Assembly (NCBI RefSeq): GCF_004005945.1
Contig: NZ_SACS01000015.1
Span: forward strand, 62,001 to 126,000
Direction of reading: 5' to 3'
Source of the DNA: Rheinheimera riviphila
GTDB taxonomy: Bacteria; Pseudomonadota; Gammaproteobacteria; Enterobacterales; Alteromonadaceae
Length of the DNA: 64,000 nucleotides
Shown piece after piece: positions 1 through 64,000 of this stretch; position 1 is the stretch's first letter, and every line of letters begins with the position of its first letter. The notes under the pieces are model-generated. The model had not been told where the DNA came from. It worked only from the letters and a program-made list of their open reading frames with translations, and ran no database searches. The position numbers were made by a program, and so were the translations under genes.

Positions 1-2
1 TC

Positions 3-1070
3 GCTGCCGGTGATGTGCTGTTAACGCTGGATAGCACCATCACCGAAGCCGAGCTGGAACGTCTGCGTGTGCAGCTTGAAGGTGTGCAGCAAGATATTCA
101 GCGAACGGAATTGTTGCAACAACGGTTACATGCCCCGCAACGGCCTGCTTCAGCGCTGGCATCAGCACAGCTGCAGCCATTGTCCTTGCCACAACAACAA
201 GCATTAGACAGCAGCTGGCTGGAATATCAGGCCAGGCAACTCAGCGTACAACGCCAAAGCGATAAACTGCTGGCGGAAGTGGACACCACCAAGCTCAATA
301 TCAGCCGGATTGAAAAAACCATGCCGCTGATCACCGAACAAGCAGACAGTGTGCAGAAGCTACTGGAGAAGTCGCTGGCATCGCGCAGCCAATATCTGGA
401 ACTGGAACTCAACCGCATTAATCAGGCGGAAAGCCTGACCATCGAAAAAGCCAAACTGCAACAGCTGGCTGCCGCCATTCGTGAATCAGCACAGCAACAA
501 CAAGTGTTACAAGCCGAATTTCAGCGCCAGCTCAGTGAAGCGCAAAACCAGTATCACCGTGATGCCAGTGCGTTAACTCAGGAACTGATTAAAGCGCAAA
601 ACACCAATTCACAACAACAGCTTTTGTCGCCGGTCAGCGGCACCATCGAACAACTGGCATTAACCACCATTGGCGGCGTAGTGACGCCTGCGCAGGAGTT
701 AATGCGTGTAGTGCCACAAGACCAACAACTGATCGCCGAAGCCTGGTTATTAAACAAAGACATTGGTTTTGTCGAAGTAGGTCAAACAGCTGAAATTAAA
801 CTGGAAAGTTTTGAATTTACCAAATACGGCGTAATAGACGGTGAAATTATTGATGTCTCAACCGATGCGGTAGAAAAAGAAGGGCTGGGCTTGGTCTTTC
901 CTTTAAAAGTGAGCTTAAAGCAGCATAATATTCGGGCAGGTAATAAAACGGTGCCTTTAGGGGCTGGCATGACAGTCACTGTTGAAGTGAAGACCGGTGA
1001 ACGACGTGTGATTGAATTTTTATTGTCCCCGGTGATAAAGGCTGTGGATGAAGGGGTTAGAGAACGATGA
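3..1070 (+). CDS. HlyD-family type I secretion membrane fusion protein (5' partial)
   Basis: Periplasmic adaptor that links an inner-membrane ABC exporter to a TolC-type outer-membrane channel. The frame is open to the left edge, and the first visible residues (AGDVLLTLD) are the typical end of the first lipoyl half of HlyD proteins, so the N-terminal membrane anchor lies outside the window. A long Gln/Leu-rich coiled coil (about residues 10-200 of the visible part) is followed by the second lipoyl half (LLSPVSGTIEQL) and a beta-barrel region (GQTAEIKLESFEFTKYG) ending in GMTVTVEVKTGERRVIEFLLSPV, all usual for the family. The stop overlaps the next gene by 4 bp. The large RTX protein two genes downstream is the probable exported substrate, and an ABC exporter gene is expected just left of the window. 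Confidence 0.93.
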   Translation, partial: AAGDVLLTLDSTITEAELERLRVQLEGVQQDIQRTELLQQRLHAPQRPASALASAQLQPLSLPQQQALDSSWLEYQARQLSVQRQSDKLLAEVDTTKLNISRIEKTMPLITEQADSVQKLLEKSLASRSQYLELELNRINQAESLTIEKAKLQQLAAAIRESAQQQQVLQAEFQRQLSEAQNQYHRDASALTQELIKAQNTNSQQQLLSPVSGTIEQLALTTIGGVVTPAQELMRVVPQDQQLIAEAWLLNKDIGFVEVGQTAEIKLESFEFTKYGVIDGEIIDVSTDAVEKEGLGLVFPLKVSLKQHNIRAGNKTVPLGAGMTVTVEVKTGERRVIEFLLSPVIKAVDEGVRER

Positions 1071-1678
1071 TTTTTATAAAAAATGTACCTTGGAAAGAAA
1101 AAATAACAAGACTTTTTCTTTATCTGTTTGTTTCTTTTTTACTGCTGATTTTTTTTGGTGCCATACCATCAAAGCTATACTTTTCAATGATGCTGGTTGC
1201 ATTTATCTCAAGCAGGTTATCTAAACCTATAATGTATGCATACGTAGCGATCACGATATATATAATATTGTCATATTCTGCCCTGAGCTTTATCTATCCT
1301 AAGACGTACAACTATGGTAGCGACATAGTTACTGTCGGATTAAACCCACAAATCACCCAAATTTACAAGATCACTCACGATTCTGAATGTATTAAAAATA
1401 AATGCAATATTCAGTTTAGAAAAATTTTTTCACCATTTAGTTTCTCTAAATGCTCTGTTTCCGCTTCACCTGAACGTTTTGAAATTATTGTAAGAAATAA
1501 TTTTTCTATTTGCAATGTCAATTATGGCGAAACCAGTGTGGATCATTCCAGAAAAAAATTTACTTTTGATTTGAATAACGAAATGTCCACGACTATATTT
1601 TTCAATATTTATTCTATATTTTTGATGTTGGCTTGTATTTTTGTGTTAAGGAACATTTTCAATAAGGAGGTAAAATGA
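1067..1678 (+). CDS. Hypothetical AT-rich membrane protein in the RTX secretion operon
   Basis: 203 aa, family not recognised. Visible features are two or three N-terminal hydrophobic segments (residues about 12-65, with a basic break SSRLSKP), a polar domain of about 100 residues with four or more Cys (SECIKNKC, FSKCSVS, FSICNVN), and a C-terminal membrane helix (IFFNIYSIFLMLACIFVL). The Cys-rich part is probably extracytoplasmic and may form disulphides. The gene overlaps the HlyD stop (ATGA) and ends 4 bp inside the RTX start, so it is translationally coupled on both sides. Its base composition is far more AT-rich than the neighbours, which suggests separate acquisition. A role as an export accessory or immunity-like partner of the RTX protein is a guess from position only. 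Confidence 0.8.
   Translation: MIFIKNVPWKEKITRLFLYLFVSFLLLIFFGAIPSKLYFSMMLVAFISSRLSKPIMYAYVAITIYIILSYSALSFIYPKTYNYGSDIVTVGLNPQITQIYKITHDSECIKNKCNIQFRKIFSPFSFSKCSVSASPERFEIIVRNNFSICNVNYGETSVDHSRKKFTFDLNNEMSTTIFFNIYSIFLMLACIFVLRNIFNKEVK
1664..1671 (+). promoter_or_regulatory. Strong Shine-Dalgarno for the RTX protein
   Basis: AAGGAGGT lies 3 nt before the ATG at 1675, inside the end of the preceding ORF. It is close to a perfect anti-SD match and fixes the start of the 2142-aa RTX protein. Confidence 0.8.
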
Positions 1679-4600
1679 GCGATTATAAAGCAGTTATACA
1701 TGTTGACAGCGGTTCTCATGAAAACAAGGCCGGCTATCATGTCTGGATCGTATTATTTGATGCTAATGGCCGTAAACATCAATACAGCTATGGACCAGCT
1801 GAAAACCCATTCAATGGACCAGGCGCTTTTAGAGATTTACCAGAGGCGGAAGGGAGGAGCGACTACAAAATTAACATTGACATCACAAAAGACATGTTCG
1901 ATTCAATGAAGTCAAAAGCCGACGCTTTGAAAGCAAGTCCACCACCATATTTTTTGGTAGATGCACCAAACTTAGCACATTCTATTTTAGGCAGTAACTG
2001 TGCAACCGTTGTCAGCGACATTTTAAAGGCAGGTGGCATTAATAAATTTGAAAATTACTTTACTCCAACTCAATACCAAGCGCATATAGAATCGATTCAG
2101 GCAATGAAATCCGTTTTTGATAAATTTACTAGTTTGTCAGATAATTTGTCTGGTTACGTGGGAGATATTTTAGATAGAATTAACGACTTATCTGGTTTTT
2201 TCGATAATATTGACTCATCAATTCTTGATGGTTTACTGAATTTATCAAACGGTCTGCGTAAAATTCAATCATTTTTTGGCGCTAATCCTACAGGTTACCT
2301 TCCAAACGACATCAATAGTTTATTTAATATGATCGACCGCGCAGTCAACGCCCCTCGCGACCCGCTGGTATTAGATTTAGATGGTGACGGCGTTGAAACC
2401 GTTGGCACCAATGCCGGTATTATGTTTGACCATAATGGTGACGGACTTAAACATGGCACTGGCTGGGTAAAACCAGACGATGGTTTATTAGTAGTCGACT
2501 GGAATGAAAATGGTGTGATCGATAGCGGTAAAGAGTTGTTTGGCGACAATACCATCGTAGATGTAAGTTATAACGGTGTTGAGCGCAAAGCAAAAGATGG
2601 TTTTGAAGCGTTAAAAGCATTTGATGGAAATGATGCAAATGGCCAACCTTGGAAAGGTGATGGTGTTATCGATGCGAAAGACAAAATATTTTCGCGGTTA
2701 AAAGTATGGCAAGACCTGAATCAGGATGGGGTAACGCAGCAAGGGGAATTAAAGACACTGGCTGAATTAGGCATTTCTTCGATTAATTTAGACAATAAAA
2801 ATAAAGGTACCACTCAACACGGTAACCGTGTCGACTCTGTCTCCAGCTTCCAGTTTTCAGACGGCCGCGAACATGAAATGAGCTCGCTGTTTTTCGCTGC
2901 AGATACTTTTAGAAATAGCTTCAATGACAAAATACCTCTTACTGAGCGAACAGAGAAATTGCCTGACTTTGCTGGTTCAGGTGGGCTGCGTAGTTTACGT
3001 GAAGCCGCAACATTAGACGACAACCTTGCAAGTCTATTGGAGACCTTTTCTAAAGCTACCACGCGTTCAGAACAATTGGCTCTGGTCGATGATATTTTAT
3101 GGCAATGGCATTTAGGAAGCGAGCTGGAAACATTTCACGACAAAATGGCGAAAATTGCTTATCGCAGTTATTTCGACCCTTATAATACTGTATCGATGTT
3201 TCCACTTGGAAAAGAATATCTAACTGGTCGCTACAGTGTAATCGAAGCATTTAATGGTCGGCCTATAGAAAATATTGTTTATTCGGAATACCGCGGGGGT
3301 GGAGGTGGTGCGGGCTCGGTGGCCAGATCAAATACATCATACTTTTTCTTCCCAAGCATGGGAGCACATTCCAACTTTCCATTCCAGGTCCGAGCTCAAA
3401 ATGCCGAGCGTTCCATTGAATCAACTTATCAGGAAATATTTAATCAGGTGTTCAGTTCGTTAAGTTTTAAAACTCGGTTAGCTGACATCATTGATTCAGT
3501 AGAGCTAAATTTTGATGAAGCTGGAATTAGCTTAAACTTCGAACATTTGGAGGGCAAATTAACAGCTGAAATTTCTAAAAACAAACTTGATGGACTAGCC
3601 GATCTATTCGACATCGTAAAATACTACAAAGAATTCGTTCAGGATGGCTCTTGGGATTTTATCTCGTTTTGCAACACACTCACATCATCAGGACTTGTTG
3701 ATGATGAATCGATATGGGAAAGTAAATTAGGATCCTATATTCAAAAAGCAACAGAAGAATCCACAGACATAAACGGAATTTCATCTGATTGGGAAGTACT
3801 GTTGGGAGATAGCCGAAATAATATAATAAACGGCGACAATGGTGACGAACTCATTATTGCCGGACGCGGCAATGATGTAATCGAAGGCCACTTCGGTAAC
3901 AACACTATGGATGGCGGCGTAGGTGATGACATCTTAAAGATTTCCTCCAGAACGAACAACACCAGAGACTTTAGCAATACCTTTATCGGCGGCACCGGTA
4001 ATGACCGAATGGAAGGTGCTTTAGGTGCCGATACTTACGTTTACAACCTCGGCGATGGCAACGATGTTATTCTCGATAAATCTAGCCACGATACTGTCGA
4101 TAAACTGGTTTTTGGCGAAGGGATCACTGGCGCCAATATCACTTTACAACGCTCTGGCAATCACCTCGTTGTGCTGATTACTCATCCACAGACCGGCGAA
4201 GTATCCACTATTACTATCGAAGATGCTGTGACAAATAACTTACGCCGACTTGAGCAGATGGTGTTTGCTGATGGCACTGTGATTGATGGCGACTGGTTAG
4301 AGAAGTTCAATCTGGTTGGAACAAAAGAATCAGACGAGATACTCGGAACTAATGCCTCAGAAACCATCTACGGCCTGGCCGGTAACGATATCATCGAAGG
4401 TGAATTTGGTAACAATACCCTTATTGGTGGTGAAGGTAATGACACCTTAAAGATTGCTTCACTAGCAACCAACACCAGAGCCTTTAGTAATACCTTTATC
4501 GGCGGCACTGGTAATGACCGGATGGAAGGTGCTTTAGGTGCCGATACTTACCTCTACAACCTCGGCGATGGCAACGATGTTATTCTCGATAAATCGAGCC

Positions 4601-7600
4601 ACGATACTGTCGATAAGCTGGTATTTGGCGAAGGAATTACTGCCGCCAATATCAATTTACAACGCTCTGGTAATCACCTCGTCGTGCTGGTCGCTCATCC
4701 GCAAACCGGTGAAGTCTCTACCATCACTATCGAAGATGCAGTATCAAATGCCTTACGCCGATTAGAGCAGATGGTGTTTGCCGATGGCACTGTGATTGAA
4801 GGCGATTGGTTTAGCGAGCTTAGTTACTCAACTCACGGTACCGAAGGTAATGACACCATCACCGGAGATGAAAAGTCAGATGTGATCTACGGCCTGGCGG
4901 GGAACGATATCATCGAAGGCGGTTTCGGTAACAATACGATGGATGGTGGCGAAGGTGATGACATCTTAAGGATTGCTTCGGTAGCGAACAACACCAGAGA
5001 CTTCAGTAATACCTTTATCGGCGGCACCGGCAATGATCGGATGGAAGGTGCTTCCGGCGCCGATACCTATGTCTACAACCTCGGCGATGGCAATGATGTC
5101 ATTGCAGATAAAGCTGGGGGCACCAACAAAGCCGATACCCTGTCCTTTGGTGCAGGCATTACTGCCGCCAATATCAGTCTACAGCGCAATGGTAACCACC
5201 TTGTCGTGTTGGTCGCTCATCCGCAAACCGGCGAAGTCTCTACCATTACTATCGAAGATGCCGTGACAAATTCCTTGCGCCGAATAGAGCAAATGGTGTT
5301 CGCTGATGGCTCTGTGATTGAGGGGGACTGGTTTAGCCAGCTTAGTTACGCAACTTACGGTACCGAAGGTAATGACACCATCACCGGAGATGAAAAATCT
5401 GATGTGATCTACGGCTTGGCCGGTAACGATGTGATTGATGGCGGTTTTGGTAACAATACCCTCAACGGTGGTGAAGGGAACGACACCTTAAAGATTGCTC
5501 CCACAGCGAATAACACGAAAGACTTCCGCAATACCTTTATCGGTGGCAGCGGTAATGACCGGATGGAAGGTGCTCACGGCGCCGATACCTATGTCTACAA
5601 CCTCGGCGATGGTAATGATGTCATTGTCGATAATTCGAGTTACAACACTGTCGATAGACTTGTGTTTGGTGAGGGTATTACCGCCGCCAATATCAGTTTA
5701 CAGCGTAATGGTAACCACCTTGTCGTGCTGGTAACTCATCCGCAAACCGGTGAAGTCTCTACCATCACTATCGAAGATGCCGTGACAATCGCATTACGCC
5801 GAATAGAGCAAATGGTGTTCGCTGATGGCTCTGTGATTGAAGGCGATTGGTTAGAGAAACTAGCTCTGACTGGCACCACTGGTGATGATAATATTGCTGG
5901 CACCAATGCCCATGAGACTATTTATGGCCTGGCAGGACACGATATCATTGATGGCGGTTTTGGCAATAATAAGCTTCATGGTGGCGAAGGCAATGACACC
6001 TTAAGAGTGGCTTCAACAGCAACTGCTGCCAAAGACTTTAGCAATACCTTTATCGGCGGCACCGGTAATGACCGTCTGGAAGGTGCTCACGGCGCCGATA
6101 CCTATCTCTATAACCTTGGCGATGGCAATGATGTCATTGTCGATAAATCGAGTTACACCACTGTCGATAAGCTAGTGTTTGGTGCGGGCATTACTGCTGC
6201 AAACATCAGCTTGCAGTGCTCTGGCAACAACCTCGTTGTGTTGGTTGCCCACCCGCAAACCGGAGAGGTCTCTACCATCACTATCGAAGATGCTGTAACA
6301 CATACCACACGACGTATTGAGCAAATGGTGTTTGCTGACGGCACTATGATTGAGGGCGATTGGTTAGAGAAGCTTGGACTGACTGGTACCTATGATAATG
6401 ACAATATTGTTGGCACCAACGCCTCAGAGACTATCTATGGTCTGGCCGGGAACGATGTGATTGATGGCGGTTTTGGCAACAATACCCTCAACGGTGGCGT
6501 AGGGAGCGACACCTTAAAGATTGCCTCCACAGCGACCAACTCGAAAGACTTCCGCAACACCTTTATCGGTGGTGCTGGCAACGATCGGCTCGAAGGCGCT
6601 CACAGCGCTGATACCTATATCTATAACCTCGGCGATGGTAATGATGTCATTGTCGATAAATCGAGTTACACCACTGTCGATAAACTGGTATTTGGTGTAG
6701 GTATTACCGCCGCCAATATTAGTTTACAGCGTAATGGTAACCACCTTGTCGTGCTGGTAACTCATCCGCAAACCGGTGAAGTCTCTACCATCACTATCGA
6801 AGATGCAATGACAAATACATTACGCCGACTTGAGCAGATGGTGTTCGCTGACGGCACTGTGATTGAAGGCGATTGGTTAGAGAAACTGGCACTAACTGGC
6901 ACCACTGGTGATGACAATATTACTGGCACTAACGCCTCCGAAACCATTTATGGCATGGCTGGCAACGATACTATCGACGGTGGTTTTGGCAACAACATCC
7001 TCAACGGTGGCGAGGGGGATGACACTTTAAAAATTGCTTCAACAGCGACCAACTCGAAAGACTTCCGCAATACCTTTATCGGTGGTACCGGTAATGACCG
7101 GATGGAAGGCGCTCACGGCGCCGATACCTATGTCTATAACCTCGGCGATGGCAATGATGTCATTGTCGATAAATCGAGTTACACCACTGTCGATAAACTG
7201 GTATTTGGTGCAGGCATTACTGCCGCCAATATCAGCTTGCAACGCGCTGGTAATCACCTCGTGGTGATGGTCGCCCACCCGCAAACCGGTGAGATCTCGA
7301 CTATTACTATCGAAGATGCGGCCACCAACACTTTACGTCGTATCGAACAGATGGTGTTTGCTGACGGCACTGTGATCAATGGTGACTGGCATAGTCAATT
7401 AAGTTCTACATCGATCGGCACTAACAATAATGATGTCATCACTGGCGGCGACAAAGCTGACTGGTTATTTGGCATGGAAGGTAACGACACCCTCAGCGGT
7501 GGTTTAGGCCACAACAGACTAGTCGGTGGTGCGGGCGATGACACCTTGAAAATCGTTTCAACACCAGAATTAGCCAAAGATTTCCATAATATTCTGATAG

Positions 7601-8103
7601 GTGGCATCGGCAACGACCGACTTGAAGGAAGTTTTGGTTTGGAAACTTACATGTTTAATCTGGGCGATGGTCAGGACACCATTCGTGATTTGGGAGGTAT
7701 CGATAAGCTTGTTTTTGGCTCTGGTATTACGCAGTCACATTTGCAATTGCAGCGAACTGCCGACAACCACCTTGTCATCAGGTTTTTGAACAACAGTGGC
7801 GAACTAACCGGAGATCAAATCACTATCGAAAATGCGTTTACAGACTCTGGTTATGCTATCGAAAGCTTAGAATTTGCAGATGGTAGCATTGCACCTATTG
7901 ATCTTTCACCGTTACCGGATGAACCCGGATCTGAACAATTCTGGAAAGATGCTACATCAGAAAAATATCTGATTGATATATATGGTGTTGATGCAAAAGT
8001 AGCAAACCTGATAGATGCGTTGAATGCTTTTGATACAGACACTGACACCGAAGTTGACGTTGCAATCAGTAGCAGATTAATGATTGAGGAATACGCTCTG
8101 TAA
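1675..8103 (+). CDS. Giant RTX calcium-binding exoprotein with a permuted papain-like N-terminus
   Basis: 2142 aa, probable type I secretion substrate (no Sec signal; HlyD gene upstream). Residues 1-125 carry a His (YHVW, H22) and an NC motif (SNCATVVSDILKAGG, C109) in the order seen in permuted NlpC/P60 and papain-like thiol hydrolases. About residues 225-300 hold the DPLVLDLDGDGVE...FDHNGDG...GKELFGD module common in large RTX proteins, with EF-hand-like Asp loops. A middle region of about 400 residues is unassigned. From about residue 710 to 2075, eight tandem units of 171-174 aa each carry RTX nonapeptide-like GGxGNDxL strings and the conserved blocks ADTYVYNLGDGNDVI and EQMVFADG. The last 65 residues are acidic and should contain the uncleaved export signal. 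Likely a cell-surface or released protein; adhesin versus enzyme cannot be decided. Confidence 0.92.
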   Translation: MSDYKAVIHVDSGSHENKAGYHVWIVLFDANGRKHQYSYGPAENPFNGPGAFRDLPEAEGRSDYKINIDITKDMFDSMKSKADALKASPPPYFLVDAPNLAHSILGSNCATVVSDILKAGGINKFENYFTPTQYQAHIESIQAMKSVFDKFTSLSDNLSGYVGDILDRINDLSGFFDNIDSSILDGLLNLSNGLRKIQSFFGANPTGYLPNDINSLFNMIDRAVNAPRDPLVLDLDGDGVETVGTNAGIMFDHNGDGLKHGTGWVKPDDGLLVVDWNENGVIDSGKELFGDNTIVDVSYNGVERKAKDGFEALKAFDGNDANGQPWKGDGVIDAKDKIFSRLKVWQDLNQDGVTQQGELKTLAELGISSINLDNKNKGTTQHGNRVDSVSSFQFSDGREHEMSSLFFAADTFRNSFNDKIPLTERTEKLPDFAGSGGLRSLREAATLDDNLASLLETFSKATTRSEQLALVDDILWQWHLGSELETFHDKMAKIAYRSYFDPYNTVSMFPLGKEYLTGRYSVIEAFNGRPIENIVYSEYRGGGGGAGSVARSNTSYFFFPSMGAHSNFPFQVRAQNAERSIESTYQEIFNQVFSSLSFKTRLADIIDSVELNFDEAGISLNFEHLEGKLTAEISKNKLDGLADLFDIVKYYKEFVQDGSWDFISFCNTLTSSGLVDDESIWESKLGSYIQKATEESTDINGISSDWEVLLGDSRNNIINGDNGDELIIAGRGNDVIEGHFGNNTMDGGVGDDILKISSRTNNTRDFSNTFIGGTGNDRMEGALGADTYVYNLGDGNDVILDKSSHDTVDKLVFGEGITGANITLQRSGNHLVVLITHPQTGEVSTITIEDAVTNNLRRLEQMVFADGTVIDGDWLEKFNLVGTKESDEILGTNASETIYGLAGNDIIEGEFGNNTLIGGEGNDTLKIASLATNTRAFSNTFIGGTGNDRMEGALGADTYLYNLGDGNDVILDKSSHDTVDKLVFGEGITAANINLQRSGNHLVVLVAHPQTGEVSTITIEDAVSNALRRLEQMVFADGTVIEGDWFSELSYSTHGTEGNDTITGDEKSDVIYGLAGNDIIEGGFGNNTMDGGEGDDILRIASVANNTRDFSNTFIGGTGNDRMEGASGADTYVYNLGDGNDVIADKAGGTNKADTLSFGAGITAANISLQRNGNHLVVLVAHPQTGEVSTITIEDAVTNSLRRIEQMVFADGSVIEGDWFSQLSYATYGTEGNDTITGDEKSDVIYGLAGNDVIDGGFGNNTLNGGEGNDTLKIAPTANNTKDFRNTFIGGSGNDRMEGAHGADTYVYNLGDGNDVIVDNSSYNTVDRLVFGEGITAANISLQRNGNHLVVLVTHPQTGEVSTITIEDAVTIALRRIEQMVFADGSVIEGDWLEKLALTGTTGDDNIAGTNAHETIYGLAGHDIIDGGFGNNKLHGGEGNDTLRVASTATAAKDFSNTFIGGTGNDRLEGAHGADTYLYNLGDGNDVIVDKSSYTTVDKLVFGAGITAANISLQCSGNNLVVLVAHPQTGEVSTITIEDAVTHTTRRIEQMVFADGTMIEGDWLEKLGLTGTYDNDNIVGTNASETIYGLAGNDVIDGGFGNNTLNGGVGSDTLKIASTATNSKDFRNTFIGGAGNDRLEGAHSADTYIYNLGDGNDVIVDKSSYTTVDKLVFGVGITAANISLQRNGNHLVVLVTHPQTGEVSTITIEDAMTNTLRRLEQMVFADGTVIEGDWLEKLALTGTTGDDNITGTNASETIYGMAGNDTIDGGFGNNILNGGEGDDTLKIASTATNSKDFRNTFIGGTGNDRMEGAHGADTYVYNLGDGNDVIVDKSSYTTVDKLVFGAGITAANISLQRAGNHLVVMVAHPQTGEISTITIEDAATNTLRRIEQMVFADGTVINGDWHSQLSSTSIGTNNNDVITGGDKADWLFGMEGNDTLSGGLGHNRLVGGAGDDTLKIVSTPELAKDFHNILIGGIGNDRLEGSFGLETYMFNLGDGQDTIRDLGGIDKLVFGSGITQSHLQLQRTADNHLVIRFLNNSGELTGDQITIENAFTDSGYAIESLEFADGSIAPIDLSPLPDEPGSEQFWKDATSEKYLIDIYGVDAKVANLIDALNAFDTDTDTEVDVAISSRLMIEEYAL
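3808..7900 (+). repeat. Eight tandem ~513-522-bp coding repeats of the RTX protein
   Basis: The anchor FGNN codons start at 3892, 4405, 4924, 5446, 5959, 6472 and 6985, with a diverged GLGHN copy at 7501. Spacings are therefore 513, 519, 522, 513, 513, 513 and 516-519 bp. Seven copies are very similar at DNA level (for example the block for HPQTGEVSTITIEDA) and the eighth is clearly diverged. All spacings are multiples of three, so recombination between units would keep the frame and change the length of the protein. Confidence 0.9.
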
Positions 8104-8136
8104 CTACACTTTATTGCTTTACCAGCAATCAAAATT

Positions 8137-8172
8137 GGCCAGTCAGGTCCACACTGACTGGCCTTTTCTTTG
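8137..8172 (+). terminator. Rho-independent terminator after the RTX gene
   Basis: GGCCAGTCAG (8137-8146), a 7-nt loop, and CTGACTGGCC (8154-8163) form a perfect 10-bp stem followed by TTTTCTTT. It lies 34 bp after the RTX stop and faces the end of the convergent GH20 gene. The other strand also has a short T-rich tail, so it may serve both directions. Confidence 0.88.
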
Positions 8173-8202
8173 TCTGAAACTGCTTTTTGAGATCCAAAAA
8201 AA

Positions 8203-10770
8203 TTAGCTATTTCCCTTCCATAGATAAATTCCAGCTTCACGGCACTCCAACATCTGTTGCACCGGTTGCGCCAGCGCCAGTAGCTCTTCGTCGACTTCGT
8301 TGATGATGATTTGCAGTTGTTGGCGCTGCAAATCCCAGGTTTTTCTGACCTTGTTGCCAGTCGTTGGCTGCTGAGTTAGCCGTTGTTGCTCCGCCAGCCA
8401 TTGCAGCGCGATATCGCTGGTAATAGCGAGCTGAGCCGTGAGGTGCTTTATTCGGGCTTGTTGCTTGCCCTGATAGTTTTTTAACTGCGCCGCAGCTTGT
8501 TGCCAGCGCTGAAATTGTTGCTGCAAGGCGTGGATGCTGCTGGCGCGCTGTGCTGCGGTTTGCGGTGCCCTGTCGGACGAGGTGCCGATTGCTGCACAAC
8601 CGTTTGTCGCCAGCTGCTTCTGTAGCACCACCAGCGCTAGACTTTCCGCTGGTAATGCGTCGGCGAACCGAGCGAGCTCAGCGTCCAAATGATACTGACC
8701 ACGCACGGTTTTCAGATGATGGCGACTGTAATATTGGCTTTGTTCGACAGTTTCACTCAGCACCAACAAAGCGGCGGCTTCTGCTTCATTACTGGCCAAA
8801 GTAGCTAAACCCTGGCGTTGCTGTTGTTGATGTAATAAACCAATGCGGCTGCCGTAGTCGTCCATTTGCTGCAACCGTTGATACATTGAGCTTTCATCAC
8901 GCATATCAGCAGGCGACCATAGCCGCTCGGCAAAGGCATATAACCGTGGCCACAGTTTTAAGTCCAACAGCGTTGCCGGGACTAATTCGGCCCAAAGCGC
9001 GGCTTCTCCGCCTAAAATCAGCTGTTGTTGGGATGCTGCAGTCAAGGTAGGAAGTACGGGCAAGGCCAGTTGCTGTTTGCTATTGCTCGCTAACTTTACC
9101 GTCAACGGATAGCGTGTATTGCCCAGCATTGCACTGGCATGCCAGCTGCCGTCAGTTCTTCCCTGCAGCTGAATTTCCGCCGGCCCTAACCAACTGTCGA
9201 TGGCAAATACCCAGTCACTGCTGCCATCGGCTTTGCTGCGTTGTTGCACCCAGCGTGGTGCCAGTTCACCCCGCGCAGGTACCCGCATCCGCAGTTGTGG
9301 CTGTTGCAGGTTCTGTGAGACAGCTGTCGGCAGCAAGATAAACTGGCCGCTCACCGGCTTGTTATTAAAACGCGCCAGCTGAAAATCCAGCACTATTTGC
9401 TTGCCGTCAGCCGGTAGCGGGGGCAAAGGCTGCGCCACGCCAACCGGATCGTTGCGATAGTGATAGGAAGTTGGCATCGGCTGATCTAAATAATAGCCAG
9501 CCGATAAAATCGTCGGGTGACCAGCGCGGACACTTTCGGCCACCGCATTTTGCCCTTGCCATGACTGCACCAGCACATTTTTTGGTAAATCTTTGTGCAG
9601 CACTTCGTCCCAGCCAATCATGGTGCGATTAAGCTGTTTCAGTTGTAGCGCCAAGCGTCGGTTAAAATCGGCATGTAATTCCCCGGCATCAGCCAGTTGT
9701 TGCTGTTGCATAAACTGTTGAATGGCCGGGTTTTGTAGCCACTGCTCCGGTTTAACTTCGTCGCCACCAATATGCAGATAAGGATCGGGGAAAATCGCTG
9801 CGACTTCTTTTAATAATGCCGCAGCAAAAGCGGTTACTTCGGGCGAGCTGACATCCAGCACTGGTGCAAACACGCCAAAACGTCGTTCCGCTTTGGTCGC
9901 TGAACCCGGCTCAGCCAATAACTGCGGATAAGCGCGGCCGATGGCGCTGGCGTGGCCGGGTAAATCAATTTCCGGCACCACGCGAATGCCCAACTTGGCG
10001 GCGTAGCTGACCAGCTCGCGCATTTGTGCTTGCGTATAAAACTCGCCGCCCGCGAATTGCGTCAGTTTCGAGTAACTTAAGCTTTCAAAGCGCCAGCCCT
10101 GATCATCAGTTAAATGCCAGTGCAACACATTGAGTTTGGCTGAAGCCATGCCCTGCAGCTGGCGTTTTAAATCGGCCAGCGGTACAAAACGGCGCGCACT
10201 GTCGATGAGAAGACCACGCCATGGAAACCTGGGTTGGTCTTCGATAGTGACAGTTGGCCACTGACAGTGCGGCGTAGGCGAAGAAGTTGCTGGCAGCGAC
10301 GGGCAATCCAGTAGCTGAGTTAAGGTCTCCAACCCATATAAAGCGCCGGTACTGGTATTGGCTTGTAAGTGAATGTGCTGTGGCGTGATTTGTAACTGGT
10401 AACTTTCATCATCGCCCGGTTTGGGGATTGTGAGCAGTTTGCCAATCTCAAGCCGCAAAGTTGGCTTTACCGCCGTAGTCACCGATTGCAGCAATACCGG
10501 CCGACCGGCCTGGGCGGTTAAGCGTTGCTGCAGATGTTGGATTAAATATTTGCCATCGGTGGCTGTGTTTTGGGTCGCGTCCGCCAGCACCAGTTCAACG
10601 TCAAGACGCAGTTCTGTTTGATCACCCACCAGCAACAAAGCCCCGGTTTGACGCTCCAGTTTAAGCGGATAAGGCATTAACGGTAGATCGTCCGCAGCAA
10701 ACAGTGGCTGCGCAGCAAGCAAACATCCCCCCAGCAATCCAAACCTGAACAAGCAGCGCCGCAACATCAT
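8203..10770 (-). CDS. GH20 beta-N-acetylhexosaminidase, exported
   Basis: 855 aa. Exo-acting enzyme that removes terminal GlcNAc/GalNAc by substrate-assisted catalysis. A signal peptide (RRCLFRFGLLGGCLLAAQPLFA) points to the periplasm. The N-terminal GH20b-like domain (to about residue 175) precedes the barrel, which starts FPWRGLLIDSARRF; LHWHLTDDQGWR and the catalytic Asp-Glu pair in HIGGDEV (about residues 332-338) are intact. GGEAALWAE and FAERLWSP close the barrel. An extra domain of about 130 residues sits between YYLDQPMP and GGEAALWAE. It is the last gene of a six-gene minus-strand operon and overlaps the symporter stop by 4 bp. In this context it would release the terminal N-acetylated sugar or sugar acid from imported chitooligosaccharides. 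Confidence 0.93.
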   Translation of the reverse strand: MMLRRCLFRFGLLGGCLLAAQPLFAADDLPLMPYPLKLERQTGALLLVGDQTELRLDVELVLADATQNTATDGKYLIQHLQQRLTAQAGRPVLLQSVTTAVKPTLRLEIGKLLTIPKPGDDESYQLQITPQHIHLQANTSTGALYGLETLTQLLDCPSLPATSSPTPHCQWPTVTIEDQPRFPWRGLLIDSARRFVPLADLKRQLQGMASAKLNVLHWHLTDDQGWRFESLSYSKLTQFAGGEFYTQAQMRELVSYAAKLGIRVVPEIDLPGHASAIGRAYPQLLAEPGSATKAERRFGVFAPVLDVSSPEVTAFAAALLKEVAAIFPDPYLHIGGDEVKPEQWLQNPAIQQFMQQQQLADAGELHADFNRRLALQLKQLNRTMIGWDEVLHKDLPKNVLVQSWQGQNAVAESVRAGHPTILSAGYYLDQPMPTSYHYRNDPVGVAQPLPPLPADGKQIVLDFQLARFNNKPVSGQFILLPTAVSQNLQQPQLRMRVPARGELAPRWVQQRSKADGSSDWVFAIDSWLGPAEIQLQGRTDGSWHASAMLGNTRYPLTVKLASNSKQQLALPVLPTLTAASQQQLILGGEAALWAELVPATLLDLKLWPRLYAFAERLWSPADMRDESSMYQRLQQMDDYGSRIGLLHQQQQRQGLATLASNEAEAAALLVLSETVEQSQYYSRHHLKTVRGQYHLDAELARFADALPAESLALVVLQKQLATNGCAAIGTSSDRAPQTAAQRASSIHALQQQFQRWQQAAAQLKNYQGKQQARIKHLTAQLAITSDIALQWLAEQQRLTQQPTTGNKVRKTWDLQRQQLQIIINEVDEELLALAQPVQQMLECREAGIYLWKGNS

Positions 10771-12305
10771 GAAAGCTCCGCCTTTAAAGCATTGTCACTG
10801 GAGGTAGTTGCAACAGCTGAAACTTCAGTTGAATGCTCCATTTGCGCCCGCTGCGCGGTCAACACCGCCAAAGCTTCTGCACGGCTAAGCCGGTTTTGCG
10901 GCGTCAACAACGTCACCAGCACCGCCGCCAAAGCGCTAATCGCAACAGCGGGCAACACCGGATTACCCCAATAAGCTAACCAGTCCGGTTGCAGCAAAAT
11001 CACAGCCGACACCAAAGGCGCCACAAGCAATGCCGCCAGCGCGCCATACCGGTTAAACCGTTGCCAACCACGACCCAGCAGCGCCAGCACACACATGCCG
11101 GAGAGCAACATCGCAATCATGCTGGTGATATAACTGATGATATTGTCGGCGAGTAGCGCAAACAGCAACGCCAAACCGACCACGCCAACCAAGCCAAAAC
11201 GCGACCAACGCACCACTTTTTCCGCGTGCGGCGTACGCCGGAACAGTAGCGCATAAATATCCCGCAGTAAAACCGATACCGCCGCGATCGCATCGGAACT
11301 GGCGCTCGACATGGTGGCGGAAATTCCCGCGAGCAGCACCAACACACCAAGGCCAACCGGTAATAGTTCCAGCGCCAGATAAGGAAAGGCATACGAAGGG
11401 TTTTCTAAAGTCGGGATCAGTAACCAGGCGACAGCGCCAAGCAGCGCCGGGATCAGCGAGAAACCTAAATACAACACACCAGACCAGACAAAAGAGCGGC
11501 GCACCGTCGACACGTTTAAGCCGGAATAAATCCGCTGCCGGAACGATGGCGTTGCCAGCACGCCGACCAAAATAGCCACCGCCAGCGATATTGACGGCAG
11601 GAGTTTTGGCGTGGCAATTTGATGCTCGCGCATCGACTGCTGCAACACATCCCAGCCACCTACCGCGTGCAGCGCAAATAACGCCATCAGGATAAAACCG
11701 GCAAATAAAATCAGCGCCTGAATCGCATCCGTCCAAACCACAGCGGTGTAACCGCCAATCACCACATAAATGGCAAAGCCAAAAGCAATCAACAACTTGG
11801 CTGAACTTTGGTCAATACCGGTCAGCCAGGCCAGATACATGCTACCGCCGAGAATATGGGCGCCGAGCCAGCCAATACAGGCGACAAAAATAATCAGCGC
11901 CACCAGGTTTTTCACCAGCGCATCAGCACCAACGTAATAACTCAGTTCTTCTGACATGGTCATAAAACGCAATTGCCGTAGCGGCGCGTATAACCAGGCC
12001 AGCAGCAAAATTCCCAAGGCTCCGCCAACACCATACAAAGTGCCGGCCCAGCCGTGGTGATAGGCATAACCGACCGCCCCCATTGACGAGCCGGTGCCGA
12101 CCATAGTGGCGACCGTGGTGCCAAGGGTTAACCAAAACGGTAAACTGCGCCCGCCGAGCAAAAAGTCTTCACCGGCTTGTGCCGCGCTACTTTTACCCTC
12201 TAATAGATTAGATGCTTGTTGCCGCTTCGCCGCCCACCAGCCGATTGCGATCATGAGCACTAAGTACAGCAAAAATCCGACTAAAAACACCGCCTGATCG
12301 GTCAT
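10767..12305 (-). CDS. Sodium:solute symporter (SSS family)
   Basis: About 512 aa with 12-14 predicted membrane helices. The SSS pattern is clear: an N-terminal helix (FLVGFLLYLVLMIAIGWW), the linker EDFLLGGRSLPFWLTLGTTVATMVGTGS, and the long central block with GGYTAVVWTDAIQALILF. Inner-membrane Na+-driven uptake; the substrate is not readable from sequence. The ATG at 12305 (MTDQAVF) is preferred because GGGGA lies 6 nt upstream. The frame extends to another ATG at 12341 without a good ribosome site. Located between RidA and GH20, it would import the product of the periplasmic hexosaminidase. Confidence 0.9.
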   Translation of the reverse strand: MTDQAVFLVGFLLYLVLMIAIGWWAAKRQQASNLLEGKSSAAQAGEDFLLGGRSLPFWLTLGTTVATMVGTGSSMGAVGYAYHHGWAGTLYGVGGALGILLLAWLYAPLRQLRFMTMSEELSYYVGADALVKNLVALIIFVACIGWLGAHILGGSMYLAWLTGIDQSSAKLLIAFGFAIYVVIGGYTAVVWTDAIQALILFAGFILMALFALHAVGGWDVLQQSMREHQIATPKLLPSISLAVAILVGVLATPSFRQRIYSGLNVSTVRRSFVWSGVLYLGFSLIPALLGAVAWLLIPTLENPSYAFPYLALELLPVGLGVLVLLAGISATMSSASSDAIAAVSVLLRDIYALLFRRTPHAEKVVRWSRFGLVGVVGLALLFALLADNIISYITSMIAMLLSGMCVLALLGRGWQRFNRYGALAALLVAPLVSAVILLQPDWLAYWGNPVLPAVAISALAAVLVTLLTPQNRLSRAEALAVLTAQRAQMEHSTEVSAVATTSSDNALKAELS

Positions 12306-12383
12306 TTTTTTCCCCATGTTGCTTGCTGCAGTCTGCGACATTGGCCGACTGCTTTTTTATAAAATTCGATTCAGAATCCGGAC

Positions 12384-12767
12384 CTAGGGTTGTTTATAAC
12401 AAGTCACATCCACTTCCACTTTACAATCCACCACCAAGTCAGCCACCGCACAAATCCGCGCAGGTGGATGGGCGGCAAAAAATTCGCGGAACACTTTATT
12501 AAAAGAGCTGAAATAGCGGGCATCGGTCAGCACCACGGTGACATGCACCACATGCTCCAGGCCATAACCAGCTTCCTGCATGATTTGAATACAGTTTTCG
12601 ATGGCAATGCGCGACTGCTCAACAATGCCACCTTCCACCACTTCACCATCACGCATCGGCGTTTGCCCCGACACATACAAAAAACCGCCCGCTTGTACTG
12701 CGCGCGAAAACGGCAAATGTTGCCCGCCGGTCCCTACACCACCTTCGGCGCCAAATCTTTTAATCAT
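12384..12767 (-). CDS. ridA: RidA-family enamine/imine deaminase
   Basis: 127 aa, the usual family length. RidA proteins hydrolyse reactive enamine/imine intermediates such as 2-aminoacrylate, which PLP-dependent dehydratases release. The fold signature (FSRAVQAGGFLYVSGQTP, IQIMQEAGYGLEHVVHVTVVL) and the active-site Arg in PPARICAVADLV are present. A strong AGGAGG lies 6 nt upstream of the ATG. Its presence in the same operon as a PLP dehydratase/deaminase (15274-16650) fits the known partnership. It may be a specialised paralogue rather than the cell's general RidA. Confidence 0.92.
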   Translation of the reverse strand: MIKRFGAEGGVGTGGQHLPFSRAVQAGGFLYVSGQTPMRDGEVVEGGIVEQSRIAIENCIQIMQEAGYGLEHVVHVTVVLTDARYFSSFNKVFREFFAAHPPARICAVADLVVDCKVEVDVTCYKQP

Positions 12768-12821
12768 TTGATCCTCCTGTTTGAACAGCTGCGCGCTTCA
12801 GCACTATCGTCAGTGCTTTCG

Positions 12822-14333
12822 TCAGCTCTGGGGCTGATGCGCTAAAAACCGGCCATGCCGATCAGGGCAGGCCACTCCTTGGTCAAAGGCCAAACCGCCG
12901 TTGACGTACACTTGCACAATGCCGTCAGCTTGCGCAAAAGGCTGCACAAAATCGGCGTTATCTTTGACTTTTTCGGCATCAAACAGTACCAAATCGGCGA
13001 AGTTGCCGACTTTAATACTCCCGCGCTGCGCCAGCTTAAAATTCTGTGCCGACAAACCGGTCATCTTGTGGATGGCCTGACTGAGGCTAAACAGTTGTAA
13101 GTCGCGGCTGTAATGGCCGAGCACCCGCGGAAAAGCGCCCCATAGCCTTGGGTGTGGATGCGGGTCGCAAGGCAATCCGTCCGAGCCAATCATCGTCGGC
13201 GGATAACTTAAAAATTGCTGCACATCGGTTTCCGACATGCCGTGATACACAGCGCCAGCCGGCATTAACCGCGCGGCAGTTTCCAGTAACGGCAACTGCC
13301 AGTGCTCGGAAATTTGCGCCAACGTTTGGCCGGCAAGCTCGGGATAAGGCTCAGACCAGGTGATAAAAATCTCAAAATCGGCAGTGACCTGTTTTAAATC
13401 TAAGGTGCTGGAACTGGCGGAATAGGGGTAACAATCACAGCAAAAATGCTGCTGAGCTGCCCGCTTGCCAATAAATTCCAGAACTTCCCCGGCGCGGCCC
13501 CAATTCGCCATACCTGCGCATTTTAAATGCGAAATCACCACTGGCACTTTGAGGTGTAAGCCTAAATCTGCCGCTTCGGCCAATGCCGGAATAATAGCCT
13601 CAAATTCACTGCGTAAATGGCTGGTGTAAATTGCGTCGAATTCGCCAAGCGGTGCGCCAACAGCGGCGAGTTCTGCAGCGGGAGCCGCAATCGCATTGTG
13701 ATAAGCCAGGCCGGAACTTAAGCCTAAAGCGCCTTGCTGCAATGCCTCACGCAGTAGCTGCTGCATTTGCTGTTGCTCTGGCACAGTAGCGGCTTTGGCT
13801 AAATCGGTCATCACCGCATGGCGCAACGTCGTGTGGCCAACCAGCGCTGCAGTGTTGACGCCCGGCTTGGCTTGCTGCAGCGCCGCGGCGTATTCGGCAA
13901 AACTGCGGTAGGCAAATTCGGCCTGCTGACCTAATAAATTCATTGGATCCGGCGGTGGCGCATCAAGATCGGCCGGTGCCGCGCTGATGCCACAATTGCC
14001 GGTGATCACGGTTGTCACGCCCTGGCTAAGCTTGGCCAGCATCGCCGGATTGCGGATGAGCTCCAGATCGTCGTGGGTATGCACATCAATAAAACCGGGC
14101 GCCAGCACTAAACCCTGGGCGGCAATTTCGATGCGGCCACTGCCGGGTGTCAGGGTGCCAATGGCGGCAATCCGATCCGCCAGCAGTGCCACATCGGCGA
14201 CAACAGCGGCAGCGCCGGTGCCATCAATCACGCTGGCGCCGAAGAAAATCCGGTCATACAGCAGATGGCCCGTTTCAGGCTCAAGTTCAGCCTGCTGCTG
14301 CGTCCTTGCAACGATCGTTGCCGCGGGTAACAA
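12822..14333 (-). CDS. N-acyl-D-amino-acid deacylase-like amidohydrolase
   Basis: About 503 aa. D-aminoacylase family zinc hydrolase that removes an acyl group from N-acyl-D-amino acids. Metal and active-site motifs: GFIDVHTHDDLELI (HxH), TVITGNCGISAAP, YTSHLRSE, VVISHLKCAG and the late IGSDGLPCDPHPHPRLWG. The C-terminal beta-strand domain GSIKVGNFADLVLFD is typical. The only start codon just after the RpiR stop is TTG at 14333; the conserved part begins near LLYDRIFFGASVIDGTG, so the true start may be slightly downstream. It sits 2 bp after the regulator gene. Given the GH20 partner, the natural substrate may be N-acetyl-D-glucosaminate, itself an N-acetylated D-amino acid; this is inference. 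Confidence 0.9.
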   Translation of the reverse strand: MLPAATIVARTQQQAELEPETGHLLYDRIFFGASVIDGTGAAAVVADVALLADRIAAIGTLTPGSGRIEIAAQGLVLAPGFIDVHTHDDLELIRNPAMLAKLSQGVTTVITGNCGISAAPADLDAPPPDPMNLLGQQAEFAYRSFAEYAAALQQAKPGVNTAALVGHTTLRHAVMTDLAKAATVPEQQQMQQLLREALQQGALGLSSGLAYHNAIAAPAAELAAVGAPLGEFDAIYTSHLRSEFEAIIPALAEAADLGLHLKVPVVISHLKCAGMANWGRAGEVLEFIGKRAAQQHFCCDCYPYSASSSTLDLKQVTADFEIFITWSEPYPELAGQTLAQISEHWQLPLLETAARLMPAGAVYHGMSETDVQQFLSYPPTMIGSDGLPCDPHPHPRLWGAFPRVLGHYSRDLQLFSLSQAIHKMTGLSAQNFKLAQRGSIKVGNFADLVLFDAEKVKDNADFVQPFAQADGIVQVYVNGGLAFDQGVACPDRHGRFLAHQPQS

Positions 14334-14335
14334 GC

Positions 14336-15187
14336 CTAATCCCCCAACGGCAGACGTTCCGGGCCGTGCCGGTGTTCATCCAGTTCGTGTTTGATCCGGC
14401 GTAGTTTTTCCCGTGATTTACGCTGATTCAGCACGGCAATCTGGCTGACCAGAATGTCGATGGCCGCCAGCATCACATATCGGGACGCGCTGGGTTTATA
14501 GATAAAATCCGATTCCTGGGTCAGGATCGGCAGATGAATATCGGCCAATTTCGACAAGCGGCTGTCCGGGCAAATCGCAATCACTTTGCTGCCATAGTCT
14601 TTGGCAATTTGCACTGCAGCTTCCACTTCCGGGCTGTAACCGCTGAGCGACAAACACAACACCACATCACCTTTGTCGACGCTGGCCGCAGTCATCCGCA
14701 TCAGCAGTGGGTCAGAATAGGCATTGCTTTGCACACAAAGCCGGAACAACCGGTGATGACATTCCTGCGCCATAATCGAGCTGCCACCGCCGACGCCATA
14801 AATCAGCACTTTCGGCGCCTGGATCATCAAGTCGCTGGCTTGGTCGATCATCTCCTGGCTGATGAGGCCGGTATTGAGCTGCAAAATTTCATTAATGGCG
14901 GCATAAATCGCCGGAATATCTTTTTTCTCGACCGTTGAGTCGCTGATAAACCGCTCACCCACCGCTACCGACTGCGCCAGTTTCAGCTTCAGATCCCGTA
15001 CATTGCTGCACTGCAGCGCCCGCGCTAAGCGGGTAATACTGGCATGACTGACTTCTGCCTTGTCGGCCAGCTCGCCAATACTGGCGCTGGCGGCGTAGTT
15101 CAGATCACTTAAAATCAACCGCGCTACTTTTTGCTCGGATGGCCGCAAATGGGCCAGACATTCATGAATTCGCGAAACTATATCCAC
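14336..15187 (-). CDS. MurR/RpiR-family transcriptional regulator (HTH + SIS)
   Basis: 283 aa. N-terminal RpiR helix-turn-helix (LRPSEQKVARLIL ... SIGELADKAEVSHASITRLARAL) and C-terminal SIS sugar-isomerase-like domain (PKVLIYGVGGGSSIMAQE, GDVVLCLSLSGYSPEV), which binds phosphorylated sugars or sugar acids in this family. It is the second gene of the operon and precedes the deacylase by 2 bp, so it is probably the local repressor or activator. A nested palindrome at 16699-16730 upstream of the first operon gene is a candidate binding site. Effector unknown; an amino-sugar-acid derivative is plausible. Confidence 0.92.
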   Translation of the reverse strand: MDIVSRIHECLAHLRPSEQKVARLILSDLNYAASASIGELADKAEVSHASITRLARALQCSNVRDLKLKLAQSVAVGERFISDSTVEKKDIPAIYAAINEILQLNTGLISQEMIDQASDLMIQAPKVLIYGVGGGSSIMAQECHHRLFRLCVQSNAYSDPLLMRMTAASVDKGDVVLCLSLSGYSPEVEAAVQIAKDYGSKVIAICPDSRLSKLADIHLPILTQESDFIYKPSASRYVMLAAIDILVSQIAVLNQRKSREKLRRIKHELDEHRHGPERLPLGD

Positions 15188-15273
15188 CTGAGGTTTCCTT
15201 TAAGCTTTGGCCGCTGCGCGCACTTTGCTAAAACAACGCAACAGCAGCGACCTGGGTTACACCCGAAATTTTT

Positions 15274-16650
15274 CTAAAAAAACGTTTCATACCAACGCCG
15301 GACCTGATAATCCTCATCCAGCACCGCGACATACCGCCACTTATCGAGGGTCAGACAAGGGTGCGAACCGGCAAAACTCAGCATATCGCCGACCGCTAGA
15401 TCGCAGTCGGGCGGAAGCTGTAACAGCGCATGCTGATCCATGATTTTACTAATGTGCATTCGGGCATCGGCCGCTTTGGGCTGGCGTTGTGTTGGCTGAA
15501 TGCGTGCGGACTGATTTTTTGCAGGCTCAGCATCTGGCCGAAAGTGCTGGCTGACCTTGGGCAACCCAGCGTCAAACGCCATATCGCGTTTACCGAAGCC
15601 AATAATCGCCAGCTGTGGTTCTGGCCGGGACAACACATAAGCCCAAACTTCCAGCGCATTGTGCAGCTCCCCGTTCACCTGACAAGCCAAAGCACTGCGC
15701 TTTAACAGGTCCTGCTGCGCTTGCTGATAAATACCCAGATCAAAAAACAGATAACAGCCGGGGCGAATAAGCTTCATAAAATTGTCGGGCAATGCCGCTG
15801 CTTGAAACGCTTCGCTGACGAGGTCATAAAACGCTGAACCAGCACCACTAAGTAAAATTTGTGGTGTGGCGAATAACTGTTGTTGCTGCAATTCAAGGCT
15901 AAAACCAATGCAACTTTGTATAAACTGACGGATTGCGGCGCTTTGATCCGGCGCTTTAATCACCCCTTCGTAAAACTCCACCCCAGCCAGCAGCAGCGCT
16001 TTGCTGTGTTTTACCTGCTGCGCCAGCTCCAGCGCGGCATCGAAACTACGCACGCCACTACGCCCGCCAGCAACACCTATTTCCAGTAACACCTTTAAAG
16101 TTAAACCTTGGCTGCTGAAAAAGTTGTCGAGCTGCGTCAGGTTTTCCGGTGAATCGAGCAGACAATAAAATTCGATGCCCTGTTGCTGCATCGTGGCAAC
16201 CTGCTGCATTTCAGCACGGCCAACCAGTTGATTCGCGAGTAAAATTCGCTTTACACCATGCGCAGCAGCCACCAGCGCCTGTGGCACGGTCGCCAGCGTC
16301 ATGCCCCAGGCTCCAGCGGCGATTTGTTGTAAAAATAGCGCAGGCAACATGCCGGTTTTGCCATGCGGCGCCAGCTGCACCCCGGAAAGGTCGGCAAACT
16401 GCTGCATCCAGCGGATATTGTTGGTTAATTTCTGCTGATCCAATACCGCTATTGGCAACGTCAGTTCGCCCTGCAGTAAACTGCGTGCGGCACTGGTAAA
16501 TTCGCCAGTGCTGTTATTTGGCATTGCTGCAATAGCTGACGAGGGAGGCAATAGCAACTCATTCTGCCCAGCCAGGCCTTTGGTGATCCGCATCTTGTGA
16601 GAGTTCTCCGCCATCCGAAACCAGCATCGGGGTGTCTGAAAAATAATCAT
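15274..16650 (-). CDS. DSD1-type PLP amino acid deaminase (D-serine dehydratase / D-glucosaminate deaminase-like)
   Basis: 458 aa. Fold III alanine-racemase-like barrel plus a C-terminal DSD1 domain. The PLP lysine is in PHGKTGM (about residue 97), and LLSGAGSAFYDLV and a phosphate-loop region follow. The C-terminus has DMLSFAGSHPCLTLDKW, whose His and Cys bind Zn in eukaryotic D-serine dehydratase. It eliminates ammonia from a D-amino acid. First gene of the operon, 86 bp before the RpiR gene. The ATG at 16650 gives an unusual N-terminus; MAENS or MRITKG (about 16593) are possible later starts. With RidA, the deacylase and GH20 next to it, D-glucosaminate is a candidate substrate alongside D-Ser/D-Thr. 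Confidence 0.86.
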   Translation of the reverse strand: MIIFQTPRCWFRMAENSHKMRITKGLAGQNELLLPPSSAIAAMPNNSTGEFTSAARSLLQGELTLPIAVLDQQKLTNNIRWMQQFADLSGVQLAPHGKTGMLPALFLQQIAAGAWGMTLATVPQALVAAAHGVKRILLANQLVGRAEMQQVATMQQQGIEFYCLLDSPENLTQLDNFFSSQGLTLKVLLEIGVAGGRSGVRSFDAALELAQQVKHSKALLLAGVEFYEGVIKAPDQSAAIRQFIQSCIGFSLELQQQQLFATPQILLSGAGSAFYDLVSEAFQAAALPDNFMKLIRPGCYLFFDLGIYQQAQQDLLKRSALACQVNGELHNALEVWAYVLSRPEPQLAIIGFGKRDMAFDAGLPKVSQHFRPDAEPAKNQSARIQPTQRQPKAADARMHISKIMDQHALLQLPPDCDLAVGDMLSFAGSHPCLTLDKWRYVAVLDEDYQVRRWYETFF

Positions 16651-16659
16651 TGAACTTCA

Positions 16660-16730
16660 CTAAAATATCGTGTTAAAAGATAACAGGCAAGCAAATTAAT
16701 TAAAGTTACTTAGTAACAGGCGACTTTAAT
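16660..16730 (-). promoter_or_regulatory. Candidate promoter and operator of the GH20/deacylase operon
   Basis: A perfect palindrome GTTACTTAGTAAC (16705-16717) is nested with ATTAAAGT (16699-16706) and ACTTTAAT (16723-16730). On the minus strand TTGCCT, 17 bp and TATTTT lie just downstream of it. This arrangement just before the first operon gene suits control by the RpiR regulator encoded in the operon. No experimental support. Confidence 0.4.
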
Positions 16731-16893
16731 CAGTTGCAAGCCGTTCCTGAAGACCCACCGGTCGCTTTTTGCTGGTGGTCGATGATGTTATCAAGTGCGA
16801 TGTAGTTTTGGGGGTACTCCGGTACCCCTCTTTTTCACAGTGTTACCTTTTAAACACTTTTAGAGTACAAATAATCGACAAAAGGATCTGTCC

Positions 16894-17709
16894 ATGCTCA
16901 CTCAATTCTTCCACGTTAGTCTATTGCTGCTGGCAAGCCACGCCAGTTTTACTGCCACTGCCGATATCAACCAAGCTTTGCTACATGAAGTTCGAACGGC
17001 AGAGAATAAAGTACGAGATGATGCACGCAAACCTTTACAAACACTCAGTTTTTTTGAAGTGACGCCGCAAAGTACCGTGGTTGAAGTGTGGCCGGGCTCG
17101 GGTTGGTATACCGAAATTTTGGCTCCGTTATTGGCGGACAAAGGCAAACTGTACGCCGCACATTTCTCCGATAAATTCACCTTGCTGCCGGCCGACTATA
17201 TGCAAAAAGGCCGCACTGACTACCAGACAAAACTGGCGTCGCACCCGATCTACAAAAATGTCACTGTGACTGAATTTGCGCCGCTGGCAGGTTTCGCAAT
17301 CGCGCCAGCGGGCAGTGCTGATGTGGTGTTATCGATCCGCAACCAGTTATATATGTTTGATGGCGAAACTTCCTTAAAACACGCCTTGGCCAACTTTTAT
17401 CAGGCACTGAAACCGGGTGGTGTATTAGGCGTCGTCGCCCCGCGCTTGCCTGATCACATGCTGGCAAGTGATTGGAAAAAAACCGGTTACGTGCCACAAC
17501 AGTTATGGTTAAAACTGGCGAAAGACGCGGGTTTTACATTTGAAGCCAGCAATGATCTGCTAATCAATCCAAAAGATACGGCCGATCATCCATCAGGGAT
17601 TTGGTCGTTACCGCCGACTTTAGCCGGTGATGAAAAAGATAAAGCCAAGTACCGGGCCATGGGTGAAGCCACCCAAATGATGTTGAAATTCCGAAAACCG
17701 CGCATGTAG
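16894..17709 (+). CDS. Exported class I SAM-dependent methyltransferase-like protein (COG4798 type)
   Basis: 271 aa. An N-terminal signal peptide (MLTQFFHVSLLLLASHASF) precedes a Rossmann methyltransferase domain. Motif I is VVEVWPGSGWYTEIL and a later motif is ALKPGGVLGVVAPRLP. Predicted methyltransferases of this type carry signal peptides although SAM is not expected in the periplasm, so the biochemical role is unclear. The ATG follows AAAGGATC with good spacing (a stop-free extension on another frame upstream is not used). It is divergent from the DSD1-led operon and stands alone. Confidence 0.82.
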   Translation: MLTQFFHVSLLLLASHASFTATADINQALLHEVRTAENKVRDDARKPLQTLSFFEVTPQSTVVEVWPGSGWYTEILAPLLADKGKLYAAHFSDKFTLLPADYMQKGRTDYQTKLASHPIYKNVTVTEFAPLAGFAIAPAGSADVVLSIRNQLYMFDGETSLKHALANFYQALKPGGVLGVVAPRLPDHMLASDWKKTGYVPQQLWLKLAKDAGFTFEASNDLLINPKDTADHPSGIWSLPPTLAGDEKDKAKYRAMGEATQMMLKFRKPRM

Positions 17710-17838
17710 CGGTCTATTTCGCCCCTTCAGTAAAAAGCCCGCAAAAAGCATAGGAGTGGCAGTGGCACCATGGCCCAGTTTGAACTGATCCATGCCTTAA
17801 GAAGTGGCTGATACTGCCCTGCTGTACCAGAGCCCGAA

Positions 17839-18594
17839 TTAACTGTTTAATTTGTTGAACCAAGGCAGCAATCGTACGGATTCGTTCCGTACTATGGCAT
17901 AACATTCACAACTTAAATGCTCCAGCTCAGTACGGTCGTGCACCTGAATATGGCCGCGGCGGTATTCCAGCACACCCATCCGCTGTAAACGGCCCGCAGC
18001 TGCGGTCACACCTTCCCGACGCACGCCCAGCATATTGGCAATCAGTTCATGCGTCATCACCAACTCATTGCCGTCTACCCGGTCCAGGGATACTAACAAC
18101 AACCGACAAAGTTGTTGATCTATGGTGTGATAGCGATTGCACACCGCAGTTTGTGACATTTGGGTGATTAAGGTTTGGGTGTACCGCAGCACGGTTTGCA
18201 GTAAAGCGCCGTGACGATTAAATTCATCTTTTAACCGCTGCCCCAACAAACGATAGGCGTGACCAGAACTTTGCACTAAGGCTCGATTGGTGGTGCTGCC
18301 GCCGCCCATAATCAGTGGCACGCCAACCAATCCTTCGCTCCCGACCACCGAGATTTCAGTGCAAGCGCCATTTTCCATCACTTGCAATAATGACACGATA
18401 GCGTCGGTTGGAAAGTAGACATAACGTTGGGTATCACCGGATTCATACAAGACTTTGCCAAGCGGTAATTCAATTAAATCCATATGGGGACACAATCGTT
18501 CCTGCACATCAGTCGGCAAGATAGCTAGCATTTGATTTTGCTGTAGGGTCGTTGAGTGAGGCATCTTAAACTCCATATCGACGTTTGCGCTCAA
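17839..18594 (-). CDS. Crp/Fnr-family transcriptional regulator
   Basis: 251 aa (or about 241 from MPHSTTL at 18564). Cyclic-nucleotide-binding fold (VLYESGDTQRYVYFPTDAIVSLL, EGLVGVPLIMGGG) with a C-terminal winged helix (HELIANMLGVRREGVTAAAGRLQRMGVLEYRRGHIQV). It lacks the Fnr N-terminal Cys cluster, so it is not an oxygen-sensing Fnr. The subgroup with C-terminal ...HDRTELEHLSCECY is common in environmental proteobacteria and its ligand is unknown. Monocistronic. An inverted repeat about 75-110 bp upstream may be autoregulatory. Confidence 0.9.
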   Translation of the reverse strand: MSANVDMEFKMPHSTTLQQNQMLAILPTDVQERLCPHMDLIELPLGKVLYESGDTQRYVYFPTDAIVSLLQVMENGACTEISVVGSEGLVGVPLIMGGGSTTNRALVQSSGHAYRLLGQRLKDEFNRHGALLQTVLRYTQTLITQMSQTAVCNRYHTIDQQLCRLLLVSLDRVDGNELVMTHELIANMLGVRREGVTAAAGRLQRMGVLEYRRGHIQVHDRTELEHLSCECYAIVRNESVRLLPWFNKLNS

Positions 18595-18975
18595 TACCGA
18601 TCAGCTGCAGGATCAATGATTCCTGCTTTGAAGTACGGGGGCATCGAACACAGGATTAAGTTCAAATGACATTCATCTGTGGATTACAGATGTAAGTCTT
18701 TGTCATTCCTGAGTTTTATTCGTCACCTGTAGCCAGTGTCCTAAGGTTTAAGCTACAGACCAGAACAAAGCGGATGCTTTGCCATGGAATTTATGTTCAG
18801 TAGCTATAGGCCCCTGCCGATTAACAACCACTGAACAGCTGTTCTCGTTTTATGGACGAGGGCATTCGAAATAGTTGGTTATTGCTGCGTGAAAATTGTA
18901 GGGAAAACAACGGGATGTGTTGAGGTATTAGGGGCAGCCAATGTCCGCAGCCCCCAAACTTATATGACGATTAAA
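18595..18975. other. Intergenic region upstream of the Crp-family gene
   Basis: 381 bp without a convincing gene. It contains a nested inverted repeat (ATGACA 18666-18671 / TGTCAT 18701-18706 around CATCTGT 18674-18680 / ACAGATG 18686-18692) in the probable promoter of the Crp-family gene. An imperfect GC stem (18931-18938 with 18947-18954, one mismatch) lies just after the phytase stop and might end that transcript, though it has no good T run. Confidence 0.5.
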
Positions 18976-20961
18976 CTACTTTGTGTTGCTTGGTAATAAA
19001 TCCAGCACTACCTGCCAGGGCACATATTTCAGATTCTGACCTTGCTCCGGCATCCGGTTTCGACCGTCCTGCACGATCAGCGCCCCATGTTCAAAACCCG
19101 GGCCTAAGGTTCGCACCGTTAAATCCAGACCATCGGTTTCGGAGCTGCCGTCAATACCAAGCTGTGGATTGGTGGTGACGCGAAACTTCAGTAGTTGCCG
19201 GTACGGCGCCACGCCCTGATAGAGCACGTAACTGTCGTCACCCTGACTGGACGCCAGTAAATACGGCGTTTTTCCTGGCGCAAAAGCTAAACCTTCCACG
19301 TCATCGACTAGCTCCACGCCATCAACCAGAATAATTTGCTCGCCGATCACAGCCGCATCGGTGGCAGCGTCAAAGCGCCAGATACCGGTATCTTCTTCTC
19401 CGACATAAAGCTGTTGGCGCTGGTCATCGGCGACACAACCTTCCGGCTGACCTTTGACTTGCAGGCTGCGCACTTTTTTCCCGCTCCAGCTTTGGCCGTC
19501 GCTGTGCAGCTGATATTGCTCCACCAGCCCGGATTTATCGTTCACAAATACATAAATTTGCGCTGCGGTTGGCTGAAACATGCATAGCCCATAAATCTCC
19601 TGCATCGCTGTCGGAATTTGCCCGGCGACTTTAACGCTGCCGTCATCCGCAATCGCAAACAGCTGCAAGCTATTGTTATTGCGAAGGCTTGCCACAGCGA
19701 CATCGTGTGGTTTGCCTTGAAAGTGCAAGCCATAGCGCAAGTCGACATTATTCAACCGCCCAACCGCCAGCTGTTGCAGCCGTTTGCCGGCCATGTCATA
19801 TACTTCCAGGCCATTTCTTTTGTCGGTGGCGAGGATACGGCTAAGTTGCGGTTGGGTGGGATGGTGCCAAATCGCCGGGTCGTCAATGACATCGCCGCGC
19901 TGTGAAGCGGCATGACTTTCGGCAGTGGGTTGGACTTGTTTCACAGGCTTGGCTGGTTTGATTGCTGCTGGAATTGCCATCACAGCAGGCAATGTCCACT
20001 GCTGCACTGGCACCGCATCTTCGGTCGTGACAAAAACCTGCGCTGCTGCAACACCAGTCACAACGGACATCGCCGCCACAGCATCGTCACCAAGCGACCA
20101 GCTTTGCACGGATGTATTGGTGGTGGCCTGCTTGCTGTCTGCAACTATCCGCAACAACCGCGCCGGCTGTTCTTCCAGCGCCAATACGCTGCTATCCGGC
20201 AATACCGAAAGTGCAACTATCTCAGATTGAATATCCCCAAACGGCTGTTTAACCTGCACTAATTCGCGGCCTTCATCAGCTTCGGGTTCGGCCTGATAAC
20301 GCCAGATGGCATTGGGTTCACTGACATACAAAGCAGCGGAATTGGCATCTACAGCACAGGCTTTGCTGTCATAAGGCACGGCTAATTCGCGGATCACCAC
20401 AGGTGATGGCCGCCACTTGCCCGCTTGTTGTAATAACAGCTGATCAGCGCCACCACGGCCACCAAGTAAAAACAACGACAATTGCTGATTTACCGCACTT
20501 TGGTAGAAACACAAATCTTCCACCACCCGGCTATTAATCACCTGTTGCAACTGCGGCTGCAGTTGGCCGTTGTGCCAGAGCCACAGATGCAGGCTTTGCG
20601 TATCCGCTTCCATCGCCGCCAGCAGCAAACTGCCATCAGCAAGGAGCTGACTGGTGAGTCGGACAAAGTTACCGGAAGCGCTCGCCAGTGGTTGTTGATT
20701 GGTTGCGCCAGCAGCTGCCAGCACTTTCAGACCTTGCTGATCCAACACAAATTGCAAGCTTTGTCCGGCCACTTCAGCCGACAAATAATGATGGGCAGAA
20801 GTTCGCAACAAAGTTTGTACCGGTACAATCGCCGCGGTATTTTTAGTTGTTTCTTTCGCGGTATCAGCCTGCACCACAGCGGCGCTGATGGCCGAAGAAT
20901 GCTGCGTACCACAACCCAATAACAGACTGGTGATGGCGGCAGTGAACATGAGTTTTTTCAT
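18976..20961 (-). CDS. Beta-propeller phytase (3-phytase), lipoprotein
   Basis: About 661 aa from the ATG at 20961; the frame extends to 21015 but the lipoprotein signal MKKLMFTAAITSLLLGC (lipobox LLGC) fixes the start. The C-terminal half is a beta-propeller phytase: DDPAIWHHP, ILATDKRNGLEVYDMAGK, VGRLNNVDLRYG, GLCMF, PEGCVADDQ, LYVGEEDTGIWR and DVEGLAFAP are the family's Ca2+- and phosphate-binding blocks. The N-terminal half is a degenerate second propeller-like domain, as in dual-domain phytases. It releases phosphate from phytate, probably anchored at the outer membrane or in the periplasm. Third gene of the TonB receptor-phosphatase-phytase operon. Confidence 0.93.
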   Translation of the reverse strand: MKKLMFTAAITSLLLGCGTQHSSAISAAVVQADTAKETTKNTAAIVPVQTLLRTSAHHYLSAEVAGQSLQFVLDQQGLKVLAAAGATNQQPLASASGNFVRLTSQLLADGSLLLAAMEADTQSLHLWLWHNGQLQPQLQQVINSRVVEDLCFYQSAVNQQLSLFLLGGRGGADQLLLQQAGKWRPSPVVIRELAVPYDSKACAVDANSAALYVSEPNAIWRYQAEPEADEGRELVQVKQPFGDIQSEIVALSVLPDSSVLALEEQPARLLRIVADSKQATTNTSVQSWSLGDDAVAAMSVVTGVAAAQVFVTTEDAVPVQQWTLPAVMAIPAAIKPAKPVKQVQPTAESHAASQRGDVIDDPAIWHHPTQPQLSRILATDKRNGLEVYDMAGKRLQQLAVGRLNNVDLRYGLHFQGKPHDVAVASLRNNNSLQLFAIADDGSVKVAGQIPTAMQEIYGLCMFQPTAAQIYVFVNDKSGLVEQYQLHSDGQSWSGKKVRSLQVKGQPEGCVADDQRQQLYVGEEDTGIWRFDAATDAAVIGEQIILVDGVELVDDVEGLAFAPGKTPYLLASSQGDDSYVLYQGVAPYRQLLKFRVTTNPQLGIDGSSETDGLDLTVRTLGPGFEHGALIVQDGRNRMPEQGQNLKYVPWQVVLDLLPSNTK

Positions 20962-21014
20962 TTCTTTTATTCCAAATTCGTAATGAACGGGCTGATTTTC
21001 AGCCGCTAACCACA

Positions 21015-22496
21015 TCAGCGGTTGGCCTTTGACGCCAAACCAAAATCATCGCCTTCCCAACATTTTTTATTGGCAAGCGTCGTCCTGTCCGGATTACCAC
21101 AACGTCGCTGCGGTAACAGTTTGCTTGGCGCAGTTTCCAGCAGGCGTTTGCTGCCATCGGGCTGGCGCTGCAGTTCAAAACTGTCATACAGTTTGCCGCT
21201 GACGGTCAGCGACTGATATCGCAGCACATCGTGGTCAAAATCCAGCAACTGAAACAACTGCGTATCTTCTGCCACTTTTTGCATGGCACGACGCGCCGGA
21301 TCGGCCACCAGATACATTTTTGGCCCCGCCACCGACACCAAATAAACAGTGCCGGCATGCGCCTGACTGACGCCGCTGGCAAAATTCCGGCCATATACAT
21401 GGTCGTGCCCTTGCAGCGCTAAATCGACACCGTATTTTTCGAATAACGGCTGCCAATATTGCCGTAGTCGCGGATTATCGCGGCCTTGCGACACCGAAAA
21501 CATCGGATGGTGGTAACTGACCACAGTCCAGCGCTGCGGATTTTTCGAAAGCACTTGCTCCAGCCACTCTGCCTGCAGTTTCGCCATCGCTTCGTTTTCC
21601 AAAGCTTCGGTCGAGTTGAGCGCAATAAAACGCACGCCTTGGTAATCGGTAAAGTACACGGTGTCACGTAGCGGCTGCGGGCCATTTTGCACCACCCCAA
21701 ACTGGGCGCTAAACTGCGGCGAGAGCACCCGGCGTTCCTGCGGCGTGTCTTCATTGAGCTTCAGATATTCATGGTTACCGGCCACAATCAACTGATTCAC
21801 CATCCCTGCTTGCCAGCCCGCCGCATCAAACCATTCGCCCCACTCGTTATCGAGCACACCGTAACGCGAGTTGACCAAATCACCGGCATGGATCATCAGT
21901 TGCGCATCAGGTGCTTTGAGCAAAGCAGCGCGGGCCACACGGGAAAAATGTGACTTCAACGAGTTTTGCGCATCACCAAAATAAATGGCGCGAAAAGGTG
22001 CGAATTCCGCCTTGGCGGTGCGAAACTGCAGCCATTCACTCCAGGTGCCGAGCCCCTGCACCCGATAGGCATAAAGCGTATCTGGCTGCAGATCAGGAAA
22101 AGTCAGCTGATGGTGCGCGCTTGGACCATTGTCAGTCTGAATTTGCCGGCTCTGGGCGCTAACGCGTTTTGCCGCAAGATGCAAAGCCGGGCCATCAGCG
22201 GCTGGCGCAATTTCGGCGACCAGCGGCGACGGCGACAGCCGAGTCCGCCAGTTCACGGTTTGCGATAACGCCGGTGTTGCGGTGGGGATCAGAATAATCC
22301 GATCCGGAAATACCGTTGCTTGATAGCGGCTAACACCTGCCGGCACCAGCGTATTGCCCTGCGGATCAGCTTCCTTTGCCGCCATTGCTGCGCCGCGTTC
22401 TACACTCTCTACACTCGCTGCACTCGCCAGACCTACCAGACTCACCAAACTCAGCAGCAATATCGGTGTTTTCAAGCCCATAAATGTTCGCATCAC
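21015..22496 (-). CDS. Purple acid phosphatase-like metallophosphoesterase, exported
   Basis: 493 aa with signal peptide (TPILLLSLVSLVGLASA). An N-terminal fibronectin-III-like purple acid phosphatase domain (TLYAYRVQGLGTWSEWLQFRTA) precedes the calcineurin-like catalytic domain with the metal-binding series YFGDAQ, HAGDLVNSRYG, VAGNHEY, SYHHPMFS and GHDHVYGR. It should hydrolyse phosphomonoesters outside the cytoplasm. It lies 6 bp after the TonB receptor and about 53 bp before the phytase start, in one minus-strand operon. Together the two enzymes could strip phosphates from phytate and its partial products. Confidence 0.9.
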   Translation of the reverse strand: MMRTFMGLKTPILLLSLVSLVGLASAASVESVERGAAMAAKEADPQGNTLVPAGVSRYQATVFPDRIILIPTATPALSQTVNWRTRLSPSPLVAEIAPAADGPALHLAAKRVSAQSRQIQTDNGPSAHHQLTFPDLQPDTLYAYRVQGLGTWSEWLQFRTAKAEFAPFRAIYFGDAQNSLKSHFSRVARAALLKAPDAQLMIHAGDLVNSRYGVLDNEWGEWFDAAGWQAGMVNQLIVAGNHEYLKLNEDTPQERRVLSPQFSAQFGVVQNGPQPLRDTVYFTDYQGVRFIALNSTEALENEAMAKLQAEWLEQVLSKNPQRWTVVSYHHPMFSVSQGRDNPRLRQYWQPLFEKYGVDLALQGHDHVYGRNFASGVSQAHAGTVYLVSVAGPKMYLVADPARRAMQKVAEDTQLFQLLDFDHDVLRYQSLTVSGKLYDSFELQRQPDGSKRLLETAPSKLLPQRRCGNPDRTTLANKKCWEGDDFGLASKANR

Positions 22497-22502
22497 CGCC
22501 CC

Positions 22503-25295
22503 TTACCAGTTGGTGATCTGCAGGCCCAGCACAAAGGTGCGGCCGTAGGTTTCATACTGGAAGTTATAAGCCTGACGGCCAGTGTAGGCGTAGTATGGCT
22601 CGTCGTTCAGATTGACCACATTAAAGTACAGCTGGATGCCACTGTTAATTTTGTATTTGCTGCTGAAATCAAGCTGCAAGTGATCATCAGCGTAAACGTC
22701 ATAAGCGCTGTCGGTGAGATCGCCGACTTCCGCCAGATAAGCTGATTTATAGTTAGCCGCAAGGCGTAAGCTCAGTAAATCACTTTCATAACCCAGCGCC
22801 AGGTTGGCTGTTCGGTCTGACTGACTCGGCAAACTGGTGTTACGTTGTTGCCAGTCACCGTCATCCAACCAATCCAGCTCAGCATCTGAACCGGTGATGG
22901 TCAGGTTGGCGGAAATTAACAGCTGATCCAGCCAGTTACCATAACCCGCCACCTGATGCACAGCATTGAGTTCCAGACCATATAAGCTGGCATCTGCGCC
23001 ATTGATAAAGGTCTCAGCTTTGGCGAATTCTTCATAGCCCGGCTGACCGGCAAGGTCGGCTTCGTAGATAAAATTGCTGATTTGTTTGTAAAACAACATG
23101 CCGGACAACACGCCGAGCTCATCCGCATAATGCTCAAACCCTAAGTCATAGTTGGTAGAGCGCAGCGCTTTTAATGCCGGATTACCAAAACTGGCTTCTA
23201 AATCGCCATCATCTTCTTCCAGCAAATAAGCCGGTGCCAGTTGCTGAAAGTTCGGCCGAACCAAACCGGTACTCACGGCAGCCCGCACAATGCTTTGCTC
23301 GGATAGGTTGTAACGGCCAATCAGCGCCGGCAGCCAATAACCTTCACTGGTTTTCAGCTGGTTCTGACTAAAAACTTCAGTGGTAGCATCGTAGCGCACA
23401 CCACGAGCATCGCGTTGTTCGTGCTCGTAACGCACACCGCCGATCAACTGCCACTGCTCGCGTTCCCACTGCGCCATCAGATAAGCGGCGGATAAATCTT
23501 CATCCACCTGATAGTTATTAATTTGCGACTCAACCTCGTCGACAAAATCGTTGCGATCCAAGGAATTGACCAGCGCATAAATTTTCGCTGGATCAATCGC
23601 CTGTCCCATTGGCCCCAAACCGTAGTCGACAGTGCCAGTAGCGTAATCGCTCAGCCCAAGCTTGCTGACGCCTTCTTCATCCAAGTCGCCAAAAGCCCAG
23701 ACTTGTTCGTCGGCGGTTTTTTCGCGCTGACTGAGTTTAAAACCGGTTTTTAACTGCAAAGCACCGTTCGGCTGAATAATTTCGCGGCTTAAATCAAACT
23801 TCGCATTACGTTCGGTTTCTTTAGTGAAAGTGTCGCCCATTTCCACTTCATCCAGCTCATAGCCTTCGGCCAGATAAGCGTCCGTTGGCGTCGTTAACTT
23901 AATTTGTTGTTGGCCAGTAAAGCCCACGCCTTCATCAAAATCCTGCTCAAAATTGGCGGCGGCAATATTAAAAGGCGTATCTTCATCGGCTTTGCTGGTA
24001 CCTGCTTCTAATAGCCATTCCCAGTTGCCAACCAGCTGTTTGGTGCCGAGCACCAGTGCGCTGATACTTTGCGCTTCATCCCGTTGTTTTAAGGAACGGA
24101 TCAGCGTTGCTTCACCGGTTTGACCGGCCTGCAGCGGATCGGCGAGTTCCACAATCAAGCCTTGGCGCTGTTCGGCATCGGTAAAACGGCTGTATAAACT
24201 GCGCAGGTAATATTCGCTATTGTTGCCCGGGCGATAATCCAGATTCAGCGCCAGACCTATCCGTTCACGGCTGATTTGATAATCGCGCAGTTCAAATTCT
24301 TCCAGACCTTCGTCAAAATCCCAGCTACCGCCGGTTTCAACGTTGTCAGAGCCAAATTTACGTTTGGCGTAACTGCCGGCCAGCGCAATGCCGAACGCAT
24401 CGGTTTCACCACCAGCGTCCAGAATAGTGCTGTACACACCGGAAACTTTGGGGCTATGGGCGCTGACCAGCTCGTTATAGCCGTTTTCAGCGGTCAGCGA
24501 ATAAAAGTCGCTGCTGCGATCAAAGGCCGACAAACTTTTAATTTCCACGGTGCCGCCAAGCGATCCAGCCGGCATATCCGGCGACAGCGTTTTATTCACT
24601 TCCACCGATTCCAGTAAATCGGATGGGATCACATCCAGCGCCACGGCGCGACGCCCGGCTTCCGGTGCCGCCAGCTGGGTGCCATTGTACGTCACGGCGT
24701 TGTAATCCGGTGCCAGGCCACGCACCCGCACAAAACGGCCTTCGCCCTGATCCCGCTCTACCGATAAACCGGCGAGGCGTTGCAAAGCTTCGCTAACGTT
24801 GCTGTCCGGAAACTGCCCCAGCTCGTCGGTGCTGGCGACAGTGACAATGCCACCGGCGTTGCGTTGCCGGTTCAGCGCTTTACTCATGGCGCCGGACTGG
24901 CCGGTGACTTCGATATGTTCCAGCTGACTGCTGGTTGCTGAGTTTGCAGCTGATTTTGACGAGAGCTTAATATCTGCCAGCAGCAATGGCGCATCGGCAA
25001 CCTGAACTTTCAGCGTGCTAATAGCTGCGCCCAAATAATCGACCCGCAGGGTGTAATTTCCGCTTGGTAATTTAGGGAACAGAAACCGGCCATCAGCCGC
25101 GGTGGTGCGCTTGAGCTGCAGTTCCACAATACTGACTTCAGCGCCCGCCAGCAGTTGTTGGCGGTTATCAACTACCCGACCGCTGACCGGTGCATCCGCC
25201 AGTGCCGGGGTGGCCAGACCTAATGCCAATGTACAGGCGATGCTGGTTGCTGCCAGTTTAAATTTGGATTTATTCAAAGAGTTGGAATATTTCAT
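22503..25295 (-). CDS. TonB-dependent outer-membrane receptor with carboxypeptidase-like N-terminal domain
   Basis: 930 aa. Signal peptide (SIACTLALGLATPALA), then a carboxypeptidase regulatory-like beta-sandwich (SGRVVDNRQQLLAGAEVSI), a plug domain (GIVTVASTDELGQFPDSNVSEALQRLAGLSVERDQGEGRFV, quoted in parts by position 140-185) and a 22-strand barrel ending in a C-terminal aromatic/hydrophobic strand (FVLGLQITNW). This subgroup usually imports sugars or organic polymers. The start has AGGAT 5 nt upstream. First gene of the operon with acid phosphatase and phytase, so a phosphorylated organic substrate such as phytate is the likely cargo. A Pho-box-like element and three 14-bp tandem repeats lie upstream. 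Confidence 0.93.
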   Translation of the reverse strand: MKYSNSLNKSKFKLAATSIACTLALGLATPALADAPVSGRVVDNRQQLLAGAEVSIVELQLKRTTAADGRFLFPKLPSGNYTLRVDYLGAAISTLKVQVADAPLLLADIKLSSKSAANSATSSQLEHIEVTGQSGAMSKALNRQRNAGGIVTVASTDELGQFPDSNVSEALQRLAGLSVERDQGEGRFVRVRGLAPDYNAVTYNGTQLAAPEAGRRAVALDVIPSDLLESVEVNKTLSPDMPAGSLGGTVEIKSLSAFDRSSDFYSLTAENGYNELVSAHSPKVSGVYSTILDAGGETDAFGIALAGSYAKRKFGSDNVETGGSWDFDEGLEEFELRDYQISRERIGLALNLDYRPGNNSEYYLRSLYSRFTDAEQRQGLIVELADPLQAGQTGEATLIRSLKQRDEAQSISALVLGTKQLVGNWEWLLEAGTSKADEDTPFNIAAANFEQDFDEGVGFTGQQQIKLTTPTDAYLAEGYELDEVEMGDTFTKETERNAKFDLSREIIQPNGALQLKTGFKLSQREKTADEQVWAFGDLDEEGVSKLGLSDYATGTVDYGLGPMGQAIDPAKIYALVNSLDRNDFVDEVESQINNYQVDEDLSAAYLMAQWEREQWQLIGGVRYEHEQRDARGVRYDATTEVFSQNQLKTSEGYWLPALIGRYNLSEQSIVRAAVSTGLVRPNFQQLAPAYLLEEDDGDLEASFGNPALKALRSTNYDLGFEHYADELGVLSGMLFYKQISNFIYEADLAGQPGYEEFAKAETFINGADASLYGLELNAVHQVAGYGNWLDQLLISANLTITGSDAELDWLDDGDWQQRNTSLPSQSDRTANLALGYESDLLSLRLAANYKSAYLAEVGDLTDSAYDVYADDHLQLDFSSKYKINSGIQLYFNVVNLNDEPYYAYTGRQAYNFQYETYGRTFVLGLQITNW

Positions 25296-25312
25296 AACAT
25301 CCTGCCGGAATC

Positions 25313-25354
25313 ATTAAGTGACTGTTATTAAGTGACTGTTTTTAAGTGACTGCG
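25313..25354 (-). repeat. Three tandem 14-bp repeats upstream of the TonB receptor
   Basis: ATTAAGTGACTGTT at 25313-25326 and 25327-25340 (identical) and TTTAAGTGACTGCG at 25341-25354. They begin 18 bp before the receptor start codon, in its leader or promoter. On the coding strand each unit contains CAGTCAC, spaced 14 bp apart, which could be regulator half-sites. Confidence 0.75.
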
Positions 25355-25358
25355 GCTA

Positions 25359-25376
25359 TTGTCAAAAATCTGTATG
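25359..25376 (+). promoter_or_regulatory. Pho-box-like sequence
   Basis: TTGTCAAAAATCTGTATG resembles the PhoB box consensus (two CTGTCAT-type heptamers with a 4-bp A/T spacer), with the second half-site weaker. It lies in the divergent region between the TonB receptor/phosphatase/phytase operon and the GGDEF gene. Phosphate control of the operon is plausible but the match is imperfect and the orientation is opposite to the operon. Confidence 0.35.
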
Positions 25377-25539
25377 ACAAAACAGCCGTCACTAATAAAG
25401 CAATATGCGCCCGATTGACCCGGGTCTTTGCAGCGCAGCCGCTGGTGTTTTGGTCATAATTTGGTCATGCAACAGTCACGCGGACGTCATCCGGATCGCT
25501 GAAGATGAAGTTTTGTTTTGATTTCCAAGGACGAACCGC

Positions 25540-26454
25540 ATGTGGCGTCAACATCTGGATAAACTTTGCGGCAGTCTGCTGCTGTTGCTGCTGGCAATTT
25601 TGTTAGCTTTTCAGATCGGCGACCTGAAAGCCGATGGCCGGGTCGATTGGTGGGATAGCCTGGGCGAAATCACCACTTTGCTGGTTGCTGCCAGCTGGTT
25701 GTGCCTGATTGTCTGCAGCAGACCACGTGGGCCTGTGACCAACTGGTTGTTTGCCGGTAGTTTTTTACTGGTGTTTTCTTATAGCCTGGATCTGCTGGAC
25801 GAAGTGCTGAGCTATCCCGACAGCATCCGGCTGATGAGCTGGCTGGAATCTTTTCCGGCGCCACTGGGCATGGTGCTGCTGACCTTTGGTTTGCTTGGCT
25901 GGCATCGCGAGCAGTTAGCCATCAACCGGCAGTTGCAGGTGCGGGAGCTGTTTTTACGGGATCACCAACTGCTGGATCCGCTGACCCAACTTTATGGTCC
26001 GTTGTATCTGCAGGCGGTGCTGGATCGCGAATTGGAACTACACCGGCAACAGCAACAACCGTTGTCGTTATTGATGCTCGATATCAGCGGCTTTTCTGAC
26101 TATAACCGCCGATTTGGCATTGCCGCTGGTGATCACTTCCTGACCCAGTTCAGTGAACTCCTCACTCATCAGCTGCGTCAACGCGATTTAATTTGTCGTT
26201 ACGCCGGCGACTGTTTTGTCGCGTTGTTGCCACAAACCGAAGCCGCCACTGCGCAAGTACTGAATCGTCATCTGCAACAACAGCTGCAACAATGGTTGCC
26301 CGAGCACAGCATCGAGCTGACCGGCGTGGTGCTGGAATTCAGCATCAAACATCACCAACTGATCCAAAATGCCGAAGCTGCGCTGCAGCTGGCCAGCAAA
26401 GAATTGGCCAGAGCCAAAGCCACGACTGCAGCTTTGCAGGTTGTGACAGTGTGA
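25540..26454 (+). CDS. Membrane protein with degenerate GGDEF domain
   Basis: 304 aa. Four N-terminal membrane helices (residues about 8-25, 45-60, 68-82, 103-118), a short coiled linker, then a GGDEF-type domain (DPLTQLYGPLYLQAVLDRE ... LLMLDISGFSDYNRRFGIAAGDHFL). The signature loop reads RYAGDCF instead of RxGGDEF, so the first Gly and the catalytic acidic residue are lost and diguanylate cyclase activity is unlikely. It may bind nucleotide or act as a protein-interaction domain. The stop TGA overlaps the GTG start of the following AraC gene, so the two are translationally coupled. Confidence 0.85.
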   Translation: MWRQHLDKLCGSLLLLLLAILLAFQIGDLKADGRVDWWDSLGEITTLLVAASWLCLIVCSRPRGPVTNWLFAGSFLLVFSYSLDLLDEVLSYPDSIRLMSWLESFPAPLGMVLLTFGLLGWHREQLAINRQLQVRELFLRDHQLLDPLTQLYGPLYLQAVLDRELELHRQQQQPLSLLMLDISGFSDYNRRFGIAAGDHFLTQFSELLTHQLRQRDLICRYAGDCFVALLPQTEAATAQVLNRHLQQQLQQWLPEHSIELTGVVLEFSIKHHQLIQNAEAALQLASKELARAKATTAALQVVTV

Positions 26455-27470
26455 ACCCGGAAACGCTATTTTTTAGCTATCAGGACAAGGTGCTGCTGAT
26501 GCGGCACCAGGTGCCGGATTTGCTGGACATGGCGAAAAGGCGCGGCGCGAGCAGCAGCCAGTTACTCAGCGGCACCCGGTTATTTGAAGCGGATTGCCAC
26601 AAACCGCAATACCGGATTGACGCGGCCGCTTGGCTGAAACTGGTGGCGAATTGTCAGCAATTGCCCAGTCCGGAATTACCTTTTCTGACCGCCAGCGCTT
26701 TATTGCAAAACCCTTATCTGGCGTTATGTCAGCTCGTCAACAGCGCCCGCGATTTACGCCAGGCTTTGGCGCAGTTGCTGTATTTTCGCCAGCAACTGGC
26801 GCCTTATTTATATGTGCAACTGCAAAGCGGCGCCTACAGCACCCGCATCGAATTAAGGCCGGGCATCGGGCTTGGTGCACAGCAGCGATTTATTGCCGAA
26901 ATTTGGTTGTCATTGTTGCTGCAGCTGATCCGGCATCAGCTTGGTAGCACAGCGGGTACGGTGATTTACTTACGTGAACTAGCCACCAAAACCGCCGCTG
27001 CAGAACATACCTTCTGGCAGACCGAAGTACGGTATCAGCAAGCTTGTGATGGCATTGAAATCGCCAATTCATTGTGGCGCCAGCCTTTTTCTGGCTGTGA
27101 CGTCGCAGCTTTTCAAAACGCCAGGCGCATTTGCCGCCAGCAACAACGATTATTGCCAAAACGACCTGGTGTATTGGAGTTTGCCGGTCGTGTTTTAAGA
27201 CGAGCGCTACCGCAGCTATTATCACCAGAGCAATTGGCCGCAGCGATGGCGCTGACCCCAAGCGCGTTAAAACGTTTACTGGCGCAGCATCACACCAGTT
27301 ACAGCCAGCTGTTAGACGAAGTGCGGAACCAGTTGGCGGTGTCGCTGCTGACGCAACATGAACTGTCCAACAAACAACTGGCCGAGCGTTTAGGCTATTC
27401 CGACGAGCACAATTTTCGCCGCGCCTTTAAACGCTGGACTGGGCTAATTCCGAGTTTGTTCAAAGTATAA
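26451..27470 (+). CDS. AraC-family transcriptional regulator
   Basis: 339 aa from the GTG at 26451, chosen because it gives the GTGA overlap with the preceding stop; the open frame extends further upstream only inside the GGDEF gene. The N-terminal Arabinose_bd-like region (about residues 20-200) is as in OruR/ArgR-type AraC proteins, and a C-terminal double helix-turn-helix ends in LAERLGYSDEHNFRRAFKRWTGLIPS, a strong AraC signature. Ligand unknown. Coupled to the membrane GGDEF-like protein, so it may report on the same signal. Its stop lies 2 bp from the stop of the convergent EAL gene, with no terminator between. Confidence 0.9.
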   Translation: MNPETLFFSYQDKVLLMRHQVPDLLDMAKRRGASSSQLLSGTRLFEADCHKPQYRIDAAAWLKLVANCQQLPSPELPFLTASALLQNPYLALCQLVNSARDLRQALAQLLYFRQQLAPYLYVQLQSGAYSTRIELRPGIGLGAQQRFIAEIWLSLLLQLIRHQLGSTAGTVIYLRELATKTAAAEHTFWQTEVRYQQACDGIEIANSLWRQPFSGCDVAAFQNARRICRQQQRLLPKRPGVLEFAGRVLRRALPQLLSPEQLAAAMALTPSALKRLLAQHHTSYSQLLDEVRNQLAVSLLTQHELSNKQLAERLGYSDEHNFRRAFKRWTGLIPSLFKV

Positions 27471-27472
27471 AT

Positions 27473-29242
27473 TCAGCTTTGTACCACTAACAGCGGCTGC
27501 CGCCGACGCGAGACAAAAATGCCGCCTTCGGCAATTTTCTTTGCTTGTTGTTTTGCCGCAGTGACCAGCGCAGAGACGTCATGATGACTGCGGCATTGCT
27601 GTGGGTCCGGCGACACCAGCCCTACCGCTAAACTGAGTAGCGGATAAAAATGCGTGCCACCGCTGCGATCATTGGCGGCAAACCCTTTCGCTGCAAGATG
27701 TTCGGGTTCGTAATAAAACATAATCCGCTGCTGAAACTGGCTGACGATGCGGCTGCAACAAGCGGTTGCGCCGGGATTATCTTCGTCCTCCGGAAACACA
27801 ATAATAAAATCATCACCGCCAATATGGCCGACAAAATCACAATGGCTGTTCACTTCCTGCTGGATCACATCCGCCAGCAACTGGATCACCAAATCGCCTT
27901 TGCTATAGCCATAAAAGTCGTTGTAAGGCTTAAAGTGATTGAGATCCAGATATGCCACCGAAAATGACTGGCTGCTTTGTAGTAGCTGATCAATATGGCG
28001 GTAAATCGGCACGTTGCCAGGCAGCATGGTCAGCGGATTGGCGTACCGTGCCAGCTGCACTTTGTTGTCGCTGACCCGTTTTAATAACTGCCGGATGGAA
28101 CTGACGCCCAAATAATTACCATCGCGGGTGACGATAAAAAACCAACTTTGGTCATCATCGGCTGACGCTGACACCAATTGGCTGACTTCATCTAAAGAAG
28201 CCTGTTCATCGACAATAATCGGATTGTTATCCATGCCATCGCGCACTGGTTTTTTCTCAAATAACGAGCGGCCATAAGGCTGCGAGAATTTCTCGTACAA
28301 TGCCACTTTGCTAATCAGGCCAACCGGTTTTTCACCTTCCAGCACCGCCAGACAATGCAGTTCAGGTCGTTTTTGAAATATTTCAAATACCTGACTGCTT
28401 GGCGTTTGGGCAGAGATGGCCATTTGATCCATCACCAAAGGTAAAATCGAGTCGGCATAACTGACGTTGCTACTGGCCTGACTCAGTAACAGATGATGTT
28501 GTGGATGTTTTAAAAAACCGGCGGCAGGACGGCCAAGCAAATAGCCCTGGCCCAAATCAGCACCGAGTTCGCGGCATAATAACAACTCTTCGCTGGTTTC
28601 AATGCCTTCAGCCACCACTTTAGATCCGGTCGCCTTGGCCAGCGCAATGATGTTTTTGACAAAAGCTTTTTTGGTCGGGTCGCGGTGCACTTCGTCGATA
28701 AAATAGCGGTCAATTTTGACGATCTCGGGTTTCAGTTCCGACCAGAGCTTAAGTCCGGAAAAGCCACTGCCTAAATCATCAATCGCAATTAAAAAACCTA
28801 ATTCACGGTAGTGACAAACCGCAGTCAGTAATAAATTGGCGTCATCGACCTGATATTGTTCAGATAATTCAATCACCACCCGGGATGGATCCAGCCCGGA
28901 TTGCTGAATAAGCTGTTTAGTGAGGCCGGTTGGGTGATCGGAAGTGAGTAATAACAGTGGATTGACGTTTAAAAACAACAAACCTTCAACTTTCGCCGCA
29001 GCAAAAGCGCTGATGCTGATTTTACGACAGAGCATTTCCAGCCGTTCCAGCAATCCAAAGGTCATGGCACTTTTAAATAATAATAACGGCGAATGCAAAG
29101 GGCTATCGGACGGCCCGCGGATCAAGGCTTCATAGCCTACCAACTCGCCGCTGGTTAAAGATAAAATCGGCTGAAACAACGGTGTCAGCAACTGCTGATC
29201 CAAAATATGCTGCAGCTCGGCCAGATGCTCATTTAACGGCAT
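27473..29242 (-). CDS. EAL-CBS-GGDEF cyclic-di-GMP protein
   Basis: 589 aa, cytoplasmic. The N-terminal EAL domain has the full catalytic set: YEALIRG, LNVNP, VIELSEQ, AIDDLGSGFSGL, KIDRYFID, VVAEGIET, GQGYLLGRP. A CBS pair (about residues 265-390, ending FFIVTRDGNYLGVSSIRQLL) is followed by a GGDEF domain with GGDDF in GHIGGDDFIIVF, which keeps the acidic pair. Both c-di-GMP phosphodiesterase and cyclase activity are therefore possible, and the CBS pair is a likely adenine-nucleotide sensor. No membrane helix. Convergent with the AraC gene. Confidence 0.93.
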   Translation of the reverse strand: MPLNEHLAELQHILDQQLLTPLFQPILSLTSGELVGYEALIRGPSDSPLHSPLLLFKSAMTFGLLERLEMLCRKISISAFAAAKVEGLLFLNVNPLLLLTSDHPTGLTKQLIQQSGLDPSRVVIELSEQYQVDDANLLLTAVCHYRELGFLIAIDDLGSGFSGLKLWSELKPEIVKIDRYFIDEVHRDPTKKAFVKNIIALAKATGSKVVAEGIETSEELLLCRELGADLGQGYLLGRPAAGFLKHPQHHLLLSQASSNVSYADSILPLVMDQMAISAQTPSSQVFEIFQKRPELHCLAVLEGEKPVGLISKVALYEKFSQPYGRSLFEKKPVRDGMDNNPIIVDEQASLDEVSQLVSASADDDQSWFFIVTRDGNYLGVSSIRQLLKRVSDNKVQLARYANPLTMLPGNVPIYRHIDQLLQSSQSFSVAYLDLNHFKPYNDFYGYSKGDLVIQLLADVIQQEVNSHCDFVGHIGGDDFIIVFPEDEDNPGATACCSRIVSQFQQRIMFYYEPEHLAAKGFAANDRSGGTHFYPLLSLAVGLVSPDPQQCRSHHDVSALVTAAKQQAKKIAEGGIFVSRRRQPLLVVQS

Positions 29243-29549
29243 GATTAACCCTTTTCATTACCAGCTGGGCTGGCAGTACCACGAGCTTAGCTATGTAACA
29301 TTCTGGTATGACACTTTTATGATAATCAGGCAGGCGGCTGATGTTCGGCGTTGAATTCAGGTTGAAAACAACAGCAAGGATCTATCGGATCATCAAGCTG
29401 AAACAATAACTTGCGATGCTTTATTGCGGCTGCAAAACACAATTGACAGCAACTGGATCAATTTTGCGATCCATGCTGCTTTTTTTTCGGGCAAAACCGA
29501 ATAATTTCCTGTATATTGTCGCACTATTTTCAAACCCTAGCTTATCGAG
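29243..29549. other. Divergent promoter region between EAL protein and EF-G
   Basis: 307 bp, no gene seen. TATATT at 29512-29517 is a good -10 for the EF-G gene but no clear -35 stands 17 bp upstream. The region is AT-rich near the EF-G side. Confidence 0.4.
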
Positions 29550-29555
29550 ATGACT

Positions 29556-31655
29556 ATGTCAGCAGATTTATCCTTATACAGAAACATTGGTATCTTCGCC
29601 CACGTTGATGCCGGCAAAACCACTACTACCGAGCGTATCCTGAAACTGACCGGTAAAATCCATAAGATAGGTGAAGTTCACGAAGGTGAATCTACGACTG
29701 ACTTCATGGTACAAGAAGCTGAGCGCGGTATTACTATCCAGTCAGCAGCTGTAACCTGTTTCTGGAAAGGTCACCGTTTCAACGTTATCGATACCCCGGG
29801 CCACGTTGACTTCACCGTTGAAGTTTACCGTTCTCTGAAAGTATTAGATGGTGGTATCGGTGTATTCTGTGGTTCTGGTGGTGTTGAACCTCAGTCAGAA
29901 ACCAACTGGCGTTATGCCAACGACGCGAAAGTATCGCGTCTGATCTTCGTTAACAAGTTAGACCGTATCGGTGCTGACTTCATCCGCGTAACAGAACAAG
30001 TTAAGAACGTTCTGGGCGCTCAGCCACTGATCATGACTTTACCAATCGGCCGCGAAGACACTTTCGTTGGTGTGGTTGACCTGCTGACTGAAAAAGCTTA
30101 CGTGTGGGATGATTCTGGCAAGCCAGAAAACTACGAAGTTATGGATATCCCAGCGGATATGGCAGATGACGTTGCGATGTACCGTGACCAGTTAGTTGAA
30201 ACTGCCGTGGAACAAGACGATGACCTGTTGATGGCTTATATGGAAGGTGAACAACCGACTGTTGAACAGATCAAAGCCTGTATCCGTAAAGGTACCCGTG
30301 AATTAGCATTCTTCCCAACTTACTGTGGTTCTGCCTTCAAAAACAAAGGTATGCAGTTAGTACTGGACGCAGTTGTTGATTATTTACCATCACCAACTGA
30401 AGTAAACCCACAGCCACTAACGGACGAAGAGGGTGCTCCAAATGGCCAATTCGCCATCGTATCTGCAGATGAGCCGTTCCGCGCCTTAGCCTTCAAAATC
30501 ATGGACGACCGTTTCGGCGCCCTGACCTTTATCCGGATTTACTCTGGTGTTCTGAACAAGGGTGATACCTTACTGAACTCCTTCACTGGTAAAACCGAGC
30601 GTATCGGCCGCATGGTTGAGATGAACGCGAACGACCGTACTGACCTGACCACTGCTCAGGCTGGTGACATCATCGCTTTAGTGGGTCTGAAGAACAATAC
30701 GCAAACGGGTCACACCCTGTGTGATCCAAAACACGAATGTACTTTAGAACCAATGATCTTCCCAGAGCCAGTAATCTCTATCTGTGTTACACCAAAAGAT
30801 AAAGGTTCTGTTGAGAAAATGAGTATCGCCATCGGTAAGATGGTGTCAGAAGATCCAACTTTCCGCGTAGAGACTGATGTTGATTCAGGCGAAACGATTC
30901 TGAAAGGTATGGGTGAACTGCACTTAGATATCAAAGTAGACATCCTGAAACGTACTTACGGTGTTGAGTTAGTTGTTGGTCAACCACAGGTTGCTTACCG
31001 CGAAACTATCACTCGTGAAGTTGAAGACAGCTACACCCACAAGAAACAATCTGGTGGTTCAGGTCAATACGGTAAGATCGACTACCGCATTCGTCCAGGT
31101 GAGCAAGCTTCAGGCTTCAAGTTCATCTCTTCTACTGTTGGTGGTAGCGTTCCAAAAGAATTCATGCCAGCCATCGAGAAAGGTTTTGCTTCGATGATGA
31201 GCACTGGTACTTTAGCAGGCTTCCCGGTATTAGACGTTGAAGTTGAAGTATTCGACGGTGGTTTCCACGCAGTTGACTCTTCAGCTATCGCGTTCGAAAT
31301 CGCTGCCAAAGGCGCTTTCCGTCAGTCAATTCCAAAAGCTGGCGCACAACTGCTTGAGCCAATCATGAAAGTTGACGTGTTCACCCCAGAAGACCACGTA
31401 GGTGATGTGATCGGCGACTTAAACCGTCGTCGTGGCATGATCTCTGGTCAGGAAGCTGGTGTAACTGGCGTTCGGATCAAAGGCGATGTACCACTGTCTG
31501 AGATGTTCGGTTATATCTCTACTCTGCGTACTATGACTTCTGGTCGTGGTCAGTTCTCAATGGAATTCTCTCACTATGCACCATGTCCACAAAACGTGGC
31601 TGACGCTGTGATCCAGAAAGAAAAAGAAAAGAAAGCTGCCGCTGCTAAGAACTAA
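29556..31655 (+). CDS. fusA: Elongation factor G (stand-alone paralogue)
   Basis: 699 aa (or 701 from the ATG at 29550; the second ATG has GAG at SD distance). Ribosomal translocation GTPase: G1 [13 protein letters not shown]3 DTPGHVDF, G4 [10 protein letters not shown], then EF-G domains II-V with [16 protein letters not shown] and the C-terminal [24 protein letters not shown]. It lies alone, not in an rpsL-rpsG-fusA-tuf operon, and its N-terminus ([18 protein letters not shown]) resembles the second EF-G found in many gammaproteobacteria. Codon use is markedly biased to GGT/CGT/AAC/TTA-type codons, unlike the neighbours, suggesting high expression. A strong terminator follows. Confidence 0.93.
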
Positions 31656-31671
31656 TTAGCCGTTAGCTAAC

Positions 31672-31711
31672 AAAAAAAGCCCCGCTGGTGTGAACCGCGG
31701 GGCTTTTTTTA
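31672..31711 (+). terminator. Rho-independent terminator after EF-G
   Basis: AGCCCCGC (31678-31685), an 11-nt loop and GCGGGGCT (31697-31704) form an 8-bp GC stem flanked by A7 and T7. Located 17 bp after the EF-G stop. The A/T flanks make it work in both directions, so it may also end the convergent permease-peptidase transcript. Confidence 0.93.
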
Positions 31712-31778
31712 TCGGTAGGTTTGGTCAGCTAGCGCAGGAGTAATTTTCGCCAGTCTAGGTACAACAGCCATCGCACCT

Positions 31779-34700
31779 TTACTCGTCAGATCGACGGACA
31801 GGTAATGCTTGATCTGCCAAACCCGCTTCATTAAATAAGCGATGCACCTCAGCGGGCGCTGGACTTTTCCCGGCGAACCGCGTGACCAACTCGGGTAAGG
31901 TAGCTTGCATATCGTGCTGATGCTGTTCGATGAAGTTTCTCAACACCTCATAATAAGCGTCATCACCAAGCTGTTGTTGCAGCGCTTGCAACACGATCGG
32001 GCCTTTGCCATAAGCGATGTACTCTTGCTGCTCAAGATTCAGCAGCGAGGGTTCGGCTTGATGGGCAAAGGCACGACCACTTTGGTAACGGCGTAAGTTG
32101 TAAGCCATTAGGCTCTGCTGCATCGCTTCGCCATACATCTGCCCTAATACAGTCGCCTCAATCGCTTTGGCCATCGACTCGGTGAGCACTTTTTCCCCAC
32201 GGGCGATTTTTGGCGTCAGTTTTTCGCCAAACCATTGGTGCGCGACTTCATGGATGGTATTGCGCGCGACGTTATTGATCGCGGCACCATCCTGATAATC
32301 CTGCAAAAACAGGCTTTCATTCAGTGCAACAATACCGGCAGAAGCACGGCCACCAAAGGCATGGTATGGCGGCACTTCGACTAATTTGAGCGATGGGTAG
32401 GCATAGTCGCCAAAGTTTTTTTGCATATATTTCAAAGTGACTGCGGCTGCTTTAGCTATTTCAGCAACATTGCGTTGGTGCTGAGGATGGTAGTAGATAG
32501 TAACTGGAATGCCGTCAGCACTAAAATGATGGCTGTGAAACTCCGCACTGAAATAGCCGACCACAGGGTAAACAGTCTTTGGCATCACATACTGATAGTA
32601 AGATCGCCCGCCCTGTTGCCATTGCTGCACTATCTCCCCCGATGTCAGCGCGGTTTGCGCTCTGGTGGTCGATAAGGTCGCGGAAAAAGTGCGTTTTTGG
32701 GTCGTAAGGCTTGGCATCACTGAAGTTTTTTCCGCTAAGCCATACTCCTTACGGCTAAAAGGATCGTCAATCTCCAGCATCGCCGCATAGCCCAACAATG
32801 GCTCAAACTCGCCTTGATGAAAGTAGATGCCGTTTTCCACGATGCCGCGGTCAACGGCAAAAGCTTCTGAACGCATCTGTAAGCTGTAGTCAAACCTTAA
32901 ACTTGCACCTGGCGGCATCGGCTGAGCAAGTTCGAGGTGATAGCTGTGCCAGAGTCCTGCAGAACGTTGATCTTTAATACGGCCAGTTTCAATGCTGATG
33001 TTTTGTAGCGGCCGTTTAGTGGTCACTAAGATACTGCTCATCGGTTGACCAGAATGATTGGTGATCTGATTATGCGATTGGATCTGCACCAGCCGTTGCT
33101 CCGGGTAGATATCCAGCGAGACTGAAGTCTGAGTAAATTCAGGATGTGGCAAGGTCGCCAAAGCGCGATAGCTTTTTTCGTAGTCGGCCCTGGCGGCCAG
33201 TTGCTCATCGGCTGAGCTTAACTGTGTCGGTAGCGTCCACTGCAACCAGGCTGCAACGAACAGGAATACGCACATCATACTGAGGCCAGCCTTGGTTGCC
33301 AGCGCGGTGGTAGGTACCAGCCGTTCCTGGCGTAACCACCATCTCAGGGTGAATAGCGCGATGGCCAAAGCCAGACCTCCCCAATACAGCGCCAGCAGAT
33401 TAAATTGCTCAAAGAAACCAGCAAAACCAGCAAACGCCGAATAGTCACGGCTTAAGTCAGGGAACTGATTCAGTTGCCAGAGGGGGGAAGCCATGCCCAA
33501 GGAAGCCGGCAACTGATCCAGGCTTACCAGAGCAGCAGCACAAACCGCGATCGCCAGATACTTGTTGGCAGCGGTTTTTTGCGCGATCAGCGTCAGGATA
33601 AACAATATCAGCACGGCCTGGTACAGGGTCGGCAGCAGAAAATAATAGCCACTGACGGCATATACATACCAGGTTATGCCTGAGCCGGTGGCGTCAGCAG
33701 CGTCTGTGAAGACTAGCTGATACAGCAGGCAAGAACCCAGCATCAACACCAACATGACAAGTGGCATGGTCATACTGCTGATCAATGTGGCGAGGTAGCT
33801 GGTGCTGGCAGGCACCGGCGTCGCCAGCAGCAATCCCGCGACCTTCAGTTCACGCTCCTGCCAGATGCTTTGGGCAATCACCAGCACTAACAGTGCTTGG
33901 GCGAACAGACTAAATGCCTCGCCAGCCTGGCGAATGAGACTCGCGCTACTGATGTATTTACCTGAAAACTCATCACTACTAAAGACGCCGGCCGCCATCA
34001 GGATGCCAATCAGCACCATGCCCCACCATAGCAGCAGTAAAATTCGGATCGGCCAATTCGCCAACAGTTGCCCACTATCAAAAGCGACTTGCCGGATCAG
34101 TGCACTCAGCCAGTAGTGCGTGGTTGAGTGCTCTTGTGGCGCCGTTGCTGGTTTGCCAGCAGGTACAACTTGTTGCCAGTTTGCGGGTTTGGCTGTTGTG
34201 GCGGTAAGTTTATCTGCAACCTGGCGCCGCGACTGAGCTCTTGTAGATGCTGATGCTGTTGCATTGCGCCATAAATAACCAAATAACAAAAGGGTGAGCG
34301 CGCCGACCCACAACCTATTGATTAGCATCGAACCACTGAGTTGCAACCACTGCTGATTTTTCTGCTGCGGTAGCCAAAACTGGGTTTGCTCAAAAAAAGC
34401 ACTGGCTGCAAATGGATCCACAATCGCAAACAATCGCGTCCAGCCGGATGTCGATAATAATGACTCGCCGCTGATCGGCGCCTTGATCACGATCAGTGCT
34501 GTCCCGGCCAGGCAGACCAGCAGTAAGCTACAACAATAACTGATTTTGGCATTGCACCAGCGGGTGGTCACCGCAATCAGCAGCGCGCTTAGCAGTAAAA
34601 TGTTTGGCAAAACCACCACCAGCCAGGGCCAGCCAAAATCGCTGATGTTGAGCGGCTGAATCATCGCCGGATCAGCATCCGCCAGCAGCAGAGCCACCAT

Positions 34701-35054
34701 CATCCCCAGCATCAGACAAAAAGAAATCAGCACTGACGACAGCACAATCGTCAGCCAACGGCTCAGCAACAGCGGGCGCTTGGTCAAAGGCCCGATGATC
34801 CCGGCAAATTGATGATCCTGATCCTTCAGCAACACGCTGGTCGCTAACAAAGCCACCACAAACGCCAACAAGATCGACACCAGAATTAAAAAATAGCTGA
34901 TGCGATAAGGCGAATTGAGCGCCAGCTGCGACATCCCTTCGCCAATCGGCTGGCTATTGATGAGATAACCGTAACCAAGCGCCAGCAGCGCTAACACCAT
35001 GAGCACCCGCTGCTTCAGCGCAAAATAGAGTTCAAATCCAAGAAGTGATGGCAT
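31779..35054 (-). CDS. ABC-2 permease fused to M1-type metallopeptidase
   Basis: 1091 aa. About residues 1-600 are two ABC-2 permease halves with roughly 12 membrane helices. The C-terminal 480 residues form an M1 gluzincin domain: HEVAHQWFG supplies the HExxH zinc ligands, and the third Glu is in VLTESMA, 19 residues after the second His, the spacing seen in other permease-M1 fusions. The classical GAMEN exopeptidase motif is replaced by a GGRASAGIVALNE stretch. Members of this architecture occur with an ABC ATPase, here the gene just upstream (12-bp gap). Likely exports or processes a peptide at the inner membrane; substrate unknown. Confidence 0.9.
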   Translation of the reverse strand: MPSLLGFELYFALKQRVLMVLALLALGYGYLINSQPIGEGMSQLALNSPYRISYFLILVSILLAFVVALLATSVLLKDQDHQFAGIIGPLTKRPLLLSRWLTIVLSSVLISFCLMLGMMVALLLADADPAMIQPLNISDFGWPWLVVVLPNILLLSALLIAVTTRWCNAKISYCCSLLLVCLAGTALIVIKAPISGESLLSTSGWTRLFAIVDPFAASAFFEQTQFWLPQQKNQQWLQLSGSMLINRLWVGALTLLLFGYLWRNATASASTRAQSRRQVADKLTATTAKPANWQQVVPAGKPATAPQEHSTTHYWLSALIRQVAFDSGQLLANWPIRILLLLWWGMVLIGILMAAGVFSSDEFSGKYISSASLIRQAGEAFSLFAQALLVLVIAQSIWQERELKVAGLLLATPVPASTSYLATLISSMTMPLVMLVLMLGSCLLYQLVFTDAADATGSGITWYVYAVSGYYFLLPTLYQAVLILFILTLIAQKTAANKYLAIAVCAAALVSLDQLPASLGMASPLWQLNQFPDLSRDYSAFAGFAGFFEQFNLLALYWGGLALAIALFTLRWWLRQERLVPTTALATKAGLSMMCVFLFVAAWLQWTLPTQLSSADEQLAARADYEKSYRALATLPHPEFTQTSVSLDIYPEQRLVQIQSHNQITNHSGQPMSSILVTTKRPLQNISIETGRIKDQRSAGLWHSYHLELAQPMPPGASLRFDYSLQMRSEAFAVDRGIVENGIYFHQGEFEPLLGYAAMLEIDDPFSRKEYGLAEKTSVMPSLTTQKRTFSATLSTTRAQTALTSGEIVQQWQQGGRSYYQYVMPKTVYPVVGYFSAEFHSHHFSADGIPVTIYYHPQHQRNVAEIAKAAAVTLKYMQKNFGDYAYPSLKLVEVPPYHAFGGRASAGIVALNESLFLQDYQDGAAINNVARNTIHEVAHQWFGEKLTPKIARGEKVLTESMAKAIEATVLGQMYGEAMQQSLMAYNLRRYQSGRAFAHQAEPSLLNLEQQEYIAYGKGPIVLQALQQQLGDDAYYEVLRNFIEQHQHDMQATLPELVTRFAGKSPAPAEVHRLFNEAGLADQALPVRRSDE

Positions 35055-35065
35055 CTTGTCGTTCC

Positions 35066-35986
35066 TCAGGCTACTTGCGGCTGGCGAAGATCCAAGCCTG
35101 ACTGTTGATGCTGTTGCAACAGGTAGAAATAGCCATCTTGCAAATCAGCTGCAGCCTGAATAAAACCGGGCGCTGGCGCCTGCGGTGCCACAACACGCAC
35201 CTGACAACGGCCGCCAATAAAGCGGCTGGATAACAGCGGGAATTGTTGCTGGAACACCGGGATCTGCTGCGGTGAAATGTCGGCTTGCCACAGCTGGTTC
35301 GCCAGAGGTTCAATCAGAGTTTTCGGCGCGCCGGCAAAGCGTACTTTGCCACGTTCAAGCACCGCCATATTGCTGCACAGATCCTGAATGTCTTTCACAA
35401 TATGGGTCGAGAAAATGATAATCATCGACTGGGCAATATCACATAACAAATGGTGCAGGCTGTGGCATTCCTGCGGATCAAGGCCCGCCGTCGGCTCATC
35501 CACGATTAACATCTTCGGATCGCCTAACAACGCCTGCGCAATACCAAAGCGCTGGCGCATGCCACCGGAATATTCGGCAACTGGCTGATGGCGATATTGG
35601 CTCAAATGAGTGCGCGCCAGCAGGTCGTCAATCTGTCGTTGGCGCTGTCGATGGTCGCGGACGCCTTTGAGTACCGCCAAATAGTGCAACAACTTTTCCG
35701 CCGACACCTTGGGATAAACGCCAAACTCCTGCGGCAAATAACCCAAAATGCGCCGGATAGCGTCCGGCTCTTGGCAAACATCCTTGCCATTAAATACAAT
35801 GCTACCGCTATCAATGGACTGCAAGGTGGCAATACTGCGCATCAGCGACGACTTCCCCGCCCCGTTGGGGCCGAGCAAACCAAACATACCGTTGTTGAGC
35901 TCCAGACTGATATTATCCAGCGCTTTTTGATTGCCCGAATACGACTTACAAACCTGTTGAATAAGCAGATGCTGAGGATGCGTCAT
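35066..35986 (-). CDS. ABC transporter ATP-binding protein
   Basis: 306 aa. Walker A GLLGPNGAGKSSLM, a Q-loop in GYLPQEFGVYPK, signature YSGGMRQRFGIAQALL, Walker B MLIVDEPTAGLD and H-loop IIFSTHIVKDI are complete. A C-terminal accessory domain of about 80 residues follows. Drives the ABC-2 permease/M1 fusion encoded 11 bp downstream. Divergent from the LytS/LytTR genes, which probably control it. Confidence 0.93.
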   Translation of the reverse strand: MTHPQHLLIQQVCKSYSGNQKALDNISLELNNGMFGLLGPNGAGKSSLMRSIATLQSIDSGSIVFNGKDVCQEPDAIRRILGYLPQEFGVYPKVSAEKLLHYLAVLKGVRDHRQRQRQIDDLLARTHLSQYRHQPVAEYSGGMRQRFGIAQALLGDPKMLIVDEPTAGLDPQECHSLHHLLCDIAQSMIIIFSTHIVKDIQDLCSNMAVLERGKVRFAGAPKTLIEPLANQLWQADISPQQIPVFQQQFPLLSSRFIGGRCQVRVVAPQAPAPGFIQAAADLQDGYFYLLQQHQQSGLDLRQPQVA

Positions 35987-36256
35987 GTGAATTCCATGGT
36001 GATCAACTTGGGAGCACGGTATTTATCACCAATGAACCGGCGATAGCCAGAGCTCAGCCAGTGAATATGACCAACTGCCTTCAGCCGATGCTCAACCTGC
36101 AAAAATCTGCTCTGTTCAGGTTGATCCACTGCTCAGCGGGGTTTGTCCTCGAAATAATGCTGTTGCGCATAAATCTAAACGACGGCATGGAAAACCCTTG
36201 CTAAAACGCGTAGTCTCGCACTTTCAGCGAAATTGCAGCGGGCTGGAGTTTCAGAG

Positions 36257-37570
36257 TTGCCAACCTTTTTTACCAAGCGTCTTACCGGTCGTCTTACCGG
36301 GCGTCTTAGCGAGCGTCTTAGCGAGCGCCAGCCTCAAATCACCTTTGTCGTGCTGCTGACCGCCCTGGTCATTTGTAGCCTGCTGATTAGCTTTTACAAC
36401 AGTACCGGGCTGGATATTTACCTGGTATCCAGCGTTTATATCGCCTTTGCGTACGGCCTGTTTGCGGTGCTGCTTGCGGTTAACATCATCCGGCGCCGAC
36501 ATGCCACAGCACCGCAAAAGTCCCAGAAACAGACTCAGGCCCAGACCCAGGTAAAAATCAGCATACCGCTCATAAACACCGCGCTGACGCTGGTGCTGGC
36601 GAGCTGTTTGTTGATGGTATTGGAAAATATTCCGCAATATCGGCTGCTTTATAATAGTGCGGCGATACTCGGCTATGCCGTGCTGCTGTTTTATGTGGTC
36701 AGTTACGTGGCAATGAAAATGCCGGTAGCCGCGGAGCTGATTGACCAGCAGCAACGTCGATTTTATCTGTGGTATGCGATCTTTTTGCTGTCGTTATTTC
36801 TTATCAGTCTGACCATGGATCAGCACGACCCCTACGGCCCGCATTTTCAGTTGCGGCTGGTCTTTTGGCTGCTATTGAGCCATCTGCTGCTCAGTTGGAT
36901 TAGCCAGTTGTGGAAATTAAATCAGCAATTACGCAATGAACGCACCAATACCGAATTAATGTTGCTGAAGAGCCAAATCAACCCACATTTTTTCTTTAAT
37001 ACGCTGAATAACCTTTATGGCCTGGCGCGGGAGAAATCCGACCAAACGCCCGACTTGATCTTACGTTTAGCCGATCTGATGCGCTACACCATTTACCAGG
37101 GGCAGCGGGATAGCGTCAACCTGCAGCAGGAAGTGGCGTATCTACAGAATTTTATTGAGTTACAACAGGTTCGTTTTAACAAACAACTGCAAGTGATATT
37201 TAATGTCGACTTGCAGCAGGGCTTGCCACAGGAAATTCAGCTGCCGCCCTTGTTGTTTATTAACTTGCTGGAAAATGCCTATAAACACGGCGTGGAAAAG
37301 TTGGTCGATAATGCCTATGTGAACATTGACCTTCATGCTGACCACCAGCAGTTGATTTTTAGCGTCGTGAATAATTTTGACCCCGAAGAGTCAACCAACA
37401 ACCCCGGTATTGGTTTAACGAATCTGCGTAAACGCCTGGCGCTGCACTACCCGGATCGGCATCTGCTACAAATCACCCAAACAGAGAACTGTTACAGCGC
37501 AACTCTTACACTGACAATGACGCTGCCCCTGACAATGTCGCTGACAGATCAACAAGCAAAGGAGCACTAA
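36257..37570 (+). CDS. LytS/YehU-type sensor histidine kinase
   Basis: About 437 aa from TTG 36257, which has GGAG 8 nt upstream; the open frame starts at TTG 36233 and no ATG is available. Six membrane helices occupy residues about 30-230. The cytoplasmic His_kinase domain has the phospho-acceptor in QINPHFFFNTLNNL and the ATPase N-box in FINLLENAYKHG with a G-box NPGIGLTNLRKRL. The N-terminus is a basic RLTG/RLSE repeat from four 12-bp DNA repeats. The following LytTR regulator starts 5 bp after its stop. Divergent from the ABC ATPase gene. Confidence 0.88.
   Translation: MPTFFTKRLTGRLTGRLSERLSERQPQITFVVLLTALVICSLLISFYNSTGLDIYLVSSVYIAFAYGLFAVLLAVNIIRRRHATAPQKSQKQTQAQTQVKISIPLINTALTLVLASCLLMVLENIPQYRLLYNSAAILGYAVLLFYVVSYVAMKMPVAAELIDQQQRRFYLWYAIFLLSLFLISLTMDQHDPYGPHFQLRLVFWLLLSHLLLSWISQLWKLNQQLRNERTNTELMLLKSQINPHFFFNTLNNLYGLAREKSDQTPDLILRLADLMRYTIYQGQRDSVNLQQEVAYLQNFIELQQVRFNKQLQVIFNVDLQQGLPQEIQLPPLLFINLLENAYKHGVEKLVDNAYVNIDLHADHQQLIFSVVNNFDPEESTNNPGIGLTNLRKRLALHYPDRHLLQITQTENCYSATLTLTMTLPLTMSLTDQQAKEH
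36278..36325 (+). repeat. Four 12-bp tandem repeats at the start of the kinase gene
   Basis: Units at 36278-36289, 36290-36301, 36302-36313 and 36314-36325, of types CGTCTTACCGGT and CGTCTTAGCGAG. They encode RLTG RLTG RLSE RLSE in frame. A change in copy number would alter the cytoplasmic N-terminus without a frameshift. Confidence 0.8.
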
Positions 37571-37575
37571 CCAGC

Positions 37576-38286
37576 ATGCCAATTCGCTATATGATCGTCG
37601 ACGACGAGCCCATCGCACATCGGATCATTGAGGATTATTGCGCCGAAATCTCCAATTTAGCATTGGTGAACAACAGCTACAACGCCTTGGCAGCATTGGA
37701 GTATCTCCACAGCAATCCGGTTGATCTGATTTTTCTCGACATCAACATGCCGAAACTAAAAGGTTTTGAGTTTTTGCGCACTTTAAAGCAGCCGCCACCG
37801 GTTATTGTCACCTCCGCCCATCAAGAGTACGCAATCACCGGTTATGAATTAAATGTATGCGACTACTTGCTCAAACCCTTTAGTCTGGCGCGGTTTATCA
37901 TGGCAGTGAATAAAGTCTCGGCGCCCTTTGCTGCCACGGCCAGCCAGTCAGTTCCTGTCGCACAATCAGCAAATGCTGAACCCCAAGCCATTTTTGTCAA
38001 AGGTGACAAAAAACAGCATCAGGTCTTTCTGCGGGATATTGTTTATATCGAAGCCCTTGGTAACTACTGCATTTTGCACTGTGAAAATGACAAAATTATC
38101 ACCCAACAAACCATCTCCGGATTTGAAAAACAGCTTCCCAACGAGCAATTCATCCGTATTCACAAATCTTTTATCGTCGCCAAGGCCAAGGTTCAGGCTA
38201 TTGAATCAGCGCAGCTACAGCTAGAGAAAAAGACCATTCCAATCGGACACACCTACAAAAAAACGCTGAGCGAATGGATTAAATAG
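37576..38286 (+). CDS. LytTR-family response regulator
   Basis: 236 aa. Receiver domain with the acidic pocket VDDEP and phospho-acceptor Asp in DLIFLDINMPKLKG, Thr/Ser switch in VIVTSAHQEYA and Lys in YLLKPFS. A linker of about 25 residues leads to a LytTR DNA-binding domain (IFVKGDKKQHQVFLRDIVYIEALGNYC by position 140-165; FIRIHKSFIVAKAKV). Partner of the LytS-type kinase just upstream; the likely target is the divergent ABC-2/M1 transporter operon. Confidence 0.93.
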   Translation: MPIRYMIVDDEPIAHRIIEDYCAEISNLALVNNSYNALAALEYLHSNPVDLIFLDINMPKLKGFEFLRTLKQPPPVIVTSAHQEYAITGYELNVCDYLLKPFSLARFIMAVNKVSAPFAATASQSVPVAQSANAEPQAIFVKGDKKQHQVFLRDIVYIEALGNYCILHCENDKIITQQTISGFEKQLPNEQFIRIHKSFIVAKAKVQAIESAQLQLEKKTIPIGHTYKKTLSEWIK

Positions 38287-38727
38287 CTTTATCTGAAATA
38301 GGACATTTAACACCTCAAAACCGGCCAAACTAACCGACTCATTTTGCGGGGACTTGCCATCTGAACAGAAAAGACAAAAAGCAAGACTTGACTTCGTTGT
38401 TCTGTTTTCCAATCTGCTGATTATATTTTTCCATTATCATTTCCGGCAACCACGAGACTAATCCCTCAGGGCTGAGGTTTTTTTCATTTAAAAACAGATG
38501 CTTGCGTAGGGCGCTACTCGCCGCGTCAGCGGCAGTACGCCAGTTGGTGATTTGATGCTAACCAGCTTGACGGCGGACTAGCCTGCGGCTGAGTCCGCCC
38601 TACATTTTTCATTTAAAAACAGATGCTTGTGCAAACAAATTGGAGGCAAGTCTTGCTTTTTACCATCTGAAAAGAAAAGGCAAAAAGCAAGACTTGTCCC
38701 TATTGTTCTTTAGGCCGGAACACGCAC
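38287..38727. repeat. Non-coding repeat island with nested direct and inverted repeats
   Basis: 441 bp without a gene. A 34-bp sequence at 38357-38390 recurs at 38663-38696 with two mismatches. Inside it, a 25-bp sequence at 38480-38504 recurs exactly at 38605-38629. Between the 25-bp copies lies a palindromic element of about 100 bp with GTAGGGCG at one end and CGCCCTAC at the other (to about 38603) and an internal GGCGGACT/AGTCCGCC stem. The right 34-bp copy is part of a perfect 15-bp inverted repeat, CAAGTCTTGCTTTTT (38647-38661) with its complement at 38682-38696. Confidence 0.75.
38464..38484 (+). terminator. Probable terminator of the LytS/LytTR operon
   Basis: CCTCA, GGGC loop, TGAGG, then seven T (38478-38484). 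Short 5-bp stem but a good U tract; 180 bp after the response regulator stop. It overlaps the left edge of the 25-bp direct repeat. Confidence 0.45.
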
Positions 38728-39390
38728 TCAGCTCCGAGCGAGTATTCTTGCCTTAAGCGATTGAATCTCATGCTTAAGTTCAGATTCATCAATCTCGGAA
38801 AGCTCAGGGATTTTCTCCAATGCGTATTCCCGCATTGCGATCTGGGTAGGCAAGTTACCAAAGTTTTTATCAGACACTAACTTGCGTAGCTTCTCCAGTA
38901 TTTTGTTTCGCTCAGCCTGCTCTTCTGCTAGACGTTCATCCGCCAAGTTTCTATATCGCTGGTCAGCGAGAAGGCGTGCCTCTGAGAAGCATTCAACGAA
39001 GTTGATCCACCAGTCTTCAATAATTGAGAACTTCAGGCCCTTATCTCGATATGGCACCAATAAAGCGTAATGGCCAGGAATTCCAACCATCTTTTTATAT
39101 TTCCCAAGCTCAGGCAATAACTTACAGAGATCAAATTCGATTTCCGCGGGTTCATTGTCATAATCTATGTACTCATTCGATCTGCCCGGAACATACGGTG
39201 AGAAAGTTGATTCGGATAGAGTCATCACACTAACGAACGCAACCTCTGCTCGAAGTGCCTTGGCCGCTTTTAGAAAGTCAGTCAACTCCCCAGCAAACTC
39301 TAGGTCAGCATGACTATCAGTAATTTCTTCCACCCGGATTACATGAAGGGCAGCACTCTCGACTTGAGACACAACTTCATCATAGGTCAT
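38728..39390 (-). CDS. Hypothetical cytoplasmic protein, cassette-like
   Basis: 220 aa from the ATG at 39390 (MTYDEVV), which has AGGAG upstream; the frame runs on to 39477 but through an integron-like sequence. Family not recognised. No signal peptide or membrane helix. An acidic N-terminal half (ADLEFAGELTDFLKAAKALRAEVAFVSVMTLS by position 30-60) is followed by a charged coiled-coil C-terminus (LADERLAEEQAERNKILEKL). It lies on the minus strand just after an attC-like site in the same orientation, so it may be an integron gene cassette. It might be an orphan stress or defence gene, but nothing in the sequence says so. Confidence 0.7.
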   Translation of the reverse strand: MTYDEVVSQVESAALHVIRVEEITDSHADLEFAGELTDFLKAAKALRAEVAFVSVMTLSESTFSPYVPGRSNEYIDYDNEPAEIEFDLCKLLPELGKYKKMVGIPGHYALLVPYRDKGLKFSIIEDWWINFVECFSEARLLADQRYRNLADERLAEEQAERNKILEKLRKLVSDKNFGNLPTQIAMREYALEKIPELSEIDESELKHEIQSLKARILARS

Positions 39391-39500
39391 TCCTAATACT
39401 CCTCGTACTTCTTGTGAGGCCGAACGCCGATCTAAGCGGCAGTTTTTAAGTTGCGGTTTTGTGGAATACTTTTGCACAGCGAAACCACGACTTACAAACT

Positions 39501-39543
39501 GTCCAAGGCGCGTAGCGACTGGTGCTTGAGCGAATTGTTGGAC
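39501..39543 (-). other. Possible degenerate attC remnant
   Basis: On the minus strand GTCCAAC (complement of 39537-39543) fits the attC R'' consensus RYYYAAC, followed by AATTCGCTCAAG, similar to the L'' part of the better site at 39624-39713. The opposite end reads CTTGGAC (complement of 39501-39507), which has lost the conserved GTT. Forty-three bp is shorter than usual for attC, so this is weak. Confidence 0.3.
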
Positions 39544-39623
39544 GAAGCCGCTCTGCGGCAGAGACGGACAGGACCAATTCCAACGAGTGGGCTTACGTCA
39601 ATTTTCACTGAACTTTCCTTTGC

Positions 39624-39713
39624 ACATAACGCCTTGCTAAGGGACAAACTGCGCAGCAGTTTGTCCCACGGCGGCCGCTTGCAGCCAGAGTGAACTTGAG
39701 CAATTTGTTAAGT
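39624..39713 (-). other. attC-like integron recombination site
   Basis: 90 bp on the minus strand. R'' ACTTAAC (complement of 39707-39713) matches RYYYAAC and contains the TAA stop of the gene at 39708-40043, a typical cassette arrangement. L'' is AATTGCTCAAG. R' is GTTATGT (complement of 39624-39630), one mismatch to the complement of R''. Between them is a perfect 12-bp stem GGGACAAACTGC (39641-39652), loop GCA, GCAGTTTGTCCC (39656-39667). No integron integrase is in the window. Confidence 0.6.
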
Positions 39714-40043
39714 TTTTTTACCGCAACTTACCTCTATTTGCGCGCCAAAAATACCATTTTCAGGAGGCACACCTGGAGATACGTTAAAGTGAACCGAAAT
39801 TTCATCGGAGGAGCATGCTACTTTACTGCGGTAAATTGCTGCGTCCCAAGCTTGCTCTTCAGATACTTTTGACCTGCAGATGAAATAGTAGTCAGCCTTT
39901 TCTGTGACTGGCTTTTGACTGAGACACCCTATCCCACTGCTAACATCATAATCTTGAACATCTGTAAGGCTAAGATCTTGAGCCTCAGAACTTGTTGCTA
40001 GTAATAAAAAAGCGACAACACTGCTGGTAGTAATACTTTTCAT
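39708..40043 (-). CDS. Small secreted hypothetical protein, probable cassette gene
   Basis: 111 aa. Signal peptide MKSITTSSVVAFLLLATSSEA followed by an about 90-residue mature part with five Cys (IGCLS, FICRS, VACSS, VSCGK among them), suggesting disulphides in the periplasm or outside. No family recognised. Its stop codon lies inside the R'' box of an attC-like site, which is the hallmark of an integron gene cassette. Lower GC than most of the window. Confidence 0.72.
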   Translation of the reverse strand: MKSITTSSVVAFLLLATSSEAQDLSLTDVQDYDVSSGIGCLSQKPVTEKADYYFICRSKVSEEQAWDAAIYRSKVACSSDEISVHFNVSPGVPPENGIFGAQIEVSCGKKT

Positions 40044-40410
40044 AAATTTTATAGACCTTTACAGTATTTTTTCAAAAGCAAAGAACCCGCAAGACGCAAA
40101 TTCTATTGCCTTCGTTCATGAATTTTACTCAGAAGAAGTTAACCTTTAACTCACACTAATTCAATCGCTTCCAAACATATTCACCAAAATAGGTAAGCGC
40201 TGGAAGGGTTCCTCACCCGCAAGACGGTGATTAAAAAACTCAATCGGAATGCTATACGTTAAAGAACGTCTTTATTGTTGATTGATAGCTACGATTTCAC
40301 GATGGACATACCAATAAAAAGTGGTTGCATGTGATCTGTACACAAGCTGCTCAAGTAGAAACCTGGTATTGAGGTACTGAAATATTCCATCGCACCAAGG
40401 AAAAATTTAA
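40044..40410. other. Intergenic region upstream of the MipA gene
   Basis: 367 bp, AT-rich, no gene seen. ACCCGCAAGACG occurs twice (40085-40096 and 40215-40226), 130 bp apart. The right end should hold the promoter of the MipA/OmpV gene. Confidence 0.4.
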
Positions 40411-41238
40411 ATGAAAAAATTAACAGCTGTACTGTTGGCTTTGTTAGTACAGGCGGTTTTCTCGCCAGCAGCATTGGCACAGGACGGAAAAGCCGCTTTG
40501 GTGCCTTTGCCGTCGGTCGACGACTTCTCCAGAGGCGAGGATGGCTGGAGCTTTGGACTCGGCTTTGGTGTTGAATATGAAACAGCCTACGAAGGGTCTG
40601 ACGAATTTGGCTTGGAAATCGAGCCTGCTGGCGGGCTGCAGTGGCGTCACGGTGACGATGTGTTCTTCTTTGCCGGTGAAGCGCTTGGCTGGCGTGGTGT
40701 TCGTGCTAATTCCTGGTTGCTGGAGGCTGTTGTTGGGTTTGATGAGGGTCGTAAAGAAAGCGATTCCGATGACGGTCGGTTAGCTGGGCTCGGTGAACAA
40801 GATGAAGGCGCTGAACTGGTGCTGCAAGCGCGTCGGGCTTTTGATGCGGATTGGCGTTATTGGCTGGTCGGTCGGGTGGTAACCGGTGGTAACGGCAACC
40901 TTGGTTTATTTGGTGTCGGGCGCCGCTTTGGCGACCAAATCGACGGCACCGGTTCTGAACTTAACGTTGTGGTGGTTGTTCACGACAGCGAATACGCCAA
41001 CCACGGTTTCGGCGTCAACTCAGCCCAGGCCATTGCGTCTGGCCTTAATCAAACCAGCCTGAGTGGTGGCTTACGCTCCGTCGGGATCAATTACAATTTC
41101 CGCGATGATCTCAATGATCATTGGCAGATTTATGGCGAAGCACTGTTTGAATATTTTAGTTCTGAGGTGCGGGATAGCCCCATCGCTCGCAGTAGCTATG
41201 AAGCCGAAATAGGGGTCGGCGTTATTTACTTGTTCTAA
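40411..41238 (+). CDS. MipA/OmpV-family outer-membrane protein
   Basis: 275 aa. Signal peptide MKKLTAVLLALLVQAVFSPAALA, then a small beta-barrel with alternating strands (WSFGLGFGVEYETAYEGSD) and a C-terminal strand ending in aromatic Phe (AEIGVGVIYLF) for BAM-dependent insertion. MipA/OmpV proteins are scaffold or porin-like outer-membrane proteins whose genes are often next to two-component systems. AAGGA lies about 9 nt before the ATG. Convergent with the kinase-regulator-TonB receptor operon, which may regulate it. Confidence 0.9.
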   Translation: MKKLTAVLLALLVQAVFSPAALAQDGKAALVPLPSVDDFSRGEDGWSFGLGFGVEYETAYEGSDEFGLEIEPAGGLQWRHGDDVFFFAGEALGWRGVRANSWLLEAVVGFDEGRKESDSDDGRLAGLGEQDEGAELVLQARRAFDADWRYWLVGRVVTGGNGNLGLFGVGRRFGDQIDGTGSELNVVVVVHDSEYANHGFGVNSAQAIASGLNQTSLSGGLRSVGINYNFRDDLNDHWQIYGEALFEYFSSEVRDSPIARSSYEAEIGVGVIYLF

Positions 41239-41305
41239 ATAGAAGTTGTGACGGACTCTGTGAATGTGAATTAGATCAATGAGTCCACCACAGCAGTCTG
41301 AGTCG

Positions 41306-42592
41306 TCACCACGAAAGCCGGGCGACGACTCGCTGCTCATTAGTGCGCAGCGAAAACGACCAGCCATTGCGCTCACACAACCGTTGCACGATCCCTAACC
41401 CGAGGCCATAGCCATGAGAGGTCGCTTCGGTCAGTGAGTACTGTCCGTCAGGGTGCTGGTGCAGTTGATTGGTGTTGCGTTGATTAGTAATCAGTAGCTC
41501 GGTTTCTTTAATGAGAATCGTAATCGGCCCCTGCCCGGTGTGCGTGTGCTCGAATGCATTTCGCACCAGATTATTCACCGCAATCGAAAAAGCCTGCTGA
41601 TGGCCGCGGACGTAAGGGTTGTCGAGATGTTCGATTTCAACATCAACGGATTTTCGGCTCAGCAAGTGGCGCTGTAAATCGATCGCCTGCCGCACCAGCG
41701 GTGTCACTAAGAATTGCTCCTCATACAAACCGTTATCCGTTTCGCGAGCAAGGCACAAGAACATTTCAATGGTGGTTTTCATGTCGAGCGTCGCCCGCCG
41801 CACCCGATCCAGCGCCTGCACATCGGCCGCTGACAGCTCACTGTGTTCAAGTAGTTCCAGCGCGCCGGTGATAACGGTAATGGGCGTGCGTAACTCATGA
41901 CTGGCGGAACTGGTAAAGTCGCGCTCCCTCGCGACAAAGGCGCTGATCCGCTCCAGCGTGCTCTCTATGGTCCGTGCCAGCACGCCAACCTCATCATCGC
42001 CAAACCGGCCCGACTCGATACGTTTGTGATCAGCGGCCGAGAGGTGTTCAAGGTCGATGTCCGCCACCGCTTTGGCGAGCTGTGCAACAGGGGCGACTGC
42101 GCGACGCATCACCACAATTCCCAGCCCAAAACCCAGCACACCAAGGGTTCCGACCAAACCTGAGATCACCAGCAGCAACCACCAATCCTCGGACGAGGCC
42201 GCCTCAATGCCAGCTACGTCGAACACCACATAGGCGTTTTGTTGTGGATTGCCGGTAGCCTGTTGTTCATTGTTGATAGCCTGCTTTTCGTTGTTGGTAG
42301 ATAGCACCGCAACATGCAACTCTTCGGCTTCGAATTCGTACAATCCCGCAGCGGGGTTAGTCTGTGCCCATGCCCGCAATGCCAAGGGCAAGCTGGCAAT
42401 CTCATCGTAGCTACGAAGGTTTGTCGCCAAGACCGGATAGCTGTTGGCAGCAACCTGCAGCTGTTGTGTCAACACCCGGTCTTCGCTGAGCCTGATCGCC
42501 GCAAAAAAAGCCAATCCCCAAGCCACACTGATCACAGCAACACAGGCAGCAAAAGCAAAGGCGACCCGCTGGCGTAAACTACGACGGTACAT
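41306..42592 (-). CDS. Sensor histidine kinase (OmpR-partner type)
   Basis: 428 aa. N-terminal membrane helix (residues about 10-30), a periplasmic domain of about 110 residues with a low-complexity Asn/Gln stretch (NNEKQAINNEQQATGN), a second helix (LLLVISGLVGTLGVLGFGLGIVV by position 138-160), HAMP, HisKA with ASHELRTPITVITGALELLE, and a HATPase with AVNNLVRNAFEHT and HGYGLGLGIVQRLC. Second gene after the response regulator (2-bp gap). Signal unknown; the neighbouring TonB receptor and MipA suggest a metal, polyphenol or envelope signal. Confidence 0.92.
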   Translation of the reverse strand: MYRRSLRQRVAFAFAACVAVISVAWGLAFFAAIRLSEDRVLTQQLQVAANSYPVLATNLRSYDEIASLPLALRAWAQTNPAAGLYEFEAEELHVAVLSTNNEKQAINNEQQATGNPQQNAYVVFDVAGIEAASSEDWWLLLVISGLVGTLGVLGFGLGIVVMRRAVAPVAQLAKAVADIDLEHLSAADHKRIESGRFGDDEVGVLARTIESTLERISAFVARERDFTSSASHELRTPITVITGALELLEHSELSAADVQALDRVRRATLDMKTTIEMFLCLARETDNGLYEEQFLVTPLVRQAIDLQRHLLSRKSVDVEIEHLDNPYVRGHQQAFSIAVNNLVRNAFEHTHTGQGPITILIKETELLITNQRNTNQLHQHPDGQYSLTEATSHGYGLGLGIVQRLCERNGWSFSLRTNEQRVVARLSW

Positions 42593-42594
42593 GA

Positions 42595-43296
42595 CTAACT
42601 ATCCTGTGCAATGCGATAGCCGATGCGATGCACCGTATGAATGAGTGGGCTATCAAAGGGCCTATCGATAGCCTGGCGCAGCTTGTACATATGTGAGCGC
42701 AGCGCATCACCATCGGGCAGTTCGTCCGCCCACAACAAGGTTTCCAGCGCATCGCGATCCACCACCGCCGGCGCTTCTTCCATCAATCGTTGCAGCAGTT
42801 TCATGCCCGTCGGGTTCAGCTCGACACGCCGTCCCGCGCGATGCACTTGCAGCGTGGACCTGTTCAGAGTCAACTCACCAACAGTCAGCAGGTTGTCGGT
42901 TTTGCCGTGACTGCGCCTGTAAAGCGCTTGTAACCTGGCATGCAGCTCTTGTAAGGCGAAGGGCTTGACCAAATAGTCATCAGCCCCCGCCGCAAATCCC
43001 TTCAGCTTATCGTCCAGCGTGTCGCGCGCCGTCAGCATCAGCACCGGCTTATCGATGTTGGCCTCAGCGCGTAGCTTTTTGCAGAAACTTAAGCCGTCCA
43101 TCCCGGGAAGCATCAGATCCAATACAATGACGTCAAACGGATTCGTCAACACCAGGTGCATTGCGCTTACCCCGTCGTAGGCAAAATCCAGAATATAAGG
43201 ATGCTTTTCCAGATAGGCGGCAATGTTTGCACAAATGTCGCGGTTATCTTCGACAATCAACACTCGGATCGGCGCTTCGCCAAGTATGCGGACCAT
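42595..43296 (-). CDS. OmpR-family response regulator
   Basis: 233 aa from the ATG at 43296, which is preceded by GGGGAG at good spacing; the longer frame to 43335 is made of repeats. Receiver domain: VEDN, phospho-acceptor Asp in DVIVLDLMLPGMDG, MLTARD and VKPFALQELHARL. C-terminal winged helix Trans_reg_C with HRAGRRVELNPTGMKLLQRLM and LIHTVHRIGYRI. Encoded between the TonB receptor and the kinase, all on the minus strand and probably co-transcribed. Confidence 0.93.
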   Translation of the reverse strand: MVRILGEAPIRVLIVEDNRDICANIAAYLEKHPYILDFAYDGVSAMHLVLTNPFDVIVLDLMLPGMDGLSFCKKLRAEANIDKPVLMLTARDTLDDKLKGFAAGADDYLVKPFALQELHARLQALYRRSHGKTDNLLTVGELTLNRSTLQVHRAGRRVELNPTGMKLLQRLMEEAPAVVDRDALETLLWADELPDGDALRSHMYKLRQAIDRPFDSPLIHTVHRIGYRIAQDS

Positions 43297-43309
43297 TTGC
43301 TTCTCCCCT

Positions 43310-43354
43310 TTGCTACCTACTTTTTTGCTACCCACTTTTTTGCTACCTGCTTTT
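43310..43354 (-). repeat. Three 15-bp tandem repeats between TonB receptor and response regulator
   Basis: Units TTGCTACCTACTTTT, TTGCTACCCACTTTT and TTGCTACCTGCTTTT at 43310, 43325 and 43340. They fill the leader just upstream of the response regulator ribosome site. Confidence 0.75.
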
Positions 43355-43365
43355 GCGATCAGTTC

Positions 43366-45765
43366 TTACCAGGCGTAATCCATTCGCAGGCCAATCAGTG
43401 GCTCGGCTTCGCTATCATCCTCCACTTCCACGCCCCGACGGTAGTCAAACTCGGTGTCGTCGCTGGACGAGGCTGACGTGACGTTGATGACATCAAGAAA
43501 GGCGGTGACATCAATAGGCCCAAATGCCCGCCGATAGTCCACGCGAAGGTTCAGCAAGCTGTAACCACTTTGCCGACCAACGTTACGCCGGGTGATCTCT
43601 TTTGAGAACCGTCGCGGTTGTCCGGGTCCCAACACGTCTGAGTGGATCACAAACTCCTGATCTGGCCTACCAGAAAGATATTTGTAGCGTCCGGCGACTT
43701 TCCAGCGGTCGTTGATTTCCCAGGTCAGCCCAAGGGTCGCGACATGCTCACGGCTGAAGTCGGCAGCCTGGTCACCACGACCGTCCTGCTGATCGATAAC
43801 GATATCGTTGTAAGAATAGGTCGCGGTGGTGTAAAGACCTTCGCGAATAGTACCGTTGACCACAACATCGACGCCGTAGGAGGTGCCGTCCCCCTTGTTA
43901 GCAAAGGTACCCTTTGCCCGATCAAGGTCTACGACCAGATCGTCGAGACTTTGATAATAGGCCTCCGTTAACACCGACCAATTGTTGTCCAGGAAATATT
44001 TAAAACCAACACTACTGTGGGTGATTTTTTCGTTCTTCAGATTATTTGACGCGTTCGCGGCCAGCTCTAAAAACCGTGGCGACTGATGAAAGAGTCCTGC
44101 GGTGGCAAAATATCGCACCGTCTTACTCGGCTGCCAATTGACGCTAAACCTTGGCGACGCAAAGCTTTCATCGGCAAAACCGTCGCGTTCGAGCCGCAAG
44201 CCAGTGCCAAAATCCCAATCCCCCTGTTCAAAAACCTGGTCGACGTAACCTGCATAACTGGTTTCTTTTTGCTTGATGGCAGAGTTGATGTTACCAGGCG
44301 TTAGTACAATATAACGCTGTGCCGGGTTTGGTCTGAAATCATTGCTGTCATAGATAAATCGCTGCCAATTGCCATCTAACACCGTACTATAGTCCAGTTC
44401 AATTTGGGTGACCTGGCTACCTGCACTAAACACACCCCATTGATTTGATGTTTTATAATCGCTGCGCCAGCCTAGCTCCGTTTCCGCTTCACCGATGGTG
44501 ATAATGTCCTCCCGTATTGGAAAACTAGCGGCAGGTGAACCCGGCGGGACCAGATCAGGAAATGCTTCGCCCTCAGAGCTTAACTTGTCGCTGTTGCGGT
44601 AATAAAGCTTATTGGTCCACACGGCTTTTTCACCGACCAATGATCGCAACGTCAGACCATACAAATCACTATCTTGTTTGAAATCCAGCAGCGCTGCATC
44701 TTCGAAATTCGGCGATGCAAATACATGAGTGACATCACGAACATAGTCCTCATAGGTGTCCATCAGCAGAATTTCAACCGTGTGATTTTCATTCATGGGA
44801 ACGACCGACTTGACGATGATGTCTCTTAACACCGGCTCGCCAATATCCAGCTCTTCAATAGTTTCAAAAAAAGCGCCGAAATCCAGTCGCCTGGCAGAAA
44901 TGAGCATCGTCGAGTCATCGGTGATCCCGGTAGGACCGTCGTAACCCACTTCATAGCCTGCTAGGTCATAGCGGAAACTGGCGGAAGGGCTTGGATTGCC
45001 ATCGGCGACTTCTAATTTCAACAGCGATGCCGCCCGGCCACCATAAGCCGGCCCCCAGCCGCCGGGGGAGAACTCGGCACCGCTGATCACGTTCGGCGCG
45101 AAAATCGAGAAACGACCGCCACCACCCACATCTTCGTCTTCACCCAAGGTGGCATCAAAGTGCACCGCTTTGTCAAAGGGCAGGTCATCGACAAATAACA
45201 AATTATCTCTGGGACCACGGCCGCGCACGCTAAAGTTGGCGAATTCACCGGTGGCGGCCAGGCCAGGTAAGCCGTCCAGCGACAGCAGCGGATCGGCACC
45301 ACCGCCGACTGCGCTTTGCAACGTTTCCCGGTCGAGATAACTACTTGATGCGGATGCAAAGGTATCAGCCTGCCGTGCCCGAACTTCGACGATTTCAATT
45401 GCATCTTCTTTCAGCAGTTCAAATTCAAGCTGGATATTTTTGCGCGTTACCACACGGACACTTGGCTCATACGAAGATGCGAAGCCGCCTTTAGCAACGT
45501 TCACCGAATAAAGACCCGGATCGAGCTGTGCCACGACAATACGACCCTGGTCGTCGGTTGTTAAAGTTTGCTCGGCAGCCGTTTCCCGTTTCTTGAACGT
45601 GATCTGCACATTTGCGAGTGGCCGGTCCGTATGCTGATCTTTGACGATCACCGTCAGCGCACCAGGTGCCTCAGCTGCGTGGGTAACTAGTGGCAAATTC
45701 AGCAGCAGCGCACACAGCGTCAAGGTCGATATTTGTTTGGATACTTGTCTGAATTGCCGGCTCAT
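43366..45765 (-). CDS. TonB-dependent receptor with Cna-B/carboxypeptidase-like N-terminal domain
   Basis: 799 aa. Signal peptide (LTLCALLLNLPLVTHA), beta-sandwich extension (ALTVIVKDQHTDRPLANVQITF), plug domain (LQSAVGGGADPLLSLDGLPGLA ... NFSVRGRGPRDNLLFVDDLPFDKAVHF by position 150-210) and outer-membrane barrel to the C-terminal LIGLRMDYAW. GAGGG sits 9 nt before the ATG. Substrate unknown. The downstream two-component system in the same operon suggests the receptor and the sensor respond to the same compound. Confidence 0.9.
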   Translation of the reverse strand: MSRQFRQVSKQISTLTLCALLLNLPLVTHAAEAPGALTVIVKDQHTDRPLANVQITFKKRETAAEQTLTTDDQGRIVVAQLDPGLYSVNVAKGGFASSYEPSVRVVTRKNIQLEFELLKEDAIEIVEVRARQADTFASASSSYLDRETLQSAVGGGADPLLSLDGLPGLAATGEFANFSVRGRGPRDNLLFVDDLPFDKAVHFDATLGEDEDVGGGGRFSIFAPNVISGAEFSPGGWGPAYGGRAASLLKLEVADGNPSPSASFRYDLAGYEVGYDGPTGITDDSTMLISARRLDFGAFFETIEELDIGEPVLRDIIVKSVVPMNENHTVEILLMDTYEDYVRDVTHVFASPNFEDAALLDFKQDSDLYGLTLRSLVGEKAVWTNKLYYRNSDKLSSEGEAFPDLVPPGSPAASFPIREDIITIGEAETELGWRSDYKTSNQWGVFSAGSQVTQIELDYSTVLDGNWQRFIYDSNDFRPNPAQRYIVLTPGNINSAIKQKETSYAGYVDQVFEQGDWDFGTGLRLERDGFADESFASPRFSVNWQPSKTVRYFATAGLFHQSPRFLELAANASNNLKNEKITHSSVGFKYFLDNNWSVLTEAYYQSLDDLVVDLDRAKGTFANKGDGTSYGVDVVVNGTIREGLYTTATYSYNDIVIDQQDGRGDQAADFSREHVATLGLTWEINDRWKVAGRYKYLSGRPDQEFVIHSDVLGPGQPRRFSKEITRRNVGRQSGYSLLNLRVDYRRAFGPIDVTAFLDVINVTSASSSDDTEFDYRRGVEVEDDSEAEPLIGLRMDYAW

Positions 45766-46330
45766 ACTGTTATCCCTCTGAATGTCATCTGGCTAAGAGT
45801 TAACCACGGTACCTGTTTTAATTGCCTAATCATCTTGCTAACCTCCAAAAATCGACCGTATTTATTTGAAGAAACTATTTGCAGAAACGCAGGCAGGCTA
45901 GCAGAGTAAATGTGACTAAAAAGTCGCCGAAAGATCAAAGTTACAGCAGTGCACGATGCCGCCAGCCGCGTCAACTCGTGGAAAATACCGGCAACACGCA
46001 GTCAAACGCGGATAAACATGTTTTGGAAACAAAGTACACCACCACGTTTCGCCACATAAAAAATGTAATAATTTGATTGTATTGATTAATTTATTTTAGG
46101 CGTATTGTGGGATGTCTTAAAACCAGTGAATATTGTTGGTATTTCTAATGTGATGGCAATGCGTTGATGACTCGGAATTTTCGAAAGTCTCGAATACAGT
46201 TGTTCTCAGAAACCCCGCTTTGATTGAACAGCAGCGATTCAGTTTCAGAAATTTTGGTCGACCTTTGTTGGCGCAATACGACTCTCAGAGTGTGTACGAG
46301 GCCGTAGATCTGAAATCAGATAAAGTTCAG
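45766..46330. other. 565-bp intergenic region, nothing identified
   Basis: Contains the promoter of the TonB receptor operon on its left side. Short ORFs are present on both strands (for example + strand from 46220), but I recognise none, and none has a convincing ribosome site. AT-rich between 46050 and 46140. Confidence 0.35.
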
Positions 46331-46615
46331 CTAAGCACGAATGGCAACACCAGCCACTTCAGTCACCGTTTTTGGCTCAGCCCGTTCAATAATTTTCACC
46401 AACACCGACTGAATCGTTTCATCTTCGCGCACATCGCTGCTGCCAGTAAATTTCTGCACCTGCGCCTCAGCACCGGCTTCCGCCAGAAAAGTCACATCCA
46501 CTTCGGTGGCATAATCGGCGGTAGCACCAAAATAGGCCAATGAAATCAAAGGATAACCATCAAAACCTTTTTTCACTTGTTTTGCGATTCGTTTTTTCGC
46601 TTTATCCAGATTCAT
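46331..46615 (-). CDS. Small conserved-looking hypothetical protein
   Basis: 94 aa. Basic N-terminus (MNLDKAKKRIAKQVKKG), then a compact acidic domain with EDETIQSVLVKIIERAEPKTV. No signal or membrane helix. AGGAA lies 6 nt before the ATG. The sequence has the feel of a widespread small gammaproteobacterial protein of unknown function, but I cannot name a family. Confidence 0.7.
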   Translation of the reverse strand: MNLDKAKKRIAKQVKKGFDGYPLISLAYFGATADYATEVDVTFLAEAGAEAQVQKFTGSSDVREDETIQSVLVKIIERAEPKTVTEVAGVAIRA

Positions 46616-46699
46616 GTTTATTCCTGTGGTGGGATGGCTGAAGATCAGTGTACCTGAAAGTTTAAATTGCGACTGTGGTAACTCAGATGATCTATCGCG

Positions 46700-47002
46700 T
46701 CAGAAATCGTCACTGAATAGAGTTTGTATATCCATCCGTTGGTGCAACACTCTCGCGACTTCAATACCTGACGCTGAGATACGGTAGAAAATGACATGCT
46801 TGCCCGACGGAAAGCTTTTTGCACCGACATGGATTTCATCACGAGGCCTGCCCGATCCCGGATTAGCAGCCAGCGACAGCAGAGTTCGATCCAGGCTTTC
46901 CAGATATGTTCGTGCCTGATCGGAACCCCAGTTGGTAAACGTTGAGGTAGCAATTGCTCGGATATCAGCTTCTGCCAGCGGCGAAAGCTGATACTCAGCC
47001 AT
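46700..47002 (-). CDS. parE: ParE/RelE-superfamily toxin
   Basis: 100 aa. The ParE-type core is clear: LSPLAEADIRAIATST, an Arg/Tyr-rich middle (LDRTLLSLAANPGSGRPRDEI) and the C-terminal strands VIFYRISASGIEVARVLHQRMD. ParE toxins poison DNA gyrase. The start overlaps the antitoxin stop by 8 bp, giving a typical coupled toxin-antitoxin pair. Residues look complete, so it is probably functional. Confidence 0.92.
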   Translation of the reverse strand: MAEYQLSPLAEADIRAIATSTFTNWGSDQARTYLESLDRTLLSLAANPGSGRPRDEIHVGAKSFPSGKHVIFYRISASGIEVARVLHQRMDIQTLFSDDF

Positions 47003-47249
47003 GAATTCCCCGATTTACCTCGTCAAAAATATCCAAAGCACTCTTTGAAGATTTCTCTCCTGCAGTTAGTTGCTCAAAACCGCGTGCAACTTCGAGCCTG
47101 AGGATCTCCAGTTGTTGCTGCTTTGCCAGATCTTTTTCAAACAGCAAACGTAAGCCATCACGGATCACTTCGCTGGCAGAGGTATATAAGCCGGAAGCAA
47201 CTTTTTCATTAATCCGCTTTTCAAATTCAGAACCAAGAGTGATGTTCAT
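46995..47249 (-). CDS. parD: ParD-family antitoxin
   Basis: 84 aa from the ATG at 47249 (MNITLGSEFEKRIN) with GAGG 8 nt upstream; the frame continues upstream without support. N-terminal ribbon-helix-helix (VASGLYTSASEVIRDGLRLL) for DNA binding and autorepression, and a C-terminal toxin-binding tail. First gene of the pair with ParE. Confidence 0.93.
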   Translation of the reverse strand: MNITLGSEFEKRINEKVASGLYTSASEVIRDGLRLLFEKDLAKQQQLEILRLEVARGFEQLTAGEKSSKSALDIFDEVNRGIHG

Positions 47250-47285
47250 TTTTTTGCCTCGCCAACCAACGCCTCCATTACAGGC

Positions 47286-47314
47286 ATAATATGCGCATAA
47301 CATGCGCAATTCAA
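47286..47314 (-). promoter_or_regulatory. parDE promoter with operator in the spacer
   Basis: On the minus strand, TTGAAT (47309-47314), exactly 17 bp and TATTAT (47286-47291), about 37 bp before the parD start. The spacer holds the perfect palindrome TATGCGCATA (47290-47299) and a second TGCGCA (47303-47308), good candidates for ParD autorepression. Confidence 0.65.
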
Positions 47315-47364
47315 TATTTGGTTGATATGCATTTCTGCCAGCACAACGGTGTAACACCTAAGCC

Positions 47365-48011
47365 TCAGGGCTGTAAACTTGCAAGAAGTTCGAATGCAAT
47401 TTGCCTTATTGCCGGATAAGTTGGAATGTTGTCATAACCTCTCACGGTCCCGGACTTAATTCCAACCAATGACGAGCCAGCGACCCAGCTATTGCGAAAC
47501 CTGTCGTATTTCTCTTCAACTTTGGCGTCTACATGTGCACCACCATCTTTGTTCGCCATTTGCAATACAAGGTCTTGTCTTGTAAGGCTCGCATTAGGGG
47601 TTAGAAAAACAACTTCTTCCCACCAAGCATTAAAGTCTAAATATCTCTTTGAGCCCTTAGAAGGGAAATAGCGGTCATCACAAAGCGGCCAATATTTAGA
47701 TTCGCCACCATGCCCATCACGTACGCCAACGTTGATTGTTTTAACCAATCCAAGTTGAATACTTTCTTTTGAATTAACGGTGTTGGTAGATAAGAATTTT
47801 CCCTCTTTCTTATGCATCAGGGTTAATAGGGATATACTATTTGGCCTGCCATCTTTCCATGTATCATGCACAAGAATACGGATTGCGATGCGACGCTGAG
47901 CGACAATGAAAGATACTCTTTACCAGTAGTGTCGTAACACTCACACAAAGTGCCGAGCAACTGTAAGATTTCCGAAAATCTATCTTGAACCGAGTTGTTT
48001 ACATTTGTCAT
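47365..48011 (-). pseudogene. Frameshifted hypothetical gene
   Basis: Two overlapping frames join into one protein of about 215 residues. The upstream part starts at the ATG 48011 (MTNVNNSVQDRFSEILQL) with AAGGA 8 nt before it and runs to EYLSLSLSVAS; near 47880-47895 the reading continues one frame over as AIRILVHDTWKDGRPNSIS, which makes a natural helix-strand junction, and goes on to the stop at 47365. The downstream frame alone would begin at an ATG with no ribosome site. The repaired protein is soluble and mixed; family unknown. Either a real indel or a sequencing error. It lies just upstream of parDE on the same strand. Confidence 0.6.
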
Positions 48012-48062
48012 AACCAGCATCCTTACAGTTTTTGTGTTGTCGCACCTGCAAAACTTTTCCAT

Positions 48063-48507
48063 ATTTCACATCAACTTATGATTCAAGCTATCTGCTTTTG
48101 ACTTTGGATTCAACCGTGTATCAACATTGATTAGAGGATAAGTCGTTTTCGAGAACAACCACAACCCCAGCATAAATCGTAGTCGTAGCCGCGTTTGTCC
48201 CCGTAAAGCGAGCCGGTGGTTTGGCCGGTTTTGAGGTTTTAAGCCAGCGCACTGTTTGAGCGATTTGACGTTAGCAAATCGCGAGTTTGCGCTGCGGCCT
48301 CAAAATCGAGACAAACTTCCGGGCTTTCGAGCGATCAGGGGTCGCCTTTTGTTGGTTACTTATTTTGGCGAAGCAAAATAAGTAACTCGCCGTAGGCGAA
48401 ACCCGCTCAACGCAGTTGGAGTAAACAGAAACCGATGCAACAAAGCCTGTTGGCGATCCAACATCACTCAGGCATACTGCCGCCAAAACGCTTCCAAGGA
48501 GACAAAA
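48063..48507. repeat. Intergenic palindromic repeats
   Basis: 445 bp without a gene. Two strong inverted repeats: GCGATTTG (48260-48267) with CAAATCGC (48275-48282), and GTTACTTATTTTG (48355-48367) with CAAAATAAGTAAC (48374-48386), loop GCGAAG. The second, with its CGCCTTTTGTTGG flank, resembles dispersed intergenic repeats that occur in many copies in proteobacterial genomes; that similarity is from memory. Short ORFs crossing it are not real genes. Confidence 0.6.
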
Positions 48508-48870
48508 ATGCAAAACGCCGTGCGTTATCTGGGGTATTTTTTTGTGCTGAGTTATCTGCTGGTGCTGGCGTATGTTGCGCTGACCAGCCAGAGCCTTTAT
48601 CAGGGGAAGTGGCATTTGCAATATGCGCTGGCGAGCCTGGGTTTGGCGTTATTGGTGAAGTTTGTGCAAAGCGGAACTGTGCTGGCCGTGATGTTTGCCA
48701 CGATGTTATTACCACTGGTGAAAATAGTGCTGTTGCCGAGCGAACAAGCATTTACCACCACCGCCGTTGGTAGCTTTAATTTGCTATTTTTAATCAGTTA
48801 CTTGTTGGTGATTTACCAAATTGCCAAACTGAAAAAACAACGTCGGCAACAATCCTCGAAGCCGGACTAG
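48508..48870 (+). CDS. Small integral membrane protein, unknown
   Basis: 120 aa with about four membrane helices (residues 5-25, 38-52, 57-77, 88-105) and a basic tail (KLKKQRRQQSSKPD). AAGGAG stands 7 nt upstream of the ATG, a strong site. No family recognised. Monocistronic, just downstream of the palindromic repeats. Confidence 0.75.
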   Translation: MQNAVRYLGYFFVLSYLLVLAYVALTSQSLYQGKWHLQYALASLGLALLVKFVQSGTVLAVMFATMLLPLVKIVLLPSEQAFTTTAVGSFNLLFLISYLLVIYQIAKLKKQRRQQSSKPD

Positions 48871-48989
48871 CCCGCCAGCGGTCAATCTGACCTTACCGGC
48901 AGTGGATATTGCCGGCAGTTGCGATCGATCACAAACACATACCCCGAATCTTCAAGGATGACGGGTCTATACAGCTCTGGAGCAGACCT

Positions 48990-49826
48990 TTGACATTACA
49001 GAAATTCTTTCTGCAGCAGAACCTGAAAACCCTGATCTGCCTGACCGGGTTTGTGCTTGCGGGCTGCGCCGGACAAAACAGCGCTGCTGTGCAGGTTGCA
49101 CCGATAAAGGTTTGCGATCAGGCTCGGGTGGTGTTGAGTTTTGATGATTCGTCGGTGGATGACTGGTACGCCAGTCGGGATATTTTTACCCGTTATAATG
49201 TGAAAGCGACCTTTTTTGTCAGTCGTTTTGGCAAAAAAATTCTGCGCAGCTCCGATGCGACCTTACTGAACAAACTGACGGTGTTACGGGACGACGGCCA
49301 TGAAATTGGCTATCACTCAACGTCGCATAAAAATGCGAAGTTACTGTCACAACAAGGGGTTAGCTGGAAACAATATTATCAAAAGGAAATTGCCCCGGAT
49401 CTGGCCTTGCTGCGCCAGCACGGCTTTGCCCCTCAAACTTTTGCCTACCCATTTGGTGCCGAAGTTCCAGCCTTTACCAAGCAGCTGAAACAACATTTTT
49501 CCAGGGTACGGGGTTTTACCACCGAGATGGAAGGCAAAAAATACTTTAAAAACTATCAGAAATATCGGGACCCGTTTTTGCAAATGGCCTTTTCGATTGA
49601 TTCACACCGGTTGAATTTTGCCGAACTGGCGCTGGTGTTGGACGAACTGCACAGCAGTTGTGGCACCCTTATTCTCGCCAGCCACAAAATCGTCGACCGC
49701 CCGGCCACTGACAGCAAAGCTCGTTATCGTGGGGTTTGGGCCATCACTAGAGCCGATTTGGCGACGGTGATTGAAATGGTTCAGGCGCGCAATATTCGGA
49801 TGGTGACATTTAACCAGCTGATTTAA
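48990..49826 (+). CDS. Polysaccharide deacetylase (NodB-type) lipoprotein
   Basis: About 278 aa from the TTG at 48990, chosen because GGAG lies 7 nt upstream and it gives a clean lipoprotein signal (LICLTGFVLAGC); the longer frame from 48909 would bury the signal. NodB fold: VVLSFDDSSVDDW (catalytic Asp pair), ATFFVSRFG, HEIGYHSTSH (metal His), FAYPFG and LILASHKIV. Zinc-dependent removal of N-acetyl or other acyl groups from a polysaccharide or peptidoglycan in the periplasm. Stands alone, convergent with cysW. Confidence 0.85.
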   Translation: MTLQKFFLQQNLKTLICLTGFVLAGCAGQNSAAVQVAPIKVCDQARVVLSFDDSSVDDWYASRDIFTRYNVKATFFVSRFGKKILRSSDATLLNKLTVLRDDGHEIGYHSTSHKNAKLLSQQGVSWKQYYQKEIAPDLALLRQHGFAPQTFAYPFGAEVPAFTKQLKQHFSRVRGFTTEMEGKKYFKNYQKYRDPFLQMAFSIDSHRLNFAELALVLDELHSSCGTLILASHKIVDRPATDSKARYRGVWAITRADLATVIEMVQARNIRMVTFNQLI

Positions 49827-49851
49827 CCAGCTGTAGTCGCCACCATTTACC

Positions 49852-50751
49852 TTACTCCACCGCCCGCAATTTAGCAGCTTCTGCGTAGTCTTTCGCTGCG
49901 CGCCATTGCAATGCGCTTTTTAGCACCAAGGTCAGCAAGGCCAGTAAAGCTAACAACGACGACACGGCAAAAGCAGCGGCGAACTGATATTCGTTGTATA
50001 GAATTTCAATATGCAGCGGCATGGTGTTGGTTTGCTCGCGGATTTTCCCCGATACCACCGACACCGCACCAAACTCGCCCATGGCGCGGGCGTTACACAA
50101 AATAATCCCATATAACAGCGCCCACTTAATCGAAGGTAAGGTCACCAACCGGAAAGTCTGCCAGCCACTGGCACCAAGCGTCAGCGCTGCTTCTTCCTGC
50201 TCGCGGCCTTGCTCCTGCATCAGCGGGATCAGCTCACGCGCCACAAACGGAAAAGTGATAAAAATGGTCGCCAGCACGATGCCAGGTACGGCAAACATCA
50301 CTGCAAAATCGTGATCATTCAGCCATTCGCCCCACCAGCCGCGGGCGCCAAATAACAACATAAAACACAAACCGGCGATCACTGGCGACACTGCAATCGG
50401 TAAATCAATCAAAGTGATCAGCAGCTGTTTGCCGCGAAACTGGAATTTGGCGATGGCCCAGCTGGCACCCAAACCGAAAATCACGTTGCAAGGCACCGCG
50501 ATTGCAGCCGCCAGCAACGTCAGTTTAATCGCGTGCGCCGCTGCAGGTTCGGTAATGGAGGCGACATACACCTGCCAGCCTTTGGCAAAAGCTTCGCCAA
50601 ACACGATCACCAGCGGCAGCAATAAAAACAGTGTGAGAAAACTTAAAGCCAGCGTTGTCAGCAACACTTTTAGCCACAACGGCTCAGCAGTGGCCTGGCG
50701 GATGGTGATGCGAGCTGTACTGTTGGTGTTATCTATCACAACTGAACTCAT
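49852..50751 (-). CDS. cysW: Sulfate ABC transporter permease CysW
   Basis: 299 aa with six membrane helices and the EAA loop ([36 protein letters not shown] by position 178-212). [45 protein letters not shown] (in parts) are characteristic of CysW. Overlaps cysT by 4 bp. CysA, expected next in the usual cysPTWA order, is absent: the convergent deacetylase gene follows after 25 bp. Confidence 0.94.
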
Positions 50752-51602
50752 TTTGCACCTCCGTGCCGATGGTTGCTCCAGTGTTGCAACAGGTTGATCA
50801 ATAACAATAACAGGAATGAAATCAGCAGCATCACCGTACCAAGTGCCGCAGCACCAGCGTAATCAAACTGCTCCAGCCGGGTCATAATTAATAGCGGGGT
50901 GATTTCAGTTTTAAACGGCATATTACCGCTGATAAACACCACTGAACCATATTCACCAATGGCGCGGGCAAAGGCCAGCGCAAAACCGGTCAGCAAGGAT
51001 GGCAATAACGCCGGAAAAATTACCCGGCAAAAAGTTTGTAAGCGGTTGGCACCAAGGCTGGCAGCGGCTTCTTCCAGTTCTTTTTCAACATCTTCCAGCA
51101 CTGGTTGTACTGTGCGCACCACAAACGGCAGGCCGATAAACACCAGGGCCAACGTTACCCCAAAAGCCGAATACGCCACTTTAATGCCGGCAGCATGGAA
51201 AAACTGGCCAATCCAGCCGTTCGGCGCATACAAGGCAGTCAATGCAATACCGGCAACGGCGGTCGGCAAAGCAAAAGGTAAATCGACCAGCGCATCAATG
51301 ACTTTTTTACCGGGAAAGCTGTAGCGCACCAGCACCCAGGCTACCAATAAACCAAAGACTAAATTAATCGATGCCGCGACAAAAGACGCCCCAAAGGTTA
51401 AGCGATAACTGGCAATCGCCCGCTCACTCGCCACCACTTGCCAGAATTCGTCCAGGCTCAGCTCAAAAGTTTTTAACACCAGCGCCGACAGCGGTAAAAA
51501 TACGATCAGGCTTAAGTAAAAAATACTAAAGCCCATCGACAGGCCAAAACCTGGTAAAACCGATTTTTTACGTTTCGAAAAAAAGGCCAAGATAAACCCC
51601 AT
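50748..51602 (-). CDS. cysT: Sulfate ABC transporter permease CysT
   Basis: 284 aa, six membrane helices, typical CysT/CysU features ([31 protein letters not shown] in parts, [30 protein letters not shown]). Forms the channel with CysW. No periplasmic sulfate-binding protein gene is adjacent. Upstream palindrome TTCAGACGTCTGAA at 51688-51701 may be a regulatory site. Confidence 0.94.
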
Positions 51603-51687
51603 GCGATTGGTTGTGCTCTGGTGTCGTGGGTAGATTGAGCATTCTGTCTGTAACAGAGCAGTTCAAGCAAAAACTCACTTTCAGATA

Positions 51688-51701
51688 TTCAGACGTCTGA
51701 A
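51688..51701. promoter_or_regulatory. Perfect 14-bp palindrome upstream of cysT
   Basis: TTCAGACGTCTGAA, 86 bp before the cysT start in a 228-bp AT-rich gap. A candidate operator for a dimeric regulator. It does not obviously match a CysB site, which lacks a simple palindromic consensus. Confidence 0.4.
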
Positions 51702-51830
51702 CACCCAGTTATATGAGTGCCAGACTAATGCAAATTGGCAGGGATAAAAAGAATCAAAAACGCATTCGGTATAACCAAAAGAAATATAGCATCTGCATAA
51801 AATACCGATTGTCCTTCGTCGGTATTCGGT

Positions 51831-53255
51831 TCAGCTTGGTTTTATTCGTAGCCAGCGGCTAGAAAACAACAATAGTGCAGTGCCAACAGTGAACATCAGC
51901 AGTTGCTGAAGCAACGAATATCCTGTTAGCAGCTTGTGCGATAACAGTTGCATCGCAATCAATAAAGCACAGCCGAAGACGAACGAGGCGAAAGCCACGA
52001 CTGTTCCAGGCAAGACTATCTGTCGCCAATAAGTTGCGCTCTGACGTTGCAACCAACTACACAGGCCCAGCCAGATCATCCAGCAGCACAATATGCCGGA
52101 AAGAAACAAACCAAAGCGTAACCAGGATGCAGCATAAAGCGATTGATGCAAGCCGTACCAGACACTACGGATTTGGGCGATTGGCGACAAGCTCGCCGCA
52201 ACAGGCGCGGCTTCTTCTGATGGATGTTGTTGATGTTGTTGATGTTGTTGATGTTGTTGCCAGCCTGAAGCGTCAAACCTAAACAGGACATTCGGTAACT
52301 GGTTACTGATCTGCGCCGCTGCACTACCGCTCAGCAGCACGGTGCTTTGGGCTGTTCCAGGCAATGTCAGACTGATTTTACCCACTGGTCGTCCGAGCTG
52401 TTGTTCTGCTGTGATTACCAAAGCTGCCAAATTCGGCAATGGCGCCGGATCGTCTTGCCTCGCACCGGCAAACGGCTGTGCTGGTGGAAATAATTCGGCA
52501 TAAAACTGATAAGGATTATCCGGATAGAGTTGGCGTTGCGGCGCACTGTTATCGCTAAACATCTGGGTTAACCAGCCACTGCTGGCAAACAGCAATGCAA
52601 ACGGCAAGGTTAGAACCGCCAGCTGATTGTGTCTTAAGGTTCGGGCTGTTTCCGGGTTCGAAGGAGAGGGTTTAATCTGCCACAAAGTCCGCCAGCGGCC
52701 ACGTAAACTCAGCAATCCGGCGATGGAGAGCAACAACCACAATAGCGCCAGATACGCCACCAGACTGCGACTGATTGGGCCAAACAGCTGCAGTAAGTTG
52801 TAATGCAGCTGGAAAAATAAACCACCGAGTTGATGGTCGGTGGCGCCAAATTTGATGGGCAATGCTTCGGTGATTGGCACACCGGTTTTGGCATCGAGCA
52901 GTTGTTGATAAAGCTGCGAATTACCCTGACCAGTCGCTCCTTGCCCGCTCATGGCTGCTTGCAGCCAGTGCAACGTCAGATAAGGTTTACGCTGTTGTGG
53001 TAACTCGATATACCACTGGGTCGCAGCTGGCGCCTGCTGCGTCAAAAATGCTTGAGCTAACGCGACACTGTTGGCAGTGGCAGCGCTGGTAGACGTAAAC
53101 TCCGGCGCACCATCAAACTTAAACAACTGAATATTATCCAGTTCTGCCCGGTAAAAACTCAAACTGCCGGTGAAGATAATTAACAGCAATAACCAGCCTA
53201 CCAACAAACCCAGCAGCAAATGTAGCTGTTTTAACCGCTGCACAAAACCGTTCAC
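51831..53255 (-). CDS. PepSY-associated membrane protein
   Basis: 474 aa. N-terminal helix (LHLLLGLLVGWLLLLIIFTGSLSFYRAEL) typical of PepSY-TM proteins, large periplasmic PepSY-containing regions, and further membrane helices (about residues 163-183, 212-230, 375-395, 415-435, 445-465). This class is often found with siderophore/iron or copper uptake genes. In the middle is an imperfect run of Gln-Gln-His units from 9-bp DNA repeats. Last gene of a three-gene operon with 4-bp overlaps. Confidence 0.85.
   Translation of the reverse strand: MNGFVQRLKQLHLLLGLLVGWLLLLIIFTGSLSFYRAELDNIQLFKFDGAPEFTSTSAATANSVALAQAFLTQQAPAATQWYIELPQQRKPYLTLHWLQAAMSGQGATGQGNSQLYQQLLDAKTGVPITEALPIKFGATDHQLGGLFFQLHYNLLQLFGPISRSLVAYLALLWLLLSIAGLLSLRGRWRTLWQIKPSPSNPETARTLRHNQLAVLTLPFALLFASSGWLTQMFSDNSAPQRQLYPDNPYQFYAELFPPAQPFAGARQDDPAPLPNLAALVITAEQQLGRPVGKISLTLPGTAQSTVLLSGSAAAQISNQLPNVLFRFDASGWQQHQQHQQHQQHPSEEAAPVAASLSPIAQIRSVWYGLHQSLYAASWLRFGLFLSGILCCWMIWLGLCSWLQRQSATYWRQIVLPGTVVAFASFVFGCALLIAMQLLSHKLLTGYSLLQQLLMFTVGTALLLFSSRWLRIKPS
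52223..52258 (-). repeat. Four 9-bp tandem repeats in the PepSY gene
   Basis: GATGTTGTT four times in a row; on the coding strand they encode Gln-Gln-His repeats. All in frame, so slippage would change length without breaking the gene. Confidence 0.9.
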
Positions 53256-53572
53256 AGCACGCCTCCGACGCTAAACTGCAATAAGCAGCTTAACAGCAGC
53301 AAAGCCGCCAGCACCCAGCGCAACCGTTTTGGCCATAACCCCAGCAACACCAGACATAAACAGCACAGTGGTCCAACAAAACTGGCAACAATCACCGCAT
53401 CAGGGCGGCTGAAGGTAGAGGACAAAACTTGCGCAATTAACGCCGACAATGGCGCCAGCAGCGACCAGCCCGCGCCGAGCAATAGAACAATTCGCAGCTG
53501 CAATAAACGACGTGGCGTCGACAGCCATGCCAGCAACGGCTGCAAAAAAACCGGCAGCACACTCAAGGTCAT
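53252..53572 (-). CDS. DUF3649-like small membrane protein
   Basis: 106 aa, three or four hydrophobic helices (LRIVLLLGAGWSLLAPLSALIAQVL, VIVASFVGPLCCLCLVLLGLWP, WVLAALLLLSCLLQFSV in parts). The composition and position next to a PepSY-TM gene fit the DUF3649 proteins that accompany such genes, but this is a family-level guess. Overlaps the genes on both sides by 4 bp. Confidence 0.7.
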   Translation of the reverse strand: MTLSVLPVFLQPLLAWLSTPRRLLQLRIVLLLGAGWSLLAPLSALIAQVLSSTFSRPDAVIVASFVGPLCCLCLVLLGLWPKRLRWVLAALLLLSCLLQFSVGGVL

Positions 53573-55062
53573 TGTTGGATCAGCAGCTGCAGTTGGTTCG
53601 TCAGTTCAGGCGTCACTTCCTGACTGGTAAAAGGCAATACCAAATCTTCTTTACCATCGTCGTTTAAATCCACCGCCAACGCATCCATGCCGCGTTTGGG
53701 CATCGCTTGTTGCTGCTTTGTGCTTTTATCGCTGAATAATTTTGCCGACGCCGGCGCAAAAGTCCGCAGGGTATCTTCACCGTCACCAACCACCAGACTG
53801 GCCACACCAGCGGCGTTTTTCAGCACTGTCGCCAGAGGCATATTGACCTGGCCACTGCCGATACTGATCTCCACCGTCACATCCTGGCTATACACCGGCT
53901 GACTGCCAAAACTACCGTCGGCCTGTTGTTTATAAAACTGCAGTTCGACATTGGCGGTGCCCGCCACCAAAGCGCGGATAATCGAACGCACGCCAATATG
54001 AGCCGCTGGTGTATAAAAATCGACGCGGTTGTCGTTGTCTAAATCAACAAATTTGACATCAAATTGCACGCCGGAGGTGCTGATCGTCTGATTTGGTTTT
54101 GGCTGGAAGCTAACGCCTGTCGCGCCTTTTTGGCCGTAGTGAATGTGGTAGCTGTAGTTTTGCTCCATCGCATCTACATATTGCTGCTGTTGCACCACCA
54201 AATCGACAACAGCATCGCCGTTAATATCCGCCAGCCGCTGCAATCTGGTAATGACCAAACCTTTAAAACTGCGACCATCGCCACCGCGCAGTTGGGCCTG
54301 ATTGTCCGGAGTCAGACCTACGCCCAGCGCCAACGCTGTCGGCGTCGTTGGAAAACTGCCATCCGCTTGCTGCAAAAACACCTGCAAGCTGTCATCTTTG
54401 GCAAAAGCGATATCGGTACGACCATCGAGGTTCAAATCAACCAGCCATGGCTTGCGGGCAATATAAGTAGGATCTTCATCAAACGCCTGCATCTGGCTGT
54501 CGATGGTCAGTTCGAAATGGCGAAATTTACCATCGACTTGCTGTAGCCACAGCTGATAACCATTAAAATCCGGCAATAAAAAGTCCGAGAGTTGGTCGTT
54601 ATTCAAATCATGGCTGAATTCGAGATGGCGCAATCTTTTAGTATCAACCACCCGATACAAAGAGCTGCTGGTCAGCAACTTGCGCCAACGTTTTTCGGTG
54701 TGATTGTAATGCGCCACACCTTCGGTGGTTAAACTGACCAACTGACTACCGCTTTGACCGGCAATGCTTGCTTGATCAAAAAACTGCGCCGTGGTCGGAA
54801 TGGCGATTTGACTGGCTTGCAGCGAATTTAATTCGACCTGACTAAGCCACCGATGTTCGGTGTTGTGGCCAGACACCAATAACAGCGGGTTGTCTTTGAG
54901 TTTTAACAGATGACCATTGGCCGGGTGATCCAGCTTCACTTGCTGGGTTTGAAAAGCGGTGGCAAAACAACTGCCGCTGAAAAATGCCAGCAGGCTCAAG
55001 GCTGTTCCAGACAACATACCTGGAAAAATCGATTTGGCAGATACTAAAGTCATGCGGAACAA
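53569..55062 (-). CDS. Exported FG-GAP/VCBS-repeat beta-propeller protein
   Basis: 497 aa. Signal peptide (SGTALSLLAFFSGSCFA), then beta-propeller-like repeats with calcium-loop motifs: DLNNDQLSDFLLPD, DLNLDGRTDIAFAK, DINGDAVVDLVVQ, DLDNDNRVDFYTP and DLNDDGKEDLVLPF. Likely a periplasmic or surface protein that binds a ligand through the propeller. First gene of the operon with the DUF3649-like and PepSY proteins, an unusual association. Confidence 0.88.
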   Translation of the reverse strand: MFRMTLVSAKSIFPGMLSGTALSLLAFFSGSCFATAFQTQQVKLDHPANGHLLKLKDNPLLLVSGHNTEHRWLSQVELNSLQASQIAIPTTAQFFDQASIAGQSGSQLVSLTTEGVAHYNHTEKRWRKLLTSSSLYRVVDTKRLRHLEFSHDLNNDQLSDFLLPDFNGYQLWLQQVDGKFRHFELTIDSQMQAFDEDPTYIARKPWLVDLNLDGRTDIAFAKDDSLQVFLQQADGSFPTTPTALALGVGLTPDNQAQLRGGDGRSFKGLVITRLQRLADINGDAVVDLVVQQQQYVDAMEQNYSYHIHYGQKGATGVSFQPKPNQTISTSGVQFDVKFVDLDNDNRVDFYTPAAHIGVRSIIRALVAGTANVELQFYKQQADGSFGSQPVYSQDVTVEISIGSGQVNMPLATVLKNAAGVASLVVGDGEDTLRTFAPASAKLFSDKSTKQQQAMPKRGMDALAVDLNDDGKEDLVLPFTSQEVTPELTNQLQLLIQQ

Positions 55063-55355
55063 ACTCCTTGTGATGATGCGCGCAGGTTAAGTCCAGCAGA
55101 TGATACGCTGGTTTCGCAGGCTCAGACTGTCAAAAATGTAACAAATTCAACAGTTCGGTTAGATCGTGCTGCTGAATTTAGCAAAATCCATCGCAGGCAG
55201 CATTCTTTGTCATACCCAGCCACTCAAAAATCAGGCCGCAGCAGCCTGTGACTTGCTAAAAAAACCGGCCGCGAGCAGCCAATCAAGGTAAACTAGCAGC
55301 ATTCTGTTTGGTATTTTTGCCAGAACCTTCGGGTCTGGTGTCACAAGGGTTTGTT

Positions 55356-56291
55356 ATGTCTATTAACTGGTTTCCAGGACACATGCACAAGGCGCGCAAA
55401 GAAATCGCCGAAGTGATGCCGCAGGTCGATGTCATTATTGAAATGATTGATGCCCGCATTCCATTTTCCAGCGAAAACCCTTTGGTGCCGGAACTGCGTG
55501 GGGATACGCCTTGTATCAAGGTGCTGAATAAAGCCGATTTAGCCGATCCGGCGATCACCAAGTTATGGCAAGAGCATTTTGAGCGGCAATCCGGCGTGAA
55601 AGCCATTCCAATCAGCCAACAAGATCCGGGTCAAATCCGCGCTTTATTAGACCTTTGCACCGAATTATTACCCGATCGCAACTTCGACGTCCGTGGTGCC
55701 CGCGCGATGATTATGGGGATCCCAAACGTCGGAAAATCAACGCTGATCAATACTTTAGCCGGACGAATTATTGCCAAAACCGGCAACGAAGCGGGTGTGA
55801 CCAAAGCGCAGCAGCGGATCAAACTGGATAACAACGTCATTCTGACCGACACGCCGGGCTTTTTATGGCCAAAACTGAGCCCAGCCAGCTGTGGTTACCG
55901 CTTAGCCGTCACTGGCGGCATTAAAGATACCGCCTTTGATTACGCTGATATCGCCATGTTCGCCGCCGATTATTTACTCAAAGCCTATCCACAGCAGGTG
56001 ATGGCGCGGTATCAACTGAGCGAGCAGCCGGAAAATGACTTAGCTTTGCTGGATGCCATTGGCCAGCGCCGTGGTTGTATGGTGAAAGGTGGCATCGTCG
56101 ATTTAACCAAGGCAGGTACAATTTTGATTACAGAATTGCGTGCCGGTTTATTCGGCCCGGTCAGCCTGGAAACGCCGGATATGGTGACACAAGAATTAGC
56201 CGATGCTAAGTTAGAACAAGCCCGCATCGAAAAAGAAAAAGCGGAGCGCGAAAAAGAACGGGCGCGTAAGGCGAAAAAGAAATACCGATAA
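55356..56291 (+). CDS. ylqF: Ribosome biogenesis GTPase YlqF (RbgA)
   Basis: 311 aa from the ATG at 55356 (MSINWFPGHMHKARKEI, the family's own N-terminus). Circularly permuted GTPase: G4 LNKADLAD comes before G1 GIPNVGKSTLIN and G3 DTPGFLWP. It helps late 50S assembly. Ends with a Lys/Glu-rich tail (RKAKKKYR). Monocistronic; the gap of 293 bp to the divergent VCBS gene holds both promoters. Confidence 0.95.
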   Translation: MSINWFPGHMHKARKEIAEVMPQVDVIIEMIDARIPFSSENPLVPELRGDTPCIKVLNKADLADPAITKLWQEHFERQSGVKAIPISQQDPGQIRALLDLCTELLPDRNFDVRGARAMIMGIPNVGKSTLINTLAGRIIAKTGNEAGVTKAQQRIKLDNNVILTDTPGFLWPKLSPASCGYRLAVTGGIKDTAFDYADIAMFAADYLLKAYPQQVMARYQLSEQPENDLALLDAIGQRRGCMVKGGIVDLTKAGTILITELRAGLFGPVSLETPDMVTQELADAKLEQARIEKEKAEREKERARKAKKKYR

Positions 56292-56381
56292 AGTTGGAAA
56301 ACTCCAACACCTGGCGCCCGCCATCCATTCCCAACATCAGCAATGATGGCGGGTTTAGGTCCCAGGAATATGGAGTTTGTT

Positions 56382-58046
56382 ATGTTGTTGTCCCGCGTTT
56401 ATCAGGCGGTGTTGCTGACGGTCGTCACCGCAACACCCGCCCTCGCCGCTCCGGTGGTGGTCAGTCAGATTCAAGGTTATGGTTTTGATGAAAAACGCAC
56501 ATTAGTGCCGTTTCAAAGCCTGGTATTCGATGACGTCACCGGCAAAGTGCTAGCGCGGGGTGATGCCAACCTCGCCAAAAACTACCCAAATGCAAAAGTG
56601 ATTGATGGTCAGGGCAAAACCCTGTTGCCAGGCTTAATTGACGGCCATGGTCATGTACTGGGACTCGGCCAAAACCTGGCGCAGGTTGACCTTCGCACCA
56701 GCAGCAGTGAAGCACAAGCGGTGGCCAAAGTCGCGGCCTTTGCCAAAACCCAGCCCCAGGCACAGTGGATTTTAGGCCGTGGCTGGAATCAGGTGTTATG
56801 GCCAACGCAGCAATTCCCCAGCACCACCTTACTTGATGAAGAAATCAACGATAAACCGGTTTGGCTGAGCCGCGTCGACGGCCATGCCGGTTGGGCCAAC
56901 AGCAAAGCCTTACAACTAGCGGGCATCACCAAAGAAAGTATCGACCCACCGGGTGGGCAAATTTTGCGGGATGACAAAGGCAATCCAACCGGCGTGTTAA
57001 TCGATAACGCCATGGGTTTGCTGGAAAAGAAAATCCCCCAACAAAACGAAGCTGAACGCCAGGCCGCACTAACTGCTGCTTTTGAACATCTGCTGGCACT
57101 TGGCATTACCAGTACCCATGATGCCGGTGTAGATGCGGCCAATCTGGCGTCGTACCAGACGTTACAGCAACAACAAAAAATTCCGCTGCGTATTTATGCC
57201 ATGTTATCTGCCACTGATCCGATGTTACAAAAATGGCTGCAAGCAGGCCCGATTGACGATCCAACCGATGTGCTGGATGTACGTTCAGTGAAAATTTACG
57301 GCGATGGCGCGCTCGGCAGCCGCGGTGCCGCTTTGCTGGCTGATTACAGCGACAAAGCCAAAGAACGGGGTTTACTGGTGACCCAGCCTGATGCGTTAAC
57401 GCAGCTGATGAAAATGACCATCAACGCTGGTTTTCAGGCCAACGTGCACGCCATTGGTGATTATGCCAACCGGTTGGTGCTGGACCGTTTTGAACTGCTG
57501 GTCAGCGATAAAGATCGCCAGGCTGGTCGCCATCGGGTCGAGCATGCGCAAATTGTTGCACCGGTGGATATTCCCCGTTTTGCCAAACTGCAGGTGTTGC
57601 CATCAATGCAGCCAACCCATGCTACCTCCGATAAAAATATGGCCGGTGACCGCTTGGGTGTCGCCCGTTTGCGTGGTGCTTATGCCTGGCGGAGTTTTGT
57701 AGATCAAGGAAGTATTATTGTTGGTGGTTCCGATTATCCGGTCGAACTTGCCAATCCATTCCATGGCCTGCACGCAGCTGTGACCCGTCAGGATCAACAG
57801 AACCAACCGGTTGGCGGCTGGCTGCCCGAGCAAAAACTGACGGTGACTGAGGCCTTGCGCTCATTTACCACAGACGCAGCCTATGGCGCTTATCAGGAAA
57901 AAGCCATGGGTAGTTTGCAGCCCGGCATGTGGGCGGATTTTATTCTGATTGACCACGACCTCACCCAAGTGCCACCAGAACAAATCTGGCAGACGCAGGT
58001 GCTGCAGACTTATGTCGGCGGCAAACAGGTGTTTCGTCGCAACTAG
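56382..58046 (+). CDS. Exported amidohydrolase (YtcJ-like)
   Basis: 554 aa from the ATG at 56382 with GGAG 6 nt upstream; it begins with a signal peptide (MLLSRVYQAVLLTVVTATPALA). Amidohydrolase domain: LLPGLIDGHGHVLGLG (HxH), VWLSRVDGHAGWANSKAL, VHAIGDYANRLVLD, HRVEHAQIVAP and GGSDYPVELANPF. Family members hydrolyse C-N bonds with one or two metals; substrate unknown. A terminator follows. Confidence 0.88.
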   Translation: MLLSRVYQAVLLTVVTATPALAAPVVVSQIQGYGFDEKRTLVPFQSLVFDDVTGKVLARGDANLAKNYPNAKVIDGQGKTLLPGLIDGHGHVLGLGQNLAQVDLRTSSSEAQAVAKVAAFAKTQPQAQWILGRGWNQVLWPTQQFPSTTLLDEEINDKPVWLSRVDGHAGWANSKALQLAGITKESIDPPGGQILRDDKGNPTGVLIDNAMGLLEKKIPQQNEAERQAALTAAFEHLLALGITSTHDAGVDAANLASYQTLQQQQKIPLRIYAMLSATDPMLQKWLQAGPIDDPTDVLDVRSVKIYGDGALGSRGAALLADYSDKAKERGLLVTQPDALTQLMKMTINAGFQANVHAIGDYANRLVLDRFELLVSDKDRQAGRHRVEHAQIVAPVDIPRFAKLQVLPSMQPTHATSDKNMAGDRLGVARLRGAYAWRSFVDQGSIIVGGSDYPVELANPFHGLHAAVTRQDQQNQPVGGWLPEQKLTVTEALRSFTTDAAYGAYQEKAMGSLQPGMWADFILIDHDLTQVPPEQIWQTQVLQTYVGGKQVFRRN

Positions 58047-58128
58047 CGGCAACTGATGAGCCAATAAGCGCAGCGAAATTCTGCTGCGATTTGTAAAAGC
58101 ACCAGCTACACTGCCAGATATTCAGATC

Positions 58129-58156
58129 ACGGACGCGCCGAGCGTCCGTACTTTTT
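58129..58156 (+). terminator. Rho-independent terminator after the amidohydrolase
   Basis: ACGGACGC (58129-58136), loop GCCGA, GCGTCCGT (58142-58149), then ACTTTTT. A perfect 8-bp stem 83 bp after the stop and just before the RNA methyltransferase gene. Confidence 0.85.
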
Positions 58157-58174
58157 CCAGCTGCAGGACAACCG

Positions 58175-58927
58175 ATGATTAGTCAAAAATGGGCCAAGCT
58201 CATTAAATCCCTTCATTTAAAAAAATTCCGCAAAGCCGAACAACTGTTTTTTGTCGAAGGCGAAAAAGCGGTAATGGAAGTGCTGGCGTCCGGCTGGCCA
58301 GTGAAAGCTTTGTTTGGTACTGCTGATTTTCTGGGCCGTCATCCAGACGCTGCGATCGCCGCTGAACTGGCGCATCCATGCACCGCTAGCGAATTAGAAC
58401 AAGTCGGCACCTTTACCAGCAACAACGCCGCCATCGCGGTGGTGGAATTACCGCACTACGCGCCATTTGCCGAACAAAACGGTGATTGGGTATTGGTACT
58501 GGATCAGATCAACGATCCGGGCAATCTCGGCACTATTATCCGCATCGCCGACTGGTACGGTATCGGCCATATTTTATGTTCCACCGATACCGTCGACGCC
58601 TTTAATCCTAAAGTGATCGCCAGCGCCAAAGGCTCGTTTTTACGGGTAAAACTGCATTATCAACCACTGGCTGAAGTGCTGGGCAAAGTCCGCCAGCCGG
58701 TATTTGGCGCTTATCTTGGTGGTGAATCAGTGCATCAGCTGCAACTGGCCAGCAGCGGTGGTTTTATCGTGCTCGGCAATGAAGCCAATGGCATCAGCAA
58801 CGAACTTGAACCCTTGATCAGCCGCCGCATCACTATTCCAGCTTTTGGTGACGCCGAATCGCTGAACGTCGGTATCGCCTGCGCAGTGATTGTCGATAAT
58901 TTGCAGCGGTTGTCTTCGACCGAATAA
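58175..58927 (+). CDS. SpoU/TrmH-family RNA 2'-O-methyltransferase
   Basis: 250 aa. N-terminal substrate-binding domain (SLHLKKFRKAEQLFFVEGEKAVMEVL by position 10-35) and the SpoU knot domain with VLDQINDPGNLGTIIRIADWYG, VIVLGNEANGIS (motif 2) and SLNVGIACAVIVDNL (motif 3). Transfers methyl from SAM to rRNA or tRNA ribose. Target site not predictable. Confidence 0.93.
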   Translation: MISQKWAKLIKSLHLKKFRKAEQLFFVEGEKAVMEVLASGWPVKALFGTADFLGRHPDAAIAAELAHPCTASELEQVGTFTSNNAAIAVVELPHYAPFAEQNGDWVLVLDQINDPGNLGTIIRIADWYGIGHILCSTDTVDAFNPKVIASAKGSFLRVKLHYQPLAEVLGKVRQPVFGAYLGGESVHQLQLASSGGFIVLGNEANGISNELEPLISRRITIPAFGDAESLNVGIACAVIVDNLQRLSSTE

Positions 58928-59028
58928 ATTCTATGGCAGTTGAGAATCAGCGGGTGGTGAGCAGCAAATTTTGTAGCGCCCCCCGACTTCCGGTACACTA
59001 AGCGCCCACCGCCCGTCCGGAGTTGCCC

Positions 59029-59958
59029 ATGTCTGAAACTGATTTACGACCTGATTTCCCAACCATCGAAGCTTTTGTCGGCAATACGCCACTGGTGAAA
59101 TTACAGCGGCTGGCCGCGCACACCCAAAGCACGGTGCTGTTGAAACTCGAAGGCAACAATCCGGCAGGTTCAGTGAAAGACCGGCCAGCACTGAATATGA
59201 TTGTGCAGGCTGAACTGCGCGGCCACATCAAACCCGGCGATACCATCATCGAAGCGACGAGCGGCAACACTGGTATTGCGCTGGCGATGGCGGCGGCGAT
59301 TAAAGGCTACCGGATGATTTTGATCATGCCGGACAACGCCACCAGCGAGCGCAAAGCCTCGATGCAGGCTTATGGCGCTGAGTTAATTCTGGTTAGCAAA
59401 GCCCAAGGCATGGAAGGTGCCCGCGATTTGGCCTTGCAGATGCAAGCGCAAGGCCAGGGCATAGTGCTGGACCAATTTAATAACCCGGATAATCCGGCGG
59501 CTCATCTTGGCAGTACCGGGCCAGAGATCTGGCAGCAAAGTCGAGGCCTTGTCACACATTTCGTCTCCAGTATGGGCACTACCGGTACCATTATGGGTGT
59601 GTCGACTTTTTTAAAAGCACAAAATCCGGCGATTCAGATCATTGGTTTACAGCCATCAGAAGGCAGTTCTATCCCGGGGATCCGGCGCTGGCCTGAAGCT
59701 TACCTGCCGGGTTTTTATCAAAAAGAACGGGTTGATCAGGTGATCGATGTCAGCGAAACCGATGCGGTCGCCACGACCCGGCAGTTAGCGCGGGTTGAAG
59801 GCATTTGCGCCGGAGTCAGTTCCGGCGGCGCGGTATTTGCTGCGATCAAACTGGCGGAACAACAGCCGGGCGCAGTGATTGTGGCAATCATCTGCGACCG
59901 CGGTGATCGTTATTTATCTTCTGGATTATTTGATGAAGCGCCGGACCGCGCTGACTAA
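59029..59958 (+). CDS. cysM: Cysteine synthase B (O-acetylserine sulfhydrylase)
   Basis: 309 aa from the ATG at 59029 with GGAG 6 nt upstream (the frame can start at TTG 59023). PLP lysine in GSVKDRPALNM, phosphate loop TSGNTG, substrate loop motif IVLDQFNNPDNPAAH, and GVSSGGAVFAA near the end. Makes cysteine from O-acetylserine and sulfide or thiosulfate. The cysTW permeases are elsewhere in the window, not adjacent. Confidence 0.95.
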   Translation: MSETDLRPDFPTIEAFVGNTPLVKLQRLAAHTQSTVLLKLEGNNPAGSVKDRPALNMIVQAELRGHIKPGDTIIEATSGNTGIALAMAAAIKGYRMILIMPDNATSERKASMQAYGAELILVSKAQGMEGARDLALQMQAQGQGIVLDQFNNPDNPAAHLGSTGPEIWQQSRGLVTHFVSSMGTTGTIMGVSTFLKAQNPAIQIIGLQPSEGSSIPGIRRWPEAYLPGFYQKERVDQVIDVSETDAVATTRQLARVEGICAGVSSGGAVFAAIKLAEQQPGAVIVAIICDRGDRYLSSGLFDEAPDRAD

Positions 59959-59966
59959 GGATCGCT

Positions 59967-60869
59967 GTGAGTTTTGCCATAAGTTATGAATGGATGGCGC
60001 TTGGTGCGGCAGTATGCTGGGCAATTGGCAGTTTAATTTCAGCCCCGGCATCGGCGCATCTCGGCGCTTTTGCTTTTACCCGTTGGCGGATGGCCTGTGC
60101 CAGTGTGCTGTTATGGTCGGTCGCCATTTACGCTGGCAGCTGGCAAACCCTGCCACCCGATAAACTGTGGCTATTGGCGCTGTCCGGCATCATCGGCATT
60201 TTGATTGGCGACACCGCACTTTTTGCGTCGATGAACCGCTTAGGACCGCGCCGCGCCGGGGTGTTATTCGCCACCCATGCCTTGTTTTCGGCGGTGCTGG
60301 CTTATCTGTTTTTGGGCGAAACGATTTGGGGCTGGACGCTGCTTGGTTCCGGTTTATTAGTCAGCGGCGTGATGAGTGCGATCTTATTTGGCAAACGCGC
60401 GGCGGAACAGCATCATTGGGAAACCAGCAGCCATCAACTGGGCATTGGCATTGGCTTAGGTTTGCTGTCGGCTTTATGCCAGGCGGTATCGACGCTGATG
60501 CTCAAGCCACTGATGGAAACCGATATCGACGCCATTGCAGCTTCGGCGGTGCGGATGACCACAGCGCTTTGCTGCCATTTAGTGTTGCTCTGGCTGGGTT
60601 TTAAAGTCGCGCGCAGTTATTTGCCGCTAACTAGAAAAGTGCTGGCGATGGTCGCTTTTAATGCGCTGCTGTCGATGGGCATTGGCATGACGCTGATTTT
60701 ACAGGCGTTAAAAGATGGAGATGCCGGTATTGTCGCGATGTTGTCGTCGGTGAGCCCGGTGGTGGTATTGCCGCTGTTGTGGCTGGTATATCGCCGTCGC
60801 CCGGCCATCGGTGCCTGGTTAGGTGCTTTATTGACGGTGCTGGGTACGGTGTTGATTTTACAGCATTAA
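59967..60869 (+). CDS. EamA/DMT-family transporter
   Basis: 300 aa from a GTG at 59967, 8 bp after the cysM stop. Ten membrane helices in two EamA repeats (GIIGILIGDTALFASMNRLGPRR first, and ALLSMGIGMTLILQALKDGDAGIVAMLSSVSPVVVLPLL second, in parts). Likely a metabolite exporter; close coupling to cysM hints at a sulfur-amino-acid or related substrate, but this is inference. Confidence 0.9.
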   Translation: MSFAISYEWMALGAAVCWAIGSLISAPASAHLGAFAFTRWRMACASVLLWSVAIYAGSWQTLPPDKLWLLALSGIIGILIGDTALFASMNRLGPRRAGVLFATHALFSAVLAYLFLGETIWGWTLLGSGLLVSGVMSAILFGKRAAEQHHWETSSHQLGIGIGLGLLSALCQAVSTLMLKPLMETDIDAIAASAVRMTTALCCHLVLLWLGFKVARSYLPLTRKVLAMVAFNALLSMGIGMTLILQALKDGDAGIVAMLSSVSPVVVLPLLWLVYRRRPAIGAWLGALLTVLGTVLILQH

Positions 60870-60876
60870 TTCAGGA

Positions 60877-62163
60877 TTAGTACTGATCAGCCGCCACAGC
60901 TGGCGAAGTCTGCGCTGCAGAACTCTCTGCAACCGGATTGTCATCAACTGAAAAAGAAGCTTCAGCCTGCTGCTCCAGTAATCGCAGCTGCTGCGCTTGT
61001 TTCACCGCATCAGCCGGCAGCTGATTGCGATACAAATCAATCATACTCATCACTTCCGACAACGCTTTGCCATGGTCCGGTGTCAGAATACCGTTATGGC
61101 CAGAAATAATGTCATCGGAAACGGCCAGCACCCACACCGCCTGCATATTAGCATCGGGGCAGCTTTGCACTGTGCGTCGTGCCTGCAATCTGGCGCGAAC
61201 TTTCCAGCCGGAGCGATCCAGCGTCATCATGCAACCAGGCTTCTGATCATGTTCCAGCAAAGCAGCGGGCATTTTCAGTGGCGTCTGACAATTACCCGCC
61301 GGGCATTTATCAATGTCATGGGTAATGGCCCAGGAATTCCCCACCGCGCGTTCGCCATCCTTTAGCCAGGTAAACGCTTCTTTGAGCGCAAAATCCCCTT
61401 TGGATTGCAGCACCACCATCGAAGGTTTTTGCCGATCGATACTGAGCAGACTGTCCAGCGGTCGGTATTCACGGGCGTTGACTGCCGGATTCAACAAAAT
61501 AAACAAATTTGGGTTGTCCTGCTGGCGCTCAATCGCGGTTTTGATCCGATCTTTACTGGCATGCAAGGCAATAGCACCGCCGAGGCTATGCCCGACCAAC
61601 ACATAACGCTGTAATTTGCGTTGTTCTACCAACACATCAAGCTCATCCAGCAACTGACTCAATCCTTTCTGACCAATGCGTTTGGCCACCGTTTTGCGCT
61701 GATAAATCGTTGGAAAATCTAAAGGTTCCACCTGGCTATCAGCATCGGTGGAGCCATCGAGGAACAGTGGATCATATTTGTCACCACGCCAGCCGACATA
61801 CAGCCCGAGCAGATTACGTTGTGGGTCATTGGTGGCCATTTGCTGGTAAAAGTTCTGAAAAGCGACGAAGTTGTCGTCATCAGGTTTGGCACTGTGGTGC
61901 CAGCCGTGGATAAAAATCACCAGTTCCGGCGCTGGTCCAACATAGGTTTGGGTAATTCGTTGGTGCAGGCTCTGCCATTGTGCTGGTAAATGCGCTTCGC
62001 CATGATCATCAAATTCAATCACATGGAAATTTTGGGCGGCGGTGTCGGCAGTCGGCACGTGATAAGGCAGATCAGGAATGTAGCTCAGCACCACCGATAC
62101 CATGACCAGCGCCAGCAGAACTAATTTATAGAGGGCAAACTTTTTTAAACTCATGAATTTCAA
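60877..62163 (-). CDS. Membrane-anchored alpha/beta hydrolase
   Basis: 428 aa (ATG 62163, or 62154 at MSLKKF). One N-terminal membrane helix (LVLLALVMVSVVLSYIP) then a serine hydrolase domain: VIFIHGWHHS oxyanion region, nucleophile elbow in LVGHSLGGAIALH. The Ser-Asp-His set is plausible but I could not place the Asp and His with certainty. A Pro/Ala/Ser-rich tail ends the protein. Substrate unknown. Confidence 0.85.
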   Translation of the reverse strand: MKFMSLKKFALYKLVLLALVMVSVVLSYIPDLPYHVPTADTAAQNFHVIEFDDHGEAHLPAQWQSLHQRITQTYVGPAPELVIFIHGWHHSAKPDDDNFVAFQNFYQQMATNDPQRNLLGLYVGWRGDKYDPLFLDGSTDADSQVEPLDFPTIYQRKTVAKRIGQKGLSQLLDELDVLVEQRKLQRYVLVGHSLGGAIALHASKDRIKTAIERQQDNPNLFILLNPAVNAREYRPLDSLLSIDRQKPSMVVLQSKGDFALKEAFTWLKDGERAVGNSWAITHDIDKCPAGNCQTPLKMPAALLEHDQKPGCMMTLDRSGWKVRARLQARRTVQSCPDANMQAVWVLAVSDDIISGHNGILTPDHGKALSEVMSMIDLYRNQLPADAVKQAQQLRLLEQQAEASFSVDDNPVAESSAAQTSPAVAADQY

Positions 62164-62307
62164 AATCTGACGTTAAAGCGGCAATGCAACCGGGCTATTG
62201 GGAACCTGAGCATTTTCAGGCGCCGGCAATTTGCGCAAATTATACGCGGCTACGCCTGTTCCGACCAGCAATGATCTGGGTTTATATTTCAGGAAGGCCT
62301 TAAATAA

Positions 62308-62332
62308 AAATGCCGACGTTCAGCCGGCATTT
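62308..62332 (-). terminator. Rho-independent terminator of phoX
   Basis: AAATGCCG (62308-62315), 9-nt loop, CGGCATTT (62325-62332) with T-rich sequence on the minus-strand 3' side (complement of 62301-62310), 25 bp after the phoX stop. Confidence 0.85.
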
Positions 62333-62356
62333 AAAGTCTAACGGTTAGGTCAGCAA

Positions 62357-64000
62357 TTACGAACCAATTACGCCACCATCGTTTTTGGTGACAATCACGG
62401 TCGCCGAACGTGGCCGACTGGTGCTGTCATTCGCTGGCCAGGTACTGGTTAACTTCGTGACAGTTGAACGGTCGCCCGGATGCTGGATATTGACGAACAT
62501 CGTTTTCATATCCGGCGTCCAGCTAATACCTGTCACTTCACAATCAATTGGCCCGACCAAAAACCGCTTTAATTTACGGGTTTTAGCGTCAGCCACCACC
62601 ATTTGGTTGTTGCCATAAGGGCCAGTGCCTTGCTGCGAACCGCTCATATCGGTCTGGATCCAGAGCAAACCATTTTTATCAAACGCCAGGCCATCCGGAC
62701 TTGCCAGGTGGTTGTCGGCGGTTAATTTTAAATCGGTACCAGGCGTTGCGGTACCCACATCACCGGCCAGCATAAAAATATCCCAGTCAAAGGCAGCGGT
62801 GGCAGAACGTTCACGCCAGCGGATAATATGGCCGGTAGCATTTGCAGCTCTTGGATTCGCGGCATCTATTTGCGCTGCAGTACGGGCAGTATTATTGGTC
62901 AAAGTGAAATACACTTCGCCGCTTTGTGGATGTACTGCGCCCCACTCCGGACGGTCCATTTTGGTGGCGCCAGCAACATCGGCTGCCAGACGGGTATTAA
63001 TCAGCACATCAGCCTGACTGCTAAATTCGACGTTGGCCGCCAGGGCTTTAGCGCGGAAGGTTTCAGAGTTGTAATCGAGCGCCAGCCATTCACCGCTGCC
63101 ATCGGCGTTAAATTTGGCGACATACAAAGTACCGTCATTCAATAAATGGCCGCCGGCCGTGGCTTTGTAATAAGGTGCTTTGGACACATATTTGTAGATG
63201 TATTCAAAAGTAGAGTCGTCACCGGAATAAAACACCACCGGCTTACCCTCGACTACTGGCGCGAACACCACACCTTCATGACCAAACCGGCCTAAGGCCG
63301 TGCGTTTTTGTGGCACGCTATCTGGGTTAAAAGGGTCAATTTCGACAATCCAACCAAAGGTATTTGGCTCGTTGCGATAATCACGATCGGCATCGGTTGC
63401 AATGGTCGAGGCATTAAAACGTTGGTACTGATCGGCACCAGAATCGGCAGTTTCCCAGCCATAACGACTGGTTTTGGTCGCGACACCGTAACGTTTATGT
63501 TCACGTGGCTGCGCCGCATCAGTATTGGCGAAATAACCGGCCCAGTTTTCTTCGGCCGTCAGGTATGTGCCCCACGGCGTATACCCATTACCACAGTTAT
63601 TTAAGGTGCCGCGGGTGCGGGTGCCGTCGGTGCTGTATTTGGTGACCATTTTGGCATGACCACGGGCTGGGCCACTGATATCCATTGGCGTTGCACCGGT
63701 GATCCGGCGATTCAGTGGGCTGCCCTGCACCAGTTGGAACTGACCACTGGCGTCTTTTTTGACGTGCGCAACAGTGACGCCGTGTGCCGCAACTTCTTTG
63801 CGAACTTCGTCTGCCGGACGAGGTAAGCCAGTCGGGCCATTCTGGTGCAAAGTGGCTGGTTCACAATATTCGTGGTTAAACACCAATAAACCTTCGGCGC
63901 TATTGTTACCGGTCGTGCGGGCATCCAATGGAAAAAAATGCATGCCGTCATGATGCGCGCCAACTTGTTGTTCCATCTCGGCGCCAGTATTAGTCCCCCC
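62357..64000 (-). CDS. phoX: PhoX-family phosphatase (5' partial)
   Basis: At least 548 residues, with the frame open to the right edge; the first in-frame ATG at 63976 is inside the domain, so the true start (and the usual Tat signal) lie outside. DUF839/PhoX content: HDGMHFFPL, LVFNHEYCEPATLHQ, KRYGVATKTSRYGWE, FGRFGHEGVVFAP, LPVDG-type SPDGLAFDKNGLLWIQTDMSG and GISWTPDMKTMFVNIQHPGD. Calcium/iron-dependent phosphatase secreted in Pho-regulated phosphate scavenging. Fits with the phytase and acid phosphatase at 19-22.5 kb. The N-terminus and start codon cannot be seen. Confidence 0.93.
   Translation of the reverse strand, partial: GGTNTGAEMEQQVGAHHDGMHFFPLDARTTGNNSAEGLLVFNHEYCEPATLHQNGPTGLPRPADEVRKEVAAHGVTVAHVKKDASGQFQLVQGSPLNRRITGATPMDISGPARGHAKMVTKYSTDGTRTRGTLNNCGNGYTPWGTYLTAEENWAGYFANTDAAQPREHKRYGVATKTSRYGWETADSGADQYQRFNASTIATDADRDYRNEPNTFGWIVEIDPFNPDSVPQKRTALGRFGHEGVVFAPVVEGKPVVFYSGDDSTFEYIYKYVSKAPYYKATAGGHLLNDGTLYVAKFNADGSGEWLALDYNSETFRAKALAANVEFSSQADVLINTRLAADVAGATKMDRPEWGAVHPQSGEVYFTLTNNTARTAAQIDAANPRAANATGHIIRWRERSATAAFDWDIFMLAGDVGTATPGTDLKLTADNHLASPDGLAFDKNGLLWIQTDMSGSQQGTGPYGNNQMVVADAKTRKLKRFLVGPIDCEVTGISWTPDMKTMFVNIQHPGDRSTVTKLTSTWPANDSTSRPRSATVIVTKNDGGVIGS

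Follow-up and report, generated by a model that had tools for sequence, protein, structure and literature searches.

A predicted ong cluster for C1-oxidised chitin in Rheinheimera riviphila, without kdgK and ongOT-1

Gene content and order of the locus

Do six clustered genes of Rheinheimera riviphila serve the breakdown of D-amino acids, as some of their database names would have it, or the use of C1-oxidised chitin? All six lie on the minus strand of the window, the whole 64,000-nucleotide stretch of DNA that we analysed. First in the direction of transcription is ongC (15274-16650), which encodes a fold-type III PLP protein of the DSD1 deaminase type with PF14031 (D-ser_dehydrat) and PF01168 (Ala_racemase_N), and which is followed by ongR (14336-15187), encoding a MurR/RpiR-family (HexR-like) repressor with PF01418 (HTH_6) and PF01380 (SIS), and by ongB (12822-14333), encoding an Amidohydro_3 protein (E 1.3e-35) that is a predicted GlcNAc1A deacetylase. 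The set continues with ongD (12384-12767; RidA family, PF01042, Ribonuc_L-PSP, E 1.4e-24), the SSS-family symporter gene ongIT (10767-12341; PF00474, SSF, E 2.8e-42) and the GH20 gene ongA (8203-10770; PF00728, E 2.2e-90). Intergenic gaps range from -4 to 86 bp, and the earlier note's description of six tightly spaced genes on one strand agrees with these coordinates, strands and Pfam families. The start of ongA and the stop of ongIT share the four bases ATGA, so that the slot for kdgK is empty in the window. The starts of ongB (TTG) and ongC (first ATG) are uncertain; the match of a homologue in genome G020 to the ongC frame begins near residue 20. A hairpin with a T-rich tail (8137-8163), between ongA and a convergent RTX gene, is a possible end of the operon, for which a consensus scan gives weak evidence (the region has 23 terminator-like sites, and shuffled sequence 13.9 on average).

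The ong operons of Pseudoalteromonas prydzensis ACAM 620, namely ongOT-1, ongCRBD and ongIT-kdgK-ongA, have been described by genetics and biochemistry (PMC9537276). The window, read from its genes alone, has in common with that cluster the families OngC, R, B, D, IT and A and the orders C-R-B-D and IT-A, but it has no kdgK between ongIT and ongA and no receptor gene beside ongC (PMC9537276). Vibrio-type ong clusters contain the same enzyme families and carry kdgA, whereas the window has neither kdgK nor kdgA (PMC9537276). The published criterion for an ong cluster is the co-occurrence of at least four P. prydzensis ong homologues at E < 1e-5 and > 30% identity (PMC9537276); in the window we found six of the eight ong gene families in matching order, with identity to P. 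prydzensis compared for OngB alone (58%).

The order C-R-B-D-IT-(K)-A on a single strand was observed in all eight fully assembled clusters of the window's family (f1), the window counted, with the kinase being variable. Because the seven other clusters keep both order and strand, the six-gene arrangement is no chance assembly. An SSS homologue is present in 31 of the 36 OngB loci that were fetched, the window being excluded from this count; loci L007 and L042, whose contigs are equally long, apparently come from one genome and were counted once. A single-protein scan of genome contigs gave two loci, one of them from Bacteroidetes and 36% identical. Taken together, the families and their order, which match the ong cluster (PMC9537276), and the OngB residues described below support the oxidised-chitin reading of the earlier note. 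We put at roughly 92% the probability that the six genes form an ong cluster for C1-oxidised chitin, an already known pathway, minus kdgK and ongOT-1. This would extend the pathway of Pseudoalteromonas and Vibrio to Rheinheimera-like bacteria.

Substrate of the deacylase

The best PDB match of the window OngB is the GlcNAc1A deacetylase PpOngB (9kb1; E 1.4e-176, 58% identity). All 20 metal, catalytic and substrate-binding positions of the PpOngB active site are identical in the window protein, including Ser292 and Gln298, and 19 of them are invariant among 38 sequences, position 348 being G, C or N. Differences from PpOngB (PMC12017989; PDB 9kb1) amount to ordinary divergence, with the window's extra N-terminal residues depending on the choice of start codon. 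GlcNAc1A is the sole substrate of PpOngB and of two homologues (PMC12017989), and a closest characterised homologue with this specificity counts against a refutation of the earlier note. Judged by these residues, the window deacylase has the GlcNAc1A-specific set of PpOngB and not that of the D-aminoacylases.

It appears improbable to us that the operon handles an N-acetylated aldonic or amino-sugar acid other than GlcNAc1A, or that its GlcNAc1A does not stem from the cell's own LPMO. Against this, the window OngB shares with PpOngB the residues that touch the C3 to C6 hydroxyls of GlcNAc1A in the solved complex, and the genome itself encodes an AA10 LPMO with GbpA_2 and CBM_5_12_2 domains (G000:C19:141279-141857, E 8e-40) after two GH18 chitinase genes, in a cdc-like chitinase cluster; P. 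prydzensis likewise has its LPMO in a separate chitinase cluster (PMC9537276). In the order sample 25 of the 35 genomes with OngB have an LPMO, compared with 81 of the remaining 359 (p 9e-9 by Fisher's test, relatedness uncorrected). In favour of a different source, a Pfam search found no AA10 LPMO in 10 of these 35 OngB genomes, among them the same-genus G003, and such strains may use substrate from others or another oxidase. In the genus sample the link between OngB and LPMO was not significant (4/5 vs 8/17, p 0.22).

The D-aminoacylases are the sister group of OngB (PMC12017989), and those of Alcaligenes (1m7j) and Bordetella (3gip) share with it an amidohydrolase subtype with a Cys/His/His metal site and a catalytic Asp (PMC12017989). 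The window OngB differs from them at the specificity positions 292 and 298, where D-aminoacylases have Thr and Leu or Arg, respectively (PpOngB numbering; PMC12017989), and it scores 447 bits against the Alcaligenes and 372 bits against the Bordetella enzyme compared with 591 bits against PpOngB. We consider it very improbable that the operon breaks down N-acetyl-D-amino acids by a D-aminoacylase and a D-serine dehydratase, with GH20 and SSS being incidental: the Pfam and NCBIfam names of both enzymes are generic or amino-acid-like, the best PDB match of the deaminase (3gwq) is labelled D-serine deaminase and P. prydzensis OngC also accepts D-Ser and D-Thr (PMC9537276), but Ser292 and Gln298, the higher score against PpOngB, the activity of PpOngB and its two homologues on GlcNAc1A only, and the SSS and GH20 genes that come after ongD in 8/8 fully assembled family clusters all speak against it.

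Predicted pathway from oxidised chitin

The motifs PHGKT and SHPC, which we take to be catalytic, are present in 35/35 OngC homologues. From its Pfam domains and gene order, OngC is predicted to convert GlcN1A to KDG and NH3, and the position of its gene matches that in the published ongCRBD operon (PMC9537276). OngD has the same length, 127 aa, as OngD of P. prydzensis, which is essential and whose role was unknown to the authors of that study (PMC9537276). The earlier note was right that a RidA gene is present; since the protein's role was unknown to those authors, the task of handling an enamine that the note gave to it is a guess. OngA has, by eye, a signal-like N-terminus and a catalytic HIGGDE motif, with GGDE found in all 23 OngA homologues longer than 700 aa. 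The genome contains two other GH20 genes.

From these gene families we infer the following steps. Oligosaccharides with a GlcNAc1A end would be made by a secreted AA10 LPMO together with GH18 chitinases, both encoded at other places in the genome. From these oligosaccharides periplasmic OngA would free GlcNAc1A for import by OngIT, the predicted GlcNAc1A uptake symporter. OngB would then strip the acetyl group to give GlcN1A, and OngC would deaminate this to KDG. Phosphorylation of KDG by KdgK and cleavage of the product by KDPG aldolase would complete the route. OngR would repress the operon, probably by way of the tandem palindromes described below.

Kinase and aldolase outside the cluster

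As the earlier note had stated, KDG kinase, KDPG aldolase and LPMO are not encoded in the window: genome-wide family matches for all three lie off its contig, C21. That the genome does contain an AA10 LPMO and a KDG-kinase homologue again counts against refutation. The KdgK homologue (C31:54013) adjoins a KDPG aldolase, a glucuronate isomerase and a fructuronate-reductase-like gene, which together make up a hexuronate gene set; it scores 320 bits against an NCBIfam KDG-kinase cut-off of 400. Because the operon is without its own kdgK, KDG is probably handled by these C31 enzymes.

In 16 of the 36 other OngB loci, too, we detected no kinase in the vicinity of ongB. There are 17 kinase-less genomes, and all seven that were tested have a homologous kinase elsewhere; among six kinase-bearing genomes tested, a second kinase match was absent in three. 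This pattern suggests that an absent kdgK is probably replaced by a kinase elsewhere in the genome, and as a natural experiment it is consistent with KDG as the intermediate. It also suggests that pathway searches that demand kdgK inside the cluster would undercount.

Outer-membrane receptor

The TonB-dependent receptor OngOT-1, whose gene is the exception among the highly conserved ong genes (PMC9537276), was not found beside the cluster in the window. Divergently from ongC runs a gene (16894-17709) for which the sole match, a weak one, is to a methyltransferase, and a TonB receptor (22503-25295) is encoded about 6 kb away. For the receptor beside ongC in G018, the nearest relative in the window's genome is 56% identical (C19:10494). 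We assign neither of these as OngOT. The surroundings of the C19 gene are without a tandem site (up to three mismatches) of the kind described below, and relatives at 50-51% occur in G002 and G004, both of which are without OngB.

Candidate operator of OngR

OngR scores 164.6 bits against the NCBIfam HexR model, below the cut-off of 296. Upstream of ongC, at a distance of 21 bp from its first ATG, lies a candidate OngR operator (16672-16717) made up of two GTTA-N5-TAAC palindromes that are separated by 20 bp. It is the sole exact tandem in the window and also in the genome (spacers of 18-22 searched), and a receptor hunt by way of the operator accordingly gave no second exact site in the genome. 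Of 22 genomes of the genus five are OngB-positive, and all five have the tandem palindromes, with 20-bp spacing, at either ongC or a TonB-receptor gene. The pattern search gave tandem matches in 3 of 34 OngB-negative genomes, none of which belongs to the genus and in which the spacers measure 21-22; it gave no match in OngB-positive G046.

The tandem operator is not universal even inside the window's family, as L098/G203 has no tandem upstream of ongC at up to three mismatches and L113/G214 has a near match only, with 18-bp spacing. Outside the family, a scan of all 36 loci at up to one mismatch turned up a single near match, in L092/G228, where it lies close to the SSS gene and has an 18-bp spacer, and perfect palindromes (6+6) upstream of ongC, sought in 18 of the 28 clusters there, gave one, in one cluster. 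Because these scans gave only stray matches, we confine the operator claim to the window's family. A HexR-like TGTA/TACA palindrome was rejected as the operator, with none upstream of ongC in 36 regions, and in our literature search we found no description of a tandem-palindrome site for the ong pathway. On balance we favour, with some reserve, the combined proposal that OngR acts via tandem 13-bp palindromes and that kdgK is a swappable part, dropped where another kinase, such as a hexuronate kinase, serves. The candidate operator at 16672-16717 offers a testable site for the regulator.

The ong operon and its deacetylase

The interval 8203-16650 of the window is filled by six minus-strand ORFs with intergenic gaps of -4 to 86 bp, whose Pfam assignments are GH20, SSF, RidA, Amidohydro_3, RpiR (HTH_6 plus SIS) and D-ser_dehydrat/Ala_racemase_N. 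An earlier note had read these genes as an operon for oxidised-chitin utilisation, and this identification was right, as the families and their order match the published ong cluster. The ong cluster of Pseudoalteromonas prydzensis is described as eight genes encoding a TonB receptor, an SSS symporter, an RpiR repressor, a GH20 enzyme, the sugar kinase KdgK, RidA, a deacetylase and a deaminase, transcribed as ongOT-1, ongCRBD and ongIT-kdgK-ongA (PMC9537276). Growth on GlcNAc1A or GlcNAc-GlcNAc1A was abolished by each single ong deletion except those of ongOT-1 and ongR, and the main text assigns no role to the RidA protein OngD (PMC9537276). The window order, ongC-R-B-D-IT-A, is the P. prydzensis order minus kdgK and ongOT-1 (PMC9537276). 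The window operon is an added case of the published pathway, in a cluster with one gene fewer and with a candidate regulatory site, and we infer that the pathway functions in this organism. Convergent with the operon is a plus-strand gene (1675-8103) whose 2142-aa product contains RTX-type calcium-binding repeats, with 11 stretches matching HemolysinCabind.

When the window deacylase was ranked against PDB, the P. prydzensis GlcNAc1A deacetylase PpOngB came first (9kb1, 591 bits) and its variant entry 9kb3 second, followed by 9g5m (568 bits), named just amidohydrolase family protein, and then by the Alcaligenes D-aminoacylase (447 bits). Window OngB is 91% identical to OngB of Rheinheimera sp. 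SA_1 and 58% identical to PpOngB across 471 residues, in a HMMER alignment without gaps. It is identical to PpOngB at all 20 positions compared from PMC12017989, which bind Zn, take part in catalysis, contact the carboxylate or acetyl group, contact hydroxyls (Ser290, Ser292, Glu226 and Gln298) or belong to the cavity (three residues). Across 38 sequences the only one of these 20 to vary is position 348, occupied by G (16 sequences), C (18) or N (4).

"Rheinheimera" does not occur in the main texts of PMC9537276 and PMC12017989, a literature search for the genus with oxidized N-acetylglucosamine found nothing, one pairing it with chitin and LPMO matched two papers, and "ong cluster" with chitin matched PMC9537276 solely. 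As reported in PMC11653859, two Aeromonas strains examined for the pathway yielded no close OngB or OngC.

Remaining pathway genes and distribution

The window is C21:62001-126000 of a 4.75-Mb genome in 114 contigs (completeness listed as 100%), in which the AA10 LPMO, the KDG kinase and the KDPG aldolase, all absent from the window according to the earlier note, were located, the kinase as a homologue. Contig C19 carries one AA10 LPMO gene with GbpA_2 and CBM_5_12_2 domains, preceded by two GH18 genes, a grouping that resembles the published cdc cluster (PMC9537276). The genome has three GH20 genes and five PfkB matches, of which C31:54013 is nearest to the ong-cluster kinases (28-36% identity); it adjoins a KDPG aldolase, a glucuronate isomerase and a fructuronate-reductase-like gene. 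A second KDPG aldolase lies on C18, among neighbours that resemble an Entner-Doudoroff set.

Full-length OngB was found in 5 of 22 genus members and 2 of 38 other relatives searched. Among 394 genomes sampled across the order, 35 have OngB, 106 have an AA10 LPMO and 25 have both (Fisher p = 9e-9, uncorrected for kinship), with no LPMO match in ten OngB genomes (G003, G112, G143, G165, G171, G203, G214, G300, G350 and G381). The genus sample on its own gives no significant association (LPMO in 4/5 with OngB vs 8/17 without, p = 0.22).

The kinase slot

Gene order around OngB was compared in 36 of the 37 other OngB genomes from the genus/relative and order searches, leaving out G020, whose OngB gene lies on a 3-kb contig. 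A kinase homologue was seen in 20 of these stretches and unseen in 16, counts to be read knowing that short stretches and fragmented clusters are among those compared and that a divergent kinase might escape detection. In the cluster family that includes the window's (f1), a PfkB kinase lies between ongIT and ongA in G003, G018, G350, G165 and G275, and the slot is empty (≤22 bp between genes) in the window, G013, G203 and G214. Seven of the 17 kinase-less genomes, counting the window's own (G000), were examined, and all seven have a kinase elsewhere (G000, G013, G046, G203, G214, G130, G336); in the G046 cluster the SSS and GH20 genes are missing as well. Among six kinase-bearing genomes examined, three (G003, G018 and G055) carry another kinase besides; in G350, G165 and G275 the cluster copy was the sole match at E ≤ 1e-20. 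The kinase-less clusters examined appear to be paired with a kinase elsewhere in the genome, a pattern that is suggestive and no proof given the high base rate of such kinases (E ≤ 1e-40: 30/60 relatives, 18/22 in the genus).

In another genus, three stretches (L044, L089 and L104, from G046, G090 and G071) have a GH18-like gene after ongC/R/B/D, replacing the SSS and GH20 genes; the Pfam check of this arrangement covers L044 alone.

A candidate OngR operator

Directly upstream of ongC, at 16672-16717, lie two GTTA-N5-TAAC palindromes 20 bp apart. This exact tandem occurs once in the window, once in the genome and in none of 60 simulated windows. In the genus it is present in 5/5 OngB genomes and 0/17 OngB-less ones, a co-occurrence expected by descent alone because the tandem sits within the ong locus; what is informative is that it is unique, that its spacer is constant at 20 bp and that it has a second position. 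G020 carries two sites, the first upstream of ongC and the other between ongB and a TonB-receptor gene. The tandem lies between divergent ongC and TonB-receptor genes in G018, and in G003 inside the opening codons of the longest reading frame for ongC, the start of which is uncertain. Beyond the genus, it lies upstream of ongC in G350 and G165 and, in G275, upstream of the TonB receptor heading a receptor-C-R-B run. These positions agree with the reported repression of ongOT-1 and ongCRBD by OngR (PMC9537276), and on this comparative evidence we propose the tandem as a candidate OngR operator. Against this, the tandem is weak in G214, missing in G203 and, bar one near match (G228), not found in clusters outside f1; the OngB-negative G036, G047 and G050 have palindrome-pair matches with different spacers. 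The words "operator" and "binding site" are absent from the main text of PMC9537276, and our search, which did not extend to supplements and most subscription journals, found no paper on an RpiR-family operator palindrome with GlcNAc1A.

Two TonB-dependent receptor genes were noted in this genome. One (22503-25295, minus strand) lies in the stretch 18976-25295 of the window, and two genes on from it, at 18976-21015 on the same strand, is a gene that looks like a beta-propeller phytase; we assign neither of the two to the ong pathway. The other, in L134 (C19:8000-16000), is 56% identical to the receptor beside ongC in G018, and its locus lacks the tandem. It is followed by a tryptophan-halogenase-like gene and, farther along, by a GH20 gene (C19:18608), and this is possibly a chitooligosaccharide uptake locus.
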